This document shows positions 1 through 64,000 of a stretch of 64,000 bases of DNA, in pieces. The translations under genes and the position numbers were made by a program. The stretch covers positions 3,410,001 to 3,474,000 of the forward strand of contig OZ017749.1 of NCBI GenBank assembly GCA_963969365.1. The letters are read 5' to 3'. The notes under the pieces are model-generated. The model did not search any database, had not been told where the DNA came from, and saw only the letters and a program-made list of their open reading frames with translations. The first letter of the stretch is position 1. Each line of letters opens with the position of its first letter. Source of the DNA: Asterochloris sp. CNOR1 (taxonomy: Eukaryota; Chlorophyta; Trebouxiophyceae; Trebouxiales; Trebouxiaceae).

Positions 1-3000
1 GCCTCAGCACGTCCCTCCGCCTGCAGCAGTGGCATGGCCATACTTGGTCTGCGGCCTGCACCAGGGACTCAGCCTGACGGCACATCCAATGGCTTATGCA
101 ACTTGTCAGCATCACGGGTATGCAACGTGATGTGAATGCTCAAAGGGATCAAAATCGAGGCACCTGGCTGCCTGCAGCGGGCAGCAGGACCAACAAGACT
201 ATCCCCTCAGAGTGCTGAGCGCTCTGCCATTGCGTCAGGCTGTTGTGTGGTGTGCTGGAACCCAAGCCACAGTCCAGCACGCATCATATGAGCAGCCTCT
301 GCGATGCCAGTCACAACAGCAGCAGTGGCATGCAACCCTGATTTGCCAAGCCAGCCCACCTCTTTGACCATGGCCTCAGCACGGACGCTAGCGATTGACA
401 CATCCTTCGCACGCAGCTCCTCAACGCGCTGCTGGGCACGGCGCTTGTTCAGGACCGTCTCCAGGTCCACCTGCACAGCCGAGGTGCACGGATGCTGCCA
501 GCAGCAATTGTGCGCTCTTATCCAGCCCTGCCAATGGTCTGCGCAGTAGATCTGGCCCCTGCTGTTGGGCTGATCTCAGAGACCAGCACTGCTCACACAC
601 ATACCAACAATGAGCACTGCCCAGCTGACACAGAGGGGAACAAGCTGCAGGGAAGAGGCAGAGGCGCGCAGCAAGAAATGGCGCCGCACCCAGACACTCC
701 AGGCAGACAAATCAAGGAGCAGGCTGCTTGGGGAAGCTGCCAGCCGCCTGCAGCCAGTGGCATTCGGACACTGGAGCTGCTGGCCAGGCCTGACGGTGCT
801 GTCAGCTTAAGGAAGCAGAAGACAGAGGTACCCTGTGCCTGCATCTGTGAGCTTTCCACTGCTAAAGCTTGCAGCAGCAGCTGCTTGCCATGCACTGCTT
901 GGTGCCCACCTGACGCTGCTCAGCTGCATTTTTGGCCTCGATCTCTGCCACCTGGCGCTTCCTCTGGGCCTCTGCAGTAGCAACCGCCAGAAGTGCCTTG
1001 GAGTTCTCCATGTCCTGAGCCCTGCAGGCACATAACAAAGCTTTTGGTGTCGTGGATTGCATGGAGGACTGATAGGGTGTGTAGTCACGACTGAGCAGGG
1101 CCAGCCATGTCTTGTATCATCCCTGAAGCGTTTCAGTGAGCAAGATGCCAAGGAGAAGGCAGGCAGGCAATTCCTGCAGCTTTACACCAGCAAGACGTGA
1201 TCTCACTCTGCAATTGCTGCGATGATCATGGAGTCTGAGATGTACAGATTTGATAAGAATGTTTGCTGCACCTGAGGTTGGCCGCCTTCATCACATCAGC
1301 CTCGATTTGGGCCATGTTCATGCGGGCATCTCCCTTGCGCTTGGCCTCCCCGATGTCTCCACGCTTTCGAGCATCTGCAACCTGAAGCACACATGTTCGG
1401 CCACATCTTGGACGACTGACTGAGTTTTGGTCTGCAGTGACGCCAGCATGGTGTTGCAAGGCCAAGGCGTCAAACACACAGCAGCAAAGCTGACACGTGC
1501 TCCGCCCGACAAGGTGCTGGTGACTCATGCACAGCATCAAGTGTCTGGATCTCTGACTGATATCAAGAGTGTGAACAGAGGCTCACTTCAATCCTGGCCT
1601 CGGCATTAGCTCCCTCCAGTGCCTGCAGAGGAAAAGAAAGACACAGCTGTCAGCATTGCACTGGCTGGACAGTGTGTTGGTAGCCACAGACCAGCCCCTC
1701 CCCTCAAGCTATGGCAGCACTGTGTTACTACTTGCGCTGCATGCTTGTGGCTTGACTGCAGCAGTCCAGACGAGCCCTTCTTGCTGTGCAGGAAGCATGC
1801 AGCTCACCTTCTGCTTCAATGAAAAAAAGTATCTGTTGGCGTCATCAAGGTCCTGCATCTCTGCTATGTTGGCATTCAGGATGCGCAGGCCGAGCTTGTC
1901 CATGTCCCTCTGCACCTGAAGCAGCAAAAAGGGGTCGCCAACATCTGAGGCAATTGCGAGACACAGGTCTGCCTCGTTTGGTCCTCCTGATGATGTTTGA
2001 GGCAGCTCATGTCACATGCAGGGATTTAGTCAAGCTGAAACAGATGCACGGCTGGAGGTAGTGAACTTGGTGCATAGCAGGTGCTGTACAGAGGGTGCAC
2101 AGGGTGGACGTTAGAGCGCTCTGCTTGCAGGGCGGTGCTGCAGCCTGTCCTGTTTGGTGCAGCGCTGCAGCATGCAGCAGGCAAGCACTGCCTGTGGTTT
2201 GTAAATTAATTCATTAGTTATTGCCGCCAGGAGCAGCACACCTTGTCCGTGACTTGCTTGCGGAAGCTCTCGCGGTCGTCAAAAATCTCCCTGCAGCAAG
2301 AAAAGCCACCCTTGCAGGCAGGCATGTCACGTCTGGCCAGCACACTGCAATGTATGCCAAATGAGTTGTCAGACACATATATGGCATGTTGACAACTGTG
2401 CAAAGAGGGCCTAGTGTCTATGCTGCCGCCCTTCTGCATGTACTGCTCTGCAGCTCCACAACAGTGAGGTGTGCGTCATGAGGGGTCAGGTGGAGTGTCT
2501 GGCAAGCACCAGGTCCTAATCTGAGTGCTCACCTGATGGTCAACCTGGCTGAAAGAACTCGAGTTTCCCCCTGAATGATGCCCTCGATGATGTCATGCAG
2601 CTCCCTGCACAGCCAAGCATGCCACTGGAGAGTAGAACAGTAATTGGTGCCAGCAGCAAGCAAATCAACTGACATGTTGTGCAGCTGTGTGCCTGAGGCC
2701 AAGGCTGGTGCTGCGTGTACAGAGGCTGTGTGTCACTCTCACTTGTGCGTCAGGCCTGAGATCTTCTTGATGTAAGTTTGGAACCCTGCAGGCACAAGAG
2801 GCTAGACACAAGTACATGGCCTGCTCACCAACAGACTGGCAACCATGCAGTCACAGGCCAGCTGCCTCTCACAGTCCTTCAATCTGCCTGGCAGCACGCT
2901 GCATTACTCACCATCAAAGGCCTCCTGCCGGATCCTCTTGCGGTGCATAGCTTTGTCCACCTCAGCTGCATCATGGGGGACAAGAGCCTCTACCTGTACA

Positions 3001-3994
3001 CATAGCAGCAGGAAGCCTCACAGAACGGGCAGCCCTTCCCTACATATTGAGTTATCACGTTGTGGTGAGGCCTCCTCCACTGAAAGGAGGCACAGGCAAG
3101 AATGGTTGGGCAGAAGACACATACTCCATGCCTGTGCAAAGCCTTCCTGACGGTTGTGGGGGCAGTGCATCACAACGAGTGCACCAAGCAAGGGCTGGAT
3201 CCAATAGCAGCCAGTACACACTGCAGCTCACAGGAAAGCACCACATAAACAAAACGGTCCAGCATGTTTCAGGAACCTCACCTCAGCGTCTGTGGGGTGG
3301 GGCTCCTTGGGTGCAATGGTGAAGACCTACACAATTGCATGTACAGCTCTGTGCAGTGCTCCTGGAGCCAGCTGGCTCAGCACAGCACATGCCAGCGCTG
3401 CTGGCAGAGTCCATGAGGCAAAGCAAGCAGTGCAGGAAAGTATTGCGGGATGGCTCAGCATGTGCCAGGGCGGGGTAGTCTGGTGTCTCAGCATTAGAAA
3501 GCATATTTCCCTGCACTTACCACAGGCAGCAGGAAGGGGACAAGCTCCTGGCTCATGCAGGGTAGTTTCAGCAAGTAGTTGCAGGGGTTCATCTCCACCA
3601 CTGCCACCTTCAACACATCAGGTCACAGGATTCAAAGCAGCATCTGCCTATGCAGTCCATGTCGTGGCTTCAGCATGCAGATATGTGCCAGTGTCCTGCT
3701 TAGTTGCGCAGTATACATGGGTAGAGGAGGCACCATTGCTGTTAGAGGTGTCCATTGCATCTCGGACTGAAAAGCACAGTGTCACTGCCTGCCTGTGACT
3801 GTGGTGTGCATTGAGTGCACAGGGGCAGCATACCAGGTCCTCCTGTGCAAGTAAGCCTCATGGGCAGGTACCAGCATCACCAGCAGCAGTGTATGCCCAC
3901 CGTCTGGAAGGGCTTGTGCATCGTCCTCTTGACCACCGAGATGCCATTGCACCCCATTCCTGTCTTGACCAGATACTGAGATGCATTGGCCCGC
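1..3994 (-). CDS. Flotillin (SPFH/Band 7 membrane scaffold protein), 3' end outside window
   Basis: Flotillins are membrane-attached scaffolds of sterol-rich microdomains. The exons read right to left on the minus strand. The N-terminal SPFH part is near 3901-3994 (NASQYLVKTGMGC, HKPFQT), 3521-3607 (VVEMNPCNYLLKLP) and 3285-3330 (VFTIAPKEPHP). The middle lies near 2912-2995, 2740-2785, 2532-2604 (ELHDIIEGIIQGETR) and 2238-2291. The motif DKLGLRILNANIAEMQD near 1811-1919 is strongly flotillin-like. The Ala/Glu-rich coiled-coil tail follows near 1588-1623, 1272-1383, 910-1022 and 360-480 and continues past position 1. The first coding exon upstream of 3994 is not resolved; it may lie up to about 4215. 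Exon borders are approximate. The family call rests on the ordered match of about twelve exons to plant flotillin and is firm; the exact model is not. Confidence 0.85.
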
Positions 3995-4749
3995 CTGCAG
4001 GCAGGGAGGACGAGTCGTCTCCAGCTGGAGATAATCTGCAGATAATCAGCTGACCTGGGTGCACAGAGATGGGGTTGCAACCATCAGCATCCCAGTCTAA
4101 AAGACAAGTGCTTGCCTGTAGGTGAAGGTCCCCGTTGAATGCACAACGGCAACAGGGGGCCAATTTGGCCCTGTGGCAGCTCTGTTGGAGTTTGATGTCA
4201 TGGTGGACCCTGCAGCACAACAGGTGCAGCTCAGAAAGGTGGGTGTCTGAAACCAGGGGAGGCTGTGTCTGGCTGGGTAGAGGAGAGGCTGCCTCTGGCT
4301 TCAGACAGCATCCAGGTCACAGGCAGCTGGCTGCAGCTTCCACAAGCCTGCATGAGGAAGTAAACATCCCTGCTGCATCTCAGCCAGGGGCAGATGCAGA
4401 GTCTGGCTCCTCGCTGTGGGGAGGAGACACCCTTCTCCAGGGTGGGGACAAAGGTGGTCACGAGATGCTGGCGAGGCTCGATCAGACTTGCCTGGATCAC
4501 AAAGTGCCTGTCCTCCGGGATCCCAAGCTGATTCAATCGATTCCGGAACCGAGTGAGCGTACTTCTGCAGCTGGCTGAGGAATTTAGGGACAAAAGTTGC
4601 CCGCCTGCCGTGAGTTGCGGCTTGGCTCGAGGTGGCAAATGGTGCCTAAAGCGTACCGAGTGAGTCCACGGGGAGATCAAGCTGCTTTTCCTGCTTGGGT
4701 CAAAGGGCATTGACCACCTGCTCAGACCCATGCCTGGTAAGCTGGGCGT

Positions 4750-4915
4750 GAGGCGACCTCCAGACGCACCTTTGGCGCGAGAAGGAGGAGCTCAAGCGCG
4801 AGAAGGATGCCCGCTTGTGCGAGAAGGACGCCCTCCTTACAGCCGAGCTGAAGGCTGTGCGGCTGGAAAGGGAGCTCGCTGAGCGAACCGCCGCCTGCTC
4901 AAGGAGCGGGGCACG
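4750..4915 (+). CDS. Possible exon of an unknown coiled-coil protein
   Basis: One plus-strand frame is open and reads as a highly charged coiled coil (REKEELKREKDARL, then ALLTAELKAVRLEREL). The composition (Glu, Lys, Arg, Leu in heptad-like spacing) is more protein-like than the other frames. No start codon, family or reliable splice partner was found. It could be an exon of a gene that includes the short open stretch at 5545-5701, separated by the minisatellite, or a remnant of a dispersed gene family. In 4215-4750 a minus-strand frame (around RFRNRLNQLGIPEDRHF, near 4500-4570) also looks somewhat protein-like, but I could not place it. Confidence 0.25.
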
Positions 4916-5030
4916 ATGACCATATGCGGGGTGCTGGGTGAGTGCTTGCCTTCAGAGGTTGGTCCACCTTTTGCATGGTAGCAGTGGTCTTCGATGGCCA
5001 GTGTTGCATCCTACCAGCAAGTTGTAGGAG

Positions 5031-5520
5031 TTGCAGTGCATGGGCTGCTGCTGGGCCAGGTAAATCGGCACAGCAGCAGCCCCGGCCTGCTGCTGCCGAA
5101 CCCAGGTGGCTGCTGCACTGAGCAACTTGCTTGGGCTGTTGCTGTGCCAGGCCAGTGGTTGTCACCTGGCTGAGCCTGCTGCTGCCAAACCCAGGTGGCT
5201 GCTGCACTGAGCAACTTGCTTGGGCTGTTGCTGTGCCAGGCCAGTGGGTGTCACCTGGCTGAGCCTGCTGCCGCCGAATCCAGATGGCTGCTGCACTGAG
5301 CAACTTGCTTGCGCTGTTGCTGTGCCAGCCCAGTGGGTGTCACCTGGCTGAGCCTGCTGCTGCCAAACCCAGATGGCTGCTGCACTGAGCATCTTGCTTG
5401 GGCTGTTGCTGTGTCAGCCCAGTGGGTGTCACCTGGCTGAGCCTGTTCTTGCCGAACACAGTTGGCTGCTGCACTGATGATGCGTTTGCTGTTGCTGTGC
5501 TGGCCCAGTTGCAGATCACC
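5031..5520. repeat. 89-bp minisatellite, about 5.5 copies
   Basis: The word gagcaacttgcttgggctgt (or a close variant) begins at 5120, 5209, 5298, 5387 and, more diverged, 5476. The spacing is exactly 89 bp each time. A further diverged unit precedes 5120. Copies differ by a few substitutions, with the outer copies most diverged. Because 89 is not a multiple of three, each unit shifts frame, so the open frames across it are unlikely to be one protein. Confidence 0.9.
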
Positions 5521-5544
5521 ACGTTGCTGAGCATGGCATGTTGA

Positions 5545-5701
5545 CAACTATGGCGCTCTGCGATGTCTGGCAGTCGAGCTGAAGGATCACGCTGCCAGGC
5601 ATCACAGCCTGCAGAATGAGGGGAGCGACGCGGACACCTACAAGGCCATACTCAACCACATTGCCCACCAGCCTATTGTCAGGTGCTTCCAGAAAACCTG
5701 A
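5545..5701 (+). CDS. Possible terminal exon of an unknown protein
   Basis: A plus-strand frame reads as ordinary soluble protein (VELKDHAARHHSLQNEG, ADTYKAILNHIAHQPIV) and ends in TGA at 5699-5701. It lies directly after the minisatellite. No start or family is visible. It may belong with the coiled-coil stretch at 4750-4915. An in-frame CAG|GTGCTT near 5681 could instead be a splice donor. Confidence 0.25.
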
Positions 5702-5714
5702 GTGCATTTTAAAA

Positions 5715-6751
5715 AGGCATTAGATGGGGAAGAAGTTGCAAAGATCAAAGAGGCTCTTGACCTGGCCGCCCACAATGTTCCCTCTGCGGAGGATATGAGA
5801 GTGAGATCCTAGGGATGCAAGCAGTTCAGGCTGCATGGCCTCATGCACTCCAAAGAGCTTTGTGATACCCCTTGTGGAGGCTGCTCTCGCGTGGTGTGCA
5901 CCTTCATTCAACACAACTCGTTTCACAGGGCTGCCCACACCAGCAGCCCCTGACGTCAACTACTGCTTGCAGACCACTGATGATGCAATAGACATCGCTC
6001 TGCGAGTCATCACAGAGGTGCAGTGCAGGTAAGGCCCCGTGTGCTGTCCTTGCGTGGCCTCTTTCCACTTCCAGCCCTGAAGTCGTCTAACTGCCCTTCT
6101 GTGCAGGGCCCTGCAGTGCGTCTGCAACCACATAAAGTTGCCATACCAGGTGTGGGACCGCAAGGGCGCAACACTCTCGGAGGTTTGGGGCAGAGAGATG
6201 CGGGTCCTGGGGGACGAGGGTGAGTTGGGGAGGGATTGCTGTGGGCTTGACACTGACCTGAGGAAGGTCAGCATGGCCTGTCCTGGGCACCCACCGCCTT
6301 ACCTGCAGTGTATGGTCTGGAAGGCTTTCCCTGGCCCATGCTTCATGGCCTTGACGGCAGTTGCACTTGGAGTCATTCAGCAGGTTGCTGAGCAAGCATG
6401 CTGCAGGGCATCGGCAAGCCGCAAAATTACAGCTGAGAGCCTCACTGGTTTGTTCTCTTATTGGTCGCACGTAAAGCAAGGAAAGCACTGTTTCATTATG
6501 ATAAGACAAAGTGCTTGAGCCATATGCAAGGAAGAAAGAGCACCATAGAGACCCTCATAGACAGGCAAGCAGCAGTTGGTATGGAGCTGGAGCCGGAAGC
6601 ATCGGAGCCTGGTGCGCCAGCTCAGTTTGCTGATGAAGCAGAAGCAGAGGCCGACAGCCAGTTCTGCTGTGGCCCTCGTCGAAACGCAAAGTCAGTCATC
6701 CAATGCTGTGTGCACAAATGTGTCAGTGCTTTGCTGCTCCGATTGCACTGA
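5715..6751 (+). CDS. Unrecognised protein-coding gene, three or more exons
   Basis: Three plus-strand stretches look coding and are joined by good splice signals. The first ends TTDDAIDIALRVITEVQC at a CAG|GTAAGG donor near 6030. The second starts after TGTGCAG near 6107 (ALQCVCNHIKLPYQVWD, EVWGREMRVLGDE) and ends at a GTGAGT donor near 6220. The third runs from about 6441 (VARKARKALFHYDKTK, RKSTIETLIDRQAAVGME) through an acidic Glu/Ala-rich tail to a stop at 6749-6751. An open stretch at 5715-5780 (EEVAKIKEALDLAAHNV) may be an earlier exon. I do not recognise the family. It has no membrane segment or catalytic motif that I can see and is probably soluble. Confidence 0.4.
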
Positions 6752-6929
6752 ATGGGCTGCATTTGGCTGGGGCATTTTACTCTGCAAAATGCACTCCTGA
6801 CTTCAGCCTGTTGCATACGTTCATATAGAAAAGCATGGAGGGTCCTGTCACTGTATGTCAGTGAGGACTGGGAGCGGGCAACAGTGTTTGCATGCATTGA
6901 AAAGGGGGAAGGAGGGGTAGGCAGTAGCT

Positions 6930-8693
6930 TCACAGCGACTCTGGCCATGGCATTCGAGGCATTCCGAAAATATCTGTGCAGTTTATGAAGCTGATGGCGT
7001 CCATGGCATCGAACCAGGGCCAGTCCTTGCCTGTCCCATCCCCTGACCTGCGAGCCACTTTCCCTGCAAGACAGAAGACATTCAAAACAAAAGTGCCGCT
7101 GGATAGGCAGATGTCTAGAGGCTTGCCTGCATAATCCTCCCGGCTCTTTAGAACAAAGTGGTACAGGGAGATAAGCTTTGCATGGTGAGCTTCAGAGAAA
7201 TGCCTGAAGATAGGCTCTCCATCCTCGGTGACGGGTGGAGGGCTGCCTGGCGCAAAGCCAAAGGAGTGAGGGCTAATGACGTGCGCCACGTTGTCTGTGT
7301 TGACAATCAATTTGACCTGCAGGCATGATGCACAGCTGTCCAGCAGAAGGCAATGCCATGCCAGTGCTCAAGCGTACTGCAGCGCTCACATGGTACTCTG
7401 CAGGCCCATCCATGGGCGAGCACATCTCATATGAGTTGAAAGGATTGGGGTCAGAGGGACGCTCTTTGAGGCCCGAGCTCCCCATCATGACCCAGTTGGC
7501 TGCCAGCCCTGTGGAAGCATAGGGACAGCTTGCTGACAGCAGGTACAAAGCTTGACGCTCAGGCAAGTTGCAGATTGCCCAGGCACTTGAGAAGTGAAAT
7601 GTGCATTCCCAGCTCAGCAGCAGTCAGCATAGAGGCAGCAAGCCCACACAACACGCATGCACTGCATGGCACAATAGCAAGCCCTGGCGACGGGGGAACG
7701 CCTGGCCAACACAACTCACCTCCATACTGCTCATAGGCAGGCAACAGGTCCTGGAACTGCCGGTGCTTCAAGTTGTGCAGCACAAAGAACTCATCAACGT
7801 CGATGAATGCGATCCACTTGTGCTTTAGTTTATGCTTCTGTATGCAACGATCATAGACGTACATCTGAGCATTCTGGTGGGGCTGAGTGGCCCAGGCATC
7901 AAACCAATTGTCTGCAGGTGGCCGGAAAACCATGATGAAGTTCTGAATAGCGCTGCCTTGCAGGCGCCCACTGCATGCCGACCTGTTGACATGCAGTTCC
8001 TTGCAGCATACAGTTCATGGACAGCGCAACATGCGCAGCACCATGCAGCAGCACAGCTCACACTGGACAATGCCATCGTCAATCTCATCTTGCAACACAT
8101 TGCTCATGGGCGGCGTGGAGTTGTTGTCATACTGCAGACAATGAACGGAGGGATGAGCAGCTGACGCGCGGAGTGCTGCTTGTCTGCTAGCTGGCCGCAA
8201 CCCAAATTGAGCGCAGTGGCCCACAGCAGTGCTGGTGAGGCTGCTCAGCGCCGGAAGGGCAGAGGCACACCAGGTAGAACTTGCTGACGCCCATGTGGAA
8301 GTGGTAATGTAGCCAGAAAGAGATGTCAAGCGGCTGGTCCTGCAGGGGGAGTTGGCAGAGTGTCAGACCAACAGTCAACATGAGCCAGGCGAGGCGGGAT
8401 GACAGACAAAAACCTGTAATAGATGCTGAGCGCACACACTGCAGGCTGCTCACCTTCACAATGGCACAGATGGCAATGTACTGCTGCTCATGGAAGTGCC
8501 CTGCCAGCCTGTGAACTGAATCTGCTGACCCAGACTGCGGCCGGAGCGATAATGCTGCCGTGACTGTAAGTGCCAGTGTCGTGGCCAGGGCGGCCAACAG
8601 CTGAACAATCTGAACCCAATGCTGGGGAATGAAGCGTAGAGGGGAAAGCCTGCCAGGGGTGGGTTGACATTGGTGCTCTGACGCGGCAGACAT
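6930..8693 (-). CDS. Glycosyltransferase family 92 (DUF23-like), Golgi type II membrane protein
   Basis: GT92 enzymes are Golgi glycosyltransferases; some add galactose to N-glycan cores. Seven exons join in phase: 8454-8693, 8271-8339, 8062-8131, 7720-7911, 7390-7508, 7127-7316 and 6930-7063, giving 337 residues. A hydrophobic signal anchor (IVQLLAALATTLALTVTAAL) lies at about residues 27-46. The hallmarks follow: YIAICAIVK, the DISFWLHYHFHMGVSKFYL segment, and the metal-binding FIDVDEFF motif (the family's DxD-like site). Intron 6 uses a GC donor (gcaagc), needed to join DYAG to KVARR. An alternative upstream ATG at 8798 would add 35 residues. The acceptor substrate cannot be told from sequence. 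Confidence 0.88.
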
Positions 8694-8980
8694 GAACAGC
8701 TCGCCCTGGCCTGTCAAGAAGCGCGTCAGGTGAGCTTGGCAGGGTATTTCACACAATGGCATCGACTTGCAGTGACCAACTTTCTGTCTTGGAAACATGC
8801 AGAGTGAACTTACTAGCTAGACTCTGCTTTGAACGCTCATGCTGCAGCCAGCATCCTGGGAGGCACCTGGGCCCTCGGATTGGGGTAGTTCACAGCAGCA
8901 TGCTTGCAATCATTGCCGTCACTCATCGAGGCAGTCTGTGTAGATCTTGATGGTGCCAGCCCCCCTCTCATACCAGCAGG
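8694..8980. promoter_or_regulatory. Shared upstream region between GT92 and POLD3
   Basis: The two genes start head to head with 287 bp between the chosen start codons, so this stretch probably holds both 5' UTRs and promoters. No TATA box or other known element stands out. The role is inferred only from the arrangement. Confidence 0.4.
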
Positions 8981-11900
8981 ATGGCAGATGCCACCAACAT
9001 CATGCAGGAGTTGCAGACATGTGTGGGACAGGAGCTCAAGGTGATGCATCATACGCTTGGCTGTGCTGATCAAGAGAACAGCCATCCTGCGGCAACTTTG
9101 TGGCTCCTGCTGCAGGCTGTGACCTTCAAATGGCTTGCAAGGCGCTTCTCCGTTCCGGTCAATGAGGCAAAGCAGATGCTGTTTGCCTTTGCAGAGAAGC
9201 ACAGGTATCCTGCCTGCTGTGGCAGGTACCAGGCAGCAGACTCACTGCAAGCACACAGGGACCCATGCACCACAATGCATTCCACAGAGAGCGCCATGCA
9301 TCAGAACAGCCCCGCACTTGCCTGACTGCTGTTATGATGTTCCTGGCAAGCCGCAGCTCAGGCGGCAATCTTGGTTCTGCCCCACATGCTGGCCACTCCT
9401 GCTGCAGGGCCAAGGTGAAAGCCACATACCTGCTGTCAGGGTGGACCAGTCAGGAGCCTCGGCGTCATGTTGTGCACCTTGTGGCGCCTGAGCAGCTGTC
9501 TATGGCTCGCCAAGCCCTGCAACCAGTCACCAGCATGCATGTGTACAGCGTGCAACCATCTGCGCCTAAGGTCAGGGGCTGCTAGGAGGGCACTGACGGG
9601 GTGAAAGTGAAGGGGCGCTGTGTGAAGCATTGGGTCACACCAGGGGCCAGCCACCCCTGACCCCATCTGCTCAAGGGATTGAAATGCATGTGCTGCAGCC
9701 CAGCTCAGGTTGTGTCTTAAGGGGACGCCAAATTGCGAAGCTTTCAGCATTGTGTGCCCTTATGTGTGCAGCTCAGGTCATATCCTGAGGGATGCCAAGT
9801 GCAAGAGCTCACATATGCACCTGCAAGGTGAACAGCGGCAATCCTGCCTGTTGGCACTTGCTTGGTGCTGACTGAACGTTCACCAACCCCAAAGCATCCA
9901 TGTAGTGCCTTGACACCAGCCATTCACGTTGCGCAATGCAGGACTCAGCGGAGCTCTGGAATGGAGATGCGCTGCAAGCAGGGGAGCTGTTCCAGCAATT
10001 GTTCATGGAGGGGGAGTCCATATGCCTTGCCAACAACAGGTGACAGCAGAACCCGACAACCTGCAGTGATGCCCCTGCAGACTGGTTTGCTCCACGCTGA
10101 AAGGTGCACCTCAGGCTCCTGCTTCCATTGTGAGCCAGCCAGGCAATTGATCTTGTATTTGGATGGCATTGGCGTCAAAGTTCTGGTGTCTGTGGCCCAG
10201 GGCACGCTTCTGCAGGCCCAGCTTCTGCCCACAGTGTTGGTCTGCACAGCAAACACAACATACTAGGCAGTGCAGCACTGCTGCACCAGGATGTCAAGCC
10301 ACTTGTGGTGAGCCATGTGCCTCGGAGATGCACCTTTTGCAGCAAGCCAGCAGGCAGCGTGCTGCAGACAGAGCGCCCTGCATTACCCCTGCAGCTGGAG
10401 CGCAGTGCTGTGCCCTGAGGCCACGCGGGACCCCTCTCGCGCCCGCAAGCGCCCGGTGCCTGCAGCCCAGGAGGCTGCCGCGCCCAGCAGCTCTGGGAAG
10501 GCTGCAGGCGCGCCCAGAGGCATGACCATGGAGGCCAAGCTGAACAGTGTGCTGGCTGGTGAGAGCACTGGCTGTTTCTGGTGCCAGCTATGTGTGTGGG
10601 TTCTGGCTGGTGCGCAATTTGGATGAGAGAACCCCAAGCCGGCGCAGTCCCAGCTGACTGTTATGGCGGCCAATTAATGAGGGTGCCACACGCTTGACCC
10701 TGAGGTGCTGTTTGCTTGGCAAATGCCTTGAGCTGCTGTCACGATGCTGCATGCTGTGCGGCCGTGCCTTCCCTGTTCTTGAGAGCTCTCTGGGCACTGT
10801 AGGGCCGCTGCTGCCTGCCCCTTGACTTAAAAGTGTGCCTTTGGCCTCTGATGCGGCAGGTGGGATGGCCAGCAAGCGGGGACTGGCAGCTGCCTCGATC
10901 GCCGTGCGCACTACCAGCGGCAGCTCAGAGGCCGACAAGGCGCCTGCAGCTACAGAGGCAGAGCCTCCGGCAGCAGCCTCGCCTGGTGAGCGCTGCAGCC
11001 CCCTGTAGATGGTTCTGTGAGCACATTTCACTGCTTCTCCTGCTTGTGACTGCAGCAGCTCCAGCAGATGTCTCACAGCAGCTCAGGCTGACTGCCGCAC
11101 CCCAATTCTGAGGCTCTTAGCACTGCATTGTGCTGTCCGGGATGTGGTTCCCCACAGCTCGTCTTTGTGTAACATGCTATTGAGGCATGCTGACACGCTC
11201 CGCCAACCTCAACTTTTACCACACATGTTGATGCGCCCCACCACGACAGCCAAGTCCAGCCTCAAGGCTTGTATCATATGCTGCAGCCAAGACGCCAGCA
11301 GCTACTAGGCCAGCCTCTGGCAAGTCCAATGGCAAGACATCGCCAGCTGGCAAGGCACCAGGGGCAGGCGGCGCCCAGGGCAAGCAGGTGCTGGCCAACA
11401 TGTGGAGCAAGGCCGCCCCCAAGAAGGAGAAAACGGTGCGCAGCAATTGTTCCTCGGCGTTGTGTGCAGTAAGGCAGCAGCGCTGTGTTGAAGTGAGGCA
11501 TGTTCTAGGCGCCCTGGCGCTTGTCAGGTCAGCAGCAACCAGCATGTGCTGATGCAGCAAGGTCAAAGAGGCACTGCCACAGGTCTGCAACAATGCAGTG
11601 ACTGTGTTCAGGGGCCCAAATGCCTCTGGCAAGAGCCTCAGCATACCCACAGCCATCCTTGCCACAAATCTGCAGCCCAGGCTCAGAGGCACAAGCTGCT
11701 TCCTTAATCGGCAACCATCTAGCCTACTGCAGCCCACCATGACACTCCTTGGCCGCACCCGCTGCCTTCCCTGCAACCCAATCAATCCCACACGGTGTAG
11801 CAGCCGCCTTCAAGACTGCCCAAGTTCCTGCTGACCCTGCAGAAGATGTCCTGCAGCAGACAGGGCGCCAGCAAGCCTGCAGCGCCCCAACAGCGCCGTT

Positions 11901-14616
11901 CTCCCCACCACCTGCTGAGTTTTGTGTCACTGCACCCTCCATGTCCTGCAACAGACAGGGCGCTAGCAAGCCTGCAGTGGCCCAACAGCGCCCTTTCCAC
12001 ACCACCTGCTGAACTCTATATCACTGCGCCCTGCAGGACGGAGCCAAGGGGGCCAAGGCCGTCCCCATGGGCAGGGCTAATCCCACGCGTCGTGCGCAGG
12101 CGGTCACCCCAGAAGACAGCAGCGAGGAGGAGGAGGAGGCAGCCCCTGAGGAGGCTGCGGCAGCTGTGGAGAGCGACGAGGAGGATGAGATGCCGGTGGC
12201 CAAGCGCCCCAGATCCGCAGGTCTGTGTTCATGAGCTTGTGTGGCGGCGGGGACCGTTCCCCGATGGCTGTCGAACCAGGGCTGCCTGCTGGGTGCAGCA
12301 TATGGCAGGGCAGACCCAAGCTGCCTGTAACCAAGCGCACCAAATGTTTAGGTCAAGTGACAGCGTCCCATGAAGGGCTTCCCGCATGTGCACTGCTGGC
12401 TTCCATCCGTGCTATAGGGGTGCTGTGGGGTGCTTACATAATGTGGGCTTTCATAAAGAGATTACAAAGCCTGCTCGCAGGACACTCCAATTACAGGGTC
12501 AAGGCAGTCTGCAGTGAAGACATCTGACCTGCAGGTGCCCAGCGCAGGACCATACTGGACGAGAGTGATGAGGAAGACTATGAGCCGCCACCGGCCATGG
12601 CAGGTGGGGATGGCAGTGCCAGCTGGAGACTGCAGCATAACAGTGGCAAAACGCTGACAAATGTGTACACAAGCACAGGTGTGCTGGTTGAGACTGGCAG
12701 TGCCTGCTAGCCATGGTGGCCCTGCCTCAACCCCTACAGTCACTGCTGTGACGCAGAACCTCGTGAATTTTACTTGGAACGCCACTCTGCTTGGGCTGAG
12801 CGCATGGCCTGGTTATTGCAGCCGATGACTGTGAGCCATATGTTGCATGCTGCTCTGCAATGCAAGCCGGGGCTGCCGCCCCCCATGGCCCCCCTCCCCC
12901 CCCCCCCCCCCCGGTGCAGCTGGCCCGAGTGCATGTCTGCACGGCTGTGGGAATGCTGGACGCCCTGAGCTGGAGGCAGCCATGTCAACATTCGTTGTCT
13001 GCGGCTTGCAGCTCCTGAAGTGAAGCCCAAAAGGGCCAGCGGCTCCAAGATGTCAGCTGCACAGCCTCCCGCCAAGAAGAAAGGGAGCAAGGCATCCAAG
13101 CGTAGCGAGGGAGAGATGTTAGAGGATGACGTGGTGGTGGAAATGGACGTCGATGAGGAGGAGGGTGGGTTTGCCTGTGACGTTGATACATGTGGAGATA
13201 GTTGCTTGTTGCACTATGATCCCATGAGATTGAAGGGTGGGCTTTCAGGTCTGCACAGAAGCTGCTCAGGGCAGGCAATGGGCTGTCCAGAGGCCACCTG
13301 ACGTGTCAGCTTTCAAGGGCATGGCGCAGGGGCAGCCTGTTTCACACACTGTGGGCTGGTTGTTGCAATTTGGCCTCTTCTCCAACGCATGCCTCAGTGG
13401 TGCATTTAATCAAGCGCTGTGGTGAACGTCTACCCTGCTGGTGTCATGTATCTACGATGTAAACCTGAAGCTGCATGGCGTTGTGGTGCAGCTGCGGAGT
13501 CACTGCCTGTGAGGAGAAAGACAAAGCGGGCGGAGGCGCCAGCACCCAAGCCAGGCACTGTCAAGGCTGGAGAAATCGCAAGTGAGTCGTGGGCATAGCT
13601 TGGGGTGTAGCCTTAGCAAGGGCTGGATGTTGTCTCATTCTACACCAGGCCAGGGTCATGTTACCTGGCAGCCGTCCAGAGCCTGTTCAGGCATTAGGTT
13701 GTGTGCCACTAGTCTGCACTGGCTCTGACCACCAGCAGCCCAACAAGTTCGATGCTGCACCTGGCATCATGCTTACTCAGCTATCTGCAAAGCAAGGGTT
13801 AGGGCTGGTCAATTGAACACAAACTTGACCCCCCCACTTTTGCACTGCGGCTGATCAGTGGCAGCAATTTACTCTGTTTGCACCTTCATTTCTGACCTGC
13901 CCGCGCACTGCAACTGGCAAGCGGCCTGGCACACCATTGCCCAGTCCATCAGATGGTTCTGCCCTGGCCCGCGCTGCTGCACTCAAACACCCTTTCTCCA
14001 GCGTGTCTGCACCTTGCAACCTGACCTACATGACAACACGATATATATATATATATATACTAGCGACCTGGAATAGCACTGCTCATGCCTTGAGACTTAC
14101 CTGCCCTGGCCTGCAGCTGGCAAGCGGCGCAAGGTCACGCGCGAGACGTACAATGACAAGGGCGAGGAAGTGACTGAGGAGGTTTGGGAGGATGCAGATG
14201 GGCCCGATCAGGGCGATGCCCAGGGTGCCACAGCATCTGCAGGCTCGGGTGCTCTGCCAGCCACGCCTAGCCAAGCGAAGGCTGTGGCAGAGGGTGGTGC
14301 GAAGGCCAAACAAGGTGCGTGGGGCAGCCCTGCCTGCTTGGTGGTGCAATTGCATGTGCATGGTAGTGCAGGTTTGCAAAACCACGTCTGCCAGTTGCTT
14401 GTTGTGCCAGGTGCTTGGAATTCCAAACAAGTTCCATAGCATTTTATTCTTATCCAAAGTTGTGCAAACTGGTTTGCAGGAAGCCCTGCCAAGCCTGCAG
14501 CAAAGATTGCGCCACCCCCCACTAAGGGCAAGCCTGCCAGCGGGGGCGCAAAGAAGGGCAAGAATGTCCAGATAGCAGGGCAGAAAGGCATAGCATCCTT
14601 CTTTGGCAAGAAGTAA
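8981..14616 (+). CDS. POLD3: DNA polymerase delta subunit 3 (p66/Cdc27 family)
   Basis: POLD3 is the accessory subunit that ties DNA polymerase delta (and zeta) to PCNA. Thirteen exons join in phase to 559 residues: 8981-9040, 9116-9204, 9408-9570, 9942-10039, 10395-10558, 10860-10985, 11287-11435, 12037-12220, 12535-12603, 13012-13164, 13492-13581, 14117-14314 and 14480-14616. The N-terminus has the family core VTFKWLARRFSVPVNEAKQM and SGWTSQEPRRHVVHLV. The middle is acidic and Lys/Ala-rich, as in animals. KRRKVTRETYNDKGEEVTEE matches the conserved block before the tail. The protein ends in a canonical PIP box, QKGIASFFGKK. Exon 5 could alternatively start at 10368 in the same phase. Confidence 0.93.
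11840..12036 (+). repeat. About 96-bp tandem duplication in a POLD3 intron, next to the exon-8 acceptor
   Basis: The word tgtcctgcagcagacagggc near 11845 recurs with small changes near 11941, about 96 bp on. The following text (agcaagcctgcag... caacagcgcc... caccacctgctga) repeats too. The real acceptor, cactgcgccctgcag before 12037, is echoed by cactgcaccctcc in the upstream copy. The duplication therefore involves the splice-junction region. Confidence 0.75.
12896..12912 (+). repeat. Poly-C run (17 C)
   Basis: A homopolymer of 17 C within a POLD3 intron. Its length is likely to vary and to be error-prone in sequencing. Confidence 0.9.
14041..14059. repeat. AT dinucleotide microsatellite
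   Basis: Nine AT units plus one A lie in the POLD3 intron before exon 12. This is the only long AT run in an otherwise GC-rich window. Confidence 0.95.
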
Positions 14617-14693
14617 ACATGAGCGGTGAAGAAGCTGAACCCCGCCCACAATTTCATGATATTTTATGAAGCTGAAGTGGGAGGTGCTCAGGG

Positions 14694-14735
14694 TCTCTCT
14701 CTCTCTTTCTTGCTTTCTCTGTGTGTCTCTCATCT
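14694..14735 (+). repeat. CT-rich simple repeat in the POLD3 downstream region
   Basis: An imperfect (TC)n tract begins about 80 bp after the POLD3 stop codon and is probably in the 3' UTR or just beyond. Confidence 0.8.
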
Positions 14736-14800
14736 GACATCAATCATTCAGTACAACAAAGGGCTGCTTCGCCGGGTATGTTCAGTGCAATGAGCATGTT

Positions 14801-15268
14801 TCAGTGTGCAGTTGCTGCAGCCAGCAGGCTGAGAAGGCCAGAGCATATCCTCAGCCAGCTCTGGTGGGGGACCTGGGTCAATCCATCCTCAGATGTCAGC
14901 AGGGGGTATGCACGCAACATGGCAATTGCTACTTTGCCTGTGGCTAGGACTGGAGCCTGGCTTGCCACTGCCAGCAGCGCCACTGCACCAGCAGCAGCAG
15001 GAAACTCTGTCCAGTAAGGGTCAGACCTTACAACCACGGGGTGCTTTCTGAGCGTTCTCAATGCATTGCAGATGCTCTGATGAGATCTGACTTGCGCTGA
15101 GGGCTGCCTGTTGGCGCTGTGGCCATCAGAAGGTGGGCAACCACTTCTGCTTATGGCCGCCATCTCATCAGCAAGCTCCAGGCAGGCGGCTTGTTGAGAT
15201 CTGAGCAAGACCGTACCCACTGGATAATCAGTAGAGGTGTTCTGAAAGCTCTGAGCAGCTGTTCTCAA
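14801..15268 (-). CDS. Unrecognised small membrane-protein ORF
   Basis: A 155-codon minus-strand frame is open from an ATG at 15268 to a stop at 14801. Its second half looks like real protein: LRKHPVVVRSDPYWTEFP, then a hydrophobic stretch (AAAGAVALLAVASQAPVLAT), and near the end a second one (LLSLLAAATAH). The first half is less convincing and may contain an intron, so the true start is uncertain. It would be transcribed divergently from the mitochondrial-protein gene that starts at 15487. Small size with one or two membrane segments would suit an organelle membrane subunit, but I do not recognise the family. Confidence 0.35.
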   Translation of the reverse strand: MRTAAQSFQNTSTDYPVGTVLLRSQQAACLELADEMAAISRSGCPPSDGHSANRQPSAQVRSHQSICNALRTLRKHPVVVRSDPYWTEFPAAAGAVALLAVASQAPVLATGKVAIAMLRAYPLLTSEDGLTQVPHQSWLRICSGLLSLLAAATAH

Positions 15269-15486
15269 ACCTCAGCCACAGTTAAAACCTTTTGTAACTG
15301 GTGATCAGCTTAATACTAGGTGGGCAATTCTGCAGTGTGATGTGCGCCAAGTTGCAGTGTTAGCATCGAGGCCAGCCAGTATGGGTGTGGATTGCTTGTT
15401 GGACTGCTGGCTGCCTTATTGTGACATGTCATTAGCTTGAAATTCATCTTCCCTTCTGGCCCTGCATCTCACCAGACGCAGGCGGC

Positions 15487-16907
15487 ATGCTATCCAGAGC
15501 GAGGGCACTCCGGCATGTTGTGGCCAGCATCAGCAAGCTTGCTCCTGAAGTGATCCAGGGAGCTGAAGCCTGCAGCACATCATCATGCCCATGCAGCTGC
15601 AGGGAGGCATGGCTTCCCAGTACAGCATCGTCAGGGCATGGCTTTGCCACCCTGCCGCCAGATTATGCCCGCATGCGGCTGAATTATCCCAAGCGCAGGG
15701 CCCCAGTGCCTGGCACAGCAGTTCAGGAGGCACCAGATGAAGGTGGCACTCCCATACCTGCAAATCAGGCTACTCCCCTGCAAGGCGGCGCACGAGCAGG
15801 TGGGTCATCTCGATCGCTGATGGCATGGCAGGCCTGCTGCTGGCTGTGCTGTTTTGGTCGTCTGCTGTGCTACATCAAGAGCTTTGACAGCAGCATGTTG
15901 GGGCGCATGTCCAAGCTCTTGCTCAGCCGTGGCTTTCTGTCTGTTGCTGGTGTTCGGCCAGCAGGGGTTGGCAGCAACATGTGTTGCTCAGCTGGCAGGG
16001 GATCAGCCAGAAACTGCCGACATGGGCTTTCTGTGCTGCAGCCACTGCATGGATGTTCCCCTGGGAGCGCAGGCAGATGGGAGGCGAGGGCACCCCCTTG
16101 CGGACTTGGGAACGCCTGTACTGGGGCGTGTTCGTCATGGCTATAGCGCTCTACCTTTTCAGTCGCCTGCAAGCAGCGCCGGCAGAGGCCAAGGTAGGTG
16201 CTAGTGACAGCGCAAACTGACATGGATGACCGTTGGTGTGAAGACAGCCGAGGTGGGTGCTGCCTGCACAGGTGTTGCTGCTTGCTGTCACAGGCTACTT
16301 TCAAAGCCGTCGCCACATGCCTCAGCAAACTGAGCATCTCCAGCGGCGACTGAGCAACAGGCAAGTGCCCAGCCACATGGAGGTCTGCTTGAAAACAAGA
16401 CGCAATGCAGACATCTCAACTTGTGCTTGCAACTGTGGCTGGCTGCTGTCCAGGTGGATGAGGACAAGGAAGCAAAGAAGCTGGCGGCAGCCAGGGACAT
16501 GCTCGAGGGCCGCAGGCAGCATTTTGCAGAAGGCGAGGACGATCCCTTTGAGGGCATGTCGCCCCAGCAGATACAGCAGGTCATCGACTCTCAGAGGGCA
16601 GCGCTGGATGCGCAGAGGGAGAGCGAGAGGCAGGCACAGCGGGAGGCCAGTGCTTCTGATGACCCCTTTGACGTAAGGCTGGGGCTGCACTTCTCCTGTG
16701 CCGCTTTGGGCACAGCAATGCAGGCGTCTAGAAAGTGCTGTTGCCTGCAGTGTTGCACATGAGCATTGCTCTGCTGCTAAAATTGGCCCTTGCAAAGCTT
16801 GGCGACTTCTGATACAGATTTGTTTTCATTTGGTCCTGCAGGGACTTACACCTGAAGAAATCAATGAATATGTGGCCAAGCATGGCATGCCTAAGTGTTA
16901 CCAGTAG
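15487..16907 (+). CDS. Mitochondrial inner-membrane protein, possibly complex I NDUFB11/ESSS-like
   Basis: Four exons join in phase: 15487-15799, 16042-16193, 16454-16672 and 16842-16907, giving 249 residues. The N-terminus (MLSRARALRHVVASISK) is basic, amphipathic and lacks acidic residues at first, as in a mitochondrial presequence. A Pro-rich segment (NYPKRRAPVPG) follows. One membrane span is visible (RLYWGVFVMAIALYLFSRL, about residues 130-148), then a charged coiled-coil region with DPFEGMSPQQIQQVI and a GLTPEEINEYVAKHGMP tail. The layout of presequence, single span and charged tail ending near a GLPxx-like motif resembles NDUFB11/ESSS of respiratory complex I, but the match is weak and from memory. 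The gene model is firm; the name is not. Confidence 0.6.
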
Positions 16908-17001
16908 AGTTGACAGCCTAGAAACTGCTGCAAGGGTCCCTTGAGCTACTACTGCAGCTTCCTTCTCAGCCTAGACCACACAGTTTTGCTGCCGAACTTT
17001 C

Positions 17002-18300
17002 TCATGCATACCCTGTACTGGACCAACCCTTCTTCTGAAGCTCCAGCCGAATGGCCTGCATGCCAGGCTCCCCCGTCAGCTGGATTTCCTGACATGCTGG
17101 CAATCCCCTTCCAAACCTCCAGCTACCTTGATTCTCTTGCGGTTTATGTCAAAGTCACTGTCACCAATCCTGGAGGCACTTCTGTACTCAACCTCGCTGT
17201 TCCTGTCAGCAGGGAACCTGCAGACCAGCAGCAAACAGCTGGACCTGCGACGTAGGCAAGCAGGTCCAACACAGGCCCAGCAAGGTCGTCAACATGCAGG
17301 CATACTGCCATGACTGCTTTGCTGTGCTCTTCCCTCCTGTCTCACCAGAATTCGACGTCATCTGTGAAACCAAAAGTTGGCGACTGCAGGACAGCAGCAA
17401 CAAGCTTGCTCACCAGCTTCATGTGCAGCAGCAAGTCACAAGATGGGGAGGCTGAGCGTGCTGTGATCTCATTTATGTGTTTCAAGCCTCAGAAGCCTCT
17501 GCTGCTGACCTCGCAGCCCGAGAAAGCAATGTAGACCAGATGTAGGCCCCACCTTGTACTCTACATAGAGGTAGTCAGGCTCCTGCTTGATGATCTTGGG
17601 CTCGAATCTGTCTGGCTTGAGTGCACTGACCTGCAGCAACCAGTGCCTTGTCCCTGGAGAAAGGTGCACATTGCAGCACCTACACTGGATGGCATAAGGG
17701 AGCTCACCACAGAAACCAGTTCCTGCATGGCCTTTTCCCGGCTGGCAGGGTTCTTCCTGCCACGCCCTGCAGCGACATGGCATGGCTTCAGCCTGTACAC
17801 TGGGCTGCAAAGGACCCCAGCAGGCATTGAGTCTTCACCTGGTATCGGGTTGTATGTCAGGGGCGGCACATAGTGATTATCTCGCTGATTAGCTTCCTCG
17901 CTGGTGCTGATGCAGTTTGGGCTGCCCATGCAGCCAGGAAGCTGTCAAAGCCCTGCCTGCTGGTGGCAGCAAAATGTTGAGAGCCTGCAGCGTACCTGGT
18001 CGGGCACAGAGCGAGACCCTTCACACCGTACTGTTCTGATACACCCAGGTTTGAGGGCCTGGGAGCCTCTCCAAATGAAAAGAGGCTGCCCAGCACGCTG
18101 ACATTGACAGATCCCAGCAGCAATTCCCTGCATGCAGCACAGCAGTAGTCAGCACGCTTTCCATCAGGCGCAGCGGATGATGTGCCTCACCTCCTGCTCA
18201 TATCACTGGCTCTGCAGACCGTTGGCCTGATGCGATTGGCCTGCCTCTGACAACCCCAGGCGCAAGGCAGGCCAGTGGCATTCAACAGCTGCGCGGACAT
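17002..18300 (-). CDS. DUF1499 family protein, probably plastid-targeted
   Basis: Eight exons join in phase: 18191-18300, 17996-18127, 17839-17921, 17708-17766, 17553-17630, 17346-17383, 17127-17217 and 17002-17055, giving 214 residues. The start at 18300 gives a basic, hydroxylated N-terminus suited to a plastid transit peptide, followed by RRELLLGSVNVSVLGSLFSF, which could be a lumenal-targeting or membrane segment. The DUF1499 core is clear: LALCPTSPNCISTSEE, RKNPASREKAMQELV, DYLYVEYKSPTFGFTDDVEF, VEYRSASRIGDSDFDINRKR and IRLELQKKGW. Plant members are chloroplast proteins of unknown biochemical role. It ends 94 bp from the convergent gene that stops at 16907, so the two 3' UTRs must be short or overlap. 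Confidence 0.9.
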
Positions 18301-19378
18301 TGTGGCAGTGGCAGTTTCATTTAAGACCTAAAACTCTGCCTGACAGTCTATAGTCTGCATCCAGCGAAGAGAAAGAGCTATCAAGTCATCATCCCGTTCA
18401 CCTTGTGCATGGCCTCTGGCCGTACACGCATGCAACTCAGTCCAGGAAACGAGTGTGATGTAGATCATGCCTGACCAGATACTTGCAGGAAAGGACTCTC
18501 CCCCGCCTGGCTAACGGCGTGATTTGCTGACGCGTTTTCCACACTGGGGTGACTTTCAGCTGCGCAGCCCCAGGCCGCATCACTGATACTGCCCGGAGGG
18601 CTCAACATCTCCGAGGGCAAAGCCAGAAGGCTTACAGCCCGATTTGGAGATGTGTTGCAGGGAGGCACCTCAGGCTAGCTTTGCTTGTGAACAGCAGTGC
18701 CACCAAGCCTCCCTAGAGATCCTGGCGGCAGCAGGGGCCAGACTGAGCGACCCGGGGACCATGTGCACTGGCGGCACCGGCTAGGGTCCAAGGAGCCGCC
18801 CATCATGCAGCTGCACCAGATGGACTGCAGGGAGCAGAGCGGGTATTGGTGATCTGCTAAAGGTCTGCCTGGCACGGGTCTAGGTCCAGGCCAAGGGGAT
18901 GATGCTGTGCATGCCTGCAGACTGCGGGCAGGTTGATGTGTCCATGTATAGGCCATCTGAGTGCAAGGGACCCCTCTCATTGCAGGCTCCCTGCAGCTTC
19001 CTGCCTGCACACTACTGGTTCATGATTGTCCACCTGTAAGAGCATGCTGACAGGTGCCTAGCACAGCACTACCAGTCGCATACTTGCATGCTGCTCTTCT
19101 TTGTTGTGCAGGGACTGTTGCTGTTGGGCTTTGACCAGTTGTGATGTAAGTGTGTTTGTCAGCCCAATTCAAACATGATCTGAGATGTTGCAACCCTATG
19201 CTTGTGCAACACTAATGTCAGGAGAAGACATATTGCAGATGGTTCTGAATGCAATGTACGGCTGTCAAAGGGCCTCAATCTGATGAAAGAAAGCATTTGG
19301 GGAGACCTCAGCTGAGCCCGCGCACTGCTTATGCTCAGGGAGATCACTGTGGGACTCATGCACGGTAAAGGGGGGGTG
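18301..19378. other. Intergenic stretch with no convincing gene
   Basis: It lies between the start of the DUF1499 gene and the end of PRPF31, both on the minus strand. Open frames on either strand (for example minus 18465-18668 and 18675-19010) have arginine- and serine-rich shadow-like composition and no recognisable motif. It probably holds the DUF1499 promoter and the PRPF31 3' UTR. Confidence 0.5.
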
Positions 19379-22300
19379 TCACATTCTCGGCTGTGACTTG
19401 ACGCTCTTGAATCCCCCATACTCTGAGAAGTAGCTCTCTGTCCCAGACTTGAGGAGCGCATCATTGGCCTCCTGGTCGTTCAGCCCCTGCTTGAGCTCAA
19501 AGCCCTGCATGAGAACAGAGAGGTCAACAACCTGCGCAATCTAGCATGGGCTGCAGCAATGCTGCTGACTTCAGCAGGCCTACAGGCAGCACAGCCAAAT
19601 GCGGGCCAGCTTGCCCATCACAAGCCGCTTACACACAGCCCAGACTTGCATCTGCAGCACTGCTGTCCGGCGCGCCAACACCTTCAAGAAGTTCACACCA
19701 CTGAGGTGCACAGGAAGTCAACTGCAGGGCGCAGCAGGATGCCAGCATGCAGCACAATCTGTTTGACAGCTCCTCAGACGCTCTCCCTCCGCTCCTTCAG
19801 TCTGACAGCCCCCTGGCGGGCCAGCAGGGGTGCACATGCGCAGCACAGCTTGCAACAGCCTGCCCTTCCTCCAGCAAGCCGCTCACACACAGCCCGACCT
19901 TCCTTCTTCCCTGCCATTAAATCTCACCTGGACGGGTGTGAATGCCAACGACGCCAATCCTGAGGTCTGCAACCCTGATTTGTAGCCTGCCTGCTTGGCA
20001 TACTTCTTGGCTGTCTTGGCGCTCATCTTCTGCTTCTGCTCGCGAGCCGCCACCCTCAGCCTGCCTGAGCCCTCCTTGCCCAGCATGCCCAGGCCTACAG
20101 TATCCTCCCCGTCCATGTACTCCTCCTCTGGCTGGTTGAAGTTCATGCGGTTGGCTGCCTTGCGAACATCTGTCAGGCCATAGCGCTCCCGCATCTTTCG
20201 CAGCCTGTGGGAAGGCAGGGTGCATTGCAACAAGGGTATTCAACATACTTGAGGTGGGAGTCAGAGGGGTCACAACATTGTACACCCTCCAGTCAAAGAG
20301 AGACAGGCTGTGTGGGCATCCATGCAGTTGCCCGCCCTGCACGTGTCAGTGAGGCTGTGTCACTCCCACATGTTGGCAGCCTGCAGGCAGACTGCTTGCT
20401 GCACTTCCAGCTGCAGCTGGAGGGAGCAGGGTGCTTTGGGCCATGTTCAGCATACATGCATGTGGCATCGCAAGTTACAGCAGTCCCTGCTGGGAGGCCG
20501 ACACTTCCAGGAGGCGTTTTGAGCCTGCAGGCCAGATGCTGCGTTACAGTGCAGCCAGGCTGCTGCGGGGCTCCCTGGCTGTGCTGCAAAGAGAGGTGGC
20601 AGACAGCAGGGCGCGGTGTGGGCCACAGTACCACCTGGCACACTGCATCTGTGCAGGCGCGGCTGCCCAGCAACATGCTTGTGCAGTCTCCCAGCATGCG
20701 AAGTACCCCGAAACATGCACAGGGGCCAGCGCCCCAGATGCGATGCCAGTGCACCTGTGCCTGTCACCCTGCTTCTGCGGTGTCGGAGCTGCTCAGCAGA
20801 AGTCGTCTGCTGCCCTCCCTCCCCCAGTTCCCCCAAAGGCAGGCGTCAGCAGCTTTGTCAACCTGCGCAAGCCTGCATGGACCACAAAGTGCGCATGATG
20901 CAAAGTGAGAGGCAGACCTGCGCCCGCCTCGCCGCTTCTTGGGCTCCATGTCTGGCACCGGCAGCACCCGCGTCTGCTTTGCGGGCGCTGGCTCCTGCCA
21001 CTTGGCAATCACCTTCTTGATGGCCTCCTGCAGCCGGCAATGTACAATTACGGTACATTACACATATACATGGCCAGTGCAGTAGTACAGTGCAGTAGAC
21101 AGTCTGGGCCACAGCAGACAGACGCTTCCTGCCCTGCAAACCCTGCCAGCAAGGCTGCAGCCTTTAACGCCTTGTTGCAGGCAAAGCAAATCTCTGCTAT
21201 TTGTTTGTCTGACGGCATACCGCAGAGAGGCTAATGCAGCAAGTCTCCGCTGTCAGGCCCATCAGCATCCTTTCAACATGCACATGATGATAGCAGCATG
21301 GCAATTTCAGCCAGCAGGCTGCAGGCCCCCTGACCGCAGCAGCAGCAGCGATGCCTGCCATGCTCACGTCTCCTGCTGGCCAGCCCAAGACAAACTGCCA
21401 GCTTCACAGGAAGGATCCTAAGGCTCATGCGTGAGGTGCTGCTGCTCAGGTTCATCTTGTTACCAGCCTCGCCTATCAGGTCCTGCCTGTATGTGTCCAC
21501 CCTTGCCAGCCACATCCACTGCCTACCCTCTGAACTGGTCTTTTGGGCTGCGTTCAGGCGACACAGACTCCCGAAGGCAGTGCAGTGCTCATGCATAGGC
21601 CCCTGCTGATAGGATGCAGTTGCAGGGCACCTTTCTGGCACCAAACTTGTGATCCACCCTGCTGCTGATGCAGGACAAGGTCTTGGCAAGGGCTGCCTAC
21701 CTTCATCTGCTGCCCAGCCCCGCCGCTTGGGTCCTGCCCATACGCATCCATCCTTGCCAGCAGGGTGCACTTGCTGCCCACCACCTTTGCAGCCTTCTTC
21801 CTGAAGGCGGGCGGCGTCTGCTGCACAATGTCGGACTGGAAGACAAAGCCCTGGTGGGGCTGCACTGAGGCCGTGGAGTACCCTGCCAGATTCTTGCGCT
21901 TGGCACCCAACACCTGCAGTCGTGAGGGACAGAGGTGGCCACAGCAAGGTCGGCTGCAGTGGCATGGTCAAACACCTACCATGAGCAGGGCAGGCTGCTG
22001 CAGCTGGGCACCGGCAAGCAGCAGTAGTGCGCCGCTGTGCTGCTCTTGGGGTCCTAAGCATGGCATACTGAGGGGCTTTGCTTGGGGTCACTGCCACAAA
22101 GCATGCCATGTCCTGCCCAATAAGGGGGCACATTGCAAGCGTGTCATGGACTCAGGCATGTGCACAAGCTGCACCTAAGGGCGTCGGGCACCAGCCCGCA
22201 AGCATTTCCACAACCCGTGCAGCCATCTGTGCAGGCCATGTCAGGGTGCCCAGAGCCCAGACAGAGATTTGAGTATGATGTTGCACATTACAAGACGCAG

Positions 22301-24784
22301 GGCAAAATTTACAGGTGCAGATGTTTTTTGACACCTGTAGCCACCCAAGGCAAGATGATACTCTCTCACCTGCACATTGCAGGCTGGAATCTTGGAGAGG
22401 TGCACGAGGCCCCCAGCCACACCCATGAGCCTGGCAGCCACCTCCGTGCCCACCGCCTCGCTCAGGTTGGGCGCAATCTTGTGCATCTTGGTCTGCACAA
22501 GCCTTAGTATGAGGGCCTTGTCCTCGTCCAGCTGCAGTGCCGTGGTGGCCGCGTCCAGGGTTTTTGCAAGGGTTTCCTCACTCAGAGGCTTCCCCGACGT
22601 GGTGGAGCCGGTGACTGTGACCACCATGATAGTGGCCTGGGGCAGGATCTCCTCCAAATTAACCATCGTGATGTCCATCTCGTTGCCTGTAGTTGGTGGG
22701 CACGCTTTATCTGTTGGCTGTGTGAAGGAGCAGTTCAGGCGCCCTTCACATCAAATCAAGGGCGTCCACCTGCCAGGTATTGCAGGCAAGATGTGATATG
22801 CAGCAAGGCTGCAGCACTCGGCATGGGCACAGCCTTCATCGCCCAGCACCCAGGCATGCAGCTGTTCATTACACCACGCCATCCCGTCAGGTGCTTGTAT
22901 GAGGCGCACACAGTCAGTGGGGTGGTGGAACAGGGCAGACTGTACCCTGCAGCACTCGGTCATGCTGCATGTCAGAGGTCACCATTGGCCTGAACGGCTC
23001 ACGCATCCACCCAGGCGAGGAATTGGCCTGGCGCCCCCGTGCATGCGCAGAGTGCCAGACTCTAGGGTCTAGACACGCTGCTGCTCGACATGGCCCCCTC
23101 ACCAATGGCCTGGATGACTCGCGCATAGTCAATGGGGTGGTGCACCAGCGACTCCAGTTCGGGGAACTTGAGGCGGTACTTGTCGCGCATGAAGTTGTGG
23201 ATGACGGCAATCTCATTGTCCACGTCCACTGCCAACTGGTTGCAGTCCACCAGCAGCCTGCAGCACTGGGACAAGTGTGAGACCGCATGCTGAGGCTGGG
23301 CAGATGATGTCCACAAGCTAGTGGTTGCAGGCCACCAGCAGACAGCACTGACAGTGTTGGGAGCATGTGGCCATGCAAGGCCAAGCCTGAGCCTGACATA
23401 AGCAGTCCACATGCACCTGCAGCCAAACACACTGGGAATGTTGGGGTCGAGGAGCATGGTGTGGCTTAAGACGAGCCAGAGCCTGACATGACCAGTACAC
23501 ATCTACCAACAGCACACACTGACATGCATGCCCATACAGGGACAGCTTGCTTCCCAGTATGGGACACCTTGCAGTTGCAGACAGACACTGGCAGACGCCA
23601 TGACCCCCTGATCGCAGGTCATCAGCACTGGCCTGATGTCAGCTTGCCCAATGAGCTCACAGCCCCATTGAGCTGAAGCACTGCCGCCACATGATGCTGC
23701 AAGCAAGTATATACTTCTTCAGGGTGAGCAGGGTGGATGTTTGACTTGCTGATAAGAGGTGCGGCAGACTTGACTACCATTCAGGCTTCAGGAGCTTCTA
23801 CACCATGGAGTGAGCTCTACCTCGTGGTGGCAGCCGCAGCCCCTTATGCTCAAGTTTATGCTGGCCTTAGTGTAACATGATTGTGTGCAGGGTGCTGCCC
23901 AAACCAACAATCACACGGCTTGCCTGTAGGTGGGATTCTCCTCTGAGGCCCCTGTCCAGACAGTCTCTGCATTGTCCTCTGTGTCAGGCTTGTCCAGGAC
24001 AGCTCTCACCCTCTGCAGCAGGCGGCACCGGCTTGTCAACACGAATCCAGTTCAAGAGCTGATGCAAGTGGGCACTGCCTTGTTCAGGAGAGCAGGCACC
24101 ACAGGTATTGTTCTGCTACAAAGGTGCTCTAGCCACCACCTGGCAGAAAGCAGCGCTGAGGCTCCACATGCATCATCTTGAGTGCCTGGAAAAGGTCTGT
24201 AGCATTCAGGCCAACATGCACAGCAAGGCACGCAAGCCTGGGTGGATACTGCGCTAACCATCAGGGCCAGCAAGTGTGCAGGCAGCCTCGACTGGCTGAC
24301 AAGCCAGCAGCTCCCAGGCTGACAGCAGCATCGGGCACCTAGGTCTCCCATGCATATCATTTTGGCCGATGCTCAACACCACAAGCGTTGCGCCGCTCGG
24401 CTGAATGTCCAGGCAAAACACTGAGGGATGCTTCCAGGGCTGACCTGCATGATATCCTGGTAGCGGGTGCTGCCCTTCAGGTGTGCCACAGCCTCCAAGT
24501 TGTCATAATTCAGGTCCTCAATCTTCACATCGTTCATCTGCACGAGGTGGAGGAACTGTTGCAACAGGTGCAGCTGCATGCAGCTGTCAGCGGCTGGACA
24601 GGAAAGGCCAGCACATGGAAGTGAGCAGTGGACCAGCTAGAGACCTGCTAATGCAGCCTGCAGCATACAGGCTCACCTCCTCATCCTCGCCATTATCCTG
24701 TCCGGCCCCCTCTTCCTGGTCTGAGACATCTGACAGATCATCCAGATCTGCCAGAAAGCTCTCTGCCAGTGTAGCCATGGCCAT
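19379..24784 (-). CDS. PRPF31: Pre-mRNA processing factor 31 (U4/U6-U5 tri-snRNP)
   Basis: PRPF31 bridges the U4 snRNA 5' stem-loop/15.5K complex and U5 in the spliceosome. Resolved exons are 24677-24784, 24445-24573, 23103-23257, 22370-22686, 21701-21913, 20918-21027, 19928-20204 and 19379-19504. One or two small exons between 24445 and 23257 are unresolved (a candidate, NWIRVDKPVPPAAEG, is near 24010-24060). The acidic N-terminus, the NOP-domain block (RDKYRLKFPELESLVHHPID, IGNEMDITMVNLEEILPQAT, IAPNLSEAVG, MGVAGGLVHLSKIPACN), GAKRKNLAGYS, KWQEPAPAKQ and the C-terminal LRKMRERYGLTDVRKAANRM all match in order. The start could be Met at 24784 or 24778. The gene lies head to head with XPG. Confidence 0.93.
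21440..21540 (-). repeat. Decayed copy of a PRPF31 exon 3' part inside the next intron
   Basis: Translated on the minus strand this intron segment reads LARVDTYRQDLIGEAGNKMN. The true exon end at 21701-21790 reads LLARMDAYGQDPSGGAGQQM. The similarity extends across the donor side. It is an intronic duplicate rather than a needed exon, because the 21701-21913 exon joins 20918-21027 in phase without it. Use as an alternative exon cannot be excluded. Confidence 0.6.
22885..23040 (-). repeat. Two decayed copies of a PRPF31 exon end and donor site
   Basis: The real exon end (23103-23150) reads VHHPIDYARVIQAIG. An intron copy near 22885-22940 reads FHHPTDCVRLIQAPDG. A second copy near 22978-23015 is clear in DNA: caccattggcctgaacggct against caccaatggcctggatgact at the real junction. 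Both copies cover the exon end plus its splice donor. Confidence 0.65.
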
Positions 24785-25219
24785 TGGAGGTCTCTCAGCT
24801 AGCCTGCCTCAACACAGCTTGCAGTCCAGAGAACTGGGTGTTGTCCTGCCTGACGGGTTCAGTACACGTGTGGAGAGTTGACAGCAATGCTTCAGAGGAG
24901 CTGTCCGCAAGCAAGTAGCACTACAGTTCCCACACTCAGTTCATGAGTCCATATAACAGAATACAAATAGAACGAACACCTTAGGTTATCAGACATCGAT
25001 CTTGAGGTCTGCCCCTCGGGCAATAAGGCACACATGAGGAACCCATTTCACAAAGAACCATGGCACACATGGGATGTTGGCATATAATCAAATGATGCCA
25101 AGCCAGGCTATCATGCACCTTGATCTACACCAGACTACGATCAGCTGAGTGCTGCTGACAGGCAATAGTCAGCTGGACAGCTTTTCAGCAGATCGTGCTA
25201 AGCTCATCGACAGCATAGC
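24785..25219. promoter_or_regulatory. Divergent intergenic region between PRPF31 and XPG
   Basis: The 435 bp between two head-to-head start codons are AT-richer than the flanking exons and should hold both promoters and 5' UTRs. No specific element was recognised. Confidence 0.4.
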
Positions 25220-28200
25220 ATGGGAGTCCACCAGTTGTGGAGCCTGCTGGAGCCAGTGGGCAGGCGTGTGAACATTGAAGCCCTACGCAACAAGAAGCTT
25301 GCAGTTGGTAAGGCACATGCACCCGGCAGGGCTTGCGACATGGACAGATATCCTCCTTCAATCACTGTCCCAATGGGCTGGCGGCTGGGTTCTGGTGCTC
25401 ACTGTGCTAATAGTTGGTTCATTGTGTGGCACAAAGCCCTATTTGTGAACAGTTGGTCACAGCAGGAGCTCAAGGCGTCTTGCATGCGCCCAGAAAACGT
25501 GTTTGTGTGAATCCTACTTGCCTCAGTTCCAGAACAGCCCTGTATAAGTACAGCGCCAGGCTCCACAGCGTCACTGCACAGGCAAAGCCATGCTGACACC
25601 TCAAGGTTCCAGATGGCATGATCAGGGTCCAGCTGCGACTTCTGAACCTCTGCCAACTGCGCCTCTCTATCCCTCTGTGCAAGTCTTCTGATTCAAGGGG
25701 TGTCTTGCCAACCCGAGGCACACACGGCCAGCCAGCCACTTCCCACTGGCCCAGGCCATGCTGCAGCCACTAAGAGGTGCAAGTCCATCCCTGCAGATGC
25801 CTCTGTGTGGATCTACCAGTTCATGAAGGCTCGCCGGGGTGCAGATGGCGAGATGCTACCTAACGCCCACCTGACTGGCTTCTTCCAGCGTATCTGCCGC
25901 CTGCTGTTCCACCGCATCCGGCCTGTTTTTGTGTTTGACGGCGGCGTGCCTGCGCTCAAGAAGCGCACCCTGATTGCCCGCCGCAGGTGACGGGGTTTTG
26001 GACTGCATTGGCCGGCATGGTGACTGTCACAGCACTGCAGTTTGGCAGGGGGCCCAATGCTTATGCACATGCTGCCTCGCCGCATCAAGCCTTGTTTGTT
26101 GGTGGCGTGCTGGTACCCAAGAAGCAAGTCCTGGCTGCCTGCCGCATGTGCAAGACAGTACGGACCAGACTACTGGTGATATAGGGCGGCATGATCCCTG
26201 CTCATGTGCTGCCCACATGCTGCCATGCATGCAACAGCCACCGTTCAGGCCGGCACAGTGGTCAGCGATCAGCGCCTGCTGAAGGTGTGCCGAGTGCAGC
26301 TTGCCTGGGCAAGGACAAGAGCAGGCTTCAAGAACTCGAGCACCCAAGCCAGCATTACTTGCATCATGTTGCAAGAGCTGCAGCAAGACAGTCAGGCCCG
26401 CTGTGCAGATGATGCCCGCACATGATGGCCTGCACCAAGCCTTGCAGGCAGAACACCCCAGACATGAGTTGGCAGCTTCCTGCTGTGCAGGATGGTCTGC
26501 ACTGCACCCTGCTGACAGGCTCTCCCAGACATGAGCTTGTTGCTTGCTGCTGTGAGGGCGGCAGGAGCTAGATGGCTGCCACTGGGCTGTGATGGCAGAC
26601 CACACCAGACAGAAGCTGACAATTTGCTGTGCACGTAGCAAAAACAGGCTGCCCTGCACTGAGCTCTGCTGGCGACCCACCCCAGGCCTGAGCTGCCGGC
26701 TCGCTGTGCAAGCGACAAGAGCAGGCCGGCTTGCGCTAACAGACCACTACATACATCAGCTGGCAGCTTGCTGCTGTGCAGGCAAGAGCAGGGCGGCCTG
26801 CGCTGGCAGGCCACCACAGACATGAGCTGACAGCTTGCTGCTGTGCAGGTGGCAGGAGCAGAATGGCCTGCGCCTGTACTGGAGCTTGCAGGTGCTCCTG
26901 CAGCTCGCCAACACTGCATGTCATCACCTCCAGCTGTGCTGAACTTCCAGCAGGTCTGGCCGGCAACCTGTCTACTTGTTGTGCAGGCGGCGCGAGCAGG
27001 ACGGTCTGCGCCTGCAGCGCACAGCGGAGCGCCTTCTGAAGAACCAGCTGATGCAGCATGCGCTGGCTAACGCCCCCCGGGAGCAGCAGGCCGCTGCCAT
27101 GCAGCGCATTGGCGCCCAGCGCAAGCGTCAGCGTCAGCGCCAGCAGGAGGCGGCCGCTCAGGATGACGAGGTGCCAGCCGACCTGCGGGCTGCAGCAGCT
27201 GCACCAGTTGAGGAAGGTGGGTGGCCCCCCATCCCCGCAAATGTGCACCTCTTCAATGAGTGAGCGATCTGGCAGGCCTACATCTTGCCGGGTGTGCATG
27301 GGCCTCCAAGCCTTCAGGCATCCGCCCTCACTGAGTCAGCAGCCCCTCAATGGTGCTGGTGCCACCTGGGGCGGCCTCGTCCTGTCTGTTGATTGCTGCT
27401 GCGGGGGCTTGCTGGTCGTCTATGAACAGCTGCTTTGTACAGGTGCCTTCTTGAGACAGTTGTTACCCATTGCGGTCTGCTTTTGCAGCTGATGGGTGCT
27501 ACCGGGACAAGGGGACATTGGGGTTAATCTCATGCACTGCTGCACAGGTCATCTCAAGAGCTGGCATCTGCAGGGGAAGACGTAAAGTTGATGCCACTGA
27601 GGCTGATCAATGCCCAGATACAACAATTCAACCTGTCAGCTGGAGCCTGCAGGAGACGAGGATACTGAGGTGGACCTCACCGCAGCAGAGGAGCAGCCAT
27701 CAGGGGAGCAGCCTGAGGCGGCAGCCAGACACAACACCAGGCGGGCCACAGCGGGGGACGCCCTGCTGGCTGCGCAGCTGCAGGTCCGTGGTGTGCTCTG
27801 CTGCGCCTGTAGTGTGCTGACGCATGCTGTGCCTGCGGAAGCAGCCAGCAGTCTGACATCTTCACAAACAGCTGGCGCTTGAGCCGCCTGGCATCCATTC
27901 ATTGGCTCCTTTGCTTACTTGAGAGTTTACAAAGCTCAAAGGTCATCCAAGAGCCCGAGTGCTCTGCAGGAGAGCGAGCAGCAGGCAGACATCGGCGATG
28001 ACGACTCCAAGATTCCATTCAACCTCGTGCATGGGAAGCCCTTCACTCGCCGCCACTCCACATTCCAGGCAAGCGCAGGCAAGAATTGCCAGCTGCATGT
28101 GGCAAAGCGGCATGACGTGCACCGTGTGTCCCCAGCAGTGGCTGCTGTTGGCCAGCTGTGCGGCACAACGTAACCCACACACTGCCATGCTGCAGAGCTT

Positions 28201-31200
28201 CCCTGCTGTCAATCAGTGAAGGTCAAGTGTCAGGTTTTGCTGCAGCCTCACACAACTATCCGCGGCAACCACGCTGCAAGACTACCTGGCTCTGCTTGAA
28301 AATGCAGATGGGCCAAGGGTGCCACCAGGCGTTGCACAGGCTGTAAACAATGTGCAATACTCTGCATGGTCCCCTGCTGCAGGGCTGGCTAGCTGCCATC
28401 TAGGGATTGTCGTGACACGCTGCAGTGGGTGCTGCAACTATGACAAATCACCTCCTCTGCTGCAGGGCCACCTGGCTGAGATTGAGAGTGTGCGTGATGT
28501 GGATGACGTCATGACATTAGTCCTCAACGATAAGCAGGTCTCTCGTGCCACGCACAACATGATGGCCTACCGTGTCAAAGACCCTAAGAGTGGGACCATT
28601 GAGCAGGTCAGGCCAGTGAATAGGCATCACGAGATGCTCTAGCATTGGGCACATGAAGGGCCCCAAACCCACTCTCTTCTGTAGTCGCCTCCGTCTGGTG
28701 CACCTTGGTGCAGCCAGCTAGCCAGCAGAAAGTGCTGGCGTCTCACCAGATGTCATTACAGCCATGCACTGAGCATGATGCATAACGGGCGCAGTCAGGC
28801 AAGATTGCAGAGCACCACATTATGAGCTGCTATGAGGATGAAGAAGCGGACTTGGCCAATCCAGGGTCCTCATGCTGCAGGCTCTACCTGGTAGCGTCCT
28901 AGCTGCCTTGCATGCAGGACTGCCAAGATGATGGAGAGGCGGGAATGCATTGTTTGGCTCCCTGGGGTGTAGCTCTTCAGCAGCAGTGGTCCCGATACCC
29001 ACTGCTCGCCTGCAGGACTGCCACACTGAATGCCTGTGCTGCAGCATCAGATCTCTGACCGTCCTGCCAACAGGACTGCTACCATGATTCCAGCGCTGCA
29101 CTGCAAAAGTTGCCTGGGTTTGGATTGCAGGACTGTCATGATGATGGGGAGGCAGGGGGCGGCATCCGCCTGCTGCACATGCTGCAGGACTCCCAGGCTG
29201 TCAATGTGATGGTGGTCGTCACCCGGTGGTGAGTCGCCTTGTCATCAAGGTTGGCACCTGAGATGCTGGAAGCTGAAAAGCGTGTCCAACTTGCGTTGCT
29301 GAGTCTGCACCAGACAGGCGGCAGACAATTTGCTGTCCCGTGTGCACATGGGTGGGGTGCCTTGGCTCCCTGCTCTGCGGGCGGGTTTTGCTGATCACCA
29401 AGCAGCTCCTTGCAGCAAAGTCATGAGCGGGCTGTTGCACAGCTGCAATGGTGGCAGGACTTTAGAGTGAACAGACTTTTCAGACCAAAGTCGATGCTGC
29501 CATGGTTGTAGCAGCTGGTTTTCCCTGCTCCACACAGGTGCCATGCTGTGCAGGTATGGCGGCGTGCAGCTGGGTCCAGCTCGCTTCATGTACATAGTGG
29601 ATGCAGCCCGTAACCTGCTGGACAAGGGCGGCCATGTCAAGAAGCCTGAGGCGCTTCCACCCCCACCTTCTGAGGAGGAGGAGAGTGCAGAAGGGAGCAG
29701 CGAAGATGAGGTGCGACTTCTGGAAATCTTTGGAAGTCGTGTGTGGTGCCAGGCCGCAACTTTGCCAGCCAAGAGAGAGGGGAAGTAGGGGACAGCAGTC
29801 GGCATGAGGCACAGGTGCGATGAGAAGCAGAAATTGGCAGGGGGCAGCAGCCTTACGTGGTGATGCATCTGAGCATAGGCAAGACCTTGGAAGCCGTGGG
29901 AGCGTCAGCTTGGGAGCAGTGAGCAGCCTTTGGGCGCCTCACTCACAAGCTGATCAGCCAGGGATAGGCAATGACAGCTGTGGTGATCAGGGCATATGCA
30001 CTAGTGTCCACAGACAGAGTAATTCTAGTCACTACAAGGGTGAGAACTGCGGTGTGGGATCTGCCATTCCCTGACAGCTCCCATCAGCGCCGCGCAAGGG
30101 TGTGCTATGTTGATCTGGTCTGCACTGCAGAGGTGCTGCCACAAGACATGGAATCTGGCTGGGCTGGCCTCTCAAAGCTTGCAGCCCTTGTTGCCGCATA
30201 ATGTGATCCTGCCAGACAATCTGAGCAGCGTGAACCTGTCGAGGTGGCAGGTCTGCCCCCTCAGCATGCAGCTGGACACAGCTACACATGCCCTGACGGA
30301 AGCGCCCCCGCCTTGGCAGTGCATGAGGTGGTGCTGCCACACGTGTGGGGCAAACTAGTCCCTACTGACCCCCTCAGTGCTTGCTACCATCCATGCTGCA
30401 GGAGGTGGTGTTGCCAGATGATCTGAGCAGCGTGGACCCGGCGGTCCTGGCCACGCTGCCCCCCAGCATGCAGCTGGACGTGATCCTGCGCCAGCGAGAT
30501 GCCTTCCAGGTGCAGAACCGCAGCCATTTTGAGGAGCGGGCGGAGCGGCCGCTGGACTACTCCCAGTTCCAGATGGAGGCCTACCTGAAGTCCACTGAGA
30601 TGAAGTGAGTCTGGTTGGAAGTGGCAAAATGCTGCATGAACGAGCAACTTTGCTGAGATGAACAGAGTCCTGTACCTGGTGCTGCCTTTGCAGTTCCTGC
30701 CTGCCCTTGTGGCGCAATGCTGGCACCTGCCATCTCATGAGCCATTGTGCTCACCGTGCACCCCATGCGTGCAGGTCCTGCAACATAGGCTGAATCCATC
30801 ATTCATGCACCTGCCATCTCATGGGCCATTGTGCTCACCGTCCAGCCCATGCGGGCAGGTCCTGCAACATAGTCTGAATCCATCATTCAGGCAGTAGGGG
30901 CACCCCGCAGGGTCCTGCCCTTTGATCAACATGGGACCAGGAGCAGCCCATGAGGGCCTCAGCGTCAGCATCTGGCTGTCCCATGAGTACAGGAGCAACA
31001 CTGCTGAGACTGCCCCTGCAGCACAGCGTCAGCATCTGGCTGTCCCCTGAGTGCAGGAGCAACAGTGCTCACGCTGTCCTCTCTGCAGGCGGGCCATGCA
31101 GAAGAGCAGGGAGCGAATCAATGAAGCCGCAGGGGCAGCCCGCAAGGGCCTGCCCTCGCGGCGCATTGCCAGCGACTACAACAAGGAGTACGTGCTCAAG

Positions 31201-34200
31201 CTGGAGAACGAGAGGGAGCCCACGGTGAAGACCGAGTCCGGCAACCTCAGTCAGCGCACCTCAGGGGGCAGCGATGGGGGTCTGGAACTGAGCATCGATG
31301 TGCCTGAAGGTTGGCCCGACAAGCCCCTTGAGTCACAGGCCGTGCATACTGGGACTGTAAGCTGGACTGGGCAAGGGCCTTTGCGTGTTGCTGCCAGTGT
31401 GTTGGGGCAGGTGCAGGTTGCTGGCAGGGGCAGACCTCACAAGTTGGCTGCGGCATTGCATGCTGAGCACTCGAGTGCTGTAAACTCCGTTCTTAGCAGC
31501 CTGGTGTGATGGCAGCGCAACAGGGCTGGCCAGCATGACCATGGTGCGCTTCTTCTGAGCAAGACAGGCATCATGCACCCCTGCAGACATGCAGCTGGAT
31601 GAGCTACTGGGACCTGACAAGTCCGAGGGCTCCTCCTCATCAGAGGATTGGGAGGATGTTGCTGCCGATGGCAAAGGGCAGCCCAGCCCAGGCACAGCCA
31701 ACCGTCAGGTGGGCGAAGATCTGCCTTCTTGCATTGCTGCATGATCTGGTAAGGTGCGCATGCCTGCTGCCGCAACGCCTGCCTGGTGACTGGCCTGACA
31801 AGCTGCAGCAGCTGCCCACTTCTGAGCACCAAATGCAGGGTCGAGCTGCAGGACTGCTTCAAGGCAGCCAACACCAGCCTGCTTCACACTATTGAATGCT
31901 GTAGCTATGCTTTGTATGCCGGCTCATGTAGGCGTCTCAGAGCATCAGCTGCAGAGGCAGACAGTGCACCTGTGCACTTACTTATTGTGGTCAGCTCACG
32001 GTCGCAAGGTCTCAGTGGCATGGCAGGCTTCTCTGTGCTGTGGGTCAGCTTCGCTCCCCAGGGTACTTAAAACCCTCCTTACCCTGGCAATGGCTTCCCT
32101 GCCGGGGCTCCCCTTCTATCTGATCTCTTTCTATGTTGCGGTCTGCAGGGCAGTGGGGACAGCGCTGCAGGGGGCAACAGCCAGCCAGTGAAGGCATGGA
32201 GGAGCCGTGCACAGCAGAGACAGCGCTTCTGGAGCCGTACAACGGGGTTCCAGATGGGGCGCAGCCTCACAGACTGGGGCCGCAACAAGGGGGGTGACCA
32301 GGTGGGTTTTCGGCTTGGAGAGTCCAAGTCATGGCTCGTCAGCTTTCAGGTGACAAGACAACAGTGGGGCGCAGCCTCACAGACTGGGGCCAACCAAAGG
32401 GGGGCGACCAGGTCAGTTTGGCTTGGGGAGTCCCAGTGATGGCTCGTCAGCTTTCAGGTGACAGGACAACAGTGGGGCGCAGCCTCAAAGACTGGGGCCG
32501 CAACAAGGGGGGCGACCAGGTGGGTTCGGCTCGAGGAGTCTGAGTTATGACTTGTCAGCTTCAGGTGACAGGACAACAGTGGGGCGCAGCCTCACCAATT
32601 GAATTCAGCGGCAGATGCCCTGCCAGGTGGGTGCAGGCCAAGGTTAACGTGAGGGTGTGTGGCTGCAAGGCCACCCTGAGCTTCAGCTGCCGGCTCCAGC
32701 TGCAGTTGAAGGCTGGCCTGCCGGCAGCCGCTGCTTTTGAGGCACGGGGGGCACATTGGAGTGCTGGCCATAGGCTCTCACCGGCAGCTCATGTGCTGCC
32801 AAGACTGAGCTACAGCTGCACTCCAGCACATGTCCCAAATGTCATCTGCCACACCCTGTCTGGTACATTCATCTGCCAACCAGCCACAAACAAGTCTGCT
32901 GCTGCTGTCCTACTGCAGGAGGAAGAGGAGGATCTGGTGAAGGCAACTGATGTGGAGGATGCACAGCTTCAGCAGGCCATTGCTCTCAGCCTGGTGTCTG
33001 GCCAGCCAAGTACTGCACAGCTGCTTTGCAATGTTGGGCAAACGGGCCAGTTTGGTGCAGCATCTTCAGAGTCCACTGTCGGCCGGCTGGGGCTGCCCTG
33101 ATGGCGCCCGATTGGTGCTGTGGCAAGCATGCGCTGTCTCCACAGGGCTTATTCCTGCAAGTGATCTGAAGGCAGCTGCAAGACTGTTCATGGGTGTGGG
33201 CATGTGGCAACTCTCTCTTCAACTTGAAGCCTTCTGCAGCCACCAGATGGGATACCCTGCTGCAGGGCCACCACTCAAAGCTGCCTCCAAGACGGCACCA
33301 GACGTGGCCAATCCCTGGGAGGATGAGGAAGATGATGAGTGGGAGGATGTCAATGCAAAACCTGCACAGCCTGCAGCTCCGTCAGCAGACCTGCCAGGTG
33401 GGCCCTCGCAACCTTCCTGCTGATGCGCAACAGTTTGGGCCAAATTTGTGGCGACTGTGGCAGCCTTGAGGTCTCCAGCACATTGAAGCCTCTAATGACC
33501 TTCAAGAGTGGTTGATGTCACTTTATCTGTATAAGCTGTTAAAAGCGTAAAGCTTTCATTGTTGTCCAGCCAACAGAAGTGACAGTATGCCCTGCAACTT
33601 GGCGTTTCAAACCGAGGATGGGCGCGAGGACAGATGACCTGACTGATTAGGCATCGTGTCTGGCAGACTGCAGTGTCGGCAGAGCTTTGACTGGCAGCTT
33701 GGACGCCACACAGACAGCAGGAAAGCAGTCTTGGTTGGCAGGCAGCCCTGCACACTGTTGTCCCCCCAGAGTCTGAGCGGTTCCAGCCCCAAGCCTACAT
33801 GTTGACAAGCGCGGTGCCTCCTGCAGGCAGCAGTGGAGCAGGGGCTCGGGTCAGGGCCACCGCAGCAGTGCAGCTGCCCCCTGCCCCCAGACAGGGCAGC
33901 GGGCGCTCAGGAAAGCCCCCGCTAGCTCCTGGCAGGGCTGGGCAGACCCTGAGAGAGGCTACGCTGCTCAGCAAGGAGGGTCAGGCTGCTGACAGCAGGC
34001 CTTCTGCTTGGGAGTCTGCCCTGCACTCGGCAACTCTGGCGGCAGCAGGGCTTGCCTCACTCACCAGGCCTGATGCCAATGGCACCACTGACGGCCCTGA
34101 GGCCGCCACTGACTCTCGTGCTGTCTCAGAAGCTGAACAGCCTGCTGCAATAGCTGCAGCCTCAGCACCTGGCAGTGAACCTGCCTCCCCTTTGACCAGC

Positions 34201-37200
34201 CCCCGCTCAGGGGCTGCAGCAGGAGCTGCACCCACAGAAGCTGCCCTGCAGGTTGACTCTGGCGGGCAAGTACGCGGCCAAGGGGCTGCCCTGCTGGCAG
34301 GCAGGGCTGACGTCACGTCACGAGCCGGCCAGCGACAGCATGCAGCCAGTCAGGCCGCAGCTGCTGCTGGCATCGATGTCACTGCAACAGCAGCAGCTGC
34401 TTGCAACTCTCAGCAACAGGCCATAGGGGCTGCTGCGACCAGTGGCATCAATGTCCCTGCACAGCATGAGGCCAGAGAGGCTGCTGCTGCCACTGCCACA
34501 GATGGCTCTGATGCAGCAGCAGCAGCAGCAGCAGCGGCAGCTGCTGCTGGTGGTGGTGGCAGCTCACAGCCTGAAGGCACAGCAGCTGCCGGCCCCTCCC
34601 CTGGTGATGTGACACCAGCAGAAGGGATGCAGGCAGAAGAGGGTGGCCATGCATCACCCATCAGTCCGCTGCCGTCTGCCTTCGCCAAGGCAGCTGGCAG
34701 TGGTGAGGGTAACCAGGGTCAGACGAAGCTGTCAGGGCAGAAGCGGCGGCTCAAGGCTCACAGAGAGTCCCTGCCCGCCCAGCACCAGCCAGGCCAGCAA
34801 GATGCAGAGCCAGAGGGGCTACAGGACGAGCCATTGGCGGCAGGTGGGGCTGCACGGGATGCTGTCTGCCAGGGAATGCCCTGGCAGGCTCTGGTGCCAG
34901 GGAATGCCCTGCATGCTGCATGGCTGCTGCAGCGTGGTGCAGCTGAGCCCTTGATGTGGTTGCAAAGTGCCTCATCACAATCACATCCCTGCCTGAGGGT
35001 GAATGGCATGAGAGCGTGACAGGCAGCGGCCAACTCCACAACGTGGGGGGGTGGCCTCAGCATGTCGTGCTGGAGCCCACTGATCCAGGTCGCTCAAGCT
35101 GCGATGGGGCCATGCCCTGCAGTCCAAAGGCCTCCTGAGGCATTGCCTCTGCTGTTTGCTCCAGGCCTTATGTCAGAGGGTGCCTCTGGTAGCGCTGGCG
35201 GGCCCCGCAGACGCCAGACTGTCATCAGTGATGAGGCTGATGAGTCGCTGCCAGACGCTACAGCACAGCAGCCTCGTGCGCTCGTCCTGGACGAGGATGA
35301 CAGTGACCAGCCTGCGCTGCAGGCTGCTGGTGGCAAGCCAGGTCAGCAGCGCTGGGCTTTATACTATGCACTTGTGTCTGCCGCAGGCCACCACAAAGCA
35401 GGGGACAGTGGATGTGCTGCAGGCTGCTGCTGCCTTAGAGGCTGCTCAGCTGCTGACAGGCCACAGCAGCACCAACCTGTCCACCTGCAGTCTGCCACTG
35501 CAGTGTCAGTCACCAAGCCTCCGCCCCAGCAGGGTGGGGCAGCAGAGATGGGCATGGCAATCTGCAACCTGCAACCATTCAGATCATGGCGACCTCATGT
35601 TGGCAACTGCCCATGGGATTGCAGGCATGCAGTTCTGAAAGCTGCTGAGCTTTAGCACCAGTCTCTAGCCCTGTCTGTGCCAGCAGCAGTGCATAGACAT
35701 GCAGCTGCTGCAGGGGTGGCTGCCCCTGGACACCGTCAAGAGGCCACAGTAGCACCACATATGCATAATATGCTGCACTGCTGGATGCTGAGCATTGCGC
35801 AGGGCTGCCTCCCGCTGCGACACTGGAGCGACTTGAAGAGGCGGCAGACAGAGCACAAGAGTTGGAAGCGGCAATGGCGGATGACGATGCTCTGATGGAG
35901 GAGCTGGATGCTCAGGATGCCCAGGCCACAGCTGTGGGCTTGGGGCGTGGGGAGCCTGACGGTGGCGCAGCTGGAGATGGCTCACAGGCAAGCTCCTGTT
36001 CTGGCTCCTTGCGGCGGCTGTTGTCAGGACTGTCAGGAAGACACAGGTTACAGCTTGGCCAGACCTGAGGGGCATGGAGGACTCAGCAGATGGGGCACAG
36101 CCAGAGACTTCTCTCAGGCAAGGGAGGTCTCTGCCATGCTTGCTGAGGATGCCCAGGTTTGATAAGATGTCGTATGGAAGGACCTTCGACAGATGCCACC
36201 TTGCCTGGCTGCATCCTGGCAAGGCAGCAGGACAGGCTGCTTGTAGGCAGCTGGGTTCGTGCAAACAGCTTGCAGCACCTTAGGTCACCTGCTGCCCCCT
36301 GGCCCAGCCACGTCAGTGGTGTCAATTTGCTCAAGATGGCACGGTGATGTCTGTGGTGCATCCCTTGCATACATGCCATGAACACTCTGACGGTGCAGCA
36401 GGTGCAGGGGCAGGCATCAGCAGCGATTGCCAGTCAAAGCACCAGCAAGGTGGCCAGGCCTCAAGAAATCAGATGGAAAGGGCCCCAATGTCAGGCTGCA
36501 CCTCAGATTCTTGCTGCGTGCTGTGCATTTGCAGGCAGAGCAGAAGCAGCAGGGCTCTGCAGCAGCAGCAGCTGCCAGGCAGATGCACCAGCAAGGCGGG
36601 CCAGACCTCGTACCAGAGGGCAGCAATGCACTGTCTGACGAGGCAGCAGCTGCAGCAGAAGCTGAGGTGGACCCATTTGGCGACTTCCTTGAGGGCTTGG
36701 AGGGTGCAAGCGGCGATCTGGAGTCTCAGCTGGCCAAACTGGAGCAGGAAGAGGAGGTGAAATTTGACTCCTTGCACATGCAAAGAACAGCGGCCCTCCA
36801 ACGCTAAACTTCGGGTCAAGCTTGCCAGCTTGCTTCCATTTTGTAGATGTTACAGCACCAGAAGAGCACTGCAGGATCACCATGACATGGTGGTTAGTCT
36901 GGCCAAGGCCTGTCTATGCACAGCTGGCCTGTCTGCGATTACAGCCCCTGGCTGCATGTCCCTCGTCTTGCCCCTGACGCCAGGAGAGGGCCTCCAGCTG
37001 CTCTCCTGCCTGCAGCACCTGCACCCCAGCATCCTAATGGCGACCCTAGGTCGTGACCCCTAGCCCGCACATGCACTGCAAGTGCCAGGAGCCATTGCAA
37101 CTCTTGGTCCTGCAGCACATGCACATGCACACGCATTACCCAGCAGCAGCAGGGCCAGACACACATGCTCAGCCTGATGCGGAGTGCCACCCTTCCGCCT

Positions 37201-40200
37201 GCAAAACAACCGCCTGCACGCGCAGCACCACTGCCAATGCAGTGCCAGGCTTGGACTCCTACCCAAGGACTGAGCACCCGCCCGTCTGCCCTGCAGTGCC
37301 TGCCCGTGCGGCGTTGAGTGCCGGCACACAACCACAGGGCCTGCTCATGTGCAGTGAGTCTGCAGACAGCAGGGCCCTGCGACAGGGTGGCATGCGCTCA
37401 CTGCCTGCCTGCTTGCCCTGCAGCGCCTGCATGTGCAGCACCAGGCAGCCATGCGCAACGCCGAGGGCCCCAGCCCCGAGATGTATGGCGAGTGCCAGGA
37501 GCTGCTGCAGCTGTTTGGGCTGCCCTACATCATCGCTGCCCAGGAGGCTGAGGCGCAGTGTGCCTGGCTGGACATGGAGGGCCTCGTGGACGGCACCGTC
37601 ACCGAGGACAACGACGTGTTCCTGTTTGGGGGGCGCCATGTGTACAGGTGAGGGGTTCAGGAACCAGCTGGATGGGGGGGTACTGTGGCTCGTGCTCGGT
37701 TGTTTCTGGCCGGCTCTCAATGCGCAACCTGGCTGTGGTGCATTTGATCCTGGGAGCAGGCAGGCACAGTAATGGGCCCCCCTTCCTGCTGACAGTAATG
37801 GGTCCCGTGGCACCCTACGGTGAACCCTTTGACGAAAGTGTGCAAAGTAGTGCTTGCCACACTCGTTTCTTGCTCTGGCTGCTGCCTGAGGCTTTCCCTT
37901 GCGCCTGCAGGAACATCTTCGAGAACCGCAAGTACGCCGAGGAGTATGTGATGGACCACATCGAGTCTGAGCTCGGCGTGGACCGGACCAAGCTGATTCA
38001 CCTGGCCCTGCTGCTGGGCAGCGACTACACTGAGGGCGTGGCAGGGGTGGGGGTGGTCAATGCTCTGGAAATTGCAAACCACTTCACCACCGAGCCCTTG
38101 CTGGAGGAGTTTAGGTGTGCTTTCTCTTGCTCACAATCTGCCTGAGGGTCAGTCTCCCCTCTTGGAGCCCTTCTGGTTGTCAAGCAAGAGCTCTATGACG
38201 CAAGCTGGTGAGGTTGAGGCTGCCAGCCTCTCACCCACTGAGGCGCTGCTGTCAGACTCCCAGATGGTACCTGCCTATCATGTCAGCCCACACATACTGG
38301 AGCCCTGCCTGTAAAAGATGCTGCTGTCTGCTGAGCTTGGATGCTGTATAGCAGCAGTGGTCTGTGCTTGAGGAGTGACTTCTGCCATTCATGCCATGGG
38401 TGGGTATGCCTCAGCCTGCACAGACTACGCTGCACATTGGTACCAGGCCTGTCTGCGCCAACATTATTTGGGCAGGTCAGATGCCTGCACAGGATGAGGG
38501 CTGCTGTGTATCTGGAAATGCTCCCTGCTTCTGCCGAGAGCAGGCAGAGGCAATGTACAGGAGGGGTGTGTGCCACCTGCCATCTGAAGCCTGCAAGGCT
38601 CAAAAGCAGTGGTTGCCCAGCTAGGGCTGCCGTGCATCAGAAGCCTGCCAGGCTCCACGCTGGCACTGGCACGCTCGACCAGTGAGGCCCAGTGTACCTG
38701 TGCAGGAAGCAGGTGAACGTGCATGAACCTGGACCCTGCCACTGTGAACACTGCTGCCTTTGCAGGGCGCAGGTGACCCCGATGCAGCTGCCGTCCAGCT
38801 GTGACTCATGCCCTGGGCCCCTGCCAAACACAGGAGGTACAGCATTGCTTGTCTTGAACGAGGGGTGCAGGCGTACTGCCTGCGCCGACACATGCCTGCA
38901 GAGGCACTTGCCGAAGGTGACTTCTGGTGCCTGTGCAGGAAGTGGGCAGGCAAGCCTGATGCAGAGGTGCTCCAGGCCCTGGGGGCAGATGAGAGCAGGC
39001 TGGACCTGGCACCCACCACCCCTGACCAGCGTGCAGCCATTGACAAGTACAAGCTGCAGCGACGCAAGCAGCGGCGGCACTGGCAAGTGCCCGAGGACTT
39101 TCCAAACAGGTCAGGATCATATACAAGAATGTCACTCAAGCCCAGGCCACGACAATGTAGCAGCTGCTTGCTGGCATGAGACAGCAGCTGCACTGGCAGG
39201 TGCCAGAGGAGTCCCTCTACAGGCACTTTTTCTTGCAGAGACATGAGTGCTGCCCTGAAAGCACACGTACTGCAGAGCGCACGCTGGCAGGCGCCAGAGG
39301 ACCTCCACAAAAAATGTTTCTGAAGTTCCCTTGGACTCAGTGAGGCCCTGGGCCCCCCTTCCTTACCAGTCTGCAGAGTAGCTCCTGCTGCTGCAGTACG
39401 TCCGAGGTTGCCTGGCTGCAGCGCCCCGCCACAGTGTACTGTATCAAAGGCTGACACAGCCAGCATTATTGACCTGCCGGATCCATGCCTGCAGTGCTGT
39501 CGTGAAGAGCTACGAGGACCCCAAGGTGGATGCCAGCAAGGCCGCATTCACGTTTGGGCGCCCCGACCTGGACCTGCTGCGGCGCTTCTGCGCGGACCGC
39601 TTCGGCTGGGACCAGGACAAGGTGGACCAGCTCATCCAGCCAGTGCTGGCGGTGAGTGTGGCCAAGCACCACAGCGGAGACAAGCTGCATTCCTGCAGCC
39701 GGGCCCTGGCTGCTGCTGCTGCTGCTGTCATGTGCTGTCAGCCGGCACCCTGCTGGTCAGCTTGCCTGAACTAATAATCTGTCATGTGCTGTTGGTGGGC
39801 AGCCTGTGACTCATTGTGCCTCAAACACCCAAAATGTAACTCTTTACCCCTGCCCTGGCGGCTGCTGCCTTGCTGCAGGTTTGCTGTGAGAGCTCTGCAG
39901 CCACATGTGCCGGTCGAGCTGACTGGCCCCCCACACAGGACTGCATCAGAGCCCTTCCTAGAATGTGGACGCTCTGATTGCCTTGCCTCACTCAGGGCTG
40001 CCTCAGGCCTGTCTAAGGGCCCCTCTGCTTCCCTAGGACTCTGGTCTGCTTGCCTCGTGTCAGACTTCTGAGACCTTCAGCCCTGCCCTGAAGGCCGCCC
40101 CCTGGATGCAGGTAGATCATCAGAGCTATGCAGCCAGATGCCACAGCTAGCCCTTCTGTTCGCTGCCTGCACCGCCTCAAGGGTTGACCCTGCAGCCCCG

Positions 40201-41238
40201 CCCTGGCTGCAGGTGTACGATGCTCGCGTGCATCAGCAGACCCTGGACCCATTCCTCACCTTCAGTCAGCGCTTTGCCAAGATCAAGTCCAAGCGCCTGC
40301 AGCAGGCTGTAGCTGGTAGCACCAGGCGCCCGGACCCGGAGCTGGTCTTTGGTAAGCATTCTATAGACATTCTTATATTGCTCTGACGCGACGTGTGTCA
40401 TGTGAGCTGGGCGCCAGTGCCAGACCCCATTCTCAGTGCAGCCCACGTATTAGCAGCTGGTGCCTGGATCCACCCAGACCCAGAAGTGATTTTGGCGAGC
40501 ACTCTATAAATAGTTGTTCTGCTCTGACCGGACGGGGTCTGCTCTGGCCAGACGGACGGACACCAGCGCTGGGCCCCTGACTCGATGCTGCCCACATGTC
40601 AGCAGCCGGTGCCTGGGTCCAGCAGCGCAGCAGCTCTAGCTCACTGGGCTTTCCAGGAAAGGATGCTTGCTGGTATGGCTTGTCTGCTGAGCCCAGCTTG
40701 CAAGCAAGCCTTTCTGCAATTACTGCCTTGCCTTACATTGGCATTGAGCCTTTGTACCCTTTTTCTGCAGTGGCTGGGAGCACTGCAGTGGGCTTATCAG
40801 TCTGTGGGTGAGCCTCAGATCCCTGCTGCAGGCGATACTGGTGAGGAGCCCAAGCCCAAGAGGCAGCGCAAGTCCAAGAAGACTGCAGCAGGCGATGCAG
40901 AGGCGGCTGGCGAGGCTGCAGCTGCTGGCAGTGCATCAACACGAGGTGGGGAGGCATAGCTGGGGCCGGTCCAGCATTTTGTGAGCATGGTGCCCTGCTG
41001 TCACACAGGCTAACTTGTATTCAGGTTGTGTGCCATGTGCTCTCTGGTGATGTGCCCAGCAGAAAGAGTGCTGTTGAGGCTGCCAGAAGATCATGCATGC
41101 TGGCAGCCTGGATGGCAGAGGGGCTGGCACTCCCCATCAAGGCTGTGTAAGTGTGCAGTTTGCGCCCATGTTGCTGCAGGGCGCAAGAAAGGGCAGGGAC
41201 GCGGCAGGGGCCGGGGGCGGGGACGCAGTGCTGCTTGA
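25220..41238 (+). CDS. ERCC5: XPG/ERCC5 (Rad2 family) structure-specific DNA nuclease
   Basis: XPG makes the 3' incision in nucleotide excision repair. The start [15 protein letters not shown] is diagnostic. N-region exons: 25220-25307, 25797-25986 ([20 protein letters not shown], catalytic Asp), 26987-27216 and 27653-27783. The spacer includes 30402-30604 ([18 protein letters not shown]), 31089-31309 ([14 protein letters not shown]), 31587-31708, 32149-32301, about 32919-32993, a long Ala-rich exon 33827-34843 and 35165-35341; several spacer exons up to 36760 are only partly resolved. The I region is 37424-37647 ([30 protein letters not shown]) and 37911-38114 ([20 protein letters not shown]), then 38939-39109, 39495-39651, 40213-40351, 40832-40945 and a basic GRGRGRGR tail 41180-41238. 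The catalytic carboxylates appear intact. A UIM-like motif ([12 protein letters not shown]) lies near 32955-32993 and a PIP-like QQTLDPFL near 40230. An IMPACT domain lies inside the spacer. Confidence 0.92.
27970..29710 (+). CDS. IMPACT/YigZ (UPF0029) domain, nested in or fused to XPG
   Basis: IMPACT proteins bind GCN1 and restrain GCN2 signalling; YigZ is the bacterial relative. Four same-strand exons inside the XPG gene encode the domain: 27970-28068 ([17 protein letters not shown] donor gcaagc), 28466-28606 ([26 protein letters not shown]), 29131-29228 ([26 protein letters not shown]) and 29554-29710 ([20 protein letters not shown]). The block is entered and left in phase 0 and follows XPG exon 27653-27783, which ends in phase 0. 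The next XPG exon (30402) also starts in phase 0. The first exon has no in-frame ATG between an upstream stop at 27880-27882 and its acceptor. Without splicing at 29710 the frame ends at a TAG at 29786-29788. No N-terminal RWD domain is seen. Fusion and nested gene are both possible. Confidence 0.85.
28905..29100 (+). repeat. Decayed copies of the third IMPACT exon's acceptor and start
   Basis: At 28911 the text gcaggactgccaagatgatg, then gagaggcggg, echoes the real junction at 29127 (gcaggactgtcatgatgatg, then gggaggcagg). Shorter echoes (gcaggactgccac, acaggactgctaccatgat) lie near 29013 and 29070. All sit in the intron just upstream of the true exon. Confidence 0.65.
30185..30290 (+). repeat. 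Decayed copy of the XPG exon that starts at 30402
   Basis: The segment translates as [13 protein letters not shown] and later PLSMQLDT, against [13 protein letters not shown] and PPSMQLDV in the true exon. The DNA is clearly related (ctgagcagcgtgaacctg against ctgagcagcgtggacccg). It lies in the intron immediately upstream. Confidence 0.7.
32250..32600 (+). repeat. Tandem array of an exon-intron unit in XPG, four copies of 107-110 bp
   Basis: The word ggggcgcagcctca begins at 32256, 32366, 32474 and 32581. Each unit carries an exon-like segment ([16 protein letters not shown] in the first, [16 protein letters not shown] in the second), a CAG|GT donor-like site (gaccaggtgggt or gaccaggtcagt) and, before the next copy, a ctttcag-type acceptor. 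Only the first copy is needed in my XPG model (exon 32149-32301). The later segments are 62 nt if spliced at their own sites, so adding one would shift frame. Confidence 0.85.
34512..34540 (+). repeat. GCA triplet repeat encoding poly-Ala in XPG
   Basis: A run of GCA codons with one GCG encodes about ten alanines in the low-complexity spacer of XPG, followed by a short Gly run. Confidence 0.85.
38640..39310 (+). repeat. Decayed copies around both ends of XPG exon 38939-39109
   Basis: Upstream, cctgtgcaggaagcaggtga at 38697 copies the true acceptor and exon start (cctgtgcaggaagtgggcag). Downstream, the exon end ggcactggcaagtgcccgag recurs as tgcactggcaggtgccagag near 39189 and as cacgctggcaggcgccagag near 39281. 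Each echo carries exon-end sequence and, in at least one case, a splice-like AG. Confidence 0.65.
40395..40650 (+). repeat. Decayed copies of the end of XPG exon 40213-40351 and its donor
   Basis: Around 40450-40525 the text cagctggtgcctggatccac, then cccagacccagaagtgattt and actctataaatagttgttct, follows the order of the true exon end, donor and intron start (gtagctggtagcaccaggcg, cggacccggagctggtcttt, attctatagacattcttata). A further fragment (agcagccggtgcctgggtcc) lies near 40600. Confidence 0.65.
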
Positions 41239-42539
41239 TGGTCGGCAGCAGAGCCATTTACTACTCAGTGGGGGTGCCAGGATGGCAAACTGCAAACTGT
41301 AATCTTTCTGCCATGGGAGGGAGCACTTGCCGGTGTCCCTGATGTGGCATCCTACATTGCTTCGTGCCACAGTAATGCAAGGCAGTTGTTCCGACATATC
41401 TGATGTGGCACTGTATTCATTTGAAGGAATCGATTTCATGACAAACACATGCACGTTGCTGTTCGAATTCACTACTTCATGGTTGTTGCATGCAACAACC
41501 ATGAACAACGAGGTCTAGTTCTGCAACCCCACATTGGCCCAACGATTGCGACAATTGCAGGCTCAGTGAGCCACTTGCAGTGCCTGCCAGAGGTAATGTG
41601 GAAAGTCCACCTCTGACTGAAATTAATTTTGAAATCAATCTTGTTCAGATGCTTCCCGTGCACTGCTGGCTGCTCTAGTCCTGCAGGACAGCCTGTACCG
41701 CTACTCTGTCGCTGGAGTCCTCATGGAGCACCACCGCGCTCCTCTGAGACCCAGGATAGGCTTTGTACACCTTGATGCTGTCTCCCAGCCAATAGGAGGG
41801 ATGGCTGAGGTCTCATGCAGACCTCACAGGGTCCAGCGCATCGCAGACATACAGCAAGGAACATTTTGTTCCAGCAGGAGGGCCAGGCTTGAAGCAGTCA
41901 AGAGGGTGCAAAGGCTATTTCAGCACTAGCTGCACAACGACTGCACAGGGCATACCATGCTGCAGACAGAGGCAGCCAGCTGCCCGCACAGGGGTGGTGG
42001 TAGGCGCCACATGACTGTCTCATCCACAATGCTGTGCGGTCGCTGCTTGTGACCTGCTATCCAAACAGGAGCGACCCACAGGCGCCATGTCTGTTGTGTC
42101 AGAGAGCCTGCAGCTTGAGAGAACGAGGCAAAGTACAGCCTTGTGACGTCAAGACCTTCAGTTGAAACACCACAGCTTGACGAGCATGTATCCCGCATGG
42201 GGGAACTTTGTTATGGCAGGATGGTGCCCGAGACAGCCTGTTGCACGCCTCTTGGCTGGTGAAGCCCAGAAACAGCAGCACTGAGAGGGGTTATCAGGTG
42301 GCTTGCGATCATCAGACTGTAAGGTGAGGGCACCTTGGTCTGGACAGCCACTGCACTGGCGGGGAGCTTCTGATGCAAGCGTATGATATGACCATGCACA
42401 ACGTTTCTGCAAGGGATCTGACGTGTGGAGGGAAGCCAGATGGAAAGAAATTTTAGACCTAAAGCCAGCTCAAGGTACCACGTTTGGGCAGCTTGCTGCG
42501 AGCAGCATCATGTTGACGCCACTCAGATGACACTTGCAT
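41239..42539. other. Intergenic region between XPG and the Y-family polymerase gene
   Basis: About 1.3 kb, AT-richer than the coding parts, with a perfect 30-bp palindrome (listed separately). A minus-strand stretch near 41690-41815 (SIKVYKAYPGSQRSAVVLH, ending in a stop) and another near 42010-42100 look weakly protein-like and could be exons of an unrecognised minus-strand gene, but I could not link them. The region should also contain the polymerase promoter. Confidence 0.4.
41476..41505. repeat. Perfect 30-bp palindrome
   Basis: The 15-base arm ttcatggttgttgca is followed directly by its exact reverse complement, with no loop. It lies about 240 bp after the XPG stop codon. It could form a hairpin in RNA or a cruciform in DNA, or be a dimeric protein-binding site. 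Confidence 0.9.
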
Positions 42540-45500
42540 ATGGACGACAAGCAGAAGAGGGAGCATTTCCGAGTGGAGCAGTTCTCAAAGCCTCATCCAG
42601 CTTTGCAAGCATCCACCTCAGAAACTCAGCAGTTGCCTGACCCAGAGGTGCCTGTGGATCAGGACAGATGCGTGATCCACTGTGATGTGGACGCCTTCTA
42701 TGCACAGTGTGAGGAGCTGCGCAATCCCAGCCTGCAAGGGAAGCCATTTGGTGAGTTTTGTGCAGCACAAGGTCAAAGATCTTGAGCGCTTCAGCCTGCC
42801 TGCCACAGCTGCAGGGCACAGCATAGCGTCTGCACACTTGACAAATAGCAGCAGGTGCTGCATGCAGTGCCACGCTGCCAAGTACTCTGATTCAAAGCTG
42901 CCCAAGTTGTTTCTTATGTTGCAAATAGGGATTACGCAGAAGTACCTGGTGGTGACAACATCGTATGAAGCGCGGCGCAGGGGCATCACCAAGCTCATGG
43001 GAATTGCAGAGGCCCGCCAGAAGTGCCCTGACCTGATGCTGGTCAGTGGAGAGGACCTGGGGCCCTACAGGGCTGCCAGCAGAGCTATCTTAGACGTGCT
43101 GCGGCGTTTCGGGGTGAGCACTGAGCAGCCTTGGGGGAACCAGTTTGCAAAAGCTGCTGTCACGGCCTGTCAGCAGCTTGCCACTTGAGCATGCATCATG
43201 CCTGTGCCTGCCTCTTAACTCCAATGGATGCCAGCTCAGGAGGCTGGGTGGCTCTCAAAAGGACCTGGGAGCTGGTCGCAGGCTGTATAACTCATGCTGC
43301 GGGAGCTAAGCTTTGTCAATCACGCAAGTGAAAATAGAGATCAAGCGGCTGCTGCAGGCAGCTGAGCATAGCGGCGTGGGTATAGTGCATCTAGGTGTCA
43401 CCAGGATTGAGAATTAGCCTCAACTACACCAGCACCCAGTGCTGTTTCTGCATAAGGCTGCCTGCAGTGGCATGACAGCATCATTGAGCTGTGCGAGCGA
43501 CAGATGAATGGTCGACTGTGACACTGCTGCAGGTGGCTCATTGCAGCGCTGTATACTGTGGCGCTGGTGGAGTAGATACAGCAAGACACAGCAAATCGCA
43601 CATTGCTGCAGGTGGCCGTGCGCATTGTGAAGGGGTCCAGGGCTGGTACTACAACCGGCTGCTGAGCCGACGCTTCAATAGCTGAGCTATGACGAGGGCA
43701 GGTCGCCTCTGCTGCTGCAGGTGGCCGAGCGCGGCGGCATGGACGAAGTGCTCGTGGATGTGACCGCTGAAGCGCAGGCCCGCATTGCCCGAGGCGCTGC
43801 AGAGACGCGCTGGCGGGCTCATGTGCACACCAGCAAGGTGAGGCACGCCAGCTTGCTCGTGCCGTTTACCAGAACAGTGATTGTGCTTCGTCAAGGTGAC
43901 CCTGTTCCAAAACATTTGCAGGCCTTCCACAAGGGACGTGCTGCCGTGACAAGGACAGGCAGGCGCACACAACATGTGCAGTCGTGTGCGCAGCTATCGT
44001 CCCCTGCAGGCAGTGCTATCCCAGGACACCAACAGAACTCACTGCCTCGTCTGTTCCTGCAAGCATTGATGCATGTATGCTTTTCCCTGCAGGTGGCGCT
44101 GTTTCGGGACAATCGCCACCGCCCCATGGACTTACGTGCTGGCCTCCAGTATGAGCTGCGTGCAGTGGCCCCTGTTGTGACAGACTCCAGCCAGGATCCC
44201 AGCCAGCCCACAGCTGCAGAAGCGCAAGCACAGCCCACATCCTGGCAGCCACTGCTCATGACAGGCACAGCCATTGCCCAGGAGGCAAGGGCTGCCATCA
44301 GGGTGAGACTGGACCATGAAATCATGCAGCTTGGCAGACCCATGCAGCGCATTTCATCTCGCAGGAGCTCTGGCAGCGACAAAGTCAGGCAGGGTGCCCG
44401 CCACTTGTGCTCTCTGCGCAGACTGCTTGGGAGACAGCATCAGGGTCTTTCTGCTAGGGCCGACCCTCAGTTCTGCTGCATGGCTCGGCATGCCCTCCTT
44501 GCATCAGCACGGCAAGCAACAGTGTCATGCAGCCCCAGGACTCTCCTGCCAGTGCCCCCCCCGCCCTGCGGTCTGAAAAGTCATCTACTGCTCATTAGGT
44601 GTGTGCAATCTCTGCCTGACAGGCCTGGCTATCCTCTGGGCAGAGGAGGGCAGAGGAGGGGTTCCTTCCCTTGGCAGGCTGGCCTGCAGTCTCCTTTTGA
44701 CTGCTTTGGAAGCCATTCCAGCTGAGCAGAGGTTCTCCTGCTCACCAGGGGTGGCCTGCAAACGCCTCCTGAAACCTTTGGCTGCCTTGTAGAGTACTTG
44801 GCTGCCTTGCAGAGTACTTGGTACAGAAGCAATGTTGCTCCTGACCAGGAGTTGACAGGACTGCAACCCCCTCCTGACACTTTAGGCTGCCCTGTAGGCC
44901 GAGACTGGGTTTCGCACCTCAGCAGGGGTGGCCTGCAACCGCCTGCTGGCCAAGCTGGTGTCTGGCCTGCACAAGCCTGACGACCAGACGGTGCTGTGCC
45001 CGCCCGATGCACCTGCCTTCGTTGCTCCTCTACCTGTGCGCGCATTGCCAGGGATCGGGTACAAGACTGACGGCGAGCTTCAGGCAAGTGTCACTGTTTG
45101 CATTGGTCAGTGGTGTCATGCAGTCTGGCTTGCTCAGTGAGCGCAAGTATGCTGGCGGCTGCTTGCTGCTGTCAGAGTGGTCACCCTTGCGGCGCCACTG
45201 TCGATTTGTCATGCGTGTGAATGGCAGCACCTTGTTATCTTTGCAGAAGTGCCAGGTGCCCATCTGGGGCCTCTTGCATGTCACGTGGGCAGGATGCAGA
45301 GTCAGGAGCTTGTCGAGGAGCAGCATGCATAGGGAACCCCACGGCTGGCTCGAAGTCCAGCATGGTTGATGCCCCACTTTGTTGCAATTGTTAGGGTGTT
45401 TTAGGGGGTTGCTGGGCCTGAGATTGTCCACACTGTTCAGTGGCAGCCTGCACCATCAGGTCCAGACATGAGATACCTCTGCTGATAAGCACAGCCAGCA

Positions 45501-47191
45501 GCCTCTAATCAATGTTCAGCAGCAGATGAGCTGAGACCATCTGCACTTTGGCTGGCACGTTCTACAACTGCCCTGCATGCACTGCAGGTGATGGGCATCC
45601 ACACAGCTGCAGAGCTGAGGCTACAGGCACTGCCAGATCTGTGTACACGGTTTGGAGCTCGAGTCGGGCACCTTCTGCACAATGCTTCCAGAGGCCTGGT
45701 AGGTCTGGGCCTGGTTGTCTTTGGGGTAGTGGCCTGGCTGAGCATGACTGCATGGCTGCTGCTGCGATGGCTACTGACTGCCGCAGGTGCTCGGCATGTG
45801 CCTGCTCACACTCTTGCAGTCCTGTCGCGAGTAGCACCTGCACAGCAGTGTAGCAGTTGAACCATTGTGCTGCAATCCCCAGCTAGCATTTACAAGGCAG
45901 CTTTGTCAACTTTAGCGCTATGATGGCGGTTCTTGAGTGGCTTCTGCATGTGAGCCATGCTGTTGAGAGGCTTCCTTGGCCCCTGATCCTGACAGCAGAA
46001 CCCTGCCCTGTGGTAGAGACAGACCTTGTACATAACATCATTTCAACACTTGTTTGCTGGCTCACGATAGCCCTGATCCTGGCTACAGGAGCCCGCCCCA
46101 GTGGTGGACAAATACCCTTGAGGGACACTCACCTCTTATTCTACTTCAGGTGACTCACTCGAGATCTGGCTTGGCTGCAGGACCCCAATCCAGTGGTGGA
46201 CAAGGGCCCCGTGAAGAGCATCACTGTGGAGGACAGCTTCAAAACCTGCTCTAGCCTGGCGGCTGCGCAGCACGTGCTGCAGGTGCTGGCGCCAGACCTG
46301 CTGTGCAGGATGGCGGAAGATCAGCAGGTGAGGCAGCACAGGTGTCGTTGCGAGCGCTGCACTGAGCGTTGCAGAGCAGGGCGCCTGCCTTGTCTGCTTC
46401 CCCAGGGGCATGAGGATGCGGAAGCGAGACAGCTTGGGACGTCACAGCACTGCACACGTGGGTGCCTGTTTGGTCTGCCCGTTCAGGTGCATGGCTGAGG
46501 GTCGGGAGGCGAGGCAGCTGGAGCAGTTATGCATTGCTTTAGGGGTCAGGATTTAGGATTCAGGGTCTGAAGTGTATGGTGTGCTCATCAAGGGCTGTGC
46601 AGTGCGTGGAACCTGCTGAGCTGCAGGCCTGCCCTTGGCAGGCCTGTAACCTGAGGCAGCAGTTGTGCAATGCTGAGGCTCTGACAGCCGTCGCCTGTAG
46701 GAGACGAGCAGAGTGGCGCAGACGCTGACGCTGAAGTGGCGGCGCCACGGGCAGGGCTGGGGACGCAGCTCTGCCTCGGTGCCCATGCCAATGCTGCTTC
46801 ACAGGCCTGAGGAGGGCTCCCAGGAGCAGGCAGCCCTGTTGACCAGCGCTGCTGCCCAGCTGCTGCGGCGCAACCTGCAGGTACGCGCCACGGATATCAG
46901 ATGAGGTACCCGGACACCAGCACATGCAACATCTGCTGGGGGCAGCACACATCTACATGGACACCAGCACAGACAATATTTTGCAGCTTATGCCTTATTC
47001 TTGAGGAATGAGGAAATCCACTTGCTCCCTGCAGGAGCCCTTCAATTTGACCCTGCTCAACGTTGGCTGCACAAACTTTTCAGAGCCCCGGCGCTGCGGC
47101 AGCGGAGGTCTGGCTCCGGCCTTTCAGCGTCTCTTTGGGGAGTCAGCTGCCGCCGGTGCAGCATCTGCTGGTCCACCTGCTGATCTCTCAG
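42540..47191 (+). CDS. POLI: Y-family DNA polymerase, Pol iota-like (first polymerase of a tandem pair)
   Basis: Pol iota is a low-fidelity translesion polymerase. Exons 42540-42750, 42929-43113, 43721-43837, 44093-44302, 44365-44388, 44898-45083, 45588-45698, 46181-46327, 46701-46880 and 47035-47191 join in phase. Motifs: CVIHCDVDAFYAQCEE (metal-binding Asp), ITQKYLVVTTSYEARRRGIT (a Pol iota signature), GEDLGPYR, the palm site GGMDEVLVDVT with the Asp-Glu pair intact, GVACNRLLAKLVSGLHKP, the helix-hairpin-helix LPGIGYKTDGELQ, and the little-finger block SFKTCSS ... PFNLTLLNVGCTNF. The 24-nt exon and exon 44898-45083 both need GC donors (gcaggg, gcaagt). The last exon ends in phase 1 and no stop codon belonging to this polymerase was found. 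It joins in phase to 47801, so the gene may continue into the next polymerase. Confidence 0.9.
44655..44800 (+). repeat. Decayed copies of the Pol iota exon that starts at 44898
   Basis: The intron segment near 44742-44795 reads SPGVACKRLLKPLA, against SAGVACNRLLAKLV in the true exon; in DNA, caggggtggcctgcaaacgc against caggggtggcctgcaaccgc. Another fragment with ctggcctgcagtctcc lies near 44680, and repeated agagtacttggctgccttg units follow it. Confidence 0.65.
46080..46132 (+). repeat. Decayed copy of the Pol iota exon start at 46181
   Basis: The text ggctacaggagcccgcccca, then gtggtggacaaatacccttg, mirrors the real junction ggctgcaggaccccaatcca, then gtggtggacaagggccccgt. A weaker echo lies near 45985-46010. 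Only about the first 15 codons of the exon, plus the acceptor, are copied. Confidence 0.65.
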
Positions 47192-47584
47192 GTGGGTGTG
47201 CTGAAGGCTCACATCACAGCATGTGCATCATGCAGGTGCACCTGCACCACAGCAAGCTAGCTCAGGGCGATACGCGCCTTCTTGGGATTCAGCCGCCGCC
47301 AGGGCAGGATGTTGTGAAGCCCCCTCTGCTTCCCAGAAGCACCATTTAGCGCTTAAGCCCGCTGAGATGGAGAGTACTGCAGCTTTGGAAAGGCTGTGCG
47401 TACCCGTGGCCGAATCTTCTGTTGCAGTCATGTCGATGGCATGTGCTGCCCAAGCTGCCCAGCTATCATGTCTGTCTATATCAGCCTGCACAGAGCTGGC
47501 AGGGGCCCACATTGCCTGCTGTATCTGCCACCACCCGCTGCTCTGGCCGACAAGCACAATTTTGTGATGGCAGAGGCCTCTCAG

Positions 47585-47665
47585 GTGCAGAGCTGGCAGG
47601 GGCTGCCATGCTGCAGCGCCGAGCCTATGTGAGCCACTCACAGTTGTGGCAGACAAGCGCCGCAC
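47585..47665 (+). repeat. Decayed copy of the exon start at 47801
   Basis: The text gagctggcaggggctgccat, then gctgcagcgccgagcctatg, near 47590 matches gagctggcagaggctgccat, then gctgcagcggcgcgcctatg, at the real junction near 47791. The copy is also phase-compatible with the end of exon 47035-47191 and has a GTGAGC donor after AAMLQRRAY, so it could act as a small alternative exon. Confidence 0.65.
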
Positions 47666-47800
47666 TGCCCTGCAGGGGTTGCATCGTCTAGCTTGGCACT
47701 GCCACGCTGCACCGCTGCGCCTCTGGCACCACCTACTGCAGTGGCAAACAAGGCCCCCACTGACCTACAGGGAGTACGCTGGCTGGCGCGGAGCTGGCAG

Positions 47801-50800
47801 AGGCTGCCATGCTGCAGCGGCGCGCCTATGGGGACCAGCCCAGCGTGGCCTGCATCAGCAAGAGCACAGAGCGTGCACTGCGAGAGGCAGCCCTGAACAA
47901 CTGTGCTGGCAGCGTGGCTCACACCAGCAGCAGCAGCAGCCCGAAGCACGAGTCTCAGAAGCAAACCCACCCAGCACCCCTTCTCCATGAGGCACTGTCA
48001 CTGGACGGATCCAGATTGGATGTTGTCAGCAGAGGACCGCCTGCCAGCTCTCCTGTAGTGTCAGGGGCATCAACACCGGCGCCTGAGAGTGGCACAACCT
48101 TGTCAGGCAGCAGGAAGCGCACAGCTCAGGAGGCCTTTGCAGCGGCGCCTGCCGTTGTCAGAGGCTTGGGCGACCGTGTCATCATTCACGTGGATGTGGG
48201 TGAGCACTAGCAACAGGCGTTGAGAGGCCTACTTCTGGCTCACTTTGTATGCTGAGTGCAGGGCCATGTCTGTTGACAGCAGTGATGACTACCTCACTGC
48301 TCTGGGCCGCTGCTCTGCTTTTGTTCTGTCGTGTGCCTGCTCTGCTGCAGAGTCAGCTCAGCTGTGCTGAATGCTTTGAGGTGCCATTGTACTGCTCCCT
48401 GCACACTCACCTGCCAGAAGCTCTTCATTGTAAAGCTATGAGCACTGATGTGATGACCAATGTGCATTGCATTACAAACGCTCTCTCACTCCACTTGCTC
48501 AGGTCATGGTCGTATGAAAGGCGGTGGTGACCGCTCTGTGATGCAATTGCAGACGCCTTCTACTGCTCTGTGGAGCGCCTGGATGATTCCACGCTGGTGG
48601 GGAAGCCGCTGGCTGTCGAGCAGTTCAACTCAGGAGGGTTCGTGGCCGTTTCATATGAGGTCAGCCTGGTGTGACTGTGAGGTTGCTGCAGCCAGCTTGA
48701 CTGCCTCTCTGAGCCCCAAGCTAGACGGCCAAAACCTTGCATGCACAAGTTGCTCCACAAAGTCTTATGGCTGCACAAGAGCAGGCCACAAGCTGTGCTG
48801 CTGTGGCCTAGCAGGCGACTTGCAGCCCACAAACCTGACCCTGCTTTAGCCTGCGCTACCAGGGGACTGCATGCCCAAGACATCTCCTGCCAAGAGGTTG
48901 CCTGTCTTGTAGGCAAGAGCTGCAGGCATCAGGTGTGGGGATGGAGTGGGTGCTGGTGGTCGTGCCAACATCCAACACCTGAAGAATATGAAGGTGTGTG
49001 TGTGAGAGCTCGCTAAGGTGCTGGCTGCATACGAATAAGCAGGATTGCTAGTATGGCCTGAACACTCTGCCCAAGGTGCCTTTGCTGAAGGTGTCGGGAC
49101 GTTGTGCTGTAGCAATACAGCTGCCGCCCACTTAGCTTGAGGTTGGGCCGCTCCACTACTTACTGCGGCCATGGCAGACATGCTGGGGCCTGTGCTGATG
49201 ATGCTGAGGAGTGCCGGCTGGGTGAATGAGATGTGGTGCTTCTGCAGAAGTGTCCTTGCTAAGGATGTCTTTCCTGACCTGCCGCGATGTGACGGTGGAC
49301 AACAACTCAGAGGCCTATGCTGTGAGTGCTGTGGACTGTTTGTGCCCTTCTGCAGGCTGTGAGCAAGGAGGAGGCCCTGAAGAGGTGCCCTGACCTACAG
49401 ATCCGCCCAATGCGCACTACCAGGTGCAGACAGCGCCTTGCAGCATCTGCCGCCCTGACACGCGCAGCTGCCCACCCCTGCCTGCTGTGCCTTACTACTG
49501 ACTGCTCCTGTATACCTATAAAGTTCGTTCTGTCAACAGCCCCTGCATTGCAATGTGACCTTCTTACGCTTTGCTTTTGTAAAGCCATAGTTCTCATCTG
49601 GCTGCCAACACCCTTTCGTTTCCTGCAATGCAGGTACAGAGAGATGGGCGCTCAGGTCGAGGCCAGGCTGCGCGGCTTCACCTCTCGCCGGGAATTTGTC
49701 GAGAAGACAAGCTATGATGACGTGAGTTGCGGGCGTGCATGCCTGGCCATCTGGGTGCAGCATGGCCTGCTTGAGCTCAGGGGGCTGGTCAGTTGTGTCA
49801 GCGTAGGCTGTGTAGCAAGACGTTGTTGTAGCCCTTGTCATTGCTGCGGTGGACACTGGAGACCAGGCATGTGAGTGCTCACGCTTATCTTTGCAGGTCT
49901 TGCTCAACGCGCTGCAGATGCGTCCTGACAAAATTTCTGATGTGTCTTTACAGATGTACTTGGACGTGACAGACTTGTGTGGGCATGGGTCAGACTGGCC
50001 ACCGCCTGCAGAAGCGCCTCCTGGCATCTTTGTCCAGGAGGGTCGCTGGGACGATGTTGCTTCAGAGCTCAGGAGTGGGGTGCAGGTGGGCAAGACTGTC
50101 ATGTTGATGCTGAGCTAGAGAAGGCATCTACCGTGCACTTGGGCATGCCCATCTCATCCTGGCAGTGCTCCAGGCAGCGCTATCTGGGCGTCCTGGGATT
50201 TGTTCTGGGCTGCGCTACACCGTAACACTTTCATCTAAGGCCAGCCACTGGAGAGGGACCTGCAGTTCACCTTGCTGCTCGCCGGCCTGCATGTGGGCAG
50301 CTCAGTTTGTGATGTTGAAGCACTGCTGGAGTACACACATGAGCAGCAGTTCAGACGCTGCAGCGTCGCCAGCCAGCCAGGCACAGGCACAGCACCTTGC
50401 TAGCTCTGCACAGGACTGTCACAAGCCCCACCCATGCCTGTGCCCGTGGCTCTGCACAACACTTGCGGCTGCCTCCTCGGCATCCTGCACCTCTTGCTGC
50501 AGGTGGCCTTGGCACTGCGTCAAGCACTTAAGGATGAGCTGGGTCTGACAGTGTCCTGCGGGGTGGCCCGCAATCGCCTGCTGGCACGCCTTGTGGGGCC
50601 CCTGCACAAGCCAGACTGCGCCACAGTCCTGCCAGATGGGGGCGCGGTGTCCTTCATTCGGTCACAGCCCCTCCGCCACGTTCCCTCGCTCAGGTGTGCA
50701 GTTAATGTGCTGCGTGGCCTTTCCAGAAGGCCTGCCAGTGTGTTGTCATCAGGCCCTGCTGTGTTGACTCCACAGCTGCCAGCAAGTCATTTACAGCGCT

Positions 50801-53800
50801 CCTGGTGTCCAGGCCACTGCGTGGATTGACCTTTCTAAGCGGGTCTAGCACTGCTGAACATGGCACCAACAGCGTTCTGTGTGTGCACACTTGACGTGAT
50901 TCTGTACAAAAGCCAGCTGAAAACCCCCCAGATGGTGCTGCAGCTTTGCACCGTTACTCACCTGCGCTACAGGGGTGCAGCCTCGTCCCGCACTTGGACT
51001 TGCCAGAGATGCTTTCTCTGGTGCTGCGTCCATGTGCTGCGTTGCCTCCCAAGTCTGTCACAGGCTTCCTCACAGCTCACTGCCAACACCTTTCAGCGGC
51101 ACTCCAGGTGGTCTCTGCTTCGCCTGCAGGCAGAAGGTGGGGGCCCAGGTAGTGGCTGAGCTGCATGTGCAGACTGTGGGCGACCTGCTGGCATTTCCAG
51201 CGGCCACGCTGACCGCAAAGTTTGGGGCGGCAGTTGGCGCCTTCCTGGTGGCGCTGCCTCATGCAGTGGATGACACGCCGGTGAGACTTCCTGTGGCATC
51301 CACAGTATTTCACCCAGCATTGGTGTGGTCATGCGCAGCCCAGCTTGATCGTGCACCTCGATATCCAGCCTGACTTAGAAACCGTGAGAAACCAAAGCAT
51401 GCAAAGCAGTTGGGGGGAAAAGCTGAGAGAACTCTGTGATCTGCGTCACGCCATCTGTGGATTGCACCATACAGCTCTTGATCAGTGAGTGGGACAATCT
51501 ATGTTACATGCCTGCTGTGCAGATTTGTGCACGCGGGCCCCAGAAGAGCATCGTGTGCGAGATGTCTTTCCCTCCCCTGCACTCGGAGGCAGCCATCACA
51601 GCCGAGTTGCGCCCCTTGGCAGAGCAGCTGTGGCAGCGCCTGCAGCAGGTGAGGATCCTGGGGCACGTTGAGGATGTTGCTGCAGCTGTGGGAGCGTTGA
51701 AGGGGGCTTGTTTGCTGCGCATGAGGACCGTTGTTGGCCTCTTGTCTCCTGGTAAAGCAGTTGTGGCAGACCCTGCAGGCGAGAACTCTGCCATGCATGG
51801 GGGTGTGCTTCCTTCACATAGGGGCATGCTGGAGATCTGGCTTTGCACAGGAACACCTGTGGCAGCGCCTGCAGCAGGTCAGGCACCTACAGGCTTGGTG
51901 CAGGCATTTGCATGCTTCAGTTCTGGCTCCTGGAGCCACGTCAGCCTCGCGGGACCCCTGCTTCTCTGCACCTCCCTGCCTCACCTCTTCTGGCAAAGCC
52001 CTTCTTCTTGCGCACATCACATTCCTGGCTCTCACTCTGCTGCAGGATGCTGCAGAGCACAGCCGTGTGCCGGCGCGGCTTACTGTGGGTTTCCGTCATG
52101 GTTACACGGCGCCTGCTTCGCGGTCTGTGCCCATGCCAGGCAAGGTCCAGCATGTCCTCCTGCTGGCTGCTCGGGCCTCAGCAAGTGCTAGCCATGCTAG
52201 TGCTGGTGCTGACAGACAGGCAGCTGTCAGTGGCAGGGGCAGTGCAGAGGGGCAACAAATTAGCCAGCAGGCTGCTGGGGCCCGTGAGAATGCAGCTGAG
52301 GTTGCTGGTGTCAGGCATGCTGCTGCCCGTGCTGCTAGCCTGGCAGAGAGGGCAGGAAGCCCCCATACTGCTGATGCTGGCACCAGCATGCCCGCTGCCA
52401 CCGGTGGCAAAGACGGCTCAGCGGCGCAAACAGGCCTGGGTACCGCTGGTGCCAGCAGGGACTCAGCAGGGGGCTCTGCAAGTGTTGCTGCCAGCATGCC
52501 TGCAGCTATCAGCAACAGTGTGGCCGTGGATAGGCACAATGGCCTTGGTGCTGGAGGCCCCAGCTTGCCTGCTGCGGCTGATGGTAGCGTCAGCGCTGAG
52601 GGGCTGCACCACCGGGACGGGAAGGCAGAGACTCCAACCCCTACCCCCGACAAGGCTGTTTCTGCCAGTGGGGCCGGCATTGCTGGAGGAGGCAGCAGCA
52701 CGACAGGGAGCAGCTGTGAGGCGGCCCCTCAGGCACCGCCCAGCGGTGCTGAGCGGGCTCCTGAGGGGGACTCTGCAGGCGTAGGGCCTACAGCTGGTGA
52801 CTCTCAGGGTGAGGCATGTTTCAAAGGTGTGCTGTATTGCTCTGTGTGACTGCATGGTGGTCCAGACAGAGGTGCTCTGTTTGTTGGGGGTGCGGGGTGG
52901 CCTGTGGTGCATGATGGTGTGCTTGCATGTGAGTGAGCAGTTTGCCTGCTTGCACTGCCTGGTACCTCTGCCTCTGTCAAGCCGCCTGCTACTACCATGA
53001 CTGCAGACAGCCCTCACTTCAACGCAGGCAGCACATCACCTCGCATGCTGCACACCCAGCGACTGCGATCACAAGCTTGGGCCACCCCATGGCTTGCTGC
53101 AGCTCCGCAAGCAGGCATGGTTGGGCTGCCTGCACGCAGGCATGACTGCGCCCAGGAGGGCCACGACATGCAGCATCGATGCAGGCCCTCCCTTGTGCCT
53201 GCACGCTGTGCTACCCGCAGGCAATCTCGGCACCAGCAGCAACTGCCGCGAGAAGCTTTGGCTGTCCCGTGGCTTGCTGTTGCTCTGCAAGCAGGCATGG
53301 TTGCGCTGCGCGCGGGCAGCATCAGAACCCAGGAGGGCCACGGCATGCAGCATCGATGTAGGGCCTCCTTTGAGCCTGCATGCTGTGCCGCCTGCAGGCA
53401 ATCCCGGCCCCCAGGCTGGCAGTGCCCCGGCTGCCTTGGATTCTGGCAGAGAAGCCTGCGCCTGCATGGTATCTGAGGCACTGGCCATGATCCGCAAGGC
53501 GCTGGGCAGTCCCCTTAATGTGACACGGCTGGCAGTGGGCGCTGCCTTCGACTCGCAAGGGAGCATGAGTGGCATGCGCTCCATCCAAAGCTTTTTCGGG
53601 GCGGAGAGGCCTGCCATTGACGGCAGCGCGGCTGCCAGCCTGCCGGTGCAGGCAGGCCCAGGCCAGCAGACCGTGGCTTCCACGGAGACCTGCCATGCAG
53701 GTGGTGGACTGTTGCCCAACAGCCCCAAAGCTGGCCTGGCTGAGTCCCACAGCCTGGCTGCCACTGGTCCTGGATCGTCATCTGGCCTGGCTGGAGGTCC

Positions 53801-54350
53801 TTATAATGGAAGGTTACCTGGTGACCTAGATGAGCAAGGGCAGCGTGGTCTGGCTGCTGTGAAAGGTGCAGCAGCGTCTCCACCCCCTGTGCAGAAGCGC
53901 AGTGAGCACAGGCTGCGGCAGACTTGGAGCTGCAATCTCTGCACGTTTGCGGGGAATCCCCAGCTCAATCTGCGATGTGAGGTCTGCCAAAATGTGAGGG
54001 GCTCCATGCCAGACAGCCTGCTGGGCAACACCGCGAAGGACAGCAGCAGTCAGGCCTCACAGAGGGTGGCAAATGGCTCAGCAACCCAAGCAGGGCGCAG
54101 CAGTAGCCCTACAATGCCACAGACTAGACACCAACTTAACTTCAAGGAAGCCGCTCTCTCTTGGAAGCAGCCCAGTAAGCCCAGTGCAAAAAGGCCAAAG
54201 GTCATGCAGAGCATCAACTCAAGCTGGAAACAACAAGATGCCTGCTCCAACCGCTGGCAGTGCGCTCAGTGCTTGGAGTGGGTTCCCACAAATTCAAAGT
54301 CAGAGCATGAAGACTTTCACTTAGCACTGACCTTTGAACATAGTGCCTGA
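47801..54350 (+). CDS. POLH: Y-family DNA polymerase, Pol eta-like, with NZF and UBZ fingers (second polymerase of the pair)
   Basis: Exons 47801-48199, 48553-48659, 48913-48993, 49356-49423, 49634-49721, 49954-50085, 50503-50693, 51130-51280, 51523-51648, 52046-52808 and 53398-54350 join in phase. Motifs: DRVIIHVDVDAFYCSVERL, LAVEQFNSGGFVAVSYEARA, KRCPDLQIRPMRTTRYREM, VSCGVARNRLLARLVGPLHK. The palm motif reads TSYDDMYLDVT, Asp-Asp where the family has Asp-Glu. A long Ala/Ser/Gly-rich linker (exon 52046-52808) follows, then a PIP box (MRSIQSFF, near 53572-53600), a RanBP2/NZF-type finger (WSCNLCTFAGNP ... CEVC, near 53925-53990) and a UBZ3-like finger (CAQCLEWVP ... EHEDFHLAL, near 54258-54335), as in Pol eta. 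The only Met in the first exon is at 47809. It either starts there or, since 47801 is phase-compatible with 47191, continues from the Pol iota domain. Confidence 0.9.
51745..51885 (+). repeat. Decayed copies of the end of Pol eta exon 51523-51648
   Basis: The real exon end and donor read ctgtggcagcgcctgcagca|ggtgagg. The intron holds ctgtggcagcgcctgcagcaggtcagg near 51859 and the more diverged ttgtggcagaccctgcaggc near 51762. Both include the donor position. Confidence 0.65.
53045..53400 (+). repeat. 177-bp tandem duplication ending at the last Pol eta exon's acceptor
   Basis: The word catgcagcatcgatg occurs at 53167 and 53344, 177 bp apart. Surrounding text repeats in order: ccgtggcttgctg-like text, gcaagcaggcatggttg, cccaggagggccacg, and an acceptor with exon start (cgcaggcaatctcggc against tgcaggcaatcccggc). 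The second acceptor (exon 53398) keeps the long frame. The first copy also opens a frame, so either could be used. Confidence 0.75.
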
Positions 54351-54482
54351 AGTCAGTACCTGGAGCAGATGGAGTGGCCACAAAAGACAACACTGCAAAG
54401 ATGCAAGCGTTCAGGATTGGCGCCGACTGGATTGTCAAGAAGGGCAGCTTTGGAGGCAAATTGCTGACGCGCACTATTAGAC

Positions 54483-56901
54483 TCAATGTAGCCCAGAGCA
54501 GTTGGTGTACACTGTGTCCACATCGTCAACAGCTAGAAGTCTTTCGAGTAACATCTGGTTCACCTCTAGAGCCGCGTCATCACACTGCAGCGCTTCAAAA
54601 CGCTAATCACTGGACAGTGCGCGAAAAGGTGGCATCAGCCAGCAGGCATTGCCATGCACTGGGCAGGCATGAAGCAAGCAGTGCAGAGTGCTGACCTCGA
54701 CCAGTGCGTGCGGGACTTGAGCCAGGCCAGACCGTTCCTCAACGACGGGCATCTGCTGCTCATGAAGCCTTGAGTGTACCAGGGCAAACTCTGTCAGTGG
54801 GCACACCACCTGCCAGTCAAGCAGAACATCAACCTCAGAGGAGAATGCCAGTCATGCAGTGCAAGAGAGAGGCAGCCCTGTGCAAGATGTCTCACGCCAC
54901 AGGGACAGCAATAGCTGCACGCTGCCCAGCGTGCATGCTGCAGTAAAGTCTGGTGCCCCCACACATGCCATGCTGTGTGATACCCCTACATAGACAATTG
55001 GCAGCCAAATGGCACCTGAAAGAGCATTGCTGTTCGATTCAGTTTCGGAGATGCCTGTCATGCTTGCCTTGTGCCCCTCTAGTTGCTCCTCCTCATCCCT
55101 GACTGCCTGAACATCCTCAGCCCCTGCATTCATGGCAGCCTCGAGAGCATCGTCTTCACTCGTGCTGCTGTCCAGAAACACGATGCCCTTCCTCTCAAAG
55201 TTGAAGGAAACGCTGCCTGCACAGCACACCAGCCAAGCTGAGAGTCAATTGCTGTCGGGTGCATGTCACAAGTGTTGCGCACAGGATTGAGAGTCTGGCT
55301 GCCTGCACAGCATGTCACCTGCAAAGCTGGAGACCACACTGCCTGCAGGGGACAGGTCACTGCCATCCCCATGGAACAGTGAAGGACATGCTGACCTTGA
55401 CCGACGGCGAAACATGATGGGGCTGTGTGCAGCAGTGCTCATTGAGTGCTAGTCTGCCACCCTGGCGGCTCAGCCCTCTTGCTGTCCACACAGCTCTGAT
55501 GGCCACCTTACCCCCGCTGCCTGCTGCCCTGACCAAGCAGCAGACATTGCTGTTCAATTCTGCTCCCTATGGTGACTGTGCAGCAATGAAATCTGTCTTT
55601 TGCTGCTCACCCACTTCGGCCATCTTCCCCCCGCCCTTGGTCACTGCTGTGCGGACCTCAAATGCTGAGCGGTTGATGTTGTCAGTGAGGCACTCGCAGA
55701 TGAAGCCTGTGCCTCCAGCGCCATACGCCTCATATGAGATCTGTAGAGGGCAGAGGTGCGCATTTATGTCGACGATCAAGACCCTACTGGATAGGGCTGC
55801 TCAAGGTGCAGCAGGTAGTTCAGCAAGCCACCACTTGCATGGCTGAAGGAGGTGGCCAAAATTGATGACGAACCCGTCAGGAGCAGCCTATCAGGAGACA
55901 GGCAGGCTTGCTTGCTGGAGGAGGTAGGTAGAACCCACGACAGAGCCTGTCATGTACAGCTTGCCACGAGGCAAGCAGAGGCTTTGCAACCTTGCTATCA
56001 AAGGCTTGCACCCCATGCCTTGCCTTGCACTATGTGAAGCTGTGCACCCCACCAGCCTTGACTGCTCCTGGCAGAGCATATCACACCAAGGGATGGCATG
56101 CATCGGCCAATGCCAGCCTGTCAGCCATGCCAGTGGCCGACTTTTTTGGGCTACATTTGACCTCCGCTCACCTGGCCAGCTCTGCTGCACACTCCCCAAT
56201 CTAGCAACCTGTGCAGAACACCAGCAGTGTCCTATCTGCCCAAGTCTGCACAAAGGACGCCACAAGTACAGGCAGGATGTGCTGCTGCTAAGTGCCGGCC
56301 CACCTCTCGGAAGTCGGCCTGTGACTTGTCTGAGGCCTTTTTCATGTTGCGGTCAACCACGTCCTTTGGCAGCTGAGCCTGTTGGGCCTGCCTGAGGGCC
56401 TCCTTGAGGAGGGGATTGGTTTCCTGATTGGGCCCACCGGCTTTTACAGCCTGAACAATAAGCTTTCCCAGCTTGCCATACAGCTTTGCCTTGCGAGCAT
56501 CCTGTGAGCCCTGCAGGTAGCAATTGGTGCAACAATCACGGCAAGCCATATGACACTCTTGGGAGCTACAGTAGTATCTAAATCAGTATGAGCTGCAGAC
56601 TGTGGCGAGGGAGTTGCTTTCAGCACTTTGCTGGTGCCCCAGATCTGGAACTGGATGGGTTGCTGAAGGCCTGCACAGTCAGGGCTGCACACACCTTCCG
56701 CGTCGCAATTTTTGCTGAGCGTCTGCCCATGCAAGTAGGGCTGCATGTCAGATGCCTGCGCTGTATACGGTGCTTCTGAGGCAGGTGCCACTGCTGAGGG
56801 GCAGAGGGCAGCTGGTGGACTCTGCAAAGGCTGTGCCAGCATGGCTGCCTCAGTGGCACGGTCATGTTCAGCAGATGGCAGATGATTCTTGATGCCTGCA
56901 T
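54483..56901 (-). CDS. YebC/TACO1 family translational regulator, organelle-targeted
   Basis: YebC/TACO1 proteins help ribosomes translate difficult motifs or activate translation in organelles. Exon 1 (56695-56901) gives a basic, low-acid N-terminus that looks like a transit peptide, then MGRRSAKIATRK, the plant-type start of the mature protein. Exon 2 (56304-56510) carries QDARKAKLYGKLGKLIVQAV and LPKDVVDRNMKKASDKSQ. Exon 3 (55611-55740) has ISYEAYGAGGTGFICECLTD and TAVTKGGGKMAEVG. Exon 4, starting at 55216, has SVSFNFERKGIV and the acidic EDDALEAAMNAGAEDV. Its donor and possibly one further exon before 54768 are unresolved. 54696-54768 (RSGLAQVPHALVE) and 54483-54584 (LEVNQMLLERLLAVDDVDTV) close the protein. 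The gene converges on the polymerase gene, 132 bp away. Confidence 0.88.
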
Positions 56902-57236
56902 CCACCGTTTATGAAACCGGGCTGCGCTGTGGCAGTCTCATGTGTGGCGATCTGGTCTCGACCAGCCAAGAAGCCAATCTGACATTATCAGACTCAATCT
57001 GAGAGGGGTAGTGGCAGAGCCTATAGTGACACAGTAGGCCAGGCAAGAAACTGTTGCTGCTCTGCTCGAGATGCAGGCAATCTGCAGGAACAGTCACCAT
57101 GCCATTATGTTCAGATACATAGAAGATTTCACTGATTGCCATGGCACTGCAGGCATCTCAGCTAGCATATCTAGGGGATCTTGACGACATGGGGGAGCTT
57201 GTTCGTGAGGTTGACATGCTCAATTCAAGCAGCTGC

Positions 57237-58314
57237 TCAGGCCATGGCAAACATCTTGAGCTGCTTGCCAGTGACGCCAGTGGCATCGTCATGCGAGGGG
57301 AAGAAGTGCTGAGCATCGATGTCTGCAAGGGCCTTGATGCTCTCCTCAACTGCAGACAGGTTGAGGCTGGTGCCTGGCAGGGGCCCTGACAAGTGAGGGT
57401 GCTTTGACACCGCCTTTATGTTCCTGATCGAGTCTGCAGTCAACACTGAGCTGGAGGGGTGGTGCACAATGGCCACCTGCCCAGGCGAATGCCCCGGAAG
57501 ATGCAAGAAGGACAGAATGCCTCTGGGCAGCCAGTTGCTGTACGTGAACAGGTCTGCCACGTCGCCTGTGCTGCCCTTGAGCAGCAGAGCCTTGCTCTTT
57601 GGGTAGGCGGTGGAGTTCAAGGGCATCATGTAGCGAAGGGCGAGATTGCCAAAATTGTCCCCTTTGAGGGCGCGAGCGTCGGCGCCGCCCACGATGTAGG
57701 GCGCGTCCAGCTCGTGCATGCCCACCGCTGCATCAGGGAAGGCCTCCACGACCTGGTGCAGGCACCCAGTGTGGTCGCCGTGCCAGTGTGTGACTGCAGG
57801 CAGGCAGAAGAACCAGTGATGCGTCTGCACCAGAGGAAGGAATGTGGCTGTGGCAGCCTTGCAGTGCATCGCATTGCATGGCTTGGGGGATTCCACCAGC
57901 TGCGCATGTGCTGTGTGAGCCAAGAGGATTGGCGTAACAGCAGCAAGCCTGACGCCATGCAGCTCAGCCTCGCAGGCCATGCATGCTTGGCCATCGCAGC
58001 TCACGCAGGATGAGTCTCAGCTTGTCATCTGCAGAGCCAAGCTTGGCTTTGACGCCCTTTATCAGGGACTTGCAGTGCTGCTCTGTGCCTGCGCCTGTGT
58101 CGACCAGGACCCAGCTACTCTGCTGCAGCTGAAGCAGGAAGGTAGCCACAGGCACGATGATGCCCAGATTCATTTCAAAGTTGTGCCTGAAGATCTGAGG
58201 TGCAATCTCTTCAAAGTCTGGGTCTGTCTGCAAAGGTCTTCTGGTGCCCAGCATCAGCGCCAGCACAGCAACAGCCACGGCACCAGTAAGCAGTCCCAGC
58301 ACTGCAGCCCTCAT
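57237..58314 (-). CDS. Metallo-beta-lactamase-fold hydrolase with N-terminal membrane anchor
   Basis: Two exons, 58005-58314 and 57237-57793, join in phase to 288 residues. The N-terminus (AAVLGLLTGAVAVAVLALML) is a signal peptide or single membrane anchor. The metal site THWHGDHTG is complete (HxHxDH) and spans the splice junction. VLVDTGAG precedes it; later LPGHSPGQVAI supplies the third histidine motif, TADSI the bridging Asp, and FFPSHDDA a further histidine. This is the glyoxalase II/MBL-fold hydrolase pattern; the substrate is not evident. The anchor suggests a secretory or organellar membrane location. Confidence 0.88.
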
Positions 58315-59537
58315 GACGGGCCCGTTTGGTCCTTTGCCCAGTCTTGTTTCTTTCTGGCCTGCCAGGGCGAACGCTCTTGCAGCACTGCGAAGGTGCCTCT
58401 CAGTGCACCGCTGAGGTGCCCGGGATCACCGCCCCTGCCGGCTGACAAATCGTGAAGTCCCTGCCCCTGACAGCATTCCCAGGGACTGGGTTGCTGGCAG
58501 ACACAGCGATCACGCACATCAGGAGCAACCATAGGAGGAGAGAAGGCAGTTTCTGGCGTCCAGTTTCTCTGGCCAGAAGCTCAACCTCGGCCCCAGCAAC
58601 CCCATGAACGTTCTCTGGCTCTGGACAGCTAGTGCCTAAGAGGCACTTTCGAGGTGAGCGTGGAACATCGGGGCTGTGGGTGGGAAGGAGGGTGACATGT
58701 GTTGTTGAAGCATGCGGGGGCTCCCAGCTCTGCCCCATGCTGTGCGCTGGGGGGCTCCCAGTGCATCATCTAACGGCAGGAATCAACAGCTGGAGTCCGC
58801 AAGCTTGGGACTCGTCCGAGGGTTGGAGCGTGTGCTGCATTTAAGCGTGGGCGCATGGCCAGGCATCTGCTTGGCTGTGCAGAGCTGCACCAGGGATGCA
58901 GCACCCCGTCTGAGCCCTATGGCAGCCTCAAGTTGCTATCCACCTTTTTGGTCAAAAGCAAATGCCATGGAGCCCCTTGCCTCCCAATGCTGCTCACTTT
59001 GTTGGCTGGCAGCCAGCAGATCTGGCAGCTGGCTGCCATTCTGGGAAGCTAGGTCACTCGGGGGGAGCCTGGGTGGAACGATGTCGTTGGCTGATGGGGC
59101 TGCCTTGAAGCCTTTTCAAGGCTTGGCCATGTGCGACCGCCTTGCTGTAAAGCAGCTGGCAACTTGAGAGCAGGCCCCAGGTCTGCTGGTCAGCTGTGAG
59201 GCAGGTCAGCCATGCCTCATAGAGTGCTGGTGCTGAAGACCAACTCTGAGGCTTCCTGCAGTACACAGTGCTGCAGCTGTGCTGCTATGCACCTGGGGGA
59301 GCTCCCTCCTGCATCCGGGCGAGATGCATGGACATGCTGCGCTGTCGCATTGCTGGCGCACCGTGTCGCTGTGCTAGGGCAGGCCCAGTGTGTGTAGCCC
59401 TGACTGCATCCAAAGAGAAGTCAGGGGGTGCAGGACATGCAGCAGCCTGACTCGGCTTGTTGCTGGGCAGGACAACCCTGAGAAGGGTAGGGGGACTCGT
59501 AGGTGCACCCTCAAAACATGTCCTCATGGCCCTGCAG
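58315..59537. other. Region without a resolved gene
   Basis: It lies between the MBL-fold gene (minus) and the first resolved exon of the RRM gene (plus), and probably holds both promoters and the 5' exon(s) of the RRM gene. A minus-strand frame at 58400-58738 contains a hydrophobic run (LPSLLLWLLLMCVIAVSAS) that resembles a signal peptide, but nothing recognisable follows. Plus-strand frames here show no clear motif. Confidence 0.35.
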
Positions 59538-59540
59538 GCG

Positions 59541-62500
59541 ATGCAGCAAACAGATCGCACCATCTATGTGGGCAGCGTGGGCAAGGAGGTTGACGAGGCA
59601 GCCCTACTAGCCCTGTTTGGGCATTGTGGCACGGTGGGGCATGCCTGTGCTGGGCTGTGCTTATGCCACAGTGCTTTCTAGTGAAGTGTGCAGATTTTGG
59701 GCGCAGCAGCAGGGCTCGGGTTTGAGGTTCTCTGCAGGCTGCAAGCAGAGCCTGTGGAGCCCTGCTGGCCCTGAATGGGCAATGTGGCTTTGCTACTGCC
59801 TGCAAAATCCTTTGTCAGCTCTTTTGTAGTCTTCTTGCAGATCTGCCTAGCTGGTTTGACTGCATCACGATGCAGCTCTGTCTGCATTCTGCCACCGTTG
59901 CAGTGGTCATGTGTGCCTACAAATCCCACAGGCTTGCTGTCTGCACCTGTCACAGGGCGGTCAGGCTGCTTAGTGGCATTGCTGCCTGCCTGCAAATGCA
60001 GGTGACCCAAATCCGGATTGCTGGAGACCCATCCTACGACACGCGCTATGCCTTCATCGAGTTCACAACTCCTGAGGAGGTGGGCGCCATAGTTGCATGG
60101 TCAAACAAGGCCCACAGCCCAACAGGGGTATTGATTGTGCTGCTTGCACCATTTATGCAACTGCCGCTTACTGTGCCGTGCTCAAGAGCCTTGGGGCTTC
60201 ACACTGCTGCCTGGGGATTTAAGCAGGCACTGTGTCAGTGCACTGGACGCTCAAATCATGTCAGGAGCTCAACTAGGTCAGGAGCTGATGATGGCTCCCT
60301 GGCTTGACATCACCAGCACCCATGTGCATGCAAGCAGTTCCACTGCCTGGAGGGCCAGGCAGGGCTGCCTTGCACAGCTTGCAGTGAGCCCCGGTCTGTT
60401 GGTGTTCCACAATGGATGCAATGGTTGCTGGTGGGTGCCCAGCTGCTGGGCTGCCTGTCGCCTGACGCTGCTGGCCCAGCGCAGCACTACCAAGTGATAT
60501 GTGCAGGCCCAGGTCGCCTTGCTGCTGGACGGCATGTCCGTGTTCGACCGGAGCATCAAGGTGTCCATGGCTCGCGGCGGGGCCGGGCCAGGCGTAGTGC
60601 GATCAAATGACCCCGACAGGGTCCAGCGCACCATCCATGTGGGCGGCCTGCCAATGGAGGATCTCTCAGAGTCTGTGCTGGCAGAGTTCTTTCAGCATGT
60701 CGGCGAGGTGAGCATCCCACACATCATGTGGTGTCTCAGCTCTGGTCCGTGGTTCCCCGACCAGGGGGTCTCCAAGACTCCACGCGCTGGCTGGAAATGC
60801 AGCCTGTCGGCGAGGTGACCTGCCTTTCCTCAGCCTGCTGGGGCTTCTGTGCTGGCAGGTCAGGGCTTTGTGCCTTGCGGGACAAAACTTCTTGCTCGCT
60901 GGCAGACTGCCTGTCTCAGGGTGGGCTCCCTGGCCCGGTCCAGCAGGGATCCACTTGGCTGGCTTTCCAGCTGACATGACCTGTCAGGGTTGCTCAGGGT
61001 GGCACGGTGCTCTGCTTCCGGCTCTGTGCTGGCGCAATCGTGGCAGGTGACAATAAGCGCAGCTCTGTCAGAGCTAGGAAAAAACATCAGAATTGTTCAA
61101 TGGGCTGAGCTGAAGAGCAGGCAGGCCGCTCAGTCGCATTTAAGCTTCCTGCAGATGGCAGTGAGGGAGTGATTGTGTGGTGCAGGTGCTAGTGCCCAGC
61201 TGCCATGTATTTGCAATGTCTTGTGGCTTCGAAAGACCCAATATGTTGCTGCCCAGGTGCTGGCAGGGGGTAGCGGTGTGGGTAGATTCACAGGAGGGGG
61301 CCTTCAAGTGGGCTGCTTTCAGATGCCGGAGGGCCATGGTGTGGTGCAAGGCACACAGGTGCAGGTTCTGCTGCGGTACTGGTGCTGAGCCCTGCCCTGG
61401 TGCTGAGCAGGTCCTGGCCGTGCGCAAGAGTGGGCGGTTTGCCTGGGTGGAGTTCAGCACCATCCAGGCAGCCCACCAGGCATTGGCACTGGATGGGGAG
61501 CCCCTTGGGACTGGCATGCTCAAAATCAGCCAGTCAAAGACGCCCATCCACACAGCTGGCTGGCGGGCACCGGTGAGGCTCCTCTGCTTTGTGCACTGCC
61601 CTTTTGCTGCGTGCCTTGTGGTGTGCCATGTGTGCCAGGCTCTGCAGGCAGGCAGGGCCCGCTACCAGCAGTCTTGGGAACGCACCCGGCTGGGAAATGA
61701 TGCATGGCAATCAGGGTGTTGAAAAACATAGCTGGCGACAGCCTCAGCTGCTTGCCAACTGCACCATAGCAGAGTGGTGCTCGTCACAATAGAATGTTTG
61801 TGGAGAGCAGATGCTTATGTGTCACATCGATGACCAAACAGGCACATCCCTTTGGCAGTCCAGTGGTGTCAGCAGCAGCTGCTTGGAGGTAATCAGCTGC
61901 GCTGCCGCTCACTCATCGGCTGGAGTGGTGGGAAACTGGTGCTGCCTGTCTCATGACACATGCTGAGTCAGCGTGACGTGGCGAGACTTATCTCTTGGAG
62001 GGCCAGGGTCAAGGGCTGCCCAGATGAGCCTGTCGATCCAGGTCAGCACCTTTGCAGACCACTCAGTGTCGGCTGCTCAGAATGCAAACACTGAATCTGC
62101 GGGCAAGGGCGGCTAGCACAGGCAGGAGAAGGGGGCTGAACTGACTGCTCACGACACTGGGCTGCTGCCATGCCTCCCCAATGCTGGCTGCTGCAGGCGC
62201 AGGGGCACTCCCGGCTGACAATGTCCAGCTACATGACGCCTGGCATGGGGGCGGCGCCCGGCATGAGCATGCCCAACATGGGCGCTCAGCAGATGATGTC
62301 TCGCACCCAGCTGGGCAGCCAGATGGGCGCTGGAGCAGGCTCGTATGGCGGGAACCCCTCGCTGGCTGAGCTGCAGCAGCTGCAGGGGCTGTCAGGTGGG
62401 CTTGTCTGCTGGGTGCTGGCAAGTACTCAGTTGCTGAGGAGCCATTGGGAGCAGCAGACATTTCGATGGTGATTGCAGTTCGCAGACAGCTGCAGGGCAT

Positions 62501-63357
62501 GGCGGGTGGGCTTGACTGCCCACTGCTCGGCGCTTGACCTCTTTCTGGAGAGTAAGACAGGCACACCAGCATCAACTGCATTGCTCCAGGGCCTGCAGCA
62601 GATGCAGGGGATTTGTGATGGCTTGGGGGTTGATGGTGCCTGCAGCTGGGTGCTCAGGGTCTGCTTCAGACGTGAAAAGCTCCGTGCCGACACAATTGAC
62701 CCGCATGGAATCTGCTGCAAAGTACTGCCAGCTCCGAGGGGAGGAGCTGCCTACTGAACCTCCTGCACAGCGTGATAGCTGCTGCTGGGAGGACCAGACC
62801 AGCGTGGGCTCCTATGCTCCGCTCATGGTTGCAGAGCTTGTAACAGCAACAGAGGTCCTCCGCTGTCTGGCATCCACCTAACTGTCCATGGCGCCTGAAG
62901 CGCAACATGAGCCGCACTGCCCAGCACAGCAGGGAGCCAAAGCTGAGCCCTGAGTGTTTCTCTGCGCTCAGGTAGCGGCTGGACAAAACTACGTGGCTGC
63001 AAGCTCAGCAGCTTACCTCCTGCTCCCCTCACCTGAACTGTGCTGCTGGTGTTGCTTGCAGGGGGCCAGTCGCAGCAGGTCGTGATGGGTCTGCAGGGGC
63101 TCAGCCTGGGGGGCAACCCAGGCGCAGGCAGCCGCACAGGTGGCGTCGGCATGCACGGCGCCGGGGGCGGCGGCCAGGGGCTGGGGATGGGACCAGGCCC
63201 CAGCGTGCTGAGCATGCCCAACCTCCCAAACATTGCCACCGGGCAGCAGGCGGGCGGGGGCATGGCCCTCCCTGGATCCTCCATACCAATGGGGCTGGCG
63301 CACACAGGGATGGGGGACACTCAGGTGGGCAGCAGCACACAGAGCATGCACACCTGA
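59541..63357 (+). CDS. Tandem-RRM RNA-binding protein (CID8-12 / SREK1-like)
   Basis: Resolved exons: 59538-59633, 60002-60079, 60507-60707, 61411-61572, 62197-62395 and 63062-63357; one or more others (for example near 61641-61715) are uncertain. The first RRM has RNP2 TIYVGSV and RNP1-like RYAFIEF, then GMSVFDRSIKVSMARG. The second has RTIHVGGLPMEDLSES, RFAWVEF, and LGTGMLKISQSKTPIH. The short loop before RNP1 (GDPSYDTRYAFIEF) and the KxSxSKTPI ending resemble plant CTC-interacting-domain RRM proteins and the SR-related SREK1. The C-terminal third is Gly/Met/Gln-rich and disordered (MTPGMGAAPGMSMPNMG). The ATG at 59541 is the first in-frame Met after an acceptor; an upstream coding exon is possible. 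Likely a nuclear splicing or mRNA-binding factor. Confidence 0.8.
62480..62660 (+). repeat. Decayed copies of the exon end at 62395 and its donor
   Basis: The true junction reads gctgcaggggctgtcaggtgggcttgtctgc. In the intron, gctgcagggcatggcgggtgggcttgactgc occurs near 62490, and shorter relatives (gggcctgcagcagatgcaggg, cagctgggtgctcagggtctgc) near 62590 and 62645. Confidence 0.6.
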
Positions 63358-64000
63358 GGGGCCTGGCTGGTGGCAACACACTGCTTTACTGTGGGTGAAC
63401 AATATTGGATATGGCTTTGGGGATGGCCAAACCTAAAATGACGTAGGCTTGAGCAGCATGATGTACCTTAAAAGACAAGCCTGATCACACATGTTCTGGT
63501 GCTTGTGAAGTCTTGATGCCATACCGCCGGAGTTGATGCTCACCAATGCTGAGGGAGCCTGAGCACCTTTGGTGCTGTGGGCGGTGTCATACCATTGCAC
63601 TTGGAGCAGCCTTTAACGGGTGACTCTCCTGGATGACATTGTTCTGTTTCAACCCTCATCACTGGCGGGGCTGCTGATCTTCTGCTTGCCCAGCTGAGGC
63701 CTGGCAATTGCTGCAGAGTCTGTGCCCCCACCCGCAGTTGCAGTCAGAGGGGATCTAAGATCATGTGCACCCTGCTTGCAAGCCATCGCTGCACACTTTT
63801 GTGCGGCGCAGAACTGCTGGTGTGCATGCACTTGAGAAATTTTGCCTGGCTGACCCCGCTGGGCATCTCACCTGCCAGGGACCTGGCTCAATCAGGAATG
63901 GCGCTTCACTCTATGGCCTAGAATGTGGCCTGAGCCATGCTTCCGTGCTGCCATGTAGAGCTTGGACCAGCGTCTGTCCCCGCCGCCGAATCGCGCCACG
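63358..64000. other. Right end of window, no gene recognised
   Basis: It probably holds the 3' UTR of the RRM gene and the edge of the next gene. A minus-strand frame at 63649-63831 is open but has no recognisable motif. The last 50 bases are CpG-rich and could be near another gene's exon. Confidence 0.4.

What the first reader, a model, noticed from the sequence alone, without database searches (positions are those of the whole stretch)
42540..54350. Possible single protein with two Y-family translesion polymerases (Pol iota-like + Pol eta-like)
The ten exons of the first polymerase and the eleven of the second join in one phase-consistent chain of 4587 nt (1528 residues plus stop) with no stop between them. 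The first polymerase has no stop of its own after its last recognisable exon (ends 47191, phase 1). The second polymerase's first exon can be entered at 47801 in exactly that phase, giving DLSE-AAMLQRRAY. Two complete Y-family catalytic cores in one polypeptide would be a new translesion architecture: an inserter-plus-extender pair held together and tethered by a PIP box and two ubiquitin-binding fingers. The counter-case is an ATG at 47809 that could start the second gene separately.
Basis: partly seen in the sequence, partly recalled or inferred. Interest (0 to 1): 0.88.

Follow-up and report, generated by a model that had tools for sequence, protein, structure and literature searches.

The report
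Possible two-in-one translesion DNA polymerase
In what looks like a green alga, two neighbouring genes for DNA-damage-copying enzymes may be spliced into one double enzyme, a layout I did not find described in the papers I could search, but only RNA data can prove it.

Summary
The two polymerases are real: a Pol iota (42540-47191, 9 exons), then on the same strand a Pol eta-like polymerase (12 exons to 54350). A stop-free, phase-consistent 21-exon chain exists. Acceptor 47771 (score 7.2), same phase, gives a 1546-residue chain. For one protein: strong donor at 47191; coding-like codons between 47771 and ATG 47809; a gap resembling the locus's long introns. Against: a phase-1 open-frame acceptor this good precedes 11.9% of control ATGs; Pol iota read past 47191 stops at TAG 47347-47349, and that tail is not intron-like (about 0 bits per codon, correcting a wrong-frame value); ATG 47809 has a usable context; no RNA or related genome was available. 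Leaky-scanning bicistronic translation looks unlikely (19 ATGs in the Pol iota CDS, 11 in the gap). The second core has Asp for the catalytic Glu, so 'two complete cores' needs qualifying. Single protein about 0.57 (0.65 before the frame correction).

The parts
42540..47191 (+). Pol iota half, 9 exons: 42540-42750, 42929-43113, 43721-43837, 44093-44302, 44898-45083 (GC-AG donor), 45588-45698, 46181-46327, 46701-46880, 47035-47191
   Evidence: exons; IMS 9.1e-36, IMS_HHH_1 Pol iota thumb 6.3e-11, IMS_C 5.8e-08; human Pol iota chain 5kt6, 6.3e-67
47191..47191 (+). last exon base before donor CAG|GTGGGT, score 10.0, top 0.73% of GT sites
47192..47770 (+). 579-nt gap, read here as a phase-1 intron; holds a 53-nt copy (47584-47636, 85%) of the start of the following exon
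47347..47349 (+). TAG where Pol iota would end if donor 47191 is not used
47771..48199 (+). junction/linker exon; 47809 is the only in-frame ATG in it
47809..47811 (+). ATG that a separate second gene would use (GCTGCCATGCT)
48553..54350 (+). rest of the Pol eta-like half, 11 exons: 48553-48659, 48913-48993, 49356-49423, 49634-49721, 49954-50085, 50245-50292, 50503-50693, 51130-51280, 51523-51648, 52046-52808, 53398-54350
   Evidence: IMS 1.3e-29, POLH-Rev1_HhH 2e-07, IMS_C 1.4e-06; human Pol eta 5kfs, 9.6e-32
49719..49721 (+). GAC (Asp) where the catalytic Glu is expected, last codon before donor GAC|GTGAGT
53398..54350 (+). last exon: PIP-like MRSIQSFF, RanBP/NZF-like finger (weak), C-terminal UBZ
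   Evidence: zf_UBZ 2e-05, 24.6 bits against cut-off 25.6; Zn_ribbon_RanBP 0.0052, 16.5 bits against 27; pattern scan: PIP and UBZ3 matched, NZF pattern did not

Best explanation
The locus is most likely one 21-exon gene (junction 47191|47771) encoding a single protein of about 1546 residues: an N-terminal Pol iota core, a linker of about 130 residues, and a Pol eta-like core carrying the PCNA-binding (PIP-like) and ubiquitin-binding (UBZ, possibly NZF) tail. Inferred mechanism: the C-terminal tail docks the whole molecule on ubiquitinated PCNA, so the Pol iota core, for which I found no UBM, PIP or RIR pattern of its own, is delivered to the stalled primer end together with the second core and can insert opposite the lesion. 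The second core then extends or, if its Glu-to-Asp change cripples it, acts mainly as tether and DNA-binding scaffold. Shown: exons, domains, open chain, site scores. Inferred: splicing in vivo, one polypeptide, hand-off.
For: Donor 47191 scores 10.0; 0 of 208 GTs inside the exons reach that, while 5 of 19 homology-supported donors do. Acceptor 47771 scores 7.2 and is in phase. The 12 codons between 47771 and ATG 47809 score +0.483 bits per codon in frame (total 5.79 bits) against -0.08 and +0.009 in the other frames; 0.07% of 4167 intronic 12-codon windows and 3.1% of 1281 exon windows are as high, which suggests that coding starts upstream of the ATG. The joint feature (acceptor, phase, coding-like codons) was met at 3 of 122 intronic ATGs, 0 of 203 opposite-strand ATGs and 0 of 11 gap ATGs. 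No in-frame ATG lies between the TGA at 47761 and 47809; the only ATG-plus-phase-1-donor leaders found (donor score 2.5 or more, spliced to 47771) share one weak donor (47469, 3.4) and the longest scores -0.168. Two well-scoring rival acceptors, 47428 (6.8) and 47676 (7.0), open frames scoring -0.348 and -0.083. The gap carries a copy of the 5' end of the following exon, as 4 of 19 homology-supported introns do (4 of the 5 of 480 nt or more, a cut-off chosen afterwards), against 3.8% of background windows and 3.7% of 1255 ATGs. UBM, PIP and RIR patterns match nothing in the Pol iota half.
Against: No transcript, proteome or related algal genome could be examined. Pol iota read past 47191 to TAG 47347-47349 scores +0.005 bits per codon over 51 codons (total +0.25 bits, undecided); only 0.55% of 1082 overlapping stop-free intron windows and 2 of 70 intronic open stretches are as high, and 6.6% of 558 exon windows are as low, so this tail may well be coding and Pol iota may end there; an open run of that length has a chance of about 0.20. 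Weak acceptors 47340, 47574 and 47591 open short terminal frames scoring +0.062, -0.006 and -0.016, also undecided. A phase-1 open-frame acceptor as good as 47771 precedes 11.9% of control ATGs and 23 of 122 intronic ATGs. The models rest on 19 introns of this same locus. ATG 47809 has G at -3. TGTAA is absent from 47192-47808 but also absent after the Pol eta-like stop up to 56000. Echo copies occur elsewhere too: 30 clusters on the + strand. One product need not exclude the other: intron retention would give Pol iota alone.
Confidence: 0.57

Rival explanations
1. Two separate head-to-tail genes: Pol iota ends at TAG 47347-47349 or at a short terminal exon in the gap, and the Pol eta-like gene starts at ATG 47809 or from an unseen leader exon. 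The phase match is chance.
For: The read-through tail scores like neither clear intron nor clear exon (+0.005), and the best coding-like segment found in that frame ran on to 47322. Chance phase-1 open acceptor rate 11.9%. An ATG in acceptable context is present. Pol iota and Pol eta are treated as separate single-chain enzymes in PMC8595933 and PMC11276120 (passages).
Against: Strong donor at 47191; coding-like codons upstream of the ATG; no good leader exon found. The one same-strand spacing I could measure, XPG-like stop to Pol iota ATG, is 1.3 kb against about 0.5-0.6 kb here.
Confidence: 0.36
2. One bicistronic mRNA giving two proteins by leaky scanning, as described for green-algal bicistronic loci.
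For: Such loci are called pervasive in green algae (PMC11892635, passages).
Against: Reported bicistrons are AUG-depleted before ORF 2; here 19 ATGs lie in the Pol iota CDS and 11 in 47192-47808 (raw counts, not normalised to expectation). The inter-ORF gap would be 459 nt.
Confidence: 0.04
3. A single protein whose second half is a catalytically weak or dead Y-family domain used as a clamp and ubiquitin scaffold (ImuB-like in working, not in descent). A special case of the best explanation, not exclusive of it.
For: Catalytic Glu replaced by Asp; the second half has the longest branch after the DinB outgroup (1.02); the recruitment motifs found lie on it.
Against: Asp still carries a carboxylate; the first catalytic Asp and the finger, palm, thumb and little-finger matches remain. 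The change could be an error or polymorphism: one base, beside an off-consensus donor.
Confidence: 0.18
4. The second half is an in-place duplicate of the first within this lineage.
For: The halves are 32-33% identical over 410-423 aligned positions; two little-finger introns lie 3 and 4 columns apart in the same phase. Duplicate topology 4 is not rejected (p-AU 0.135).
Against: Five-sequence tree: the first half joins human Pol iota (88/76); duplicate topology 2 is rejected (p-AU 0.017). The thumb families differ.
Confidence: 0.05

Closest known systems
DNA polymerase iota (Rad30B/POLI)
   Same: IMS, Pol iota thumb model, IMS_C; DE catalytic pair (GMDEVLVD); QKYLVV segment as in human. POLI is known in some green algae, e.g. 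Raphidocelis subcapitata (PMC8595933, passages).
   Different: Recognisable exons end about 40 residues after the little finger; no UBM, PIP or RIR pattern found in this half; apparently continues into a second polymerase.
DNA polymerase eta (Rad30A/POLH)
   Same: POLH-Rev1 HhH thumb, PIP-like MRSIQSFF, C-terminal UBZ-like finger.
   Different: Glu to Asp at the catalytic pair; about 20-residue finger insert (exon 12); long Ala/Ser-rich stretch in exon 20; about 120 residues between ATG 47809 and the core.
S. pombe Eso1 (Pol eta joined to a cohesin acetyltransferase; the fusion is recalled, the passages read name it only as Pol eta)
   Same: A Y-family polymerase joined to another enzyme in one chain.
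   Different: The partner there is not a polymerase.
Bacterial ImuB
   Same: A Y-family homolog described as catalytically dead and part of a mutasome (PMC6511836, abstract in the listing and passages).
   Different: Bacterial, and partnered with the separate DnaE2; a likeness of working only.

Membership tests
Pol iota | Y-family palm/finger and Pol iota-type thumb | tested here: met
   PF00817 9.1e-36, PF21999 6.3e-11 (43 bits against cut-off 27)
Pol iota | Catalytic Asp and Asp-Glu pair | tested here: met
   alignment: HCDVDAFY, GMDEVLVD
Pol iota | Gln59/Leu62/Val64 template pocket (role and numbering recalled) | tested here: met
   qkylvv aligned to qkylvv
Pol iota | Two UBM ubiquitin-binding motifs (given for Pol iota in PMC11276120, passages) | tested here: not met
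   no UBM family listed at E up to 1; simple LP-type pattern absent from the whole chain; a diverged UBM could be missed
Pol iota | Groups with Pol iota in a tree | tested here: met
   5 sequences only, support 88/76
Pol eta | POLH-Rev1 HhH thumb | tested here: met
   PF21704 2e-07 (31.5 bits against 27)
Pol eta | Catalytic Asp-Glu pair | tested here: not met
   Asp-Asp; hence called Pol eta-like, not Pol eta
Pol eta | PIP box | tested here: met
   MRSIQSFF, the only PIP-pattern match in the chain; pattern only
Pol eta | C2H2 UBZ | tested here: inconclusive
   2e-05 but 24.6 bits against cut-off 25.6; Cys/His pattern present
Pol eta | Groups with Pol eta in a tree | tested here: inconclusive
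   topologies 1 and 5 both fit; 3 and 4 are not rejected either
Green-algal bicistronic locus | AUG depletion before ORF 2 | tested here: not met
   19 + 11 ATGs (raw counts, not normalised to expectation)
Fused dual polymerase | One transcript spanning both halves | not testable with these tools
   no RNA data

The most novel reading that the evidence does not exclude
A single natural polypeptide with two Y-family cores, Pol iota then Pol eta-like, sharing one PIP/UBZ tail, so that polymerase exchange at a lesion is intramolecular rather than competitive.
Probability: 0.45. Interest if true: 0.78.

Novelty: new variant of a known kind. Interest (0 to 1): 0.57.

Why it matters
How translesion polymerases swap at a lesion is usually studied with separate proteins competing for PCNA and Rev1. 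A natural Pol iota-Pol eta-like tandem with one shared clamp and ubiquitin tail would let inserter-to-extender hand-off be tested by deleting, swapping or killing either half of one molecule, and would show a way for Pol iota to do without a UBM/PIP tail of its own. Five full-text searches (55 rows listed of the 1,287 matches counted, overlaps possible) listed no paper whose title or shown abstract describes such a protein; most matches were not shown and the library is incomplete.

Tried and rejected
The correct frame (47194-47346) gives +0.005. Notebook entry 1 still carries the wrong value, and entry 2 calls all terminal-exon alternatives intron-like, which overstates; notebook entry 3 puts the XPG-like stop one base too high (it is 41236-41238). 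I lowered the single-protein odds from 0.65 to 0.57 for the first of these.

The third-position excess between the exon start and its intronic copy (4 of 5 differences) was set aside, because a neutral copy should not show it. Shared introns between the halves were not convincing. Copies of donor regions in the following intron were also tested, 20 of them: 1 at the floor (exon 19, p 0.003), exon 17 at 0.007, exon 7 at 0.017, the junction donor at 0.027; I do not use them. In one search, acceptors 47207 and 47236 (scores 5.3 and 5.5) were left out of the terminal-exon list because the introns would be 15 and 44 nt (shortest here 154); the frame opened by 47236 scores -0.194. Viral-contig scans with each half found no relatives. 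No whole genome is held for the window. Structure prediction was not used: it would not decide the question. The genome-contig scan was not used because that collection is bacterial and archaeal.

Limits: codon and splice models were trained only on this locus (19 introns, 20 or 21 exons), so scores are relative. Flank annotation was partial: 10 stretches were scanned, picked from the coding-like list.
Full report
What is there. The + strand from 42540 to 54350 holds two Y-family DNA polymerases. Assembling exons by homology and GT/GC-AG borders gives nine exons for the first (42540-47191) and twelve for the second (ending with the TGA that closes at 54350). The first half matches IMS (9.1e-36), the Pol iota thumb (PF21999, 6.3e-11) and IMS_C; the second matches IMS (1.3e-29), the POLH-Rev1 thumb (2e-07), IMS_C and, just under its cut-off, zf_UBZ. 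The best solved relatives are human Pol iota for the first (6.3e-67) and human Pol eta for the second (9.6e-32). A five-sequence tree puts the first half with human Pol iota (88/76) and leaves the second without firm support. Of two topologies in which the halves are sisters, one is rejected (p-AU 0.017) and one is not (0.135).

The chain. A position-weight model from the 19 other introns scores donor 47191 at 10.0 (top 0.73% of GT sites, both strands) but acceptor 47801 at -5.3, where 57.8% of AG sites score as high. Acceptor 47771 scores 7.2 (top 3.9%) and keeps the phase. With it the chain is 4641 nt and 1546 residues...PPADLS-GSTLAGAELAEAAMLQRRAYGDQ....

Is it one gene? For. (i) Donor 47191: none of the 208 GTs inside the exons scores as high, and 5 of the 19 homology-supported donors do. 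(ii) The twelve codons between 47771 and ATG 47809 score +0.483 bits per codon in frame, 5.79 bits in all, and about zero in the other frames; 0.07% of 4167 intronic windows and 3.1% of 1281 exon windows are as high. (iii) An ATG with a phase-1 acceptor this good and codons this coding-like behind it is met at 3 of 122 intronic ATGs, 0 of 203 ATGs on the opposite strand of the locus and 0 of 11 in the gap; outside the locus, with real coding ATGs included, at 18 of 1047 (+) and 9 of 1000 (-). (iv) No in-frame ATG lies between the TGA at 47761 and 47809. Possible separate leaders (three ATGs sharing the phase-1 donor 47469, score 3.4) were the only ones found at the limits used, and the longest scores -0.168. 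(v) The gap contains a 53-nt copy, 85% identical, of the start of the next exon. Such copies upstream of acceptors are found at 4 of 19 homology-supported introns, namely 4 of the 5 introns of 480 nt or more, against 3.8% of background windows, 3.7% of 1255 ATGs and 4.1% of 603 acceptor-like sites on the + strand. The one independent start-codon control, the ATG of Pol iota, has none.

Against. (i) Read past 47191, Pol iota reaches TAG at 47347-47349. In the correct frame these 51 codons score +0.005 bits per codon, +0.25 bits in all, which decides nothing; 0.55% of 1082 overlapping stop-free intron windows and 2 of 70 intronic open stretches are as high, and 6.6% of 558 exon windows are as low. 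One search gave -0.19 for this tail, but in a wrong frame. A segment search had also run the Pol iota frame on to 47322. So a separate Pol iota ending there is a live possibility. (ii) Of ten acceptors scoring 0 or more after 47191 with an intron of at least 60 nt, 47771 opens the best frame (+0.154, which is mostly the exon that is coding in any case). The well-scoring rivals 47428 and 47676 open frames at -0.348 and -0.083; weak acceptors 47340, 47574 and 47591 open short frames near zero (+0.062, -0.006, -0.016), which two homology-supported exons also show (-0.064 and -0.008). (iv) All scoring models come from this one locus. (v) ATG 47809 has a usable context. (vi) Chlorophyte TGTAA poly(A) signals (PMC1868727, passages) are absent from 47192-47808, but also absent after the Pol eta-like stop up to 56000; the upstream XPG-like gene has one at 41298, about 60 nt after its stop at 41236-41238. 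That the organism is a green alga is inferred from such features, not identified. No RNA, no genome and no relative could be examined. Both products, Pol iota alone by intron retention and the long chain by splicing, could also exist.

Bicistronic expression is known in green algae and reported to rest on leaky scanning with few AUGs before the second ORF (PMC11892635, passages). Here 19 ATGs lie in the Pol iota CDS and 11 in the gap (raw counts), so that rival is unlikely.

How it would work. The Pol iota half keeps the catalytic carboxylates and the segment that narrows the human active site (QKYLVV; role recalled), so it should insert like Pol iota. UBM, PIP and RIR patterns found nothing in that half; the only PIP-pattern match and the UBZ lie at the far end of the chain. 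In one polypeptide the shared tail would bring both cores to ubiquitinated PCNA. The second core carries Asp-Asp instead of Asp-Glu (codon 49719-49721, beside donor GAC|GTGAGT), a finger insert and a long Ala/Ser-rich stretch. It may extend weakly, or serve mainly as a scaffold in the way ImuB does in bacteria. These steps are inferred.

Against the literature. Pol iota is already known from green algae such as Raphidocelis (PMC8595933, passages), so its presence is not new. Five searches (listings only, 55 rows shown) showed no dual Y-family protein in a title or shown abstract. Eso1 as a polymerase fusion is recalled; the passages read name it only as Pol eta.

Verdict. Single protein about 0.57, lowered from 0.65 when the read-through tail was rescored in the correct frame. 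If true it is a new variant of a known kind.

Noticed in passing
window 49719-49721: The catalytic Glu of the Pol eta-like half is Asp; the codon abuts an off-consensus splice donor (GAC|GTGAGT). Could be a mutation, polymorphism or sequence error.
   Followed up: partly
window 43604-43623, 44741-44765, 46080-46111, 53197-53234, 47584-47636: Several long introns carry degenerate copies of the acceptor or start of the following exon.
   Followed up: yes
window 53086-53408: 177-bp tandem repeat (1.8 copies) reaching over the acceptor region of the last exon.
   Followed up: no
window 25220-41298: XPG/Rad2-like endonuclease gene on the same strand directly upstream (XPG_N 7.4e-19; XPG_I below its cut-off), with TGTAA about 60 nt after its stop at 41236-41238: DNA-repair genes side by side. 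Start and stop read by eye.
   Followed up: partly
window 45083: GC-AG intron (CAG|GCAAGT) in the Pol iota half.
   Followed up: no
window 22361-22687 and 56295-56516, minus strand: Nop-domain (PRP31-like by recall) and TACO1/YebC genes.
   Followed up: no
window 14116-14307: Acidic stretch reminiscent of POLD3 from memory only; no Pfam match at E up to 0.01.
   Followed up: no
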